Origin: Crambe crambe
Lineage: Eukaryota; Porifera; Demospongiae; Poecilosclerida; Crambeidae
Length of the DNA: 64,000 bases
Direction: 5' to 3'
NCBI GenBank assembly: GCA_963924555.1
Contig: OZ004581.1
Span: forward strand, 6,673,338-6,737,337
This document shows, one piece after another, positions 1 through 64,000 of this stretch; position 1 is the stretch's first letter; every line of letters begins with the position of its first letter. The notes beneath the pieces are model-generated. The model did not search any database, had not been told where the DNA came from, and saw only the letters and a program-made list of their open reading frames with translations. A program made the translations under genes and the position numbers.

Positions 1-3000
1 TCCGAATAAACTATATGCTAGTTAAAAATCATCTGCATGGTATCATCCATTCAGATAATGCAACAAAACCAAGTTTGGAGAAAGTGACAGAAGTTGACAT
101 TTATGAATATCCATTTTTACAACCACTTGAAACTTTTTCTTTTGACCACGATGGTGCAAGATTCAAAAATGAAAAGATGGGAGTTATTGTGGAAATCCCT
201 AAAGGAGCGATAGAAGATGGTTTGACCGTTAACATCAAAGTAGGCATAGCTTTGCATGGACCATTCAGTTATCCGACCAATATGCACCCTATTTCTCCAA
301 TCTTATTCCTGTGTCCACAAGAAGAGGTACAATTACTCCAACCCATCAAGATTATATTACCTCACATAATGCAAGATGACTCTGGAGTAATCTTGCTCAA
401 GGCTCATCACAGTGACACTGACTACAATGGAGAAAAAACTGTGCATCACTTTAAACCTCTGGAAAGCAGAGCAAAAGTTATGTCTTTGTTTAAGCACAAG
501 AAAGGCAACTATTGCCTTTTTTCTCTCGATCATTTTTGTTTCACTTGTATTGGAAAGGAAGATAAAAAGACTGTAAGTAACTTTGGATACAGCCTCACTT
601 GTGTGAAGCCCAAAGTGTGCAAGGATTGTTCAGATGTCTACATCTACGTATCATTTAACATGCCACCATGTAAAGAGGTAAGTTCATAATTACAGTGGAA
701 CCTCTGAACAGAGGACACTTGGAAGGAAAGACCTTTAATTGTCCTTATCTTGGAGGTTATATACTTGTTTGTATTGTTTCCATGCAAAAAAAAAAAAAAA
801 AAAAAAAAAAGAGTGCTTAGAAAAGTATAGTCATGAATGAGTGCTTTCCTTAAAATTCAGTGAAGGAGGTGATTTGCTTCTCACCAGCAGGTATTACTGT
901 CTCTATAAGGTTCAAATGTTCATAAAAGATCTGCTACTGGACAGCTCAAGACTTTAATTAAGGACACTAGCTATCTTATTTAGAGGTGCTTGCATTAGGT
1001 GGGTATAAAGTGTTTGCTCAAAAACACAGTGGATTTCACCTTCAATGAGCCTTGAATTGCGTGATCTTCATTTTGATACCAAAAACTCATATCTACTCCA
1101 AGTGGGATGTTTTTAATTTTACTTGTTTGGTTGTTGTCCAGAGGCTTAAATATCATTATCCAGAAGAAGAGTATAAACATCTCCATCTAGAAGATTTCAC
1201 ACTGGAGGATTTAAGTGATGGATATATTCAATTAACTGAAATTGACTGTAGCGATGAAATAGCAATAACAAAGCCACACAAGGTAATTTGAGAATAAAAT
1301 AGTACATGCTACACACAAAGTGTAGGTCTCTATGCTATAAGCACAAGGTTAAATTTAGACTGTAAGCACTGAGGTTGATCACTGACCTATAAATCAGCAG
1401 TCCTACTGGTTCAGCATTTATCAACCACTGCAGGATAATAAGTGATTTATCAACCTAAAATGCTTTTGGTCCGAATTTCTAACCATGCATGTACATGTAG
1501 AGTGGAAGCATGTCATTGCATGTGCATGCAAAAAAAAGAAACTCTTTTTTTATGCTCACAGTCAACAAAACAACCTAATATGGAACATCTTGGGAGGATG
1601 TATAGAACTTTTAATAATCCCTGTTACCAGCTGCATTATGGTTTATTAGCTTTATCATGTGGTCAAATATATTGATAGGTACTTCTTAAAGATGTGGAGT
1701 TTTGGAGTAAGGATGGGAAATTGATAGAATCACTGGATCAACAAAAGAGACATCCGCCTCGAATGCAGATGGAGATCTCCCCCAAACCACAACATCAATG
1801 TCCCCTAACTGTAAAGTTCAAATTTAATTTGAATAAGAATGAGGATGAGCCTTATGCTGTTCTACTAACGTGTGCTAGTAAGTAATAGGTAGCTATAATG
1901 TAAGCTACTGGTAGATGTATTCCTGCATGCATGAGAATTACATACGTACACAAAAGTATGAGCTAATGCAGTGGAGTAGGAACAAAATGAAAATTGAGAG
2001 GGGCAGCAGAGGGGGGGAGTCTTAAAAGATAAGAGACAAGGTACTACACCACATAGTGCAGGCTATGGTTGAAAATACCACTGAATATTAATGGAGGCCC
2101 TCCTGTTATCAAGTTGGGGGACCATCTACCTATCACACCATAATCTCATGGTTTCTACTTCCAGAATATAAAACTATGTCTGGGGTTCCAGAGCAGACTC
2201 CTGGAAATAAAGCATGTAACTGGAGGAAAGAAGGTAAATATTAGTTATTATCATACTGTACAGTGGGTTTTTTTCGGAGATAAAATATTTCGTTAATCAT
2301 CAAAGGACAATACAGATGAAGAATTATGGTAGTCTTTTATTCGGTACGGTATGATTATTTTAGCACATGCGCAACAATATCTACGGACTGCTGAATCTCC
2401 ATTTTCACTTGGCTTGCATACTTGCCTATTTTTGACCTTCATTTCTTCAAGTATAGCTCTCTTTGCGATCATGGTGACTTTTTAATTGATAGAATCTAGC
2501 TAAGAAGAAAGTGGACCAGAAAGTCACCGTAGTTAACGTTGAATGTACGAACGAAAAGAACAACTCTATTATTATGGTGGCTTTATTTGGATAGAAAAAT
2601 TTTCAATAGATGACTGATTACCGAATTACTAAAATTTTATCCCCACCAAAATTATCCCGCTGTATGGTAGCCTGTGCATTGTGATAGGTTTACCATATTA
2701 ATTCACAGGACCAGGACTCTGCAGCTCCCCATCCATGCCTGATATCATCCGATTGAAGTTGGCTCAAGAGGTGGGGGACAAGTATTATTCATTTGGAATA
2801 CTTCTCCTGGATGACAAGACTGGTGCACGTATCAGAGCCATAGAACGAGAAAAAATGAAAAATGCGAAAGAAATCAATCTTCAAATCTTTGAAGAGTGGG
2901 TACAGGGGAAAGGGGAAAACCCTGCGTCCTGGGAAACTCTTATTTCTGTACTGGAAAAATGCGAACTCAACCAACTTGCAAGATTGATAGAACCTAAGCT

Positions 3001-3010
3001 TTGCATGTAG
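1..3010 (+). CDS. ZU5 / UPA-like / death-domain protein, 5' partial
   Basis: Probable signalling adaptor of the UNC5/PIDD/ankyrin-like ZU5-death class. Exons inferred from open frames and splice sites: to 677, 1142-1282, 1679-1877, 2165-2233 and 2709-3010 (stop TAG); all phases join cleanly (0, 0, 1, 1). Exon 1 carries a ZU5 domain, recognised by VIVEIPKGAI and the following beta-rich segment; its end and the next two exons look UPA-like. The last exon encodes a death domain of about 90 residues, including FEEWVQGKGENPASWETLI and LARLIEP. The frame is open to the window edge, so the true start may lie upstream; ATG at 15 is only the first visible one. Intron 1 holds a poly(A) run near 787. 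No transmembrane segment is visible, so a cytoplasmic adaptor is inferred. Family call is confident, partner and pathway are not. Confidence 0.8.
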
Positions 3011-4009
3011 CTATATTAGTACTTTAAATTCCCCTTTTTATTATTTAATTATTATTTATAAAACATACAGTATTGTAGTTACAGCTATTGTACATGCAGT
3101 GAATATATTTTGCAGAAGGAAGTTTGCTTCATGAAAGAGTCAGCTAGCTAGCTATAGCTATATCTTGCAGAAAGAAGTTGAGTTAGTCTCATGAAAGAGT
3201 TTGGGCCTGCTGTACCTTCAAGTCTGATCATCCTCCACCAGATCAGTTTCAATATCAAAGATGACATGCAGCTGACCAACTTTATTGTACTGCCAAAACT
3301 GTCCGAAAGGAATAGCCTGTACAGTGAGGGAAGGCATCTTGACATACATAAAGTGAATTCCCTCTAATCAGGACCCCGAAATGAGGTCACCCTTGTATTC
3401 AGGACACTTCTGTAAAAGTACTTCATAATTAATTTACCCCTGAAATGAGGCCACCCTCTGATTAGTACACCCAAAGGTGGCTGGATTAGATGGAGTCCAC
3501 TGCATGTATCTGAATGGATGTAGCTAGCTACGTAGCTGGTCAGAGGTTCCACTGTATTGCATAACTCCCCATAGTTCAAACTTTGATAGAAGTCTCGTGC
3601 ACCTTTGTTCCCATGGGATTACTGAGTTGCTGTCATTACTAAGTGTTATCCCCATGTCTTTGCCATCTACGAAGCAGAGTTTCTCACAAGGGGTGTATGT
3701 CCATGAGATGAGTCTTAGTTATTGTGCCTAAACTATTTTGATAATGGTGTGAACCTTTTTTTTTTGTTTTTTTTTGTCATAGCTACTTACAGTTAGTCTT
3801 GAAAGTTAACTTATCTTCAATGGCATTGTTGACAATTTGGAATAGACTAAAGCAACCATCTTTTAGCAGCATAGCTATATCCAACCTGCAAGGTCAGGTG
3901 ACACAACAAGAAGTTGAGATTCAATACTTTTATACTTTTACATAATCATAGAATACAAACTTATAGCTATGTATATCTAAAGTGTTTACTGAAAAAGATG
4001 TGGCTAGCT
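3011..4009. other. Intergenic, no gene seen
   Basis: No supportable gene. A short imperfect duplication lies at 3112-3205 (a cagaaGgaagtt/atgaaagagt pair seen twice). Remaining open frames on both strands are short and without recognisable motifs. Confidence 0.5.
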
Positions 4010-4545
4010 CTAATGAATTACCAGTTTGAAGCAGCCTAGTTGACTGGTCTTGATCTGGACATAGTCCAAGTGCATTTGATAGGCAGACTTGTGGAACCTG
4101 TTCCTCTTTACAGGGAGCTGAATGTGTCCAATCGTGTTCATGACCTCTGTCCACTCGCTACTGTCCTTGGAGGCACGTCCAAGCATCTGAAGGTGCCAGG
4201 AATTGTTCTGGTATGGCAAACTGTGTGGCATGGGAATCACTACTGGACAGGACAGGGGAACAGTGGAAGGACTGAGCACAATCATTGGACTGAGCTATAC
4301 TTTCTCTGTAGACTTTGATTTCTTCGCTATAAGGAATGTGTCTTCCTCTTTTGATAGATCATAAACATCTTGCACAACTTCGAACCAGATTTTCTGAGAT
4401 TGTCTGCGAGGGATTGAGTTTTCAGGTCATCTCTATGGTGACACCACTCCTTTCTTTTGTTAGCTTTCCACCTTTGTGTGTGCATGAAGAACCCCACGCC
4501 ATTGCTGAAGATGTTGGAGGTTGAAGGTCGTTTCTTGGCAGGCAT
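4010..4545 (-). pseudogene. Possible decayed HMG-box-like gene fragment
   Basis: Two neighbouring minus-strand open segments (4545-4327 and 4285-4010) look more protein-like than their surroundings. The first starts MPAKKRP and continues with NGVGFFMHTQRWK, SLADNLRKSG and KMFMIYQKRK. This loosely resembles an HMG box as found at the N-terminus of Maelstrom-type proteins, but the diagnostic central tryptophan is absent and the frame closes after 72 codons. The second contains SSEWTEVMNTIGHIQLP and no motif I recognise. No clean splice links them. It could equally be chance coding potential. Confidence 0.2.
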
Positions 4546-4574
4546 TGCATTGGTCCGTAAGAATCACCTTCACT

Positions 4575-4735
4575 GTCATATTTTGATGCGTTATTTCAGC
4601 AGGTAGCTAAGTTATTCTGAACCGACTCACTTTCTGCATTGTTAGTCTATTCTTTCACTGTCGTATCTTGATGCTTAATTTCATTCCTTCAGGAACATAC
4701 TCTCTGCATTGTTACTTACATGCTGTCTCCTATTT
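4575..4735 (+). repeat. Two degenerate copies of the 115-bp microexon-type repeat
   Basis: Sequence from about 4575 matches the unit of the large array at 33.7-36.9 kb: TTTCAG, a triplet (CAG, 4600-4602), GTAGCTAAGTTATTCTGAA, then the characteristic CATTGTTACTTACATGCTG tail. The second copy ends at CCTTCAGGAACATACTC, where the donor side is lost. It shows that this unit is a dispersed family and that decayed copies exist 29 kb away, just upstream of death-domain gene remnants. Confidence 0.7.
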
Positions 4736-4950
4736 TACCTTCACTGTGAGAATTGACGTACAACGCCATGGAGGTTCAGAAGTGTGAGAAGGTGAAGGAA
4801 CTGGCAGAAGCTTTGGACACTTATTATTCATCAACAATAATGCCAAGATTCTGCTAGACCTGTGGCAGGAAGAGATAGAGACAGTATCACCTCCTCCAGC
4901 ATCTGAACAGCATTGCATGTATTAGCTACCCATAGGGTATTTGTTTCCAG

Positions 4951-6064
4951 ATTGATTTACCACAAGTATGAACTGACAGACTTACAAGGAACACTAACTG
5001 AGTTTAAAGGACAAGGAAAGAACAAGGAGATTGATCAGCTAAAGAAAGAATTGGAGAAAGGTGAAGTGTGTAGCTTAGCTATAGATGGATACTCAATCAA
5101 GATCATTCCTTCTTATCTTTAGAATGTCAAACTTCACATTTGAATTCAGGTCTTGGACTGACCCAGTCAGCCATAAGTGCACAATTTATTTCATGTGCAG
5201 GTGTTGGGATGTACCTGTATTAACAATATTTTTTTCTGACTTTACTTCTTCTCCGCTGACTCTTCTTGTTGTGACCAGGTAATTGCAGCACTGCAGAATA
5301 AGTCCCAGCTACAACTGAGCCAAAAGGACAAGGAAAATGATCAGTTGAAAAAAGAATTGGAGAAAGGTAGTGAACTAATGTATCATGTCTATTCTCTGAC
5401 CTGTCACTGATTGTAGATATTATGATGTCTATAGAGTCAACCAATGAGAAAATCAGTTGAAGCAAGTCAAGTTAAAGATGACACCTTGAGTGAGTGGATA
5501 GTTTACTAGTATATCTCATGCACATGTATAGTTATACCCAGTGAGCTACCTAGCAACATAGCTGTGAGTCATGCCATTGTGTGTCTGTCTGTATGCAGCC
5601 TATCGCAATGTGAGGACAGCATTGATTGATATAGTGAGGGAGTGGAGAGATCTTGGAGCAGCTTTAGGACTGCCAGATGCAGAAGTTGATAAAATCAGAT
5701 AGGACAACCCCAATGACATCAATGGTTGCATGAAGGATCTCATTGAGCAGTGGCTGAAGATGAAGGGAAGTCAGCCACCATCTTGGAGCAGTCTCTGCAC
5801 AGCCCTCAGAGACCCTTTGGTTAATCGCAAAGACATTGCATCTAGTATCGAACAAAAGTACTGTATGGTAGGTTGGTGGGAGAAGGAGGTGGAGGATAGC
5901 TATGATGTGTGATTTGATGTGGATATGGATAATGTGAAGGCCTCTCCCCAGAAAAGAAATGTCCTCTTACATTCAGAATTCTCTCTCATTTAAATTGTGT
6001 GTATTCCTCTCCTCAGGCACCACTGGCAGATGAAGAACAAGAGAGGAAGAGAGCGTATTCCTAG
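4951..6064 (+). pseudogene. Coiled-coil / death-domain gene remnant with in-frame stop
   Basis: Two similar exons, 4951-5060 and 5279-5366, both end in a Lys/Glu-rich coiled-coil segment finishing DQLKKELEKG and look like an exon duplication, but their phases do not match. Exon 5599-5867 encodes a death domain (VREWRDLGAALGLPDAEVDK, then IEQWLKMKGSQPPSWSSL and IEQKYC). An in-frame TAG at 5700-5702 interrupts it between helices. A last exon at 6017-6064 joins in phase 0 and ends in TAG. Splice sites around the death-domain exon are intact, so the loss may be recent, or the stop could be an allele or sequencing error. It lies on the same strand as, and 2 kb after, the ZU5/death gene and may be a relative of it. 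Confidence 0.6.
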
Positions 6065-6522
6065 CAAGAGGACCCCACTGCTTGGTGGCCATCAACAGTT
6101 CTATTGATCTAACTACAATGATTCATCTATTGGGATGGGGCAGGCAGTTTATAATTATGCATGTGCGCGCTAAATTAATAAGAATCGGCGCGAAAACGAT
6201 CCTTTACCAATTGATGAACCAGAGTGGGCTTGAGAGAGAGGGAGAAGATGGGGGCTTTGACTTAGTCGTGAGTGCAGTGCAAGAGACATCCATGTTCATA
6301 GAAAGGAAGGAAATAGGACCAGTCCAAAAAAAGGTTAGGATGTATTGAGAGTCATTAGATAATAGTGTGACCAGATATGTGGGGAAAATGGCTGGAAAAT
6401 GTCCTGTTTCATGATCAGGCTGTTATTTTGAGCACTGATCAAACATACTGATACAGTGCAACCTGTCTTTAGCAACCACAAAAAGGTGGTCTCTTTATAG
6501 AGGTCAAAATCAATGGTACAGG
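6065..6522. other. Non-coding flank of the Ginger element
   Basis: No gene supported. A stretch at about 6455-6515 (gcaacctgtctttagcaacc, then ggtggtctctttatagaggtc) resembles sequence near 40770-40900, so it is a dispersed repeat fragment. Confidence 0.4.
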
Positions 6523-6632
6523 TGTTGGGCGCGTTTTATAAATCGTGACGATTTATAAATTGCGCTGCGCATTTTATAAATTCATAATTTGCGCGACGAT
6601 TTATAAATTGCGCGACGATTTATAAATTGCGC
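6523..6632 (+). repeat. Left terminal inverted repeat of Ginger element
   Basis: Pairs with 10990-11098. It contains several copies of a GACGATTTATAAATTGCGC-like motif, so the TIR is itself internally repetitive. Further TTTATAAAT-containing copies extend inward of the right end at about 10850-10960. Confidence 0.9.
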
Positions 6633-6691
6633 ATGAGCGAAAATAAATAGCCACGTGTTCATTTAGCGCTAGCAGATCTAAAGGCAAAGCT

Positions 6692-9600
6692 ATGGCTACT
6701 TTGGAAAGTCGTAAACGTGGACATAAGGAGCTGTTTGAAAAGTATTGTATGGACATGTATCTGAAGAAAACCTCAAAAATTACCAGCAAAACAATTGGCA
6801 AAGAGAAGGCAGAGAGCATTAAGCAGGTCCTCAGAGGAGAAGGGAAACATCCTCCATCCTTCAAATTCTGGGTGAAAATGAACAAGAAGTTCAAATTGAT
6901 CAGCTATCCAGAACTACAACTAGCTAATGTGCTCTGTCTCCCTTCAAAAAAGAAGGTACACTAAAGTGCAGAGTAAAGATAATGACCAATAAGCCTCTAG
7001 CTATGCACATTAATTTTAATAGAATGAAAATGACCCCACATTCTTCAGTGACCATCGGATAGTAGCCATCGTTGAAAACTTTTATGATATACTGGAGCGT
7101 ATTCATTCACTGGAGAATTCCCATATTGGATATCGGAAGACTTTGGCAGAAGTAAGATTTAAATTTATTTCATAATAATAATTACTGCATTGTCTATATT
7201 ATAATGTAGGTGCAAAAGACATACGAATGTTTGCCACGACCAGCTGTGCAATATTTTTGTAATACCTGTCCTGTTTGTCAGCAAAAGGAGCCACAAACTA
7301 ATAATGCTCCTCTGAAGCCTATTATAGCATCTGGTTTTCTCACTCGATGTCAGGTATATATATATATATATGTATGTATAACCTACTGTACCATAGAAAC
7401 TTACACTTATGCTATTAGATTGACCTCATCGATATGCGACATATGGCAGATGACTCATATAGCTATATAGCACATTACATGGATCACTGGTCTAAGTTTC
7501 ATATCTTATGGCCACTAATGAAGAAATCAGCAGTAGAAGTATCCATGGGGCTTATTACCAGAGTTTTTCCTTACATTGGGCTCCCCAAAATACTCCAATC
7601 TGACAACGGCCGAGAGTTCGTGAATGAGACCATTAAGGAGACCCTCAGATTATGGCCCGGTGAAGTGACAATCATAAATGGACGACCACGACACTCTCAG
7701 TCCCAGGGGTTGGTTGAAAAAGGAAATCACCTCGTGGAAATGCAGCTTCAAGCAATGAAGCATGAGTGGAAAGACTCAGGAAGTGTTCCTTGGGCTGACT
7801 GGTTACCTCGGATTCAATGTGAGTATTAATGTGTGTGATACAATACAAACTTCATAATTTGGTATATACTATTAGATAACTTGAACACTCAAGTATGCCG
7901 TACACTTAATAAGAGCCCATATGAAGTAGTGTTTGGGCAGCCACCAAGATCAACACCATTCCCTCAACTACCTTCACAAATGGGTGACAGCATAATGGAA
8001 GAGGATATCTTTGACCTCATCAGTAAAACTTGTAAGCATATCACTCTACAATTTACATTCTTCCTTATAATTATGTAGAAAGTGAATCTCCTAGCCATAA
8101 CTCATCAGTCTCTCCCAGCCGACACTTGCCAGTCTCTCCCAGTCGACACTCGTCAGTCTCTCCCAGTCGACACTCGTCAGTCTCTCCCAGCCGACACTCG
8201 TCAGTCTCTCCCAGCCGACACTCGTCAGTCTCTCCCAGCCGACACTCGTCAGTCACTCCCAGCCGACACTCGTCAGTCTCTCCCAGCCGACACTCGTCAG
8301 TCTCTCCCAGCCGACACTCGTCAGTCTCTCCCAGCCGACACTCGCCAGTCTCTCCCAGCCAACACTTTTTACTGGCTGGTAGCCACCAATTACCATCAAT
8401 TCCGTCTCCTGGTTCAAAACCATCTCCCACACATATTGTTGAAGCATTGCAGGAAGTAAGTTGTGATGATTTGGTCCAAAAGGTTTCTGATATCCTTCCT
8501 TCCTTACATATCACTGGAGAGGTAAGATCTGCAATTGCAAATTATTATAATATCACTTAGTTTAATTGTTCTAGGTTCAATCTGAGTTCATGATGGCTAC
8601 TTGCAAGAAGCGAAGTAAGTATAATGTGTATATTGCTTAAAAGCCAGTGATTCTGGACCCATTAATCCATAATCACACAAGTGATCTATGAATTTATGGC
8701 ACATTCAAAAATATAGATCAGATGAAGAATGCCAGCAACAGGATAATGTGTACTACTATTCTGCAACATGAAGCAATAGTTAACTTCCTTGTATCTAAGA
8801 TTTGTGGGGAAAAAAGCAGCATGGAGGTAAGAATTATTTGCCATAATAATTATATATATTTTTCAGCTCAATTCATAATGCAGCTAGTGTCTTTTTGTTT
8901 CGATTTTGTGTATCCCAAAGTTATGTGTCTGCTTATTATGGAAATGTTTAATCTTAACAGAGAAGAGGTGAGGGTAATTAGTATTATCATAGTTAATTAC
9001 ACTATCTTCAGGCAGAACATGTTATGTACACCAAGAAAGTTAATCCCTGCCTACTTAAAGATACTTCATCGGGCACTGAAACAGGTTTGCATAATTATAG
9101 CTAATAACTGTTACGACTAATAATACTATACTGAAGATACTTCTGGCCATAATTTACCATCACCTAAGAGTTCCTCGTCTGCTCTAACTACAAGTAAACG
9201 GCATCGACAAGTACGTCTGGAAGCTGACAAATGTTATCGCAGTAATGCTGAAAAAATGAAGTTGCAATATGCTAAGCGGAAACAGCACTTCATCAAAACT
9301 TATATTTCTGGAGATGCTGTTACGGTACACATTCCTCGAAATGAGCGTTCCTGTTCAGATATGCCCCGATTACTGTGCCGTGTTATAGAAGTGAAAAGAA
9401 AAAACCTTTATCGTCTACAGTAAGTATTAAAACCTGTATCACTCAAAATGTGTGCAGTCCTTATATGAGCCAATAGATGATAAGTTAGTGGATTCATACA
9501 GTAGCCTGGTATAGCTACCATGCTCCTAAAGAATTCCACATCTGGTTTGACCAGACTAGACCAGCCAGACTCTGCAAAGTGTAGTGCACAAACTGTATTT

Positions 9601-10679
9601 ATCGATTATTACTCTATCAATTTTATAGGTGTGAGCATGGAATTCTATCTACATGTTATCCTGGTAGTGAGCTAATGCCATATCAAGGATCTCTCCAATT
9701 TCCTAGCATTAGTAAAGATAGCACCCACATCCCCACTATATCTTTAAGAGCAGCTTCATTGAAGACTAAGAGAGACAAGATAAAGTGTAATTGTACAAGT
9801 ACGTGTAGAAGGGGGAGGTGTTCTTGCAGATTAGCTGGACAGGAATGTTCCAGCCATTGCCATCCGAAGAATTCATCTTGTTTAAATAAAGATCTTGTGC
9901 TGATGAAGGTTGAACATTCAGTAAATAAGAAAAGTGTTAAAAGCAGTGAAGTGAAATCAAAAAAACGCAGAAAAATTGTACCCAAATCCCTCAGTATCAC
10001 TGAGGAAATTCAAACTAATTGCTGTCTACAGGACAGTCATATTGAAGCTGCAAACCGATTTTTAAAGAATCAGTTTCGAAGCCAAGCTGGATTGTATAAT
10101 CCTGTACATGGACAAGATTTTTCTTTCCCTATAACCAGGGATGCTTTCATACAAATTCTTCTTGTTGGAGGGAATCACTGGGTTACTGTTGCTGGTGTTT
10201 CGTCCTCACTAGTGCATATATATGACAGTGTATATAATCATGTACATGATGATGTAAAGATCCAGGTGGCTGCGCTGATGCTTTCTGATGAACCTGTAGT
10301 GACCTTTAAACTTCACAAAGTGCAATTTCAAAAAGGTTCTCGTGATTGTGGACTGTATGCTGTGGCATATGCAACTGATCTGGCATATGGTAACGACCCT
10401 TCTAGTTATCGGTACAAGCAAGAAAAGCTAAGGTCACACTTTATCGATTGTATAAAGAAAGAAATATTAACACCTTTCCCTCGGGATATAGCAATAACAG
10501 GGAAGCCAAGTTTAGAGAATGTGCCTATTTACTGTTCTTGCCGGCTTCCTGACAATGGGGAGGAGAGGATGGTTCGGTGCAGTCGATGTGGTGAATGGTA
10601 TCACCAGTCATGTGAAAGAATACCTCCGAAAGTATTCCAAAAGTCCGATGTACTATGGGAGTGTAGTAAATGTATTTAA
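6692..10679 (+). CDS. Ginger transposase: integrase, Cys-rich motif, Ulp1-like protease, PHD finger
   Basis: Exons: 6692-6955, 7023-7151, 7210-7353, 7419-7818, 7876-8031, about 8108-8521, 8575-8614, 8717-8826, 9012-9084, 9137-9419, 9629-10679. The N-terminus precedes a zinc-binding H2C2-like segment (CNTCPVCQQKE). The integrase core follows, with probable catalytic D184 (IDLIDM), D241 (QSDNGREF) and E279 (QGLVEKGN), then a linker of SPSRHSSV repeats. A GPY/F-like segment lies around VTVHIPRNERS, and a run of Cys pairs (KCNCTSTCRRGRCSC). The Ulp1-like domain has NHWVTVAG (His), YDSVY (Asp) and SRDCGLYAVAYA (Cys). The C-terminal PHD finger is YCSCRLP...CSRCGEWYHQSC...CSKC. The entry into the linker exon is uncertain: the first AG after intron 5 makes a stop, while AG at 8106-8107 restores frame. 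Otherwise no stop or frameshift. Confidence 0.88.
8106..8369 (+). repeat. 24-bp coding minisatellite, 11 units
   Basis: Eleven head-to-tail 24-bp units (CAGTCTCTCCCAGCCGACAC plus TCGT) encode the eight-residue repeat SPSRHSSV inside the Ginger transposase linker. Units differ by one or two substitutions. Each contains CAG followed by TCTCTCCC, hence a possible splice acceptor. All three frames of the array stay open because 24 is divisible by three. Confidence 0.95.
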
Positions 10680-10989
10680 CCAACCCTACTAGCTAATTAT
10701 AATTTCCAACATTATACAGTACCAATAGATATTACTGTTTTATCAATAGCTAATCGTTGATTTTCAATGTGAATTGTGATTTCCAATGCTTCCGATGATT
10801 TCTTAAAATTTAATCTATGATATGGCCAGCCATTTATACATTATTGCATGCTCAGCGCAATTTATAAATAAATTATTAATGCTCAGTGCAGTTTATATGT
10901 ATTTGTCCAGCCATCTATAAATTATTCATAAAATACTCAGCGCAGTTTATAAATTGTCCATTTCAATTATCTGAATTGGTAAAATGGCC

Positions 10990-11098
10990 AGCCATTTATA
11001 AATTGTTGCGCAATTTATAAATCGTCGTGCAAATTATGAATTTATAAAATGCGCAGCGCAATTTATAAATCGTCACGATTTATAAAACGCGCCCAACA
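10990..11098 (-). repeat. Right terminal inverted repeat of Ginger element
   Basis: Reverse complement of the left end; ends GCGCCCAACA at 11098. Identity is complete for the outer 70 bp and then drops (GCGCGACG against GCACGACG). Subterminal TTTATAAAT motifs may be transposase binding sites (inference). Confidence 0.9.
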
Positions 11099-11250
11099 AA
11101 ACCACTGGTTCCTTGAGAGTCCAGGATAGATGGCATCAAAAAATGGCTAAATCGGTCGTCTTTGAACTAGATATTGTGGACCACACAGACTACTCTAGCT
11201 AACTAGGACTTATCAATAGTTACTTTCACATTAACTCTACTAAGCACACA

Positions 11251-11258
11251 GTTTTCAC
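11251..11258 (+). repeat. 8-bp target site duplication, left
   Basis: GTTTTCAC directly precedes the P-like element and is repeated exactly at 16789-16796 after it. Eight base pairs is the duplication length made by P elements. Confidence 0.9.
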
Positions 11259-11398
11259 CATAGATAGAGGAGAGAAGGGATTGGCAACACCAATTCCGCA
11301 ACACAAAAGTGGCGCGTTTCGCACTTAACCCTTACTTCGCACTTTGCACTGCAATCATAACCCCTTGGTGGTGCATGCATAGATTCGATTTGCAAGGA

Positions 11399-12523
11399 AT
11401 GGCTGCTGCCACTTCTGCTGGAGTTTCTGTGCCTGTCGGAGATTCCCAGAGCGATATAGTGGTTGGGGCAATACGACAACTCATCACAGAGAGGCGACGT
11501 AGCCATGAGTCAGCTGTGTCAGTTATGGAAACACTATTGGAGAGGCCAGATATCAGCAGCTTTGCCCAGAAACTATTGGAAGCAATTGAGGCAAGTTTAC
11601 TCCTGTTACCTCTTATTACCCCTTGATAAGAATTTCTTTCTTAGGCATGTATTGTTGTGACCAAGAAGTCACATCATTTGGCAAAAGAAAGGTCGTTTAG
11701 CAAGTTTCAGAAAAATCGATTGGGCTTCCCCTCAATATGGAAGGAATATGTCCCTAATGTCCCCAATCTTCTCTCACAATCTGTGAACAGATGCATTTTT
11801 GAGAAATTGCTGACCAGCCGCTTTTCTGCAACTCCTAAGGTGAACCCAGTCACACAGTCAGGCTTGTATGCAGAAGAAGAAAACGTAATAAGATGTGTTA
11901 GTGGGTTTATAGCCCATAAACTGTTGCAAGTATACAAGAAAGACCACAGTCCTCGGGCTGCATTGTATGTTGAATGCCTGACATCAATGGCAGTAAGTGG
12001 ACCAGAATCTAACTTCTATGACTACACTAAAATGTGGATACATCTGGTCGACCGGGGTGGTTTATTTGCTGTCAATGACAACAGCTACCTTTTTTTTCGT
12101 GCTTTGGAGCTGAAAACAAGAAGTGTTCTACCCCAGCATCTAAGAAATCCATCTAAAACTAAAGAGCTGCTAATTCAAGACCTGTTAGATGACGATGATA
12201 TTCAATTTTTTTGGTCGATGCTATCAATTGATATTACGGACTACGATGATGCCCTTCATCTACTTACAAAAATTGTTGAGTTGTGGATTACTGTTCGGGG
12301 ATTTTCTACTGCTGGAAACTGGATGGACCAGTACAAGAAACAGACCAAAAAAACAGTCACAAGGAAGAAGTCACTCCGTAAAGATATCAAAGCCAAGGGG
12401 AAGAAAGGCGCTAAAACTACTGCCACAGTACAGGGAGAAGACAGTATTGCAGTTGAGGAGGAAGACAACGGAAGCATCAGCACTGACACCGAACAGGATG
12501 GTGGTAGTAGTGTTGGAGAATAA
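11399..12523 (+). CDS. Unknown second gene of the P-like transposon
   Basis: I do not recognise the family. Two exons (11399-11590 and 11645-12523) give about 356 residues with no stop. The intron would use a GC donor (GAG then GCAAGT) and a TTCTTAG acceptor, phase 0. The start is the ATG at 11399; open frame extends further upstream into the inverted repeat without an ATG. The middle of the protein is a predicted folded region (GLYAEEENVIRCVSGFIAHK and ELWITVRGFSTAGNWMDQYK); the tail is very Lys-rich and then acidic and Ser-rich (ends SSVGE), as in a nuclear DNA- or chromatin-binding protein (inference). Position inside the TIRs shows that it belongs to the element. It may be an accessory factor or a captured host gene. 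Confidence 0.7.
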
Positions 12524-12655
12524 GATGGGAGTGCCAGTGAAGCTGACTCATAAAAAGAACCCCACTCTGTGGAAGACAAACCCAAACAAACCCTTACCAC
12601 GTAAACAGAACAAAAAAACAACAAAAAACAACAAATGTCTCATAAACAGTTCTGT

Positions 12656-15600
12656 TTATTTTTTTTTGCTTGACCTCGCTCTTTTCCTCAGTGGGGTATC
12701 ATCAATAACTTCTTTTCCAGAGAAGAGACGACGTTTCCTGCTGCAGTTTCCTCTCACAGGTTGGAGTGCTGCGGAACCTTGTACTCGGATACTCTGTGCT
12801 GCTGTAAGACAAGCACTAGCAGTAGGGTTGTCGCAACGAGATCCTTGGGCTCTTTGGTGGCTAAAATAGTTCTCAAGGGGGTCTTGGGTAAACCTTTCAC
12901 TCAGCAGGTACTGTCCACTGATCCCTGGAAGTCTAAGGAGTAGTCTGGTCACTTCCACAAATGATTTCACTACACAAAAACAAGAGAAGAAATATTCGCA
13001 AAACTACCTAGAGTACTCTGAACACAAGAGCCCTCTGATGCATCCTGATAATCTGTATTAACCAGCAACACCTTAAAACAGCAGGTCCCAACATGTCCTT
13101 TGTTCATAAGTTCCACTTAGTAAAAGTATTCTATTTAGCGCACCCCATTATGTACCACCATGTGTATTGTGGCCACATTTGAAAATTCTTTATGGTGCAC
13201 ACCTGTCATTCTGAGACCTTCTCGGGTTTCTCTGCTAAGAAGCATCATAGCCTTTTCTCCTGGTGTAAAACCCTCTCGAGCCCACACAGACTCTTCCCAG
13301 TGATCCAAGTAGCCAAGGAAGTCTCTCTCCAACCACTGCATTAAAAATTAAGTGCTAATCACCACTTGCAATTCTCACTAATGTGGTGCCTGCTACAAAA
13401 CATTTTTATATTCAGATCACAGCAAAAGATATGGGCTTGTTCTCTTTGAGATCTCAGATCAATGACCAGACAAAGCATGCATATCCTGATTAGGGAACTA
13501 TTGTACCTTCAGCCTGGCATCGTCAGGACTCTTGAACACTTCCTGATTAGGTTTCCTCTTGGTTGCTGCTTCCTTGATAGAACGGACATTGACACAGTCA
13601 AAAAACTTGTCAAAAATTCTTATAAATTTCTCAGTTTCCTTGGTTCCTGACCATCCATAGCTAATAGTTCAGTCCATTGGCCACTGATTCACTCAAGGCC
13701 TGTGTTGCACATTGAACAACAGTAACCAATTTCAACAAACAATGAAGAAGTAGTACCTGAGCGGCAAGATCCACCCTCATCCGAGAAAAAGACGTTAGCT
13801 CAATATGGTCACGAGATAGTTTCGTAAGCAGCTTCAATCCACTTGAACTAGAAGCCATTCCAACTTGAGCATCATAGAGCTCAGTGAGGTGTAACCAAGA
13901 TATCTCTTCGCCATCAATCTACATAACAAACCATAGCTTAGTCTATGCACACTTGGACACAACCTATAATCTGGACACCTCCTTTGTACATATTGAGGCC
14001 ACTTCAAAAGTCCTTTATTTACCCCTGAAAAGAATTGGCCACCCCTCTATAACCATGGCAATTGATAAATCCGAGATTAGGGGATCAGAAACACAAGGCC
14101 CACCAAACTTGTGTGAAGTGGAAATCTCCTAAGGTGTGGTTGGTACTCCGCTTTTTCTAACCAATGGGTTAGTCTGCTACATTGACCTTACCCACAGATG
14201 CCTTGTCTTTCCGTGTGCCCCACTGTGAGACCAACAATTTCTTGCCGTTTTGAGGAGGTGAGGCGGGTCAGACATAAAATATATATATCGATCTTCACTG
14301 TAAGGATTTTTAGTCTTGTAAGAGCCATGTAGACTAAAAAATTTCCTGTTGGGAGAGGCACCATCTGCGGTAATGACTATCACCTTAAACCCCAAGAACT
14401 CCAAACGTTCCACAGCTTCCCACATAATAGGAAACAATGTAGCTCCAGACAGTTTGTGAGTCGGAAAATGGGCGTATGGATACTCAAATTTCATGAAGAT
14501 TCCACGTACCATCAGGACCAGCATGTGCGAGGCAATTGGGGGTGTATTGCATGATTCCTCAAATTGAACCAGCTGATTGTTGAATGACCCCAGGTCCACA
14601 AATCCAATAACTTTCGTGCCTATTTTGTCATACACCAAAGATTCTTTGATTTTCATTTCATCTATTAACAAAACGATATACTTCTTATACTCAGGCAGTT
14701 CTTTAATGTTAGCCTCTTTAGCAAGGTCATCATCGATGTCATCCTGGAATCCCGAGCGTGACTTGACGTAGTGCGTATAATCGCGTAACGTATGCTCTGA
14801 CGGTAACTTAACAAATCCTGACGTCCTGAGAGCATGGTAGCATGATGTCGAAAGAAGCTTCAAATTGAGGCACCAGCGCACCATCATCGGATGCCACTTC
14901 ATGTTCTTAGCACAAGATACACGTGATGCTTTAAATTGTTGCTCCCAGAAGAGACGCTGGAAACTCCCTTCCGGAAATTTTGCTAGAACAGATGAGGAAC
15001 TATCCTTCATGATGGAACTTAAATCATTGTGGAGATCAGAATCAACTGTTATGCCCTTAGCTTCTGTAGAATTTTTGATTTTCTCATTCAACAACTGGAG
15101 TTCCCTTTCAGCAGACAGTGCCCGAGCTTGCAGACGAGCCAACTTTTTAGCCTTTTGTGGTGTGGTTAAGTAGCGATTATTACTGAACTTCTTCGGAGAC
15201 TGAGACTTTTTCTGCCACCTGCTATACATGGATCTCAATGATGATCGAAATTTTTTACATGAAAGGCATGGCCCACTTGAAACCAAAATACTGCAGCCTG
15301 TTGTTCGTATTGTACGATCATACTCCACACCATCATACTTAATCTTGCAGTTTGCATCTTCATATGCTGTAATTTTTTTGTCAACCGAGAAAAACTTCCC
15401 CTTCCTCACATCACACAAAGAAAGGAACTGTTTATCAGGATTTCCTGGGCAAAGACGACAGGAGTCAAATGTCTCAAGGAGTCGCTGAAGAGACACATGA
15501 TCAATAATATTAGGGAAAGAGTTGAAAGGAGGAAGAGATTTAACTTCATGACCGTAGAAAAAGCAGGTCCACGTTAAGTCGTGATCAATTATTAAAGAAT

Positions 15601-15847
15601 GTGTAACTGAAGTACAAGGATCATCGGAAAGTTTACACAATCGTATTTTCTCCAGTTTTGTTTGATCAACCCATCCATTGTTAAATTCATGCATAGACAT
15701 GAACAAATGAAGGTCCTGTAGTGTTATGGGTACCAATGCAGATGGTACTGGTACAGGTGGGGATAGTACGGACAGAGATGGTACAGATTCGGATGTGGAG
15801 GATGCGGAGGATGCTGAACCAGAGGCTGGCGGGTCAGGAGACGCAAC
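12656..15847 (-). pseudogene. P-element / THAP9-like transposase, frameshifted
   Basis: RNase-H-fold transposase of the P superfamily. Minus-strand exons: 15847-14192, 13918-13757, 13699-13507, 13335-13203, 12969-12656. Family marks are IVLLIDEMKIKESLVYD (first catalytic Asp), ITADGASPNRKFF, YFMSDPPHLLKTARNCW and the C-terminal LSERFTQDPLENYFSHQRAQ. The first exon opens with a Ser/Pro-rich stretch, followed by Cys-rich and coiled-coil segments. Upstream exons, and any THAP zinc finger, are not resolved between 15850 and 16750. In the third exon the frame breaks between GLNY and GWSGTKETEKF at about 13656-13668, where a TAG is also met; one base is gained or lost. Without that lesion the transposase would look complete from its catalytic core onward. 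Confidence 0.85.
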
Positions 15848-16758
15848 CTATTAATAAATAGAGCACTTACATGTGATGTTATGTAGGTGTGGTAAAACAA
15901 ATTTTGGCGCACAACTTTATCAGCATGAAGATGCAGGACTAGTTACCATACGAAGGTGCTCACAGAAGCAGAGCGAGCTCTTAAGGGCACTTGAGAAGGA
16001 TCTGAAACTAAAATGCAGATTGGAATGGCCTAAGTTAACTTGGTTGTGCACCAGTGTGAGGGAAATAATACTCAAGTATATATAACAATGAAAAACCACA
16101 GCCACTGCGCTCACTCCAAGTATGTGCTCACTCTAAGTACAGCTGACCCAATAAAATAGTTAGCAAACCTTTTTCAACTCATTTTTTTTCCTCTCAAGAT
16201 TCTTAGGCTGCGTAAGCCTAAACTTCCGCCCCATTACATAACAGGCTCACACACCCTATAAAAAAATACAAGAAAAATGAACTAAAAACTCCCCAAATAG
16301 AATTCATTGTACTAATGTGTACCTGGAGCATCCCTAGCATTAAAATGACACCAAACATAAGAAAAATGAACCAGCAACAGGTACACAACAACAAACCAAT
16401 ACAACCAAACACTACACTTAATTACACCCCAGTCTAGGCTAAATTAACGCATCCTTAAGCTTTCTCTATCCATCCTTAACACATACCTGGAGCTGATCAA
16501 GCAGGAAGGGCTGCTGTAGAACTACTACTGGTCCAAAATGTGCTAAACAGAGCCTCAGCTAGCAATTGAAGTCCTACTCTTACCCGAAAACAACCCCAAA
16601 CAGCCACGTGGTGACCTTAAGGTGACCTTGCATCCCCCCAAGCCCCAAATTTAGACCACTGGCTTGAGGGGGGTGCACAATCTCAACTTTCACTCTTTCC
16701 CACCAAATTCCCGCGCGAAACGCGCCACTTTGTACAACGCAATGGCGCACGTGAGCCC

Positions 16759-16796
16759 GTTGCCAATCCCTTCTCTCCTCTATCTATGGTTTTCAC
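16759..16796 (-). repeat. Right TIR and target duplication of the P-like element
   Basis: TIR at 16759-16788 ends CCTCTATCTATG; the duplicate GTTTTCAC follows at 16789-16796. Confidence 0.9.
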
Positions 16797-17718
16797 CTTT
16801 ACTAATCAAACGCTAGGTAAAATATAGCCTGTTCTATTGAAGAGACTCTATCGACCACCTCAATTTCTCACAAGTAGGAGCCAAGGGTCGTTGCACGAAG
16901 AAACTGGCTCCACAGGCTAATTGGAGGCCTGACCTAAGTCTAAATGACCTTTTTCAACCAGTAGACCATTACCCGATGAAAATATAGACATGAGAAAACC
17001 AATGAAACATTAGGTGAACTTTGGTCAAGTTGCGTGGGTGTTGGGCAATATTTTGGCGACCGCAAACATGAATAATGGTTTGATTGCAATGACCTAATCA
17101 AGTGGGATGATACCACAGAACTTCAGGAGCAGGATGATTCAGAATATGAAGATAGCTGGAACCCTCAGAGGCTTCAGACATCTCTGCTGTACTTTGGCTT
17201 GTTCGCATAATTATGTGATACAATAATCTAACGTGTGAATTATTAGTAATGATATTCATGCTTGTTGATTGCTGTTAATAGTACATTCCACAATCACTAC
17301 AATACCGTGGTCTTAGTGTAGACTGCACATATTAATTGAAAAAAAAAACAAAAAAAAAACAAAAAAAAAAACACCAATAGCTAATTAGCTAAGTGTCCAG
17401 CCATTCATTTCTTCCAGGTTCTTCACTACTGCACCTTCTCGTTCTGAAACCTCCTCATCAGTCAATCATCCCTGAGGAATATAACATTCAAAATTAATCA
17501 TTCAGCTTTTCTTAGCAAGGGAATGCATATAATTAGCTATTTGCAAACCATAGGTGCAGGGTATGAAGGAATAACTACTTCTTATGAATATGAATAATGC
17601 ACAAATATTGTTAATAATCTTCCATATCCAGTGCTATGTACTTCAAATTAAGAACATTTCAGAAAATATATTTATATTATCAATTTATAATAGCTAATTA
17701 CAAAGAAAAAGAATGGAA
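16797..17718. other. Non-coding flank, one small open segment
   Basis: No gene supported. A plus-strand segment at 17098-17209 reads as an acidic peptide with DDSEYEDSWNPQRLQ and ends in TAA. It might be the last exon of a gene otherwise lost, but nothing nearby supports it. An A-rich run with regular C interruptions sits at 17340-17372. Confidence 0.3.
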
Positions 17719-18102
17719 ACAAGTAAGTGCAAAAAATTTCTTCTAAATAAAAAGTGAAGTAGGGATAGCCATAAAATTTAGCTGCATTCCTATCACTCCT
17801 ACCCCTCCTAATTTCAATATCCATGCCCATATATATACCCAACTTACGTAAATCCCTCCCTAGTAGTTTTGTAATAATATGATTGCTGTGATTCTTGAGT
17901 TTGGTGATGGGTATGGGTAAGGGATTACTTGACTCACTTATTGCTGAAGGGGGAGTGAAGAGTAGGGATTTACGTAAGTTGGGTATATATATGGGCATGG
18001 ATATTGAAATTAGGAGGGGTAGGAGTGATAGGAATGCAGCTAAATTTTATGGCTATCCCTACTTCACTTTTTATTTAGAAGAAATTTTTTGCACTTACTT
18101 GT
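17719..18102. mobile_element. Hairpin MITE, 139-bp arms
   Basis: Arms 17719-17857 and 17964-18102 are inverted copies, with a 106-bp loop. The ends read ACAAGTAAGTGCAAAAAATT and each arm contains GAAGTAGGGAT. The same end motif (ACAAGTRARYGCAAAAAATT) recurs at about 18640, 19150, 19660, 20170, 21726 and 21986. Partial body copies occur at 47200-47510 and 59000-59210. No coding capacity. Confidence 0.85.
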
Positions 18103-18125
18103 AAGGATAATAATAATAATCAGAT

Positions 18126-20701
18126 CGACGTACCGACTTACTGGCTATAGTCATCAAAATTCTGCTTTGGCCATCTGTTAGAGCGGCACCTAGAGGCTGA
18201 TCTTTTGCTATTAGTTTTGACTAAGGCTCTACTTCACTATTCGATAGCACTCGGAACACTGCTAATCTTTCTACGCCATTTTGAAGGGGGCGGGGCTTAT
18301 GGGCGGAGCCACGTAAGCTTAAGTTTAGCTATAGCCAAGGTCTTCATTTATTATCTGATGATGTTCCAGTCACTCCTTGCTGAATTACAGTACAGATGCT
18401 CATCCTATAGTAGCATTATAGCCAGTACTTTGCTGTAGTGTAGTCAGCTCACTTCACCATGCCGTGTACATGTCATTTACATTGCTGTTGCTGTAAAGTT
18501 TTATATCAACAAAACTTAAATAGCTAAACAAATTCTTCAACCAGAGACACTGTATGTACCTACAAAAGAGGTTTATGTGTATAGTACTGTACTGTAGCCT
18601 CCCTCATTCAACTTCAAGCACTAAGAAAAAGGATAGAAACAAGTGAGCGTAAAAAATTTCTTCAAATAAAAGGTTAAGTAGGGATAGCCTAAAATCTAGC
18701 TGGGCTATCTATAATGTGCTGCAGCCTCGTATGAAAAAAATCTTCGCGATATTACCTCATAAAAGGGGTGGGGCAATTAATAGCAGTTCTCCTCATATAA
18801 CACCTGCACAGGATGTGGCCATTTGATGGCATCCACTATTATGATCACTACACCAAATGCATAAACTCCCCATACTCCTCCCTCAAGCAAGACATACGTA
18901 CCATCTCAATAATTATTTCAGTGATCACATATGTAACAATTAGCTAATGCTGTTCACTTTTTAAAATGTTCACTCCTTTCAGTACTCCATTACACTGCAG
19001 ATGATCATCCTTCAAACTCTCCTCCCTGAACAGAATGAAATACTATAAAATTTGATCATTAAATAAATTTAGTTCAATCAAGGAAGCATTAGCTACGTAT
19101 ACCTTTAGTGTCTATCAATTTTCATAATCACAAAGAAAAAGAATGCAAACAAGTGAATGCAAAAAATTTCTTCGAAATAAAAATGTGAAGTAGGGATGAC
19201 CACAAATTTAGCACATAATAATTATTATAGCTATTATAACTGCAGCTTCATTATGAAAACCAAGTACTGCAGCATCGAAGCAGTATGGCCCAAAAATCTA
19301 CCTGGAATATGTATTATAACTGCATGCAAGAGAGTGAACTTAGTGAAGTGACCCTTACCCATCATCAAGTACAAGATACTATTCCTACTTCACTCCCATG
19401 ATCAAGGGCCAAGGGAGTGAAGTAGGAATAGTATCTTGTACTTGATGATGGGTAAGGGTCACTTCACTAAGTTCACTCTCTTGCATGCAGTTATAATACA
19501 TATTCCAGGTAGATTTTTGGGCCATACTGCTTCGATGCTGCAGTACTTGGTTTTCATAATGAAGCTGCAGTTATAATAGCTATAATAATTATTATGTGCT
19601 AAATTTGTGGTCATCCCTACTTCACATTTTTATTTCGAAGAAATTTTTTGCATTCACTTGTTTGCATTCTTTTTCTTTGTGATTATGAAAATTGATAGAC
19701 ACTAAAGGTATACGTAGCTAATGCTTCCTTGATTGAACTAAATTTATTTAATGATCAAATTTTATAGTATTTCATTCTGTTCAGGGAGGAGAGTTTGAAG
19801 GATAATCATCTGCAGTGTAATGGAGTAGCTACTGAAAGGAGTGAACATTTTAAAAAGTGGAACAGCATTAGCTAATTGTTACATATGTGATCACTGAAAT
19901 AATTATTGAGATGGTACGTATGTCTTGCTTGAGGGAGGAGTATGGGGAGTTTATGTATTTGGTGTAGTGATCATAATAGTGGATGCCATCAAATGGCCAC
20001 ATCCTGTGCAGGTATTATATGAGGAGAACTGCTATTAATTGCCCCACCCCTTTTATGAGGTAATATCGCGAAGATTTTTTTCATACGAGGCTGCAGCACA
20101 TTATAGATAGCCCAGCTAGATTTTAGGCTATCCCTACTTAACCTTTTATTTGAAGAAATTTTTTACGCTCACTTGTTTCTATCCTTTTTCTTAGTGCTTG
20201 AAGTTGAATGAGGGAGGCTACAGTACAGTACTATACAAAGCCAGCTCTACATAAACCTCTTTTGTAGGTACATACAGTGTCTCTGGTTGAAGAATTTGTT
20301 TAGCTATTTAAGTTTTGTTGATATAAAACTTTACAGCAACAGCAATGTAAATGACATGTACACGGCATGGTGAAGTGAGCTGACTACACTACAGCAAAGT
20401 ACTGGCTATAATGCTACTATAGGATGAGCATCTGTACTGTAATTCAGCAAGGAGTGACTGGAACATCATCAGATAATAAATGAAGACCTTGGCTATAGCT
20501 AAACTTAAGCTTACGTGGCTCCGCCCATAAGCCCCGCCCCCTTCAAAATGGCGTAGAAAGATTAGCAGTGTTCCGAGTGCTATCGAATAGTGAAGTAGAG
20601 CCTTAGTCAAAACTAATAGCAAAAGATCAGCCTCTAGGTGCCGCTCTAACAGATGGCCAAAGCAGAATTTTGATGACTATAGCCAGTAAGTCGGTACGTC
20701 G
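18126..20701. repeat. Giant palindrome, arms about 1.27 kb, 15-bp loop
   Basis: 18126-19397 and 19413-20701 are inverted copies with only small indels and few substitutions. The outer ends read CGACGTACCGACTTACTGGC and the centre is CACTCCC...GGGAGTG. Nested inside each arm are copies of the ACAAGT/GTAGGGAT MITE ends. The 77-residue open frame found in both arms (18205-18438 and 20389-20622) is a by-product of the repeat. Such a palindrome may be a large foldback element, a rearrangement or an assembly artefact. Confidence 0.85.
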
Positions 20702-20703
20702 AA

Positions 20704-21170
20704 AGAAAAAGAACGAAAGGTCAATTTTAGAACTAGTTTTTTTCTTATGTTAGCGAATGAATTTTTGGCTTTTGAACATTCTCTTCTCTTCTTTGTAGAT
20801 ATAATAATTCACTGTAGCCTTCTGAGAACCTGTAGAGTAAGGGTAGAAGAGAAAGAAGAGTTTTTAGTTTATACTGTCCTATGGACTTTGACCTGCCATC
20901 CCTACTTAGAGAGTGCTACCGCACTCTCTGATTATTATAAAGAAAAAGAACAAAAGTCAATTTTAGACATTGTTTTTTTTCTTATGTTAGCGAATGAATT
21001 TTTGGTTTTGGAATATTCTCCTCTCTTCTTTGTAGATGTAATAATTCACTCTAGACTTCTGAGAACCTGTAGAGTAAGGGTAGAAGAGAAAGAAGAGTTT
21101 TTAGTTTATACTGTCTTATGACCTTTGACCCGCCATCCCTACTTAGAGAGTGCTAACGCACTCTCTGATA
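20704..21170 (+). repeat. Direct tandem duplication, two units of about 235 bp
   Basis: Units at about 20704-20935 and 20939-21167 share AAGAAAAAGAAC at the start, TTATGTTAGCGAATGAATTT, and end with TCCCTACTTAGAGAGTGC followed by the palindromic GCACTCTCTGAT. Sequence matches at about 90 percent by eye. The 124-codon open frame across both units is repeat-derived. Confidence 0.8.
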
Positions 21171-21189
21171 ATAATAATAATAAGGATAA

Positions 21190-21725
21190 TAAGATCGACG
21201 TACCGACTTACTGGCTATAGTCATCAAAATTCTGCTTTGGCCATCTGTTAGAGCGGCACCTAGAGGCTGATCTTTTGCTATTAGTTTTGACTAAGGCTCT
21301 ACTTCACTATTCGAGCACTCGGAACACTAGCTAATCTTTCGACGCCATTTTGAAGCGCACGTCGCTAGGGGGCGGGGCTTATGGGCGGGGCCACGTATAA
21401 GTGCACGTGTGGCTACAGTACAGCCTCGCCTCTAACTAAGCTTAGCTAGGTCTTCATTTAGCTAGCTATTTATTCTTATCATCTGATGATGTTCCTGACA
21501 CTCCTTGCTGCATTGCAGTATAGATGCTCATCCTATAATACTATTATAATTCTTGGCTGTAGTGTAGTCAGCTCACTTCACTATGCCATGTACATGTCAT
21601 TTACATTGCTGTTGTTGTAAAGTTTTATATTAAAATAATAGACAAAACTTAAATAATTAAATAAATTCTTCCAGAGACTGTATGTACCTTACTTTCAACT
21701 TCAAACACAAAGAAAAAGAATAGAA
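21190..21725 (+). repeat. Third, diverged copy of the palindrome arm
   Basis: From GATCGACGTACCGAC the sequence follows 18123-18640 with several indels (for example an added GCGCACGTCGCTAG near 21356), and runs directly into the MITE at 21726. So the arm and MITE form a unit that has been copied in both orientations. Confidence 0.8.
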
Positions 21726-21986
21726 ACAAGTGAGCGCAAAAAATTCCTTCTGAACAAAAAGGTTAAGTAGGGATGGCCTAAAATCTAGTTGGGCTGTATA
21801 ATGTACTGCAGCCTCATATGAAAACAATCCCTACTTTTACAACAGCCCATAGCTAGCTATGGGTAGTGGATGTAAATGTAGGGATTGTTTTCATATGAGG
21901 CTGCAGTACATTATACAGCCCAACTAGATTTTAGGCCATCCCTACTTAACCTTTTTATTCAGAAGGAATTTTTTGCGCTCACTTGT
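21726..21986. mobile_element. Hairpin MITE next to the kinase exon
   Basis: 261-bp hairpin with ends ACAAGTGAGCGCAAAAAATT and its complement, arms of about 110 bp and a short loop around 21845-21870. It shares the family end motif with 17719-18102. Its right end lies only 15 bp from the 5' splice site that closes the kinase exon. Confidence 0.8.
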
Positions 21987-22001
21987 AACTATTAGAATTA
22001 C

Positions 22002-23634
22002 CTCAGTTAATTTCTTGATGGCAACATATGAACCATTGAGGATACCTTTATAGACAACACCAAACCCTCCACTGCCCAACAATCTCTCTTGTGCATAACC
22101 ACTTGTTGCACTAGAAATCTCGCTCTCTGAGAAATGCAGGACTAGACAGTTATGCAATGGAAGTAATTACCACACATAAATAACTTGTGCACCTTGACAG
22201 GAGTCTAGACTGGAAGTGCAGGGTGTTTGAGTGGCTAAGATTGGCACCTTTGTGGAAGAAACTGACACTTTTGTGGAAGCCACATAACTCGATCCAGTAC
22301 TGGACACAGCAGAATCTGCACTGACACTAACACTGGGACCTTGTTGTCTCAGGTGCTCTCCACTGGAAGGGGGGCCATCATGTACACGGTGTTTTTTTTT
22401 TTTTTTCAGTACTGGAAGATTGAGGAGATGCTAAAAAGCAAGAGCAACACTCAACTGAATAACACTTCTTAATCTATAGAAGTATAATCACACAACGTCA
22501 ACACGAACAGTCACTACTTTCCCTTTTCTTTGAACTTGACAATACATTGGTATACGCCCCCTTTATTCACATAAATAACAGGAGTTGAGGGAAATTCCAT
22601 AGGCTCTCCAACTATGGTAGACCAAGTATACTGTGAGCCAGCATGTGTAGATGATACACAATATAGTGTCACTGCATCAAGGAAGTTTTCAACAATCAAT
22701 AGCGCTGGACTTTCACACCGTATGAAAAATTCTAAAAATGTCCATAACAAATGAAATTCACAGACTTAGCTACACAGATACACAAACCTTCATCAAGACA
22801 ACTTAAAGGAGCAGGTAAGTTTACCATTATTGCAATTAACACATTATCAGCAGTATCCACGAAAGGACTTAATATTAGCTCATTTCCAAAATTATGATCC
22901 AAGATACTACATATTATTATGCCCTCAAATACCTTCATGAAAGGATGCTATTTGGTAACCATCATTTTCGGGCTGATACACACCAAGCTGGCCTAAGAAT
23001 TTCCTATCAACAGGCTTTATAAACCTCCTGTCTCCATCTATTGATGCAGGAGTATAAAGAACTAAAGGTTGGTAACAATCTGATAACTTTTGAATAAGCT
23101 TTACCAGTTAGCTAACAGTACTGCACTTCTGAAACTACACAATAATCATTAATAGCAACTTAATTGATTATCAGCTGCTACAATAAATATCCACAGAAAA
23201 CTAATCATAAACCTATGACCTACATAATATTATTTATACTGTGACATAAAAAATTAAAAAAAGATTCACATGCAGCATACCAGATGCACCATTACTTGCT
23301 TCATTATCAGATTCCTGAAAAATTAAATTTGCAATAGCTAAACATAGAGAATTTTTCCCTTTATTCTATGTACTACAGAATTATACCATGCAGCAGGACC
23401 AAGGTACTAACCTTGTCATCACTATCATCATTTGAAGAGTCCGGTGTAATGGAACCAACACCCGCCCATCGTCCACGGTTTAGTTTTGCCACCTACAGTG
23501 ATTTCCTCATCCAAAATATGTGCTCCATTCAATTTAAAAAGAGAGAGAGAGTTGCTTCCACGGTAAACTAGATGGCACTTTTTTGCGGCTTTTTTGGTAA
23601 CCGCCTTATAGCAGTCACTCCGCCTGACACTCAA
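22002..23634 (-). pseudogene. Ig-domain / Pelle-IRAK-like kinase receptor, truncated
   Basis: Minus-strand exons. 23634-about 23430 starts MSVRRSDCYKAV and may be the N-terminus; a short acidic exon lies at about 23409-23450 (SITPDSSNDDSDDK). Others occur at 23285-23318 and 22937-23090 (contains DRKFLGQLGVYQPENDGYQ), then about 22780-22920. An Ig-like exon at about 22515-22735 has LYCVSSTHAGSQYTW and GGVYQCIVKF. A Ser/Thr-rich linker is at 22203-22420. Exon 22126-22002 begins a kinase N-lobe: [15 protein letters not shown] (glycine loop) and VAIKKL (likely the ATP-binding lysine). Downstream of 22002 only MITE and palindrome sequence follows to 17.7 kb, so no catalytic loop or DFG is present. 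Exon borders upstream are uncertain, as is whether all exons belong to one gene. Family call: IRAK/RLK-type kinase by the N-lobe only. Confidence 0.5.
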
Positions 23635-23839
23635 TTCAATGTAAGGGGACTTGGCTTTACTATATACACCCTGTCAACCTTCTTGCATCTTACATACAGC
23701 TATCTACATTGAAATAACAACATTCATACCAATGCAACTTCATCAAATTAGCAAGACCGCTGAACAGAAAGAGAGATAGAAGGCAAGACATCCTGCTCAA
23801 AGCACAGCTACAGAGAAAGACAGCGCTTGAGGGAGAGTG

Positions 23840-23844
23840 CAAGT
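23840..23844 (+). repeat. Target duplication CAAGT, left of foldback element
   Basis: CAAGT immediately before the TGTAGCG terminus; the identical pentamer follows the other end at 32640-32644. It fixes the element borders. Confidence 0.8.
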
Positions 23845-24392
23845 TGTAGCGTGCTGAAATGGCTCCGTGCCAGAATGGCTGATTAACCCCGAGAATGCGG
23901 AAATACTTAATTCTAAATAACGCACACCTATATATAAACATGCGCGCGCTTATTGAGTAATATAATTATTATTATATACTTGCATTTAGCTATTGAAGAC
24001 TATTATTCTGGATGCAGTTTATATCACTGTACTAGACTTTAGCTACAGTTAGCTAGTGAGCCATTCTGGCATGCATTTACTGCTTGATTATTATTGTAGA
24101 CTTAAGTGGCAGTTTGTCAGCCATTCTGGCACTGTGCAGTTATTTAGTGAGCCATTCCGGCATATTCACATAGATCTTATTTGTAGACTAGTTATATAGC
24201 TAGCTAATTATATTCAGAGCCATTCTGGCACCATGATGCAGTTATTATTGTAGATTTTTAGCTAGCCATTCTGGCATGCATTTGGCACACAGTTATCATC
24301 ATTAAAGTGAGCCATTCTACATGCAGTTCATAGATTCTTATAGTGAGCCAATCTAGCATGAGCCGATCCATGCGGTATGCAGTTATTATTAT

Positions 24393-25930
24393 AGACTCTA
24401 TACAGTGAGCCATTCTGGCACGCAGTTATTAATATATATAGCGACGCAGTTAATAATATAGACTATAATATTGCGAGCCATTCTGGCACGCAGTTATTAA
24501 TATAGACTCTATACAGCGAGCCATTCTGGCATGCAGTTATTAATATAGTCTCTATATAGCGAGCCATTCTGGCACGCAGTTATTAATAGACTCTATAAAG
24601 CGAGCCATTCTGGTATGCAGTTATTAATATAGATTCTATATTGTGAGCCATTCTGGCATGCAATTATTATTATAGACTCTATTATAGTGAGCCATTTTGG
24701 CACGCAGTTATTAATATAGACTCTATAGGGCGAGCCATTCTGGCATGCAGTTATTAATATAGTCTCTATATAGCGAGCCATTCTGGCACACAGTTATTAA
24801 TAGACTCTATACAGCGAGCCATTCTGGCACACAGTTATTAATATAGATTCTATATTGTGAGCCATTCTGGCATGCAGTTATTAATAGTCTCTATACAGTG
24901 AGCCATTCTGGCACACAGTTATTAATATAGACTCCATACAGTGAGCCATTCTGGCATGCAGTTAGCCATTCTGGCATGCAGTTATTATTATAGACTCTAT
25001 TATAGCGAGCCATTCTGGCATGCAGTTATTAATATAGTCTCTATATAGTGAGCCATTCTGGCATGCAGTTATTAATATAGACTCTATACAGCGAGCCATT
25101 CTGGCATGCAGTTATTAATATAGTCTCTATATAGTGAGCCATTCTGGTACGCAGTTATTAATATAGACTCTATACAGCGAGCCATTCTGGCACGCAGTTA
25201 TTATAGTCTCTATATCACTGTAAAAACGAAATGGTGAACATCACTACATTGTAGTGATGTTCGAGCCATTCTGGCATGCATTTATTAAATTACAGACTCT
25301 ATACAGCGAGCCATTCTGGCACGCAGTATTATAGTCTCTATATAGCGAGCCATTCTTACACACAGTTACTCTATTCAGCGAGCCATTCTGGCATGCACTT
25401 ATAAATATAGACTCTATAGTAGTGAGCTATTCTGGCACGCAGTATTATAGTCTCTATATAGCGAGCCATTCTGGCACACAATTATAGACTCTATAGGGCG
25501 AGCCATTCTGGCATGCAGTTATTAATATAGATTTTATACAGCGAGCCATTCTGGCACGCAGTTATTAATAAAGACTCTATACAGCGAGCCATTCTGGCAC
25601 GCAGTTATTAATATAGTCTGTCTCTATATAGCGAGCCATTCTGGCACGCAGTTATTAATATAAACTCTATTCAGCGAGCCATTCTGACATGCACTTATAA
25701 ATATAGACTCTATAGTAGTGAGCTATTCTGGCACGCAGTATTATAGTCTCTATATAGCGAGCCATTCTGGCACACAACTATAGACTCTATAGGGCGAGCC
25801 ATTCTGGCATGCAGTTATTAATATAGATTTTATACAGCGAGCCATTCTGGCATGCAGTTATTATTATAGACTCTATTATAGTGAGCCATTCTGGCATGCA
25901 GTAGACTCTATTATAGTGAGCTTTCTGACA
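24393..25930 (+). repeat. Left arm satellite array, about 43-bp units
   Basis: Tandem units with the core GAGCCATTCTGGCAYGCAGT. Spacer parts vary in length (43-60 bp) through indels in the TATTAATATAGACTCTATA part. A truncated hairpin MITE interrupts it at 25216-25261. Confidence 0.95.
25216..25261. mobile_element. Truncated copy of the 124-bp hairpin MITE
   Basis: Starts CACTGTAAAAACGAAATGGT as at 30479, runs to ACATTGTAGTGATGTTC, then returns to satellite. It appears to be the outer arm joined to part of the complementary arm with the middle lost. Confidence 0.75.
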
Positions 25931-27244
25931 CACTCTCTAGCTACGTATCATATCTACTACTCTCAGTTACAATGTATGCATAATCATTTGACAGAAGCTA
26001 ATAATTAGCTATAGTATAGCTATAGTGAACCATTGGTAGCTAGGCCTATTCTGTCTAGTGACTAGTGAGCTATATGTAGCTATATTCATTCAAGCATGGC
26101 ACAGTTAGTAATGACAGGGTGTATCCACCACTCCAGTTGGTCCGGGTTTTCATTGGACCACTAGCTAGTCCAATTAATAATTATAATTTCATCCCATGCC
26201 TGCAGAGTTAGCTAAATGATTATATGAACCTTCAAGAATCATGATCACATTAGCATCCTTCTGATAAGTGGGTAAAGGATAAAGTGGGGATGGTGATCCC
26301 ATGCACAAGCACACCAGGCCACTTAAAATTCTGTGGATATACACCTCCGAATGAGATATGCCAAAGTTCTAGTGAGCCCACATGCAGTATGCAGCTGGCT
26401 CAAAGCTATCATTCTGCATATAACTAATGATCACACCATGAATTCATGAAGCAATTATTCAAGTAAGTCATTCTGTCATACAGTTTAATTATTTAGCCAT
26501 TCTGGCACATGGAACAGTTATATGAAGGAGGTTGAAAGTCCTTCTGCATTGAGTTGCTTAGTATGCAGCCAGTATAGCTGCAGAGATGATCATGGGTTTT
26601 TATTCAAGCCTGCACTATAACTGTTCTACATAGCTAATACAGAGAGTGCTAACCCCTACATGCATAGAAAGTGTAGCTACGTACATGCACTCTCTAGTGG
26701 TGTTGGAAGTAGCTAAGATTCGATCGGTCATGATCAAAATTGAAGTATTATCCCCAAGCTCTAAATTTGCTATATTCGAGCATCATAGGACACTTTCTTT
26801 GAGAGTCACTGATCACAATTAACCCTAAACTGGCCTGACCTGTTCCACCACCTATGCTCTCTGATAGTGAGCTATATGATGAGCCATTCTACCATGCAAA
26901 TTTAATGAGACATTCTATGTGTAATGATCAAAGCCATTTTGGTTATTATGTACGTACGTATGACAGCTATTATAGTCCAGCATGCAGCTATTATTAATAC
27001 AGTCATAACCATAGATTCCGGCAGATACTAAGCCATTGGTGATACTAAGCCATTGGTATAGGATTCAGAATTACTAGTTATGGAGAATGATACTGTCAGA
27101 CTCGAGTTATTCTGCATTTACAGTATGATATACGTAGATTGAGCCAGTCTCCCATGCATGCTCATGCGAATTTTAGTTCTGCTTTACTCCACAGAAAGTG
27201 GTCATTCGTTATACTAATAACATGCTATGGAAGCCTGTAGCCAG
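25931..27244. other. Central spacer of the foldback element
   Basis: About 1.3 kb of mostly non-repetitive sequence between the opposed arrays, with scattered degenerate GAGCCATTCT copies (for example at 26880 and 26500). No open frame of note and no transposase remnant seen. Confidence 0.6.
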
Positions 27245-30200
27245 GATGGTAATAATAAATGCGTGCCAGAATGGCTGACTAGCTATATAGAGTCTATAAT
27301 AATTGCATGCCCGAAAGGCTCACTATTATAGTGTCTGTAATAATAACTGTGTGCCACAATGGCTCACATAACTATAGCTACGTAGTCTTGAAAAGCTCAC
27401 ATAACTATAGCTAGACTTAATAGAGTTTACAATAATATCTGCATGCCAAAATGGCTCATTATTATAGAGTCTACATACGTATAACTGCATGCCAGAATGG
27501 CTCCCTACTGTATATAGAGTCTATAATAATAACTGCATGCCAGAATGGCTCATTATATAGAGTCTATATTAATTACTGCATGCCAGAATGGCTCATTATA
27601 TAGAGTCTATATTAAAATTGCGTGCCAGAATGGCTCACTATATAGAGTCTATATTAATAACTGTGCCAGAATGGCTCGCTGTATAGAGTCTATATTAATA
27701 ACTGTGTGCCAGAATGGCTCATTGTATAGTCTATATTAATAACTGCGTGCCAGAATTGCTCGCTGTATAGAGTCTATTAATAACTGCATGCCAGAATGGC
27801 TCACTATTATAGAGTCTACATACGTATAACTGCGTGCCAGAATGGCTCCCTATATAGAGTCTATAATAATAACTGCATGCCAGAATGGCTCGTTATATAG
27901 AGTCTATATTAATAACTGCATGCCAGAATGGCTCCCTATATAGAGTCTATAATAATAACTGCATGCCAGAATGGCTCGTTATATAGAGTCTATATTAATA
28001 ACTGCATGCCAGAATGGCTCCCTATGTAGAGTCTATAATAATAACTGCATGCCAGAATGGCTCGTTATATAGAGTCTATATTAATAACTGCATGCCAGAA
28101 TGGCTCCCTATGTAGAGTCTATAATAATAACTGCATGCCAGAATGGCTCGTTATATAGAGTCTATATTAATAACTGCGTGCCAGAATGGCTCCCTATATA
28201 GAGTCTATAATAATAACTGCATGCCAGAATGGCTCGTTATATAGAGTCTATATTAATAACTGCATGCCAGAATGGCTCGTTATATAGAGTCTATATTAAT
28301 AACTGTGTGCCAGAATGGCTCGTTATATAGAGTCTATGTTAATAACTGTATGCCAGAATGGCTCGTTATATAGAGTCTATATTAAAATTGCGTGCCAGAA
28401 TGGCTCACTATATAGAGTCTATATTAATAACTGTGCCAGAATGGCTCGCTGTATAGAGTCTATATTAATAACTGTGTGCCAGAATGGCTCATTGTATAGA
28501 GTCTATATTAATAACTGCGTGCCAGAATTGCTCGCTGTATAGAGTCTATTAATAACTGCATGCCAGAATGGCTCACTATTATAGAGTCTACATACGTATA
28601 ACTGCGTGCCAGAATGGCTCCCTATATAGAGTCTATAATAATAACTGCATGCCAGAATGGCTCGCTGTATAGAGTCTATTAATAACTGCATGCCAGAATG
28701 GCTCACTATTATAGAGTCTACATACGTATAACTGCGTGCCAGAATGGCTCCCTATATAGAGTCTATAATAATAACTGCATGCCAGAATGGCTCCCTATAT
28801 AGAGTCTATAATAATAACTGCATGCCAGAATGGCTCGTTATATAGAGTCTATATTAATAACTGCATGCCAGAATGGCTCCCTATATAGAGTCTATAATAA
28901 TAACTGCATGCCAGAATGGCTCGTTATATAGAGTCTATATTAATAACTGCATGCCAGAATGGCTCGTTATATAGAGTCTATATTAATAACTGTGTGCCAG
29001 AATGGCTCGCTGTATAGAGTCTATATTAATAACTGGGTGCCAGAATTGCTCGCTGTATAGAGTCTATTAATAACTGCATGCCAGAATGGCTCACAATATA
29101 GAATTGATATTAATAACTCTGTGCCAGAATGGCTCACAATATAGAATCTATATTAATAACTGCATGCCAGAATGGCTCACTATATATATATAATAGAGTT
29201 TATAATAATAACTGCATGCCAGAATGGCTCGCTATAATATAGAGTCTATATTAATAACTGTGTGCCAGAATGGCTCACTACTATAGAGTCCATATTAATG
29301 ACTGCATGCCAGAATGGCTCACAATATAGAATCTATATTAATAACTGCATGCCAGAATGGCTCGCTATAATATAGAGTCTATATTAATAACTGTGTGCCA
29401 GAATGACTCGCTGTATAGAGACTATTAATAACTACATGCCAGAATGGCTCACAATATAGAATCTATATTAATAACTGCATGCCAGAATGGCTCGCTATAA
29501 TATAGAGTCTATATTAATAACTGCGTGCCAGAATGGTTCACTGTATAGAATCTATATTAATAACTGCATGCCAGAATGGCTCGCCCTATAGAGTCTATAA
29601 CTGCATGCCAGAATGGCTCGCTGTATAGAGTCTATATAGATAACTGCGTGCCAGAATGGCTCGCTCTATAGAATCTATATTAATAACTGCATGCCAGAAT
29701 GGCTCGCCCTATAGAGTCTATATTAATAACTGCGTGCCAGAATGGCTCACTATAATAGAGTCTATAATAATAACTGCATGCCAGAATGGCTCACACTATA
29801 GAATCTATATTAATAACTGCATGCCAGAATGGCTCGCTGTATAGAGTCTATTAATAACTGCATGCCAGAATGGCTCGCCCTATAGAGTCTATATTAATAA
29901 CTGCATGCCAGAATGGCTCACTATAATAGAGTCTATAATAATAACTGCATGCCAGAATGGCTCGCTCTATAGAATCTATATTAATAACTGCATGCCAGAA
30001 TGGCTCGCTGTATAGACTATATTAATAACTGCATGCCAGAATGGCTCACTATAATAGAGTCTATAATAATAACTGCATGCCAGAATGGCTCACTATAATA
30101 GAGTCTATAATAATAACTGCATGCCAGAATGGCTCGCTGTATAGAGTCTTTATTAATAACTGCATGCCAGAATGGCTTGCTTTATAAAATCTATATTAAT

Positions 30201-30478
30201 AACTGCATGCCAGAATGGCTCGCCCTATAGAGTCTATAATTGTGTGCCAGAATGGCTCGCTATATAGAGACTATAATACTGCATGCCAGAATAGCTCACT
30301 ACTATAGAGTCTATATTTATAAGTGCATGCCAGAATGGCTCGCTGAATAGAGTTTATATTAATAACTGTGTGCCAGAATGGCTCGCTATATAGAGACTAT
30401 AATACTGCGTGCCAGAATGGCTCGCTGTATAGAGTCTATGATTTAATAAATGCATGCCAGAATGGCTCGCTATTATAT

Positions 30479-30602
30479 CACTGTAAAAACGAAATGGTGA
30501 ACATCACTACAATGTAGTGACTCCTGTGGCATCACCATGGTTATGGTGATGCCACAGGAGTCACTACATTGTAGTGATGTTCACCATTTCGTTTTTACAG
30601 TG
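30479..30602. mobile_element. 124-bp near-perfect hairpin MITE inside the satellite
   Basis: Ends CACTGTAAAAACG and CGTTTTTACAGTG; the arms pair along almost their full length around a centre at ACCATGGTTATGGT. No coding capacity. The target duplication is unclear in the AT-rich satellite; TA is possible. Confidence 0.85.
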
Positions 30603-31626
30603 TAGAGACTATAATAACTGCATGCCAGAATGGCTCGCTGTATAGAGTCTATATTAATAACTGCGTGCCAGAATGGCTCGCTGTATAGAGTCTATATTAA
30701 TAACTGCATGCCAGAATGGCTCACTATATAGAGACTATATTAATAACTGCGTGCCAGAATGGCTCGCTATAATAGAGTCTATAATAATAACTGCATGCCA
30801 GAATGGCTAACTGCATGCCAGAATGGCTCACTGTATGGAGTCTATATTAATAACTGCATGCCAGAATGGCTCACAATATAGAATCTATATTAATAACTGT
30901 GTACCAGAATGGCTCGCTGTATAGAGTCTATTAATAACTGTGTGCCAGAATGGCTCGCTATATAGAGACTATATTAATAACTGCGTGCCAGAATGGCTCG
31001 CTGTATAGAATCCATATTAATAACTGCATGCCAGAATGGCTCGCCCTATAGAGTCTATAACTGCGTGCCAGAATGGCTCGCTGTATAGAGTCTATATTAA
31101 TAACTGCATGCCAGAATGGCTCGCTCTATAGAATCTATATTAATAACTGCATGCCAGAATGGCTCGCCCTATAGAGTCTATATTAATAACTGCGTGCCAG
31201 AATGGCTCACTATAATAGTCTATAATAATAATTGCATGCCAGAATGGCTCACAATATAGAATCTATATTAATAACTGCATGCCAGAATGGCTCGCTGTAT
31301 AGAGTCTATTAATAACTGCGTGCCAGAATGGCTCGCTATATAGAGACTATATTAATAACTGCATGCCAGAATGGCTCGCTGTATAGAGTCTATATTAATA
31401 ACTGCGTGCCAGAATGGCTCGCAATATTATAGTCTATATTATTAACTGCGTCGCTATATAGAGTCTATATTAATAACTGCATGCCAGAATGGCTCGCTGT
31501 ATAGAGTCTATATTAATAACTGCGTGCCAGAATGGCTCGCAATATTATAGTCTATATTATTAACTGCATCGCTATATAGAGTCTATATTAATAACTGCGT
31601 GCCAGAATGGCTCGCTGTATAGAGTC

Positions 31627-32057
31627 CATAGTTGCCAACCGTCCCGATTTGGCCGGGACACTCACGATATTATACCTCTTGTCCCGGTCCCGCCCGACAT
31701 AGTGCTTTAACAATGACTTGTCCCGACAGATAGAGCTACAAGGTAGTCTCGCAGGCCAAGGAAAGAATCAAGTCGCAGTAGTTACTTCAGCTGTAGCATT
31801 ATTACGCTCAGCACCATCATGTGATCTGAAGTTATAAACAAATGATGAAATCCAGCGTGGCCAGTGTGAGATCTCTCGGTTTTGCTTAGATCTACTTACA
31901 TAGTTAATTACCTAGTTCTTACAACCTGCATCTTTTACTTACTACATCTTAGTTTAATACCGAGGTCAAGTTTAATCAAAATGGGTGTGTTTAATAGAAA
32001 GTGGGCGTGGTCTAGAAAATTGTCCCTATATTCTATTTCCAGAAGTTGGCAACTATG
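31627..32057. mobile_element. 431-bp non-autonomous TIR element with 6-bp duplication
   Basis: Ends CATAGTTGCCAAC and GTTGGCAACTATG, flanked by AGAGTC on both sides (31621-31626 and 32058-32063). It interrupts a satellite unit cleanly. No open frame of note. The superfamily is not assigned. Confidence 0.8.
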
Positions 32058-32639
32058 AGAGTCTATAATAATAACTGCATGCCAGAATGGCTCGCTATAT
32101 AGAATCTATATTAATAACTGCATACCGCATGGATCGGCTCATGCTAGATTGGCTCACTATAAGAATCTATGAACTGCATGTAGAATGGCTCACTTTAATG
32201 ATGATAACTGTGTGCCAAATGCATGCCAGAATGGCTAGCTAAAAATCTACAATAATAACTGCATCATGGTGCCAGAATGGCTCTGAATATAATTAGCTAG
32301 CTATATAACTAGTCTACAAATAAGATCTATGTGAATATGCCGGAATGGCTCACTAAATAACTGCACAGTGCCAGAATGGCTGACAAACTGCCACTTAAGT
32401 CTACAATAATAATCAAGCAGTAAATGCATGCCAGAATGGCTCACTAGCTAACTGTAGCTAAAGTCTAGTACAGTGATGTAAACTGCATCCAGAATAATAG
32501 TCTTCAATAGCTAAATGCAAGTATTACTCAATAAGCGCGCGCATGTTTATATATAGGTGTGCGTTATTTAGAATTAGGTATTTCCGCTGTCTCGGGGTTA
32601 ATCAGCCATTCTGGCACGGAGCCATTTCAGCACGCTACA

Positions 32640-32644
32640 CAAGT
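32640..32644 (+). repeat. Target duplication CAAGT, right of foldback element
   Basis: Matches 23840-23844 exactly. Confidence 0.8.
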
Positions 32645-33331
32645 CAGCAGTTGATGTCACAGACAGCTGGCCAGTCTCAGAGAATGCAGACCAGAGATTA
32701 TTTTCAGAAAGAGAGGCCATTCTCATTGTTTCACCCTTGCTAAAAGGGAACATGCATCACATTCAGCTCAGGCTCGCCCCACAATGCATTGCATTTGTCT
32801 AGTAATTGAATTTCTATACAGCATCACTTCTGACTGTATCACATCAACTCCTGTGGTTTTTCCAAGATCAAAATAATGACATAATGGCTTATACTATGCC
32901 GCCCGCCCGCATCAGTCTGAGCAACTGCACGTGAAAAGGGGAAAGTCATTCAGCCTGCAGTGTGAAATAATGTCACACTGATCCGTCCCTCTTTACTTCT
33001 CTCTATTTATTACACAGGTGCACATGTCTGCATCCTTCTCAATATAATTATCAGTCTGTAAGGCCACTATTGGTTGATCATATAAAGTTTCTCATTAGAT
33101 AGTTGGTATCACTCAATGCTTATCATGTTGTCTAATCTCTTCACTTAAACATCATGCTTTCTTAAACCATTCACTCATTAATTTTGAGACCATTTCAGCT
33201 AACTCGAGATTCAATTCATGTGAAGAATTAGAAACCACTTGCATCCTGCGCATGCGTAGTGAATTATAACCTTTGAACCCACAGACTTTTGGATCATTTT
33301 ATCAGGTAAGAAATATTTACTGGATCACATC
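32645..33331. other. Non-coding, upstream of the microexon-array gene
   Basis: No gene supported. ATCAG followed by GTAAGAAAT at about 33301-33312 resembles a 5' splice site just before the ATG at 33332 and could close a non-coding first exon, but no matching acceptor is obvious before the ATG. Confidence 0.35.
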
Positions 33332-36300
33332 ATGAGTGATAAAAAAGGTGAAGAGAATGAAGAAGCAGAGAAGAAGGATACTTCTAGCAGAGCTGAACCA
33401 TATTTTGTGAGTGTATTCACATGAAAAAGGTAACTAGGGACTAGGGTGTGACACAAGCTCATTTAGTTGGGGAGTATTGATTATAGAGGGTGTACCAATA
33501 CAACCCACCACTGGTAATGACTTGGAAGCTCATTCCTTCCTCACCTGAAGTGCAGCTTGCGCTGTACTGCAGTGTACCTATGTGGCCCATGGGTACGTAC
33601 GTACGGGTACTGGGTGGGGCCAATTCTCACTTGTCAACCCTTTACCAAAAAAGGAAGGAAGTTTCAAGATTGTGTCTGGAATGTCTATTGATTAGAAAGT
33701 GTTGAATTATGTTATGATCATGACCTTTAGTTAGTATGTGTATCAATGTTTTCTTTCAGGAGGTGAGTCATTCAAGACTGACAACTTTCAGCACTATCAC
33801 TTATATGCTGTCTATTCTCTTACCCTGTCGTACCTTCACTGTCATATTTTGATGCTTAATTTCATTCCTTCAGTTGGTAAGTTATTCTGAATAAACTCAC
33901 TCTCTGCATTGTTACTTACATGCTGTCTATTCTCTTACCCTGTCGTATTTTGATGCCTTCAGCCGGTAAGTTATTCTGAACCAACTCACACTCTACATTG
34001 TTACTCACATGCTGTCTATTCTCTTACTCTGTCATACTGTCACTGATGCTTAATTTATTCCTTCAGCGGGTAAGTTATTCTGAATAAACTCACTCTCTGC
34101 ATTTTGTTACTTACATGCTGTCTGTTCTCTTACTCTGTCGTACCTTCACTGACATATTTTGATGATTTCTTCAGTCGGTAAGTTATTCTGAACGTACTCA
34201 CTCTCTGCATTGTTACTTACATGCTGTCTATTTTCTTACCCTGTTGTACCTTCACTGTCGAATTTTGATGATTCCTTCAGTTTGTAAGTTACTCTGAACG
34301 TACTCACTCTCTGCATTGTTACTTACATGCTGTCTATTCTCTTATCCTGTCGTTACTTCACTGTCGTATTCAATGCTTTAATTTCATTCCTTCAATTGGT
34401 AAGTTATTCTGAACGTACTCACTCTCTGCATGGCTACTTACATGCTGTCTATTCTCTTACCTTGTCGTACCTTCACTGTCGTATTTTGATGCTTAATTTC
34501 ATTCCTTCAGCCAGTAAGTTATTCTGAACTGACTCACTCTTTATACATTGTTACTTACATGCTGTCTATTTTCTTACCCTGTTGTACCTTCACTGTCGTA
34601 TTTTGATGATTCCTTCAGTTTGTAAGTTACTCTGAACGTACTCACTCTCTGCATTGTTACTTACATGCTGTCTATTCTCTTATCCTGTCATTACTTCACT
34701 GTCGTATTCGATGCTTTAATTTCATTCCTTCAGTTGGTAAGTTATTCTGAACGTACTCACTCTCTGCATGGTTACTTACATGCTGTCTATTCTCTTACCC
34801 TGTCGTACCTTCACTGTCGTATTTTGATGCTTAATTTCATTCCTTCAGCCAGTAAGTTATTCTGAACCGACTCACTCTCTGCATTGTTACTTACATGCTG
34901 TCTATTCTCTTACTCTGTCGTACCTTCACTGACATATTTTGATGATTTCTTCAGTCGGTAAGTTATTCTGAACGTACTCACTCTCTGCATGGTTACTTAC
35001 ATGCTGTCTATTCTCTTACCCTGTCGTATCTTCACTGTTATATTTTGATGCTTAATTTAATTCCTTCAGCTGGTAAGTTATTTAGAACTGACTCACTCTC
35101 TGCATTGTTACTTACATGCTGTCTATTTTCTTACCCTGTCTTACCTTCACTGTTGTATTTTGATGCTTAATTTCATTCCTTCAGTCGGTGAGTTGTTCTG
35201 AATGTACTCACTCTCTGCATTGTTACATACATGCTGTCTATTCTCCTACCCTGTCTTACCTTCACTGTTGTATTTTGATGCTCAATTTCATTCCTTCAGG
35301 ATGTAAGTTATTCAAAACGTACTCACTCTCTGCATTGTTACTTACATGCTGTCTATTTTCTTACTCTGTTGTACATTCACTGTCATCTTTTGATGCTTAA
35401 TTTAATTCCTTCAGCTGGTAAGTTATTTAGAACTGACTCACTCTCTGCATTGTTACTTACATGCTGTCTATTCTCTTATCCTGTCGTACCTTCACTGTCA
35501 TATTTGCTTAATTTCATTCCTTCAGATAGTAAGTTATTCAGAACTGACTCACTCTCTGCATTGTTACTTACATGTTGTTTATTCTCTTACCCTGTCGTAC
35601 CTTCACCGTCGTATTTCGATGCTTAATTTTATTCCTTCAGAAAGTAAGTTATTCTGAACATACTCACTCTCTTCATTGTTACTTACATGCTGTCTATTCT
35701 CTTACCCTGTCGTACCTTCACTGTCGTATTTTCATTCCTTCAGGAGGCAAGTTATTCTGAACGTACTCACTCTCTGCATTGTAACTTACATGCTGTCTAT
35801 TCTCTTACCCTGTCGTATCTTCACTGTTATATTTTGATGCTTAATTTAATTCCTTCAGCTGGTAAGTTATTTAGAACTGACTCACTCTCTGCATTGTTAC
35901 TTACATGCTGTCTATTTTCTTACCCTGTCTTGCCTTCACTGTTGTATTTTGATGCTTAATTTCATTCCTTCAGTCGGTGAGTTGTTCTGAATGTACTCAC
36001 TCTCTGCATTGTTACATACATGCTGTCTATTCTCCTACCCTGTCTTACCTTCACTGTTGTATTTTGATGCTCAATTTCATTCCTTCAGGATGTAAGTTAT
36101 TCAAAACGTACTCACTTTCTGCGTTGTTACTTACATGCTGTCTATTTTCTTACTCTGTTGTACATTCACTGTCATCTTTTGATGCTTAATTTTATTCCTT
36201 CAGTTGGTAAGTTATTTAGAACTGACTCACTCTCTGCATTGTTACTTACATGCTGTCTATTCTCTTACCCTATCGTACCTTCACTGTCATATTTGCTTAA

Positions 36301-36940
36301 TTTCATTCCTTCAGATAGTAAGTTATTCAGAACTGACTCACTCTCTGCATTGTTACTTACATGTTGTTTATTCTCTTACCCTGTCGTACCTTCACCGTCG
36401 TATTTCGATGCTTAATTTTATTCCTTCAGAAAGTAAGTTATTCTGAATATACTCACTCTCTTCATTGTTACTTACATGCTGTCTATTCTCTTACCCTGTC
36501 GTACCTTCACTGTCGTATTTTCATTCCTTAGGAGGCAAGTTATTCTGAACGTACTCACTCTCTGCATTGTAACTTACATGCTGTCTATTCTCTTACCCTG
36601 TCGTACCTTCACTGTCGTATTTTGATGCTTAATTTCATATCTTCAGGAGGTAAGTTATTCTGAACGTACTCACTCTCTGCATTGTTACTTACATGCTGTC
36701 TATTCTCTTACCCTGCCGTACCTTCACTGTCGTATTTTGATGCTTAATTTCATTCCTTCAGGAGGTAAGTTATTCTGAACGTACTCACTCTCTGCATTGT
36801 TACTTACATGCTGTCTATTCTCTTACCCTGTCGTCGTATTTTGATGCTTAATTTCATCCTTCAGCGAGTAAGTTATTCTTAACTGACTCACTCTCTGCAT
36901 TGTTACTTACATGCTGTCTGTACAGGTAGAATCTACATAA
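33332..36940 (+). CDS. Putative small gene with an array of single-codon microexons
   Basis: Hypothetical gene, no family recognised. Exon 33332-33406 encodes a charged 25-residue start (MSDKKGEENEEAEKKD, then TSSRAEPYF) and stops in phase 0 at TTT followed by GTGAGT. Downstream, 29 repeats each carry a pyrimidine tract ending CAG, one triplet, then GTAAGT or close variants. A last acceptor (CTGTACAG, 36918-36925) opens a phase-0 end, Val-Glu-Ser-Thr then TAA at 36938. So each repeat, if spliced in, adds one codon, and none of the 29 triplets is a stop. Introns between them would be about 112 nt. The alternative is one 3.5-kb intron holding a minisatellite that merely mimics splice sites. Acidic/lysine-rich content suggests a disordered peptide. 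Existence of the gene is inference; the signal pattern is seen directly. Confidence 0.35.
33750..36925 (+). repeat. 115-bp minisatellite, 29 units with acceptor-triplet-donor cores
   Basis: Triplets start at 33760, 33874, 33963, 34067, 34175, 34281, 34396, 34511, 34619, 34734, 34849, 34955, 35070, 35185, 35300, 35415, 35526, 35641, 35744, 35859, 35974, 36089, 36204, 36315, 36430, 36532, 36647, 36762 and 36865. In order: GAG, TTG, CCG, CGG, TCG, TTT, TTG, CCA, TTT, TTG, CCA, TCG, CTG, TCG, GAT, CTG, ATA, AAA, GAG, CTG, TCG, GAT, TTG, ATA, AAA, GAG, GAG, GAG, CGA. Commonest period 115 bp. Unit 7 has lost its acceptor (CAA); units 19 and 26 have GC donors. Units 13-19 are duplicated as 20-26 (789-bp offset) and 6-8 as 9-11 (338-bp offset). 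The first unit is the most diverged. Confidence 0.95.
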
Positions 36941-39126
36941 GGCTACACAGTGTGCAAAGTGTGCCGGTCCAGGGGCATTTTCTTCTTCAGACCAAGTAGC
37001 AGTGCATAGAAACCTGTAGGATCTGTGGCTATTTTCAAGAAATTGGATTTGGTGGTATTAATGTGATGAAATTGTGGTATACATGAGACCATGTAAACCC
37101 AGTGACAATGCGAGCCTCTTCAGAGATTGGCAACCATTTTGTATTGATGGCAGCCAGGAACTAGATTACGTACCTGGTGGCCATTTTTAAATTGACAGCC
37201 ACAGCTAATGCAGGCACCTTTGCAGGTGCCCCAATATCTGAAAATGTTCACAATACATCAAAGTACATGTATACAAAGTTTGGTGCTTTTATCAAAAAGT
37301 GAACGATTTTTGTCTATGCTGCCCCACTAAATCTGAAATGTAAAAACATGTTAACTAACACACTACCCTGTACATGTGGAAGGGAGAAATAGATTGGGGG
37401 GAGCTCACTCTTCCACTCTTTGGCTAGAGCACTACCCTCCCCTTTGTGCCCACATATTATGATTCCAGAGCAACTCTTTCAACAGACATGCATGCATTGT
37501 TCGATCATTACGGTTACTGAATTAGTATAGTGGAATATATACATTCCCTAATCTTTTATTGCCTAAACCCCCACTGCTTGCATTCATCCTGGGAGGGGGT
37601 ACAAAGTTGGTATGCCAAAAGTGTTTGACACTAGTGGGTGGGGGATTGGAATTATAAAAAATTCGTATTAGCTTAGGGCTTAGGAACTTTGCAATTGATA
37701 GCAAACTTATGCAGCTCAGCATTCCCCCAGTATACTAAATGCAGGGTGGGCCACGGATATAGAACTTCAAAGAAAGTGGGCTGTGTCTATGGCACTTATA
37801 TACTTATACTTAAGCACCCTGTTTGAAAGTACAGCTAACTCTTCACCTATAGCCTATAGGCTGACAGGATCAAGCACCTCACATTAAGTGCAAAAAAAAC
37901 AACAGGTTAACAATCTCATTAAAATTCCTTCACACCTTGAACTTACTTGTGGTTGCATGTCCGGCCATAATACTACCTATGGTCCGGCCGTAATTGTTTC
38001 CTGTGGGCGTGGTTCATAGTGAAACTGACGTGTGCGAAACTAGTAGCTACACAAAAGGCGTCATAATAGACCGTTCTACTCCACTGAACAACTTAAGGTA
38101 AGCCTATATACGTTCAGTTAATAGCTATGAATGCTGCAGCCTCATATCAAAATAATCAACCCACTGCTATAGGCAGCTGGCAAGCAAGTATTCTTTAGTG
38201 CTACAACTCTTTAGAAGATTTTGCTGTTTAGTTTATATATGTGTCAGATAAGCTAAAGTAAGTGAGCATGATAGGCTCCAGTGCTTGATATTGCGTCAGA
38301 GACAAGAAGTCATGTAAGTGGTGGTTCCAACCAGAAAGCTCCATGCATCAAAAGCTGTAAAAATCACAAGCACTTAGATAAGCCAAGCGCCTACAATTCA
38401 CTTTGATAAGCCTAGCGTCTCTATGACAAAAGCTGTAGAAAACAGGCTTCTCCATTAGCATCTCTATTGGATTTAGTCCTTCATGTTTGGGGTATTCACC
38501 AGCAATATTGTTCCTTCGAGCGTGGAATCAGGTAAAAATAGGGTTGTAGATCGTAGTTTTTGCCTGAGCTATACATTGAGCTATAAATACTTGCAGCAAA
38601 CTCTGGTGTTGAAGGTACAGGTCGGACTCTTGTATATTGACCAGCTCAGGCATGGCTGAAACTCTCACCCCTCGGTCTTGTGAGCCTCCAAGCAAGAGAC
38701 ACAGACCCCAGAACACTGCAAAGTGCTTCAGCCATACATGGAGATCAGCTAGTGCATGTAGTACTAGTATAGTAATTGCATTCCTGACATTTTTATGACG
38801 ACCTTTTCCTAATTGCTGAAGCTCGCGCGATAGCATGTCCTACCCCCCTGGTAGAAAACAATCTAGCTTGCATAATTGAGTACAATTATTGGAGCATGTG
38901 TATTATGTACATGCAGGCGCTACAATACACGGACACTTACGTACCCGTACGCATGGGAGTGTAGATCTAGATATTTTACAATTTCAATGAGTCATGACCT
39001 GAGAGTTAGCTCGCTCGCTGCAATTATCAAAAAATTGGTCTGGACTGGCCTTAATAGAGGTACACCCCTGAAGATGTGCTTCATTCATTAATTTCTGTAT
39101 TACTGTTGCAGATTGCAAGATTGACC
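36941..39126. other. Intergenic; partial copy of beta-lactamase 3' flank
   Basis: 37350-37625 matches the sequence downstream of the complete beta-lactamase-like gene (56358-56680) and partly 41000-41110, for example GGGAGAAATAGAT and CACTCTTCCACTCTTTGGCT. It is thus a third copy of that flank. A 102-codon minus-strand frame at 38836-38528 has no recognisable features. A likely non-coding exon and intron precede 39111 (acceptor TACTGTTGCAG). Confidence 0.55.
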
Positions 39127-40437
39127 ATGCTTAACTGCATCGTACTCAGTACAGTACTAATTGCACTGATCCCTAGTACCCCTGCTCAGTTAATAGGAAC
39201 CTGTTCGATATTTGAAATCGAAAAATACATCCGCTCCCTCAATGATGGCACGACATGCTTAACTGCTTCAAATGCTCTACTTGCAGGAGGCCCTAACATC
39301 GATAATGCTTTGAACACCTACTGCACTAGAGAATGTGGAGGTGCTATTTTAATACATCTTCTTTTAAATTGTGGTGAAGCTGCTGTACCAGTTTTTATCA
39401 CTGCTTACTTATCCTGCTTGCCAGTCACTGGTAGCTCTTTGGGTTCTCATTGTAGAGCTACTCTGCCTGGTATTATAGATGCTTCAGTCCTCCGAAATCT
39501 TAGTCCTTGTGGAAGTTACAATGAATCGAATCCTACAGTTTGTCCAAGTGGGTGCATGACTGCCCTTACAACTGCTCGAGCTCAAGTAGGATGTTGTTTC
39601 CAAGCTGTGTACAATGATACTGATCTACTTCAAAGCTATTTGATGCAAGGTACGGTGAATGCTACTGAATTTGCCTTAATAAACCAACTCAGAAATCCAT
39701 CGCTTTGGTCTGCTTGTCAAGTGGATTTAACACCACAATGCACTCAATCACCATTTCCCAGAAATCCCAGATATATAAGTGGTACTTGTGAATCATCTCA
39801 GATCAACAGTTATCTTTCCATTCTTTCTGTAAATTCCACTCTTTCCTTAAGTTGCAGAAGAGATTATCCAAATATTTTTCAATCGCTTGATTTCTTACGT
39901 ACTCCTACTGGTATGCAGACACTTGATAGGATATGTACTGCTCAATGTGGTGGTGCTGTAAGCAAGTTCTACAATGACACTTGTAACGATGAAATCATAT
40001 CTCTTGATATTGAATCCTCCTGCCTTCCATCTGATGGAACGAGAGGCAATCGCTGTCGATACGTGCTTGATCGCTCGCTAGCTACTGAGCCTGTAATCAT
40101 TAACCTTTTAAACTGTTTTACTTTTGACCCTTCTGATACGAGCAGTACCTGTCCTGGTGCCTGTAGAAATGCTCTATCATCTCTATCCTCTGAATTTGGC
40201 TGCTGTTATCAAAGCATTCATAATTCCACAGGATACTTTGATGCCAAGATTGTCAATGAAGAGTCCAACTTTCCAGAAAGAGCTTTCTGGTTGGCGATTC
40301 GTAATCCAGCACTTTGGAATAAGTGTGGAGTTCCTTTGGTGAAAAAATGTACTGGAAATGCTTTCTCCGCTGCAGTGAAGTTCATTGCTTCCTTTTCAGT
40401 TTTGGTTTTTGTAATTATGGCATCTCTGAATCTTTGA
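39127..40437 (+). CDS. Secreted two-repeat cysteine-rich protein, likely GPI-anchored
   Basis: I do not recognise the family. 436 residues in one coding exon. ATG at 39127 is chosen because an acceptor (ACTGTTGCAG, ending 39110) lies just upstream and the codons that follow form a clean signal peptide (MLNCIVLSTVLIALIPSTPA). An in-frame ATG at 39076 would place 17 codons inside that intron. Two tandem units of about 195 residues follow, each with the same landmarks: a C-x3-CGGA motif (RECGGAI / AQCGGAV), GCCFQAVYNDT / GCCYQSIHNST and RNPSLWSAC / RNPALWNKC. Many Asn-x-Ser/Thr sites. The C-terminus is hydrophobic (FIASFSVLVFVIMASLNL) with no charged tail, which fits a GPI signal better than a transmembrane anchor. 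A cell-surface or secreted role is inferred. Confidence 0.85.
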   Translation: MLNCIVLSTVLIALIPSTPAQLIGTCSIFEIEKYIRSLNDGTTCLTASNALLAGGPNIDNALNTYCTRECGGAILIHLLLNCGEAAVPVFITAYLSCLPVTGSSLGSHCRATLPGIIDASVLRNLSPCGSYNESNPTVCPSGCMTALTTARAQVGCCFQAVYNDTDLLQSYLMQGTVNATEFALINQLRNPSLWSACQVDLTPQCTQSPFPRNPRYISGTCESSQINSYLSILSVNSTLSLSCRRDYPNIFQSLDFLRTPTGMQTLDRICTAQCGGAVSKFYNDTCNDEIISLDIESSCLPSDGTRGNRCRYVLDRSLATEPVIINLLNCFTFDPSDTSSTCPGACRNALSSLSSEFGCCYQSIHNSTGYFDAKIVNEESNFPERAFWLAIRNPALWNKCGVPLVKKCTGNAFSAAVKFIASFSVLVFVIMASLNL

Positions 40438-41169
40438 AAGTGTTGAATATTAACTAGCTAGCTATTGCGTAGTAGTAACAGAAAAGCTATTATAACTTTT
40501 ACTTGTTATTATAGAAAAGCTGCTATTATAATTAACTTTGTTTGATATTATAGTTAGTAAATCCTCTTTTTTTGTTATTATTGAACAGTTTTGATAAAAT
40601 CATTTTTGTGATGATGAAGCCATGTGAGTCATTCATGATCGATTCATCAAAGTTGCAATGAATAAAACTTAATTAGACAGTAGCTAATAATTTATGATCT
40701 GGTATACTAATAATAAATGTATTGTACATGTATGTATGTATTATATTATGTACAATTTTTTATAGTGAAACCTGCCTACATGCAGCTACACCTCTGGGCC
40801 ATGGGAGGTGGTCTTTGTATGGAGGTCTGAATCAATTTTAGGGCATTTTTGAAACACAATCAGGTGGTCTTTATAGAAGAGTGGACTCTGGTCTCTAAGA
40901 CAAGTTTCACTGTAGCTAGTTTGTACTGTAGCTCTTTTTATGAACAGTTTTGATAAAAGTGTTGATGAAGCCTAATAAGTGAATAAGTGGCCTGATTATA
41001 TGATTCCAGAGGAACTCTTTCAGTATGGTGAAATGTACACCCCTAATGTTTTTGGACCCCCTTATTGCCTAAACCCCTCACTTTTTGCATTCATCCTGGC
41101 TAAATTGTACAAAGTTGACCACACAAAGTATGCCAAAATTAATAGACAACAGAAAATCAAATCATTATT
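40438..41169. other. Intergenic, repeat fragments
   Basis: 3' region of the Cys-rich gene with AATAAA-type signals near 40659, then dispersed-repeat fragments (40770-40920, similar to 6455-6515). From about 41000 it is duplicated at 56580-56740. Confidence 0.45.
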
Positions 41170-43639
41170 CTAATTAGTTTTCATATAAACATGTCCATAA
41201 GCAATGCCAGGCACAGTTAGGCTAACAATTTTATGAGCAGAGTCTCTCTGAAAGTACACCCACGCTCCAATGTGACCAGAGTGAAGGATGAAACAAGGAA
41301 CGGACAAACCCCTCAGGCTGATCTGGAAGGAGTCATCCTCATGCCATTCCAGGAAGGCAGTGTCACCTCCCTCACCAGTAAAGAGTGTTGGGTGTCCAAA
41401 TGGCATCCCAAAAGTGATGTTCGTCACATCCTATATATAGAAGTAGAGTGGAACCTTCAATAAAAGACCCTCCAAGTAAAGGACAACCTCCTAACAAAAG
41501 ACACTCTTTTGGGTGCACATTTTTAATCTCTGAGAAAAAAGACAACCTCTCTATAAAGGACAAAGTGATAGAAGTACAGTGGAACCTTCGATAAAAGACC
41601 CTCCCGCTAACAAAGGATGCTCTTTTGGGCCCCTTTCCCATATCATATAACACATTTTTAATCTCTAAGAAAAAAAAGACAACCTCTCTATAAAGGACAA
41701 AGTGATAGATCCTAAAGTTTGAAGGTTCAAATGTATACATACATGAGAGGAATCATAATGCTGCTGAAGTCAATTTGCATTCACCTTACCCCTTGATCAT
41801 TGCTCTAACTTTCTCAACAGAGAGCTGATTATCTACTCTCTCTGCTGGTGTTTGAAATTTAAAATTTGGTTGAGAATTGAGAAAGTTATAGTGAATGATG
41901 AAGGGGCAAGGTGAATGCAAATTTAATAGACTTTACAGTGGGACCTGGTCACACCTGGTTGAAATATTTATAAAAGGCCTTTTGAGACCTGCATGTGACC
42001 CCTGACTATTATGACTGCTTATACAGTGACCATTCTAACCACAGCACAACGTTTTCAATTCAGTTACTCATGCTCCAGGACTGGTTGGCCAATTACATGT
42101 CTTAGCTTAGTCTGGCATGGCCGACCCTTTACCAACTGCAATGGAAGGAAAGGATCTGGTAATGAACTAGCCGATTTACACTCTATTCAAGTTGATTAGC
42201 TATCATAGCAGACATGTCTATTATTATTTTGATACTCACCTGGTGGCTCTTCTAAAGCAAGATTTAAATTGAGTATATACTGATGATGTATCATGATGCA
42301 GTAGCAAATTCCACAAGAACTGGCACTGTACCAGACCCTCACAGTTGGTAAAGGGTCAGCCACGCCAGACTAGTCCTAGCTGCAGTTGTAAACTATGTAA
42401 AATTCTCCATTGTCTTGGACACAGAAATCTGAGTTTCTATGCCTATGCAGGTTCAAGAGCTGATATGGAGAGAGAAGCTAGCTATACTGACTCCATTAGT
42501 AAGGCATTGGGGGAAGAACTGAAGGCACAGTAAGGCATAGGGGGAAGAACTGAAGGCATAATGCCTGGGGAGAACCCTGCTATGATCATTGTGCCCCGTC
42601 CTCACAAAACAACACAAAAGTTTCACTCCACTCCAACTCACTACCTAGCACTCTAGCACTCTACCTTTACTTTGCCAATAGTGGCAATGTAAACTCCGAC
42701 ATACTCCTGTGGGTTGGGAGGAGCTTTGGGAGGGGCCTGATGAGCAAAAAGGATCCCACTGGCAGCCAGCAGCAGCTGCTGGGCTATGGCTATGATCTTG
42801 CGATGAGAGGCACAACCATCACAACTCTGCAACAGAATGAATCCTACCTTGCTTTCAGCCTGCAATAAACATTGGTTGTAACATTATATAAATATTAGAC
42901 ATTGATTGGTAAAGGACATCACAGAAAAAAGCATACATATAGAGGAATGACCAATAGACAGGAAACAGGTACTACAGTACTATAAATGCAATGATCCATG
43001 GATCTTTGATCATAAAAATTTTCCAGACCATGGCCACTAGTAGTCATTTTAAATATTTCAGTTTAACGAATGCCCCCTGGTCCCAAAGTGCTGAGGTCCC
43101 ACGGAATGATTATACTTTATAGAAATAGAACTATTCAACCATGCAGAACTTTATCTAAACCACAGCCTTTTAAGCTTTCACTCACCATCAAGCAACTTGG
43201 GGTCAAAGTTCAACTATTTAGCTTCTTGTATTGTTTAACTTACCTTATAGATATTAATTTTTCATGGGTAAAAATTTTCGTGGATTTCGTGGTTTTGAAA
43301 AAATAATACACGAGAATAAGGGAATTTATATGGTTCACACATCAATATTTGCAAAATAACGAAAATTTTGACCCACAAAAAATTTCGCTATACATATTGA
43401 GGTTCCACTGTACGGTATAATCACTTACAGCCATTTGGAATTCTGCATTATAACCATTAAGGACTCCATCTTTGGTGTGTAACGTGTAGTTCCCCAGAGG
43501 TAGAAGTTCCCATGGGTAACTGAACCCTGTGCCATCAGCATACATATATGCCGGCTCCATCCATTCACGCACCGTCTCTCCATCCATCAACTATAATTAT
43601 ACAAACACAGTATATTAGTGTTGATAACAACAGACAAAC

Positions 43640-44937
43640 TTTTGGAGTGTAGAATGAAGTAGAAGGCTTCAAATGAAGCGCTAAAGTTAGCTAGTCAGCC
43701 ATGAAAGCTTCATGCATAGATTCCAACAGCAGAAAGCCATGTGGAAAATCATCAGAACTAAGGTAGGCTTTTCCGCTTATGCGCTTGGAAATATGAACCG
43801 ACTAAGCTATCTACGCTACTTCGGATACCTTGTTTCTCTTTTCCAAGCTTCAGTTGGCACCTCTCAGCGCTAGCTTCTTTCTAACTTTAGTCTGAAACTC
43901 CAATTTTTGTAGTGCACAGGCATGTCCAGAAATAACGTTTACATAGCTTACTCAGCTTTTCAGAAATGCTAATGGACGCTTCTTGAAACTTCTAAGAGTT
44001 ATTCCTCAGGCATCATAGAAGCTACAGCTTTGAAATTTGCGCAATGGAGAGTCTAGGGGGCCTTAGATAATGAATTTCATCTTAACCCAATTTTCACTGA
44101 GTGGCCAGGTTTTCGAAATCCGGTCACAATTATTCACTTTTATTGTATCATTATCACCTTTGCCTTGTGGAAAGGACCAAACTTATAGCGTATGGAAGCA
44201 ATTAAGTGGAATTGTCTATTTTTAACTGACTCTGCTAACAGGTTATGGGCCAGTCTGAGCATGCATCCAATCCCAATTCATAGTTGGAGATGTGCCATAT
44301 TTAGCAAATAATAGTAAAGATTGATCAGTTGAGAGATATGTGACCGGGTACAGGAAAATCGGGCATAACGCGGCAGAACAATTTTCTACGTAGTGAGTCA
44401 TGACATTTATTCAACAAAAACTTTTTTCTGTATAGATCAAAACTATGATCCTTGAACAAACTTCTGACCAAGTTTTGGATCTTGGACTAAAGTAGAAAGG
44501 CTTCAAATGAAGCGCTAAAGTTAGCTAGTCAGCCATGAAACCTTCGTGCACGGAAAATCCAGCAGCTGAAGATCACCAGAACTAAGGTAGGCTTTCCAGC
44601 TTATACGCTTGGAAATATGAACTAAGCTTTCTACGCTACCTTCGGTACTTTATTAGGCTTTAGTTGGTACTTACTAGCATCAGGAGGTGAGAAACTAGCT
44701 TCTCTCTAACTCTAGTTCGAGGCTCCGCCCACTTTAATTTTATAGTGCACGGGCGTGGCCGGAAATGATGTTCACGTTGCTTATTCAGCCTTTTCTCCAA
44801 AAAATTAAAAAGCTAATGGACGCTACCTGGAGTTTTCTAAGAGCTGTTCCTCGGGCATCAAAGGACCTGAAGCTTTGAAATTTGCGCGATGGAGAGCCAA
44901 AGGGCCATAGATAACGGATATCCACAAATCAAAAAAA
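43640..44937 (+). repeat. Two diverged direct copies of a 450-bp sequence
   Basis: 43645-44100 and 44480-44937 share AGGCTTCAAATGAAGCGCTA, GTTAGCTAGTCAGCCATGAA and GCTTTGAAATTTGCGC. The second copy lies within the TIR element below, so the first is probably a remnant of a related element. Confidence 0.75.
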
Positions 44938-44981
44938 AATTTAGTGCTGCGTTATGCCCGATTTTCCTGTACCCGGTCACA
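44339..44981. mobile_element. 643-bp non-autonomous TIR element, possible TA duplication
   Basis: Ends TGTGACCGGGTACAGGAAAA and complement; 33 of the outermost 33 bp match, and similarity continues to about 37 bp. TA flanks it on both sides (44337-44338 and 44982-44983), as for Tc1/mariner-type elements. No transposase. Confidence 0.7.
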
Positions 44982-44989
44982 TATAACTG

Positions 44990-45716
44990 TAGTCTGGTGA
45001 ACCATCCCCGGCCACTTCCGCAGCACTGGATGTATTGCATCACCAGCACGCGGAAGGGGGGGTCTGGCACAACGCGTATACTAAACTCGTTCTGCTGCAG
45101 CCTAGGCTGCAGTAGCATTGTGGTCTGTTGTGGTTTGGTCAGCTCCAACCTCTAATTAGGTGTTATGTAAACTGCTACACACACGGAAAATGATAGCTGT
45201 TGCTGCTAAACTTGTCTTTCATAAATAGCATACCTGCATATTCTTCCATGTGATTTAGCTATCCTGTATAGTTCTTCTTCACTTTTATTTGATACCTGCT
45301 CTTCCAAGCAGTAAGTACTCACTTGGAAGAGTCACTCTCTCCAAGTAACCTCCTTCTTTCTGTATACTTTTAAATAGTATTAAGGTAAAGCAGGGTGACT
45401 TGGGACACGGGGTAACTTGGGACACTGAAGTTATATTTTAATCTTGCTTAAGAGTTTCAAGATCTTATTTTGCACACATAAAGTTTAAAACATTGAATTT
45501 TATGCTTTGTCTCTCTTTGAAGCCAGTCTAGAGTGTTTTGGTTATTCCGTTGGTAATAAGCAGCCCTAAACACTCCACTGATTTTACAAGACTGCAAGAA
45601 AAAACCCTAATAAACTAACTTCAAACTTAACTGATTTATCAATATAAATAAATAAATAAATAAATAAATGCTTCTGCTGTGCTGGGGACTTATTAACTTT
45701 AACCATCCTATTTTCA

Positions 45717-45777
<61 letters not shown>

Positions 45778-46455
45778 GTTATTATTATTATTATTATTTT
45801 TATTTTTTTGTTGTTGTTTTTTGGTTGACATTTTATTTTTGTTTCCGGATCCCCATCTCATTTGATTTCTATTCAGGTTTATTTATTTACTTTGTGTCTA
45901 CTCCCATTTTGACTCTTTTTTTCATCATTAAAAAAAAATTATTATTCCAAAAAAATTTATCAATATTATACTCACTGAGATAATGCATAATGATATCTGT
46001 TTTTAAAAAGTGATCAGTCAGCAAAACATGCATAGCACGCTGTTTAAGCTTTGTCAAAATTGCATGGACATGCAGATTTCTGCATACTACACATGGGCGA
46101 ATTGTAGCCAATTAATTAATAAGCAATACCCATCATCTTTAGCTCAGCCTAGGACTAGAAAAGTTGCTCTATCTCTTGCAACTTAAAGCTTGTTCATAGC
46201 TAAAGCGGTTGCAGAGATATCATTTGTAGTAAGAGTGTCCCCATCTCTCCATATTATTATGTGTAGCATGCAGTTTACATAACACCTAATTAGAGGTTGG
46301 AGCTGACCAAACCACAACAGACCACAATGCTACTGCAGCCTAGGCTGCAGCAGAACGAGTTTAGTATACGCGTTGTGCCAGACCCCCCCTTCCGCGTGCT
46401 GGTGATGCAATACATCCAGTGCTGCGGAAGTGGCCGGGGATGGTTCAACAGACTA
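44990..46455. mobile_element. MULE-like element, 1.47 kb, 9-bp target duplication
   Basis: Terminal inverted repeats of about 185 bp begin TAGTCTGKTGAACCATCC. Flanking duplication ATATAACTG at 44981-44989 and 46456-46464; nine bases and long TIRs are typical of Mutator-like elements. No transposase, so non-autonomous. It landed at the right tip of the 44339-44981 element. Confidence 0.85.
45719..45802 (+). repeat. ATT microsatellite, about 28 units
   Basis: Nearly uninterrupted ATT repeat with one GTT, inside the MULE-like element. It produces spurious poly-Asn and poly-Leu frames. Confidence 0.95.
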
Positions 46456-47199
46456 ATATAACTGTGCCTTTTTCTTATTAGACACTGCCAAAATTGAACA
46501 AGTGGACCAAGAGAGGACATTCAATTACATGTATAAATGTGACGGTACGTAGAACAATAATAACAAACTTCAAAAACTACTCCACCAAAAATAACACAGA
46601 CCCACACATGACTATTAACATAATAATCATTGTATAGTTGGAAATTTTTGTGGGGTGAAATTTTTATAGGGGTAAAGTTCATAATGATTCTTGTGCAATA
46701 CTTCTTTAAGACCAACACAAAAAAAATCATACCCCATGAAAATATTTAATTCTTATCTGCAGTATGATTCCCTACCTGTGTGTCAGAGGAACCATCTGTA
46801 CTGAAGGCCAGCGTCATCAACTTTGCAAGGTCAGCAGCACTGGAATACGTTTGCCCTGCAGAAGCATCCCAACCAACGTCTATCATATCAGCCTCTGATC
46901 CATCAGGATAATACCCCACTGCCATCCTGTCCATGACTGAGCTATTGAAGGAGTTTCCAGTGTTCTGCATACCAAGTGGCTTTATGATCATCTTTGTGAC
47001 TAAGTCATCCCAAGATGGAGAGTCCATTATTTTGACTAAGACCTGTAGCAATTGACGCAAAATCATAACATACAGTGGAGGGTTCTTCCCTGGACAGTGG
47101 CCATTTTGGCAATCACTCGTTATACTTAGCTGCAGTAATTTTAAGCTTCCACTACACATCACTTTTATTATCCAAAGGAAATGGGTGTGGTTATTGAAA

Positions 47200-47510
47200 T
47201 TGAATTGCTGTGGTTCTTGAGTTTGGTGATGGGTAATAAGGGGTTACTTATTGCAGAAGGGGGAGTGAAGTAGGGATTTAAGTTGGGTGATATAGGTGTG
47301 GTTATTGAAATTAGGAGGCCTAGGAATTGCTGTGGTTCTTGAGTTTGATGATGGGTATGGTAGGGTAGGGGGTTACTTCATGACTCGCTTGTTGCAGAAG
47401 GGGGAGTAAAGTAGGGATTTAAGTTGGGTGATATAGTGAAATTAGGAGGGCTAGGAGTGATAGCTATCTCTATATTTCACTTTTTATTTAGAAGAAATTT
47501 GCACCCATTA
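47200..47510 (+). mobile_element. Degenerate MITE body copies
   Basis: Two tandem pieces similar to 17880-18100: TTCTTGAGTTTGGTGATGGG, GGGGGAGTGAAGTAGGGATT and TTTATTTAGAAGAAATTTGC. The partner in the other duplicate (59000-59215) holds one piece, so one internal duplication happened after, or was lost after, the segmental duplication. Confidence 0.7.
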
Positions 47511-47725
47511 TCCAGAGGAGTCTTAACTGCATGGCAAAATAATTTTTTCGGCCAACTCTAGGCAGAATATTATTAGTGATGGAATAGGGGATGGTTTCAC
47601 ATATCAAAAGTATTTGAAGTTAATCGGCATTCCATTGACCACATCAATGGAAAACTATGTTTACAGGAAGTCCAAACATTGATTCACTCAACACACAATG
47701 GACATCCTCAATGAGGACTCCAATT

Positions 47726-50720
47726 TTCTATATTCATATTATAGCTTATCCGGAATGACACTACTATAAGTCTTGTCTTTTGAAGTAAAAATAGTAAGGC
47801 CATAGAATCTATACTAGATGGAAGGTAGCTAGCTAGCTACAGCCTAAAATTAGTTTGCTACTAGTTGAAAATTTTAGTTTTCCTCTCTATTCCACTTTGT
47901 ACAAAACTACATGTATATCCTAAGAAGTAGCTATATGTACATGTTCAAAGCTACCATTAGCAATACACCATGCACCTGTATATCCGGGTGCACTGGAGTC
48001 AGGACTGGACTACTAGGAAGGGAAATGGAATGAAGGGGGTCTATTTTGTACTTGACCTTATTGGGCGATATACGTAATGTGTGCAATATGAGGCCATGTT
48101 CAACAGAGAAGAGCATTTACGTATGTATATAACTGTGTGAATCACACATTTTCCCTCAGGTGAATCATTGTATATCCTCAGGGGAATCCATCAAAACCTA
48201 CTGTGGATTGCAGTTATCTTGCAAAAGTTGCTTAGCCATTGCCATAAGCACTGTCACAGTGTAGCACCTCAGGCAGTAGAGAGTGAAGTCTTTGTTTCAG
48301 ACTTGCAGCAGCTCCAATTATTCTTATTATGCTCAAAATATGCCCCATTATTCTGGCATTATGCTTGATTCCAGGAAGCCCCGATAATTCCCAAAATTAT
48401 GCTGGCATAATCTACCTAAGCCTACTCATAATACCTACATCTACCCTAGGTACGAGATTTTCAGATTGGTTGAGGGAGTTGGATGCTAAAGTAACTAATG
48501 AAATTAGCCATTGTTTGTATAATGTAATAGCATGGCTAGCTGTGGTATTTGGGATTAATAGCACGAGTAATGCAGGGGTAATAGCGCGAGGCGAAGCCGA
48601 GTGCTATTTACTGCATTATACAAGTGCTATTAGCTAATCCCAAAATACCATAGCTAACCTAGTCTTGCGAGCCAGAATATTCCATGAAAATATAGCTGGC
48701 TTGCAAGACTACAGCTAACCATGTTAATAGCTAGTATGCTGTTCATAAAGTAGTAGCTCTTCTAGAAAAATGACTATATTTTTGAGCAGAAAAAGGAATA
48801 AGGCCATAGCATAGCTAGATAGTAGTTTTCTTGTAGCTAGTACCTAATTGGTTGTTGTTTTCGTAGCTAGTTAGCGAAGGCAATTAGCCAATTACACGCA
48901 TGTGCATTAAAAGGGAGCACTATTTCTACTGCAGATTTCACTTGCGTTTGAAAATTGCATGGGCTACTGCGCATGTTTTGTATTGCAATTTTATACAGTG
49001 GTAATTAGGGTCAAAGGTCATACGCAAAACTCTATGTTCAAACGGAAGTGAAATTTGCAGTATTAGTCTGGCGCAGCCGGCTACACGAGACTACACTATT
49101 ACAAAACGTAGCCCACTATTACATTATGTAATCGTCTGTGTAGTTCACTATACAAATGAAATACTTATAATGAAAACAGTTTACACTTTGGAGCCTCTGG
49201 AGATTGCAGAATGATTGCACCAAAATGTAAGATCGATCTGAAAAGCTCACTGCCTTCCACTTAATAAACCCAATACTCAACTATTGTATTTTTTACTGAC
49301 AAGCACTTAAGAGCTATCCACTTCATGTTGTAAACATTCTGCAATCTCCTGTATTCCTTTGACCTGTAGCTGTGTAAAGGTGGTATGCAGGGTGATAATA
49401 TACTTCTAGTGGTAAAATGCCTCCCTTTTCATTTGAAACAAGATAATGCACTTAATTCTAGTGGTAAACTAAATTAAATTAGCTAATAATTATGGTATCC
49501 CACAGTGTAGACTTTTATTTTTCTCTATAATTTCACAGGTCCCAGGGTCTGTGGCATGTGCACTTCTAGTGTAACTACTATACCAATTATTGCTAATACT
49601 GATGATTTAGTGATGAATCAGATATGAGATTTTGCACTAGCTCTCACTGAGCATCTCTGGTGATCCTGAAATCAAAGCACCAGCAATAAGAAATCTTTTG
49701 TTCAAATGATAGCTATAACCTTTCAGCTTGAAGGCATTAATTTTGCCCACTGCATGCTTTGTCTGTGTCAGTCATGGAATTTACACCCATATAATTGAAC
49801 TTTAATAGAAGCAGTTGAACTAGTCTCACGACAGTAGTATCTCATTAGGAGGAAGGTAAAAAAATTAGCATCTCTCATAATGATTTTTTTTTTAAGTGGC
49901 TGCTTTTTCAATGCTGTAGCTATAGCTGGATGAAAGACATGTCGTGGAGTTTTTTTCCACCCACTAATTTGCTGGAAAGATGCAGAATTGGTTTGATAAA
50001 AAGAATAGCCAATAATAGGCATGCTATTCCATGATGTTAAGGGTGGCCACACATAGTAACCAAGGCATACAATCACAGGAACTAGGGAATGGGCCAATAT
50101 ATTTTGCATAATTATTAGAGCAACTTCTAGCTAAAAAGTTATATTTTGCTTTAGTTAATAGCCAGTACAGGAACAAGATCCTATGGATAAATTAAGAAGT
50201 AAAATGTGAATTGACATCGTAATTTTTAAGGGAATAAAAAATCAAATCCAATTGAGATGCAACGCAGTTTACCTTGAGAATGAAATTGGTCGTAACATCA
50301 GTCATTATGATTGGTCCTCCTTCATTTTTTTGTAGTATTATTCTGATACTTAATATAACTTGGTGCAAGTTAGAAATTTCTATTATGAACAATATAATAT
50401 AGCTAGTTTTAAAATTAATTTTCTTTAGCAAACATGTGAGGTATAGTGTACTGCCACCCTGAGTAGGAATTTAACAAGGAGTGGTGGGTGGAGATACATA
50501 TTACAGATCAAGCAGACCAGTGGCATGGCTACTATAGCCTCTCGTTCCCAGTTTGCGGGTTATTGACGATCACACACAAATACTGTGCACAGAATCCGCA
50601 TTATACGTAGACAACACAACCTCCACTGACAACCTCTTGTACATAGCACTGCTTTAAGAATCAGTAATGTCCAATGAGGGCCTCTGTAGCATGTTTTTTG
50701 TTGTTACTGTTATTGTTCTT
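47726..50720. other. Gene-poor repeat-rich interval
   Basis: 47760-48120 and 49330-49600 contain fragments of the repeat cluster described at 53.9-56.3 kb (AAGGCCATA, GGTATGCAGGRTGATA, ACTTCTAGTGGTAAA). An imperfect hairpin of about 130 bp sits at 48530-48660 (GGTATTTGGGATTAATAGCAC against GTGCTATTAGCTAATCCCAA). No supportable gene; frames of 60-110 codons have no recognisable motif. Confidence 0.5.

Positions 50721-50813
<93 letters not shown>
50721..50813 (+). repeat. GTT microsatellite, about 30 units
   Basis: Pure TTG/GTT repeat about 230 bp beyond the 3' end of the metallolyase-EF-hand gene. Confidence 0.97.
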
Positions 50814-51041
50814 AGCTATAATTTATCATCATGCTGACAGGAGGTTTGATGCTACTCATAAAGAATTATATATTAATGTACGATTGAGATAGCTAATCAA
50901 GTTAATCAATAATCGGGATAATCAGATAATTATTGGATATTACAAGAGTAAATTCAAATGTCTTCTTTCTACATCTACGTAGCTACATATCTATCCATAG
51001 CGGTTCTAAAGTTCTGTTCTTTGATTCTTTGTTAATGGCTT

Positions 51042-52802
51042 TTAATAATCAAAGTAGTCCCAATAATTAGCTCCTGGGTACCAGCTTGTACCACTGCTAC
51101 CACCACTGCATGCATCGCCACCACCACTACTGCTTTGTGCTTCTTTATTCTGCTTAACAATAGCGTCCTGCATAGCAGGGATTAGAGCCCTGGTGAAAGC
51201 AATCTTGAGCAGTTCCTCTGACGTAGCAATATCAGGATACTGATTCAAAGCCCACTTCAAGTAGACCATAAACTCTTCCCAGTCGATACCTCCGTCACTA
51301 TCCATATCCAGGGCTTTGAGACCTTTCTTGGAATCTTCACACTCGTAACAGCCAAAGTATGGGGCCATGAAGCCATTGTAGAAGGAGTAGAACTCGAGGC
51401 GATTATCTCCGCACCTTCCTTCGCTGATGTCCCACATGTCCCATGTTTCTCGCACCTCTTGGATCAACAGCTTGTGAGCTTCGGACTTCACCTTGACCTT
51501 TTGAATCATTTCACTCATTTTAGGGGTGAGTTTTCCTCCAGCGCTATCAAAGAGAACAGCCAGCCCCACTGGAGTCATATACTCTTCTTTGTGTCCGCTG
51601 GTGAGGTCTTTGAGCATGACTTTCTTCATGTTCTTAGCCATTTCAAGAGTGAACTGCTCATTCTCATCAAAGAGTTTGACAAGTCTTTCCACTATCATTT
51701 TTTCAGAGGCAAGTGTAGTGATACGATTTGGAGATTCCACTCCATAGAAATCGGCCAGGCTGAACTCGGACTGCCCTCCCATCCCAGACCCCAAGTCAAA
51801 CACTGTATCCAGTGCACGCTCACCATAAATGGTCTGTTTAGGAGGAGGGAGCTCACCAGTGGTGATCTTGGTGATGTTGATTGCAGCCTGGCGCATAGCA
51901 ATGCAATTGAACTTCTTCAAGACCTTCTTATTTCCGGTGCGAATGAGATTCATGACAGTAACGATGGAGCAGGCATGGCCCATACCTGCCCCTTCTTCAG
52001 CTACACTGGCCCACACTCCATTGGCACCATTGCTCAGGCATTCCTGAACAGACGCCTCGCCCAACTCCCACTTCTTGTGAATATGCACCAGAAGGTGGCC
52101 GGATTGCCAGTTGTATTCGTCCATGAGCATGCGTATGACCTTGGTCCATGCTCCCAATTGCTCCGGCAAGAACTTCCCCATTGGTTCTTCAAAAACAATC
52201 CCAAAAATACGCTTATGGGGTTTTTTATTGGAGAGGTATTTGACAATATTGAAGACATAGTTGGGATGTTTGATCATTGACACGGCTAAATCACGAAGGT
52301 TCACTAGAATCTTGGCATCACTGAAACGCTTGCGTGTATCCTTAAACCTCCTCTTCAGTAATTGGCGCATCTCACGTACATCTTCTTGACAGGTGAAGTT
52401 GGCCAGGTCTATTTCGAAGATGGGATTTGGGACGCCATACTGGATCATCTTATCCAGTCCCACAGGAAGTTTTTCTGGACTCCCTTTCTCTCTAATTTCA
52501 GAGAAAGCAAAGAATTTGCTCATGTCGCCTTCCCTTTCAGAGAGCTTTGAAACGAATGCATCATCCACTCTTGTCATGTGAGAGAAAGATGCAACAATGA
52601 TGTGATCATAGCCACATTTCTTGATTTCATCCAAAATGGCCCACTTGTTGTCCAAGGTGTGGGCACGGATCTGACCCACTGTGCTCTCTCTCAGGGAGTT
52701 GTCCAACACAAACAAATCCAATTCTCGCAGTTTGCGTCTCTTCTCTGCATGTTTCGACAGCTCTCCTTTAAGAGCAGCATTCAGGTGATCATATTCAGAC
52801 AT
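51042..52802 (-). CDS. DRE-TIM-metallolyase-like protein with C-terminal EF-hand
   Basis: 586 residues in one uninterrupted exon. Residues 27-310 resemble the HMGL/pyruvate-carboxyltransferase TIM barrel: FVLDNSLRESTVGQI (31-45) sits where the family's D-R/N-x-x-x-x metal/substrate strand lies, HIH (240-242) matches the H-x-H metal ligands, and LSNGANGVWASVAEEGAGMGH (256-276) matches the Ala-Gly-rich active-site loop. Residues 499-510 form a canonical EF-hand loop, DMDSDGGIDWEE (D1, D3, D5, G6, I8, D9, E12). A Ser/Gly-rich tail ends DYFDY. The usual RDGxQ of HMG-CoA lyase and isopropylmalate synthase is altered to DNSLRES, so the substrate may differ or activity may be lost. No targeting signal is evident. 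Calcium control of a lyase/synthase is an inference from the fusion. The start ATG lies at 52802; the next in-frame Met would cut the barrel. Confidence 0.8.
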   Translation of the reverse strand: MSEYDHLNAALKGELSKHAEKRRKLRELDLFVLDNSLRESTVGQIRAHTLDNKWAILDEIKKCGYDHIIVASFSHMTRVDDAFVSKLSEREGDMSKFFAFSEIREKGSPEKLPVGLDKMIQYGVPNPIFEIDLANFTCQEDVREMRQLLKRRFKDTRKRFSDAKILVNLRDLAVSMIKHPNYVFNIVKYLSNKKPHKRIFGIVFEEPMGKFLPEQLGAWTKVIRMLMDEYNWQSGHLLVHIHKKWELGEASVQECLSNGANGVWASVAEEGAGMGHACSIVTVMNLIRTGNKKVLKKFNCIAMRQAAINITKITTGELPPPKQTIYGERALDTVFDLGSGMGGQSEFSLADFYGVESPNRITTLASEKMIVERLVKLFDENEQFTLEMAKNMKKVMLKDLTSGHKEEYMTPVGLAVLFDSAGGKLTPKMSEMIQKVKVKSEAHKLLIQEVRETWDMWDISEGRCGDNRLEFYSFYNGFMAPYFGCYECEDSKKGLKALDMDSDGGIDWEEFMVYLKWALNQYPDIATSEELLKIAFTRALIPAMQDAIVKQNKEAQSSSGGGDACSGGSSGTSWYPGANYWDYFDY

Positions 52803-53919
52803 TATAAGTGTTAGCCTGCAGGAGTTTCTTGTAAAGAAGAGATCTGAGCTGAAGTGTCAAATTGCAATAAATTGCCTGCTTTTATACTCAAAATCATGCA
52901 CATCCTGCCAATTAGCTGTGGTGATTATGATAGCTTTTATGTACATCTGGCCAATTAGCTGTGGTAATTATTTCAGAATCTAGCTAATTATTGGTCCACC
53001 TTGACCACCAATATAGCTAGATCGAAGTCCTGTTGGAGCCCACAAGTAGTCTCAGACTCAGGGTGCAATACCCATGGATGAATACATTATTATAATATAA
53101 TTTATAGCCCGTTGCCATGGTAACCGACCGATTTACATGGATTTATAAATGTGATACAGTGCATGTAATTGTAGCCTGGGGTGGTGTTTACAGGGAAAAG
53201 TTAGATATAGATTCTGCAAAGTTGATATTGTACTTTTAAGGAGTTGTGACTAGACTGAAAGGTGAGTATGTGACAGTATAGAGTTCTGTCCTTATACTAA
53301 CTACTCTCAGAAAAGAATTTTAATATTATTCATTGAACACGGTGCGCACGCTATAATGATATTCATTGACCACATTCCCCATTTCAAACCCAACAAGCTT
53401 TTCAGAGAGTAGCCAGCATAAAAGGCAGAACTTGCGAGCTGTGTAACAGCGTGGCTGGTATTCTGCACTAGCTGCCCTACTTGCCATTCAGCGTCCAACC
53501 ATAATTATGACGCTGTGCCCCTACCTTACGTGGGCAACACAGTGAGTGGGTGGGTTATAGAGTGAAAGATAGTTCGGTACCATACGAATCACGACGTTGA
53601 AGTGGGATGGCCATATTCTTGTAAGCTGGTAGTATCACATGATTACTTGAAGCATGTTTAGCTCCCTCTAAAAATCTCATGGTGCAATACCCATGAATAC
53701 ATTAACTAAATTTCAAGAACCAGCTCATACAGTCGGTGATCAGCTCTCTGCACTGCACCCCATCTCAAGATAATTTATGTCATAGTTCCAGGTATAGAAA
53801 TAGAGGTGTAGCTAGCTAGCTACCATCATAGCACTTGCCAGGTAAAATTTCATGGAAACAAAGCTGTTAGCTAGTATGACTGAAAAATGGGCAAAAAAAG
53901 TGTATGGCAGGTCAAATTA
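52803..53919. other. Upstream region of the metallolyase gene
   Basis: No gene seen. A short duplicated phrase, ccaattagctgtggt(g/a)atta, occurs at about 52910 and 52950. The phrase GGTGCAATACCCATG occurs at 53061 and 53681. Confidence 0.4.
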
Positions 53920-56345
53920 ATTTTTGGGTGTATACAATCGGTGGACTGGACTACTGGACTGGACTACTGGACTGCCCTTTCACCTGGCACATGTGAAATT
54001 ATAGAAGTGTAGCTGCGTTTATTTACCACTAGAAGTGCATATCATCCTGTCAGACACCCAGATACAGGTGGCGTCACTGGTGTATGGTAGCTTTGAACCT
54101 GTATGTACTTCCTAGGATAGTTTTGTACGGGGAGGGAGGGAAGCGGAATGGAGTGGAGGGTAGAGTTTGCGGCAAACATGCATACCTTCATCTTGTAGCT
54201 ATAGATTGTATGGCCTTACCATTTCTTGTGCAAGACAACAAGTATCATTCAGAGGTATGCAGGATGATATGCACTTCTAGTGGTAAACAAATATAGTGTA
54301 ACTACCAGTAATTACTGCAATTACTAATATTACATCTTCCCTCATCAGTTCACATGCCAAATTGCAGTAGTTTATAATTGCACTCCTACATCTGAGCATG
54401 TGCAGACTAAATGACACGTACTTGTTGCCTTGCGCAAAAAATGGTATAAGGCCATGCATACAATCTATAGCTACTAGATGAAGGTATATGTTTACCGCTT
54501 GTAAAAGCTATTCATATTAGTCTGCACATGACAGATGTAGGAGTGTAATTATAAACTATGCATGCAAACTGATGAGGGAAGATGTAATAATATAATTGCA
54601 GTAATTACTCTAGTAATTTATTCCCACTAGAAGTACATATCATCCTGCATACCTCTGAATGACACTTGTTGTCTTGCACAAAAAATGCATAAGGCCATAC
54701 AATGAAGGTATGTTTGCTGCTTGTAAAAGCTATTCAAATTTAGTCAAATACCCTCCCCTCCATTCCCCCCATACAAAACTATCACTAGAAAGTACATACA
54801 GATTCAAAGCTACCATACACCAGTGACACCACCTGTATCTGGGTGTCTGACTGGACCACTGGACTGGAGGGAGGGAAGTGGAATGGAGGGGAGGGTAAAA
54901 ATTAGTCTTTATTTATGCTAGTTCTTATAAGCAGCAAACATACCTTCATCTAGTAGATTCTATGGCCTAACCATTTTTGTGCAAGACAGAGGTATGCAGG
55001 ATGATATGTACTTCGAGTGGTAGACAAACCTGACCTGCAAAAAATTAAGGGTGTATACAATCAGTGGACTGGACTACTGGACTGGACTACTGGACTGGAC
55101 TACTGGACTGCCCTTTCACTTTACACATGCGAAATTGTAGAAGTGTAGCTGCATACACTAGTAGTTTGTCTACCACTAGAAGTGCATATCATCCTGCATA
55201 CCTCTTAATGACACTTGTTGTCTTGCACAAAAAATGGTAAGGCCATACAATCTAGCTACTAGACGAAGGTAGCTATATGTTTGCTGCTTGTAAGAACTAG
55301 CATAAAATAAATAAATGTGCACTAGTTGGAAATTTTTAGTCAAGCTCTATACCCTCCCCTCCATTCCACTTCCCTCCCTCCAGTCCAGTGGCCAGTCAGA
55401 CACCGTCACTGGTGTATGGTAGCTTTGAACCTGTATGTACTTCCTAGGATAGTTTTGTACAAAGTGGAATGGAGGGGAGGGTAGAGTTTGACTAAACTTG
55501 GATAGTGGCAAACATACCTTCATCTAGTAGCTATAGATTGTATGGCCTTACCATTTTTTGTGCAAGACAACAAGTGTCATTCAGAGGTATGCAGGATGAT
55601 ATGCACTTCTAGTGGTAAACTACCAGTAATTACTGCAATTTCTAATAGCTATTACATCTTCCCCGGCCCAGTAATAGTCTGCACATGCTCAGATGTATAA
55701 ACTACTGCAATTAGGCAGGTGAACTGATGAGGGAAGATGTAATATTTGTTTACCACTAGAAGTGCATATCATCCTGAATGACACGTACTTGTTGTCTTTG
55801 CACAAAAAATGGTAAGGCCATACAATCTATAGCTACTAGATGAAGGTATGTTTGCCGCTTGTAAAAGCTATCCAAATGTAGTCAAACTCTACCCTCCACT
55901 CCATTCCACCTCCCTCCCTCCCCAAACAAAATTATCCTACGTAGGAAGTACATACATACAGGTTCAAAGCTACCATACACCAGTGACACCACTTGTATCT
56001 GGGTGTCTGACTGGACCACTGGACTGGAGGGAGGGAATTGGAATGGAGGGGAGGGTATAGAGCTTGACTAAAAATTTCCAACTAGTGCACATTTATTTAT
56101 TTTATGCTAGTCCTTACAAGCAGCAAACATATACCTTCATCTATGGCCTTACCATTTTTTGTGCAAGACAACAAGTGTCTTTCAGAGGTATGCAGGATGA
56201 TATGTGGTAGACAAATTATATAGTGTATGCAGCTACACTTCTATAACTATGCAGCTACACTTCTACAATTTCGCATGTGCCAGGTGAAAGGGCAGTCCAG
56301 TAGTCCAGTCCAGTAGTCCAGTCCAGTAGTCCAGTCCACCGATTG
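53920..56345. repeat. Mixed-orientation repeat cluster
   Basis: A 200-300 bp module recurs at least six times in both orientations: TAGAAGTGCATATCATCCTG, CACTTGTTGTCTTGCACAAA, AAGGCCATACAATCTA, CTAGATGAAGGTATGTTTGC, then pyrimidine-rich CCCTCCCCTCCATTCCACTT. A GGACTGGACTACT minisatellite (13 bp, 2-4 copies) with TGTATACAATCRGTGGACT lies at 53930-53970, 55045-55110 and, inverted, 56285-56345. The outer copies face each other, so the cluster is itself bounded by inverted sequence. No coding capacity. Confidence 0.8.
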
Positions 56346-56579
56346 CATACACCCGTCAACTAACACACTACAATTACATGGTATGTCTGTTGTCACACCT
56401 GTGCATGCATGCAGAAGGGAGAAATAGATAGGGGAGCATCACTCTTCCACTCTTTGGCTAGAACACTGCCCTCCCCTTTGTGCCCAGGCCTGATTACTAT
56501 TATGATTCCAGAGTTGCCCTAGAGGAACTCTTTCAGCAGACATGTTTTTGATCACATCCTTCATTATAGAGCACCTATT

Positions 56580-59430
56580 GTTACTGAATTAGTATAGTGA
56601 AATGTATACTCCCTAATGTTTTTGGACCCCCCTCACTTCTTGCATTCATCCTGGCTAAATCACTGCGTACAAAGTTGACCACACAAAGTATGCCAAAATT
56701 AATAGACAACAGAAAATCAAATCAGAACATTCCATTATTCTAATTAGTTTTCATATATACATGTCCATATGCAATGCCAGGCACAGTTAGGCTAACAATT
56801 TTATGAGTAGAGTCTCTCTGGAAGTACACCCACGCTCCAATGTGACCAGAGTGAAGGACGAAACAAGGAACGGACAAACCCCTCAGGCTGATCTGGAAGG
56901 AGTCATCCTTACGCCATTCCAGGAAGGCAGTGTCACCTCCCTCACCAGTAAAGAGTGTTGGGTGTCCAAACGGCATCCCAAAAGTGATGTTCGTCACATC
57001 CTATATATAGAAGTAGAGTGGAACCTTCGATAAAAAAACCCTCCAAGTAGAGGATAACCTCCTAACAGACGCTCTTTTGGGTCCCTTTCCCATAACATAG
57101 GGGGAAGAACTGAAGGCATAATGTCTGGGGAGAACCCTGCTATGACATAATGAACTCATTGTGCCCTGTCCTGGTGTAGCCCCCCACTCCACTCCAACCC
57201 ACCACCTAGCACTTTACCTTTACTTTGCCAATAGTGGCAGTGTAAACTCCGATATACTCCTGTGGGTTGGGAGGAGCTTTGGGAGGGGCCTGATGAGCAG
57301 AAAGGATCCCACTGGCAGCCAGCAGCAACTGCTGGGCTATGGCTATGATCTTACGATGAGAGGCACAACCGTCACAACTCTGCAGCAGAATGAATCCTAC
57401 CTTGCTTTCAGCCTGCAATAAATATTGGTGGGTGTAACATTACATTAATCGGTAAAGGGTATCACAGAAAAAAGCATACATATAGTGGAATGACCAATAG
57501 ACAGGAAAAAGGTACTGACTACAGTACTATAATGCTATATATGATCCGATCACAAAATTTTCCAGACCATGGCCGGCCACTAGTAGTCATTTCAGAATAC
57601 CAAATATTTCAGTTTAACGAACGCCCCCTGGTCCCAAAGTGCTGAGGTCCCACGGAATGATTATACTTTATAGAAATAGAACTATTCAACCATGCAAAGC
57701 TTTAACTAAACCACAGAATTTTAAGCTTTCACTCACCATACAAATGCATCAAGCAACTTGGGGTCAAAGTTCAACTATTTAGCTTCTTGCCTACTTGATG
57801 TTGGGTTATGGTGAGTTCCTTTATATTGAGGTTCCACTGTATGGTATATCACTTACAGCCATTTGGAATTCTGCATTATAACCATTGAGGACTCCATCTT
57901 TGGTGTGTAACGTGTAGTTCCCCAGAGGTAGAAGTTCCCATGGGTAACTGAACCCTGTGCCATCAGCATACATGTATGCCGGCTCCATCCATTCACGCAC
58001 CGTCTCTCCATCCATCAACTATAATTATACAAATACAGTGATGTAGTTATCAGAGTCTCCCCAAGCTGTACTTTCAAATATAATTATTCATGAGTATAAT
58101 GATTCAATTATGTCCTTAGACTTCTTTGAATTTTCCATATCCAAGCAAGGGTGGTCTGCCCTGCATTAATAATTATTATGAAAGGCCATGTAGGGTTAGT
58201 CTGTACTTTTACCTATAGCAGTTTCTGTGAACAAATTATGCTGCCTTCATTAATAAATCCCTACATCACTGCTAAGTTGGAGATGTATAAACATGATGGT
58301 ACGTAGCATAAATGAATTATGCTAAACATTGTGCAACCACACAATGTTAACATCTAATGTTCACTTCAATCATCAACAAAAACTACTCCACCAAAAATAA
58401 CACAGGCCCACACATGACCATTAACATAATAATTATTGGATATTTTCGTGGGGTAAATTTTTGTGGGGGTAAAGTTTTTGTGAATCCTGATAAATCCCCT
58501 TATTCTTGTATAATAGTTCTTTAAGACCACCACAAAAATCTTACCCCATGAAAATATTTAATTCCTATCTGCAGTAACCTGTGTGTCAGAGGAACCATCT
58601 GTACTGAAGGCCAGCGTCATCAACTTTGCAAGGTCAGCAGTACTGGAATACATTTGCCCTGCAGAAGCATCCCAACCAATGTCTATCATATCAGCCAGTG
58701 ATCCGTCAGGATAATACCCCACTGCCATCTTGTCCATGACTGAGCTATTGAAGGAGTTTCCAGTGTTCTGCATACCAAGTGGCTTTATGATCATCTTTGT
58801 GACAAGGTCATCCCAAGATGGAGAGTCCATTATCTTGACTAAAACCTGTAGCAATTGACATGAAATCACAACATACAAGCGCAGGGTTCTTCCTTTGACA
58901 GTAGCCATTTTGGCCATCACTTTTATACTTAGTTTAGTAATTTTTAAGCTTGTACTACATGTCACTTATATTATCCAAAGGAAATGGGTGGGGTTATTGA
59001 AATTAGGAAGCCTAGGAGTGAAGTAGGAATTGCTGTGGTTCTTGAGTTTGGTGATGGATTATGGGTAAGGGGTTACTTGACTCGCTTGTTGCCGAAGGGG
59101 GAGTGAAGTAGGGATTTAAGTTGGGTGATATAGGTGTGGTTATTGAAATTAGGAGGGCTAGGAGTGATAGGAATAGTAGCTATCTCTATTTCTCTTTTAT
59201 TTAGAAGAAATTTGCACTATCCAAAGGGACACCCTTAAATCTTTTTTTTTCTGGCAACTCTAGGCAGAATATTATTAGTGAAGGAATAGGGGATGGTTTC
59301 ACATATCAAGTTAATCAGCATTCCATGACCACATCAAGGGGAATACTGGGTGTACAGGAAGTCCAAACATTGATTCACTAAACATAATATCAATACACAA
59401 TGGACATCCTCAATGAGGACTCCTAAAAAA
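56580..59430. repeat. Segmental duplication, copy 2
   Basis: Partner of 41000-47725, holding exons 3-6 of the intact gene. Flank similarity continues leftward to about 56358, which is matched only by the third copy at 37350-37625. Confidence 0.85.
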
Positions 59431-62026
59431 ACTCTAAGGCCATAATATGGACATCAACTCTTCTTATGGTCTGACATTTTGTCAGATCATTTCAAATGAG
59501 TTATAATCCTCACTGATTTTGGAGAAATAAGAAAATTTCTATTCGAGATTCGATAATGTGATACATACCTTTCCCAACAAGCCAAATCCTAGATTAGAGT
59601 ACGAGGGCTGAGTTCCTGGAGGGTACATCAACTGGAGACTTGCTATGTGCTCGTTCATGGTGGCATCACTGATATTACACCCAGTCTCAAATATCCCAAG
59701 GCACGGGGCATTTCTCGGCAGACCCGACATGTGACTCATAAGCTGTGCAAAGGTAATGCCACGTTTTGTCTGGAAAGGATTCTGGATTTTGAACTCTGGG
59801 AAATACTCTGTGATGTCATCATCTAGTGATTTGATGCGTCCTTGGTCTCTGAGGATCAGTGTCTGGAGGGATGTGAACACTTTGGAAATAGACCCTATTC
59901 TGAAGCCAGTGTTCGAGTCTGGTGCACCCATGCTGGGATCTATCAAACATAAGATCAGATATGTAGCTGCATGAAACTGGAATATTTACTGGAATGTAAT
60001 TTTCACTCAGTGTGTGCACATGGTTGTTATTTATGTCTCTATAATATGCAACAAAATCAGCTAATAACCCTGTGTTTCTTGATAGCTGTAGAAATACTTC
60101 TCAAAATTAATTATGCTCTTTTTTTGCTTTCGATTACCTCAATTTACATGGGGATTTAGTCATACCTACTCAATTGGCATACTATACTGCACGTGCTAAG
60201 TATTATGAATTATGAGACTTGTTTTTTTTAAATGAATACTTTTCCAACCATTTTAAATAGCTGGACTCCAAAACATACATTCTTCAGGGTTAAAGTGGCT
60301 CTTATGGCCTTTTTATTATTGTTATGTAAGCAATTGAGTATTGACTTAACATAATAGCTACTGCCATGCATGTGCTGCATTGTCTAATTCCTGAGCACTT
60401 GCTTCAAAGACTTTTGCATCAAAATCACAATGCTAGTGATTCTAATGAAAATTTAATAATGGGTAATTGACAAAGAAAAAAAATGAGAGGGAAGACATGA
60501 TGATTGTGAAAGTAGAGTTGAGGACAACATAAGTCACCATTTGCCATGTTGGAAATTATTTTTGTGGTCATGTTCAACAACGAAAATTAATCCGATGTGT
60601 AAAAGCCCATTATTTTTTTATTACAAGTATCAGGTAGGGATGACTCGGACGGCCGCGCGCGCCGCCTATAGACTAATACAAAAGTGAAATTCCAGTTCCC
60701 CCACTTAGACCTAACAAAAGCTACTGTGAATGATTATCCAGCCTACTAGAGCCTACTACAATGTGCAGACCAAGTTTCAGGACCAGGGAGCTTACCGCTT
60801 CAGAAATACGGCAAGCAGGTAAATCGCTATATTCTTCTTCTTCTCTATTATTATTCTTCTTCTTATTATTATTCTTCTTAGACAACCATATCTCTCTAAC
60901 CACTCAAGCTACAGCTATGATTTCTGGACAAATCCACTCCAAATTCTACGAACTTTTCTACTCGTTGATCCTCGAAAGAGTCGATGAAAAAGGAGACACT
61001 AAGGAGCACAGCACTCGACTAATTCAATTAGGAAGCCATCTTTTCTATAATACGCATGCGCATGTATTTGATATCCAATTATTCGAAATTATAATATTAT
61101 TCAGCTGCCTCTAGCTAGCTATATAGCTAGCTAGGTATAGGTATATGTAGCTAGAATAGTGATGATGATGATAGACTACTCTATCGACTCGGGGATTTAG
61201 ATTCAACAAGGTAGACTCTATTTCAGCATCTTCTACCTCCACCTTGACTCGTTGATAGTGATTGGGCTGGTATGCTATTGGAGAACTATTCTTCTTTCAT
61301 CTGTCCCTGCATACACATAGAAGAATGAACTCTATACATAGCTAAAACCATAAAAGAGAGGAAAAAAAGACCAGGAACAAGTAAGGGAAAAAGCATTTCG
61401 TGAAATGAAAAAAGATGTAGGGATGACCACTGCACAAAAAAGTAAGGAAACAAGAAGGATGGAATCTTTGTTCTGTATATCCAGCCAACAATCCCTACAT
61501 GTACGTACATTACTACACTATAATCTGAAGCTACCCGACGTATATGTAGGGATTGTTGGCTGGATATACAGAACAAAGATTCCATCCTTCTTATTTCCTT
61601 ACTTTTTTGTGCAGTGGTCATCCCTACATCTTTTTTCATTTCACGAAATGCTTTTTCCCTTATATAAGCTGTAATAACATTATTTACAAGAACTAACATC
61701 TAAAACTCACCAGACATATTTTTCAAGCCATAGCCTCCAGTCCAAATGATATTGTCTTTATACACGATACTAACGACTGCACCACCTGGTGACTTATCCC
61801 CTTCAAGTGCTTTCTTGATATCCGAATCAGCTACACTGATCTGGGATGAAAGCTTTATCGCCAGGTCATCCTTAGAAAGAGTGGCGGAGGGCAAACTCGG
61901 GCACAGCGAAATCTGGTCCCCTGGGTCTGCATCGCCGCGCCTTTGCCGATATCTTATTCCCCCCGGATCGTAATATAGGGCATTGCAAAGACTGGGGAGC
62001 AGCAATACAAAAATGAACACTTTCAT
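56740..62026 (-). CDS. Serine beta-lactamase-like (PBP-type) secreted protein
   Basis: Six exons: 62026-61711, 59939-59569, 58845-58579, 58018-57857, 57412-57218, 57000-56740; all phases join and give 523 residues. Signal peptide from the ATG at 62026 (MKVFIFVLLLPSLCNA); an upstream in-frame ATG at 62062 would bury it, so 62026 is preferred. The family is PF00144-like (class C beta-lactamase, LACTB-related). S122-I-S-K125 in RIGSISKVF is the nucleophile motif, Y219-S-N221 is the second motif, and HTKDG followed by GY is a plausible third motif, variant of H-x-G. Animal members include proteases/esterases, so drug hydrolysis should not be assumed. It is probably secreted and acts outside the cell or in the secretory path. 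A MITE sits in intron 1. The 3' half is duplicated at 41170-47042. Confidence 0.88.
58980..59215 (+). mobile_element. Degenerate MITE body in intron 2
   Basis: Similar to 17880-18100 (TTCTTGAGTTTGGTGATGG, GAGTGAAGTAGGGATTTAAG). Shared with the duplicate intron at 47170-47510, so the insertion predates the duplication. Confidence 0.7.
60640..61120 (+). other. Intronic sequence with GC-rich start and TTC/TTA microsatellite
   Basis: Within intron 1 of the beta-lactamase-like gene. CGGCCGCGCGCGCCGCC at about 60650 stands out against the AT-rich background; TTCTTC/TTATTA repeats occupy 60830-60880. A 117-codon plus-strand frame (60761-61114) crosses them; I see no motif in it. It may be a repeat-family fragment. 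Confidence 0.3.
61382..61662. mobile_element. Hairpin MITE in intron 1 of the beta-lactamase-like gene
   Basis: 281-bp hairpin with arms of about 115 bp. Ends TAAGGGAAAAAGCATTTCG and complement, GATGTAGGGATGACC internally, and a loop of about 40 bp at 61500-61540. The GTAGGGAT motif recalls the MITEs at 17.7-22 kb but the terminal sequence differs. Confidence 0.8.
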
Positions 62027-62192
62027 CTTTCTAAAAATGACCACGTGCGTGTTAAAATTCATACGTCATTATTATGTAATCTCTATTTTTAGATTTATTG
62101 TTATTGACATGACGCCATGATTAAAATAATAGCCAACACAATTACACCATAGATATGATTACACGTACCTGTCAAAGATCACTTACAGAAGG
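62027..62192. promoter_or_regulatory. Probable shared bidirectional promoter
   Basis: Only 166 bp separate the two divergent start codons. The stretch holds CCACGTGCGTG (E-box core CACGTG) at about 62040, TACGTCATT at about 62063 and ATGACGCCAT at about 62109 (both CRE/AP-1-like). No strong TATA box at a fixed place. Regulatory use of these matches is inference. Confidence 0.45.
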
Positions 62193-64000
62193 ATGGCTAC
62201 ACGATCACCACCCAGAAATAGCGCAGATTCTTACAGCTGCACCTCTTTCGGTAAGCCAGCTTAAAGTACTAGCTAGCTTGTCCAATCTGAATCAGCAGGT
62301 AGCTGGCAGCTTAAATCACACTTTAAGAATTTAATAATAGGAGATAGCTATGGAAGTGTAGGGCTATTGCTATGTGGCAGCACTATTACATATTTTGCCA
62401 CATTAAAATCTACAGATGCTCCAAAATCTGTTCAGGCTCAAGAGAGGAATGATGATAATGATTACAGAGCTGCGATGGAGAGCTGGCAGCAGCAAAATTA
62501 CCATGAGAACAGAGCAGGAGTAAATCGTTCCACAATCAGACACCATCAAGAAAGTGGTGAATATTCAATATATTCTCTGCATGTGTAGAAAGGGCTTACT
62601 TGTTCACTTCTTCCTTATAGTTTCTGTACAAATTAAAGATCAGGAATGTTCTAATCATCTCCAAGAAAGCATCATTGAATCAGAAGACAAGAAAGCTAAA
62701 GGTCCAGAACCTATCACAGCAATCAGACACCATCACAAAAATGGAGGACATGGTGAATTATTATACTTCTTTGTATATGTAGAAGGGGCTTACCTGTTCA
62801 CTTCCTCCCTATAGATTCTGTACAAATAAATGATCAGGAATATCTCCTCATTGATTCAGAAGAAGAGAAAGCTAAAGGTGATTGCCTTCAATTAAATGAA
62901 GCTACTGTTTTAAAGTTTTAAACTATATTCTTCCAGAACCTTCCACAACCATCAGCATTACCTCGGGATCCCCCCTCAATTCTATAGTTGTGGATGAAGA
63001 GATAAAAAGAGGTACAAAAAAAGTATTATGACATGCAGAATAGTGATTGCTAATCGTTTATTATGAGAGATTGTCAGTAAGTTCAGGGATACCTGCACTA
63101 TAATTATGCAACTTGGGGAATGCTAGCTGGCATTAGTTTACCATATACGAGTTAAATTTGGTGGTGTATTAAATTTGACGGTTTGGCGGTCCGTCTTGGA
63201 ACAGCCAATAATAATGTCCGCCAATATCTATAGCTAGCTCTATAGGGTTTGGGGCTGGGGGTGTGGCTCGAGTGATATATCGTGGAACAGCGTAAGACTA
63301 GCTAGTTCTGTTTCCAGCAGTTTTGTCTCATTTCCTCTAATGTGTATTATTGAGGATCCACAATTCTAGATCTTGCATCAATTATTCTACTCCAGGTGGT
63401 CAAACACAATACTTATTTTTATTGCAGTAACTCCAATAATACAAGATGTTGTGGATAGCTTTACCTCTGCTATTGGTTTATGTGTCACCTTTTCCAGCGA
63501 GGAAGGATTTAATAAAAAGGCAAAACGTATTCCCAACATCCACAATGGTGGAAGATTGATCAGGGACACCAGCAAAAGCCTCGGTTATGTAACACATGAA
63601 TTCGTAAACCCGTCTGTGGTCAAGCTACTAGCAGTTTTTCAAGCTTTAGCAAAACATGTTAAATATCCAGAAGGTTCTTATCGCCTTGTCATCTATTACA
63701 CTGGTCATGGTATTGAGAATGGCCTAAGTCTTTATGATGGCAATGTCGATATCAGCGATCTGAAGACTTTCCTATGGCAGTCAGTAGCTCCTGAAATTTC
63801 CGATATCCCAAAGGTGCTCATATTTGATTGTTGTCGAGGGGAAGTTGATGGAAAATCTGAGCCTAGTCTTAGAGCAAGGTTACCACAGAAATACAGCGAA
63901 GCAGAGACTTCGACTTTGCAGCGCCATGGACCAGCTGCTGGGAACATGCTGATTCTTTTTTCCACTCCTCTACTTTGCCAAGCATTTGCTGACCGTGATG
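62193..64000 (+). CDS. Caspase-like cysteine peptidase (C14), 3' partial
   Basis: Exons 62193-62250, 62416-62556, 62621-62752, 62815-62877, 62937-63011 and 63428 to the window end; every intron is phase 1 and the joins are clean. The first 156 residues form a low-complexity prodomain without a visible death or CARD domain. Exons 3 and 4 (SVQIKDQE / SVQINDQE) and their flanking introns are a tandem duplication. The last exon carries the p20 core: YYTGHGIENGL with catalytic His250, and VLIFDCCRGEVDG with catalytic Cys292 in DCCRG instead of the usual QACRG. An Asp or Gln before the Cys pair occurs across the caspase/metacaspase clan, so placement as true caspase or caspase-like is open. The small-subunit region is beyond the window. 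It probably acts in cell death or immune signalling. Confidence 0.85.

Follow-up and report, generated by a model that had tools for sequence, protein, structure and literature searches.

Organization of the array in the window

The window, i.e. the whole analysed stretch of 64,000 nucleotides from Crambe crambe contig OZ004581.1, contains on its forward strand a first coding exon (MSDKKGEENEEAEKKDTSSRAEPYF, 33332..33406) followed by a tandem repeat with a period of 115 bp. This 75-nt exon was already proposed by the sequence-only reading; it is indeed open, ends in phase 0 at the donor GTGAGT (33407) and recurs across the family described below. The DNA of 33240-33425 has 43 matching stretches including itself, all on the same contig (C1), 40 of which are located on the minus strand between 8.16 and 9.37 Mb.

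The same reading described the repeat as 29 tandem units of one codon each. The positions, the donors and the spacing are correct: in 29/29 units exactly three nucleotides lie between the acceptor position and a GTAAGT-, GTGAGT- or GCAAGT-type donor. An AG acceptor, however, is present in 28 units only, the exception being the unit at 34396..34398, which carries CAA for CAG. No stop codon occurs among the 29 triplets, as that reading had stated. The first putative one-codon exon, GAG for Glu (33760..33762, acceptor TTTCTTTCAG, donor GTGAGTC), recurs in 11 of the other 13 regions studied. The 28 later ones span 33874..36867 on the same strand, with the residues and first bases L33874, P33963, R34067, S34175, F34281, L34396, P34511, F34619, L34734, P34849, S34955, L35070, S35185, D35300, L35415, I35526, K35641, E35744, L35859, S35974, D36089, L36204, I36315, K36430, E36532, E36647, E36762 and R36865. 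Only two of the 29 donors are of the GC type, namely GCAAGT at 35747..35752 after the triplet GAG 35744-35746 and a second one at 36535 after GAG 36532-36534. RNA folding of one 143-nt stretch of the window gave a z of 0.18 and no special structure.

In 11 of the 14 regions the interval that separates the GAG exon from the following unit contains a donor-like CTG/GTAAGT without a preceding AG, a site which is left unexplained by the one-codon-exon model.

Spacing and sequence of the units in the genome

In the 143 Mb genome of the same organism, which Wnt matches identify as that of an animal, the exact motif YYTTCAG-NNN-GTAAGTYATT occurs 3,168 times, while its reversed control is absent. With a gap of four bases one site was found (reversed control 3), and with gaps of two or six bases none genome-wide. 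A three-nucleotide spacing that is so strongly preferred over its control and over the other spacings is not due to chance.

The family set consists of 994 units from 14 regions including the window; of the 1.2-Mb cluster on C1 the smaller part was read. Twelve units were dropped because they were cut or a site was missing; four of these lie within the seven complete copies (one in G8257, three in G9077) and lack both acceptor and donor. The gap could be aligned in the other 982 units and measures 3 nt in all of them, though the intron lengths vary. When the 14 regions were scanned without a unit model, 915 acceptor-donor pairs had a distance of 3 nt. A further 18 pairs had different spacings of at most 24 nt, and all of these lie outside the arrays; 12 of the 18 mark the end of the first exon or of a first-exon-like stretch.

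The splice sites of the units are nearly invariant, with AG at 100/99.7% and GT at 99.8/99.5%. A broken AG or GT occurs in 6 of the 982 units, i.e. in 0/556 aligned units of the seven complete copies, which were picked for the presence of all parts, and in 6/426 of the other seven regions. Apart from the window, the latter comprise four regions that were partly read and two without a GTPase exon in the stretch read. The introns are homogenised, and variation is highest at the first two positions of the triplet: the three triplet columns reach 1.90, 1.90 and 1.37 bits and rank first, second and fourth of 113 columns.

No stop codon is present among the 982 triplets, compared to 127.7 expected from column composition; TAA alone is absent against 33 expected. 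The units are related by duplication and these counts are not independent, but after clustering to 78-203 representatives, which addresses kinship, there is still no stop against 10.8-25.8 expected.

In known zero-nucleotide recursive splice sites an acceptor is followed directly by a donor. As every unit consists of an acceptor and at once a donor, the units could likewise be stepping stones for the removal of a long intron, with the three nucleotides as a spacer that is absent from the mRNA; with GAG or AAG as the triplet a second acceptor arises directly behind the first, and its use could leave the codon out. We regard this as very unlikely. A spacer has no need to avoid stops or to be exactly 3 nt long, and variation within the unit would not peak there. 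In addition, single genes reach 130 and 136 modelled units, which seems beyond need.

Complete gene copies lead into a Roc-COR GTPase exon

Seven copies possess all parts in frame: the conserved first exon (75 or 78 nt, MSDKK...AEPYF) is followed by 23-138 putative exons of one codon each, whose introns measure about 112 nt, and then by a 22-nt exon and the Roc-COR exon. The arrays of all seven are in phase 0. The shortest complete gene, at about 9.02 Mb on C1, has 21 modelled units and would contribute 23 codons with all exons used. The first exon is charged and, read directly from its sequence, contains neither a hydrophobic core nor a signal-peptide-like stretch. In relatives with all parts the Roc-COR GTPase exon has an open frame of 672-711 codons. 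Pfam assigns COR-A (1.7e-15) and Roc (4.9e-9), above the cut-off in two family members, and a PDB search matched the exon to LRRK2 chains and to bacterial Roco. No leucine-rich repeat or kinase match was obtained for the two GTPase exons scanned with Pfam. A C-terminal Death domain, which some relatives carry, was found in the 41%-identical relative P0088, while Pfam lists none for P0004, P0016 and P0048.

The C1 cluster contains 23 near-full-length Roc-COR matches. A protein search, in which 8,000 candidates were scored, yielded 407 matches, and the best 120 of these cover at most 85% of the query, including the Roc-COR exon and lacking the one-codon part. Among the matches listed, the Roc-COR proteins with 39-57% identity come from other assemblies.

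The broken 3' end of the window copy

The window differs from these complete copies at its 3' end. The final recognisable stretch of array intron (36868..36919) is cut off at 36919 and joined to the sequence 36920..38577 of the forward strand, the first part of which, up to about 37330, belongs to a dispersed repeat that has matches on six contigs. For one repeat copy 41 kb away (C1:6751359) the match extends to 38577, with 98% over 36920-38179 and 93% over 38180-38577, whereas in six other copies it ends at about 37330. In four copies of the same orientation the upstream sequence runs on past the join point without an array, so the join at 36920 looks like a rearrangement breakpoint.

A terminal exon with acceptor and near stop had been placed at 36926-36940, which would close a short peptide ending in VEST. 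This exon falls inside the dispersed repeat, and the complete relatives lead into the Roc-COR GTPase exon instead, so neither the exon nor the peptide can be upheld. An array ending of the window type was found in none of the 13 other regions, two of which extend beyond the sequence that was read. The window was found to contain no Roc-COR GTPase exon. The window copy is probably a relic that has lost its GTPase end through a rearrangement into the repeat.

Related genes elsewhere in the genome

Another Roc-COR cluster, with an identity of about 44%, is located on C11. The two genes read there are 43 and 45% identical in protein. Both likewise contain arrayed 3-nt units, whose introns differ in sequence and whose 44 and 13-15 triplets include no stop. 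A relative on C20 shows two 3-nt exon candidates among ordinary exons. For a distant Roc-COR gene on C3 no 3-nt unit was detected in the 4.85 kb read upstream; this upstream sequence contains a tandem 204-bp repeat. One unit pattern gave no match in viral_contigs, and the pattern matches obtained with genome_contigs and viral_contigs included no confirmed Roc-COR relative.

A tandem repeat with a 115-bp period in a copy that lacks the GTPase exon, as in the window, could be a non-coding satellite whose unit contains splice-like motifs by chance. This explanation is hardly credible for the family. A neutral repeat would not hold AG and GT above 99%, peak in variation exactly between them or avoid stops. 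Neither would it trail a conserved first exon, nor recur with different introns beside a paralogue of 43-45% identity.

Codon usage and evolution of the triplets

Glutamine is encoded by CAA in 32 triplets and by CAG in one, compared to 154 CAA and 107 CAG in the Roc-COR exons. This bias is as expected if CAG/CAG tandem acceptors are avoided. The missing TAG could alternatively reflect the avoidance of a second acceptor; GAG and AAG, however, also create one and are not avoided. The codons deviate from column independence in further respects, as with GAA (1 versus 20 expected) and GAG (145 versus 52 expected).

No helical periodicity of the residue order could be detected in 13 of 16 peptides compared to shuffles after repeats were collapsed (Stouffer z -0.23; single peptides from -2.49 to 2.65); the peptides of G9233, L045 and the window were excluded as too short. 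The residue order therefore gives no indication that the residues have to be connected in sequence. This would also suit a splicing lottery, in which the triplets are real exons of which only variable subsets are included, giving very many N-termini per gene. Any subset keeps the frame, and the splice sites are near-identical among units. On the other hand, two recent duplicates hold most codons in order over 116 aligned units, which is expected of a fixed product; their 11 triplet differences lie partly beside unit gaps and may in part be misaligned. Nor is regulation apparent in the long rows of strong sites, which look constitutive. Subset inclusion is thus a doubtful, though serious, possibility.

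In 394 of 1,010 unit pairs with identical 100-nt intron flanks the triplet differs, in 133 of them at all three bases, and long duplicated blocks can be one codon apart, e.g. TTG/AAG within 916 identical bases. This might suggest that the codons are altered by a targeted process, such as triplet-focused mutation or conversion, beyond ordinary mutation and selection. Of the 189 identical-flank groups, however, no more than 22 include different triplets, the unit pairs are not independent, and homogenisation of the introns together with selection on the codons, or short conversion tracts, would yield the same picture. A targeted process is therefore very improbable.

A hypervariable segment probably encoded by one-codon exons

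Very probably the array of the window is the truncated copy of a gene from a large family whose proteins carry a hypervariable N-terminal segment, with a separate exon for each of its codons. The frame-keeping array of one-codon microexons that had been proposed from the window is strongly supported by the family, namely by the spacing, the missing stops, the intact sites and the predicted in-frame join to the GTPase exon.

The introns would be short enough for recognition across the intron. Each CAG acceptor would be joined and the GTAAGT three bases further on would serve as the next donor, so that one residue is gained per splicing step and the frame stays intact whichever units are used. 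Unequal exchange and conversion between the intron repeats might gain, lose and shuffle single residues in frame, and the introns would become homogenised as the codons diversify.

Should the triplets be retained in the mRNA, each residue of a segment that reaches 138 residues in the seven complete copies would need its own splicing event. Such genes would be a test of the spliceosome on exons too small for exon definition, and recombination between introns could edit a protein residue by residue without frameshift. Standard annotation may miss the one-codon segment, as the 120 proteins listed from the search suggest. With the Roc-COR matches on C1 and the exact sites in the genome the family can be tested by existing long-read RNA methods.

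One might go further and see here dozens of Roc-COR GTPases with hypervariable N-terminal arrays of one-codon exons, of which variable subsets enter each transcript, so that every gene would have an enormous repertoire of tails, with codons renewed as cassettes faster than introns. Such a system, generating diversity residue by residue for the recognition of self or pathogens, is speculative, and we consider it unlikely.

Comparison with known systems

An array of one-codon exons was not reported in the open-access literature searched, although a subscription paper or preprint could exist; if true, the family would go far past any microexon gene found there. In the micro-exon genes (MEGs) of Schistosoma, whose spliced products are confirmed by cDNA, the short exons sit between the first and later ordinary exons. 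According to PMC10526429, MEGs contain series of very short exons with lengths mostly divisible by three and encode variable, fast-evolving, secreted products; such exons number 10-20 per gene, range from 6 bp (3 bp according to the abstract) up to 81 bp, most often 15 bp, and are separated by introns of 0.1-5 kb. The consecutive short multiple-of-three exons between ordinary ones predicted here resemble this organization. Compared to the MEGs so described, however, the family exons are uniformly 3 nt in the alignable units, the arrays comprise 23-138 of them in the seven complete copies, with introns of about 112 nt, and lie upstream of a Roc-COR GTPase, and by eye exon 1 does not fit a secreted product.

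Aphid bicycle genes and megacycle likewise contain many microexons, more than 100 in megacycle, and their proteins evolve fast. According to PMC9168663, bicycle exons are almost all in phase 2, and megacycle distributes about 2000 residues over more than 100 exons, i.e. up to about 20 residues per exon. The family differs from both by one putative residue per exon, phase 0 and tandemly duplicated intron units.

A 3-bp exon was found in the mRNA of Drosophila homothorax (PMC7392893) and 1-nt exons in the mRNAs of plant APC11 and VPS55 (PMC8831610), which indicates that the spliceosome can include exons so small; the term "three-nucleotide exon" occurs in a paper on dog PICALM (PMC4148152). As far as described there, such exons are isolated, whereas those of the family form tandem arrays. 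The constant 3-nt spacing also sets the family apart from zero-nucleotide recursive sites. As in Roco proteins, a Roc GTPase is followed by COR in two family members, the window being without such an exon. Unlike Roco proteins, with neither repeat nor kinase matched in the two exons scanned, the family places at the N-terminus a segment of putative one-codon exons.

The array of the window and its downstream end

All 29 units of the array at 33750-36940 were found in their places, and Tandem Repeats Finder assigns a period of 115 to it. In every unit (29/29) the acceptor position is separated by exactly three bases from the donor, which is GTAAGT, GTGAGT or GCAAGT. The sequence-only reading had described all acceptors as CAG; 28 of 29 are indeed CAG or TAG, and the unit at 34396 has CAA. 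Translated in order the triplets read E LPRSFLPFLPSLSDLIKELSDLIKEEER. The in-phase first exon at 33332-33406 could be confirmed; its translation is MSDKKGEENEEAEKKDTSSRAEPYF, and its end is in phase 0.

The terminal exon proposed at 36926-36940, encoding VEST and a stop, has to be given up, as it is repeat sequence. Counting the window's own, 27 stretches spread over six contigs match the sequence from 36920 onward. Four other listed copies of this repeat in the same orientation share a common upstream sequence without array before the point equivalent to 36920, and therefore the array was joined into the interior of a repeat copy. The GAG exon, which follows the first exon in complete copies, is present and the subsequent D exon is absent. 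No Roc-COR GTPase sequence was found in the window (best match E 0.07). We interpret this copy of the gene as a truncated relic.

Family extent and spacing

The searched genome comprises 143 Mb on 119 contigs, where the window is C1:6673338-6737337 (C1 being contig OZ004581.1). Wnt sequences match 14 stretches of it and none in 14 control genomes, which marks it as that of an animal. A 460-base piece of the array has at least 242 matches (18 of 116 candidates scored), and those listed outside the window are all located on the minus strand of C1 at 8.19-9.25 Mb. The first-exon DNA matches 43 stretches, counting itself; every one is on C1, and 40 lie on its minus strand at 8.16-9.37 Mb.

In the whole genome there are 3,168 occurrences of the exact pattern YYTTCAG-NNN-GTAAGTYATT (244 forward, 2,924 reverse) and none of its reversed control. 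With a 4-base gap the same splice-site pattern was found once genome-wide versus three times for the control, and with a 2-base or a 6-base gap not at all genome-wide. A looser pattern that leaves out most of the common units gave 259 matches versus 52 for the control. When 14 regions were scanned without a model for an acceptor and a donor separated by 0-24 nt, 915 pairs had a spacing of 3 nt and 18 another one (19, 24, 10 and 9 nt). None of these 18 lies inside an array, and 12 mark the end of a first exon or of a stretch resembling one. One of the 18, in the array region G8776, is the first exon between two arrays.

Unit composition

Units were sampled from the window and from 20 stretches over 13 array regions, with a profile based on 27 of the window's 29 units. 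The profile search yielded 994 units, of which 12 were cut or without the site and left out; in the 982 with an alignable acceptor-donor gap, this gap is always exactly 3 nt (982/982). Donors start with GT (975), GC (4) or other bases (3), and acceptors are CAG (916), TAG (55), AAG (6), CAA (3) or gap-AG (2). Exon length is thus constant and intron length variable (n=963, median 112, commonest 112, 101, 103 and 111). The triplet columns, with entropies of 1.90, 1.90 and 1.37 bits, take ranks 1, 2 and 4 among the 113 columns; four others exceed 1 bit, namely 78 (1.65), 15 (1.34), 79 (1.27) and 35 (1.01). Columns 78-79, about 17 bases past the triplet, form a second variable dinucleotide (gaacNNactcac) within the intron of an otherwise homogenised unit.

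The 982 triplets represent 40 kinds of codons and no stop, versus 127.7 stops expected under column independence, a crude null under which GAA is likewise depleted (1 seen, 20 expected). Because the units are duplicates of one another, the test was repeated on reduced sets. Again there are no stops among the distinct unit sequences (n=640, 84.0 expected), nor among representatives with 100-nt flanks differing by more than 5 bases (n=203, shuffle mean 25.8, lowest of 5,000 shuffles 12), 10 bases (n=108, mean 13.3, lowest 5) or 15 bases (n=78, mean 10.8, lowest 4). The absence of TAG could also be caused by avoidance of the tandem acceptor CAGTAG. The CAG triplet is depleted (1 seen, 52 expected), GAG and AAG are not (145 versus 52 and 34 versus 28). 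Tandem-acceptor avoidance does not account for the missing TAA (33 expected) and TGA (10.4 expected), neither of which was seen.

Codon use differs from that of the Roc-COR exons, in counts that are not independent, for glutamine (CAA 32, CAG 1 in arrays; 154 and 107 in Roc-COR exons), serine (TCG 131, TCA 40; 5 and 76) and C at the third base (0.4% versus 19.6%). No difference was found for lysine codons between arrays and Roc-COR exons. The array biases fit exons in which each base doubles as a splice-site base.

Complete copies

All parts of the gene were identified in seven of 13 regions, and in all seven they are in frame with one another. A first exon of 75 or 78 nt is followed by the GAG exon, 21-136 modelled one-codon exons, of which the first encodes D in 7/7 copies, and a GTG or ATG exon, which adds up to 23-138 one-codon exons per copy. 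Downstream follows an exon of 22 nt, which begins in phase 0 and ends in phase 1, and then a long exon containing 672-711 open codons. In 11 of 14 regions the first exon was recognised, with 60, 75 or 78 nt, each a multiple of three. The long exons of two members match the Pfam families COR-A and Roc. The values for the first member are 1.7e-15 (COR-A) and 4.9e-9 (Roc), and its long exon also matches LRRK2 and bacterial Roco chains in PDB. Because of these matches the predicted product is a Roc-COR GTPase, whose N-terminal segment would be encoded by single-codon exons.

Four of the remaining six regions were read in part. G8776 (C1 about 8.787 Mb) and G9233 (C1 about 9.243 Mb) have no Roc-COR exon in the stretch read, and G9233 has an altered first-exon donor; both look truncated like the window copy. 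None of the 556 aligned units in the seven complete copies has a broken AG or GT. Among the 426 aligned units of the seven remaining regions there are six with such a defect, one of them in the window copy. Within complete copies four units are dropped (one in G8257, three in G9077), with acceptor, triplet and donor absent together. In 11 of 14 regions, none of them the window, the interval from the GAG exon to the following unit contains a conserved donor-like CTG|GTAAGT that no AG precedes; it may be a dead unit or belong to an unrecognised exon.

Codon evolution

In the recent duplicates G8189 and G8338 the 116 aligned units show 17 mismatches in 12,651 intron positions and 11 in 348 triplet positions, some of the latter adjoining unit gaps and therefore possibly misaligned. 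Changes from N to D and from W to L were found within identical introns. Three other region pairs differ by 2-4% in introns and by 26-39% in triplets (intron-only alignment, synteny not sure). Among unit pairs with identical 100-nt flanks the triplet differs in 394 of 1,010, and these differing triplets are confined to 22 of 189 groups. From the intron and triplet differences codons seem to change faster than introns, often as entire codons. That could be attributed to a process targeted at the codons, which we consider very improbable; the pattern is sufficiently explained by selection combined with homogenisation of the introns.

Relatives on other contigs

The genome contains at least 69 matches to the Roc-COR protein (63 of 465 candidates scored, so that these counts are lower bounds). 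On C1 at least 23 near-full-length matches form a cluster; their identity is 78-100%, and two are split into two pieces. Among the matches listed, the main ones of a C11 cluster have 40-47% identity, single ones lie on C20 (43%) and C46 (38%), a piece on C5 has 48%, and distant ones on C3, C5 and C12 have 24-27%.

Upstream of the C11 gene with 45% identity 44 consecutive 3-nt units (DDNDYDSPSRDDDRDYVDSWDEDNEHDWDEDRSREDRSHLHIHP) were found, with mostly T as third base and introns different from those of C1. A second C11 gene (43%) is preceded by 13-15 GCT-rich 3-nt units, depending on the search, and a possible first exon MAEKIA. In the C20 stretch (C20:3825400-3830250) acceptor and donor have a 3-nt spacing in two of 13 pairs (CCT and TGG, at about 4225-4335 of that stretch), amid exons of ordinary size. 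With its two candidate one-codon exons the Roc-COR gene there possibly represents an ancestral state. No one-codon exon was found in a 4.85-kb stretch (C3:7508000-7512850) upstream of a distant Roc-COR gene on C3; a tandem 204-bp repeat lies at 1293-2763 of that stretch. Tandem duplication of one original 3-nt microexon would be expected to leave such a series.

Upstream of the window, pattern matches and a first exon MSDKKDEENEETEKKSTSSRAEPYF indicate a one-codon array longer than that of the window (C1:6636312 to at least 6652252, plus strand). Its first 6 kb (C1:6636200-6642200) contain 49 units, 47 with a triplet, rich in E, R and K.

Other features of the window

The tandem-repeat search revealed two large arrays with a 43-bp unit (24444-25902 and 27420-31630). 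The consensus unit of one array is almost the reverse complement of the other's, and the palindrome-like sequences GCCAGAATGGC and TATAGAGTCTATA are part of the unit. Stop-to-stop frames comprise a TNP-like RNase H domain (14177-15847, minus strand), a PHD finger with an Ulp1-type peptidase (9585-10679, plus strand) and a beta-lactamase-type domain (46746-47243, minus strand).

Putative splicing and comparison with known systems

Geometry, frame, constraint and family can be taken from the sequence itself, from which we also infer that the one-codon exons would be spliced. An exon of 3 nt is too small for definition by factors bridging the exon. Recognition would then have to go across the short introns, step by step. 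Of 963 introns in the C1 arrays, 840 contain ACTTAC. This hexamer is complementary to the GTAAGT donor and resembles the 5' end of U1 snRNA. RNA folding of one stretch revealed no unusual structure, and the residue order along the arrays no periodicity.

Splicing was reported for plant 1-nt exons (PMC8831610) and for a 3-nt exon (PMC7392893). A literature search did not find an array of one-codon exons. We rate the predicted one-codon array as a new kind of architecture, though it could also be regarded as a micro-exon gene taken to its limit. Close described kinds are the schistosome micro-exon genes with 10-20 exons of 6-81 bp (PMC10526429) and the aphid bicycle/megacycle genes, where megacycle encodes about 2000 residues in over 100 microexons (PMC9168663); in the accounts drawn on here, neither has one codon per exon.
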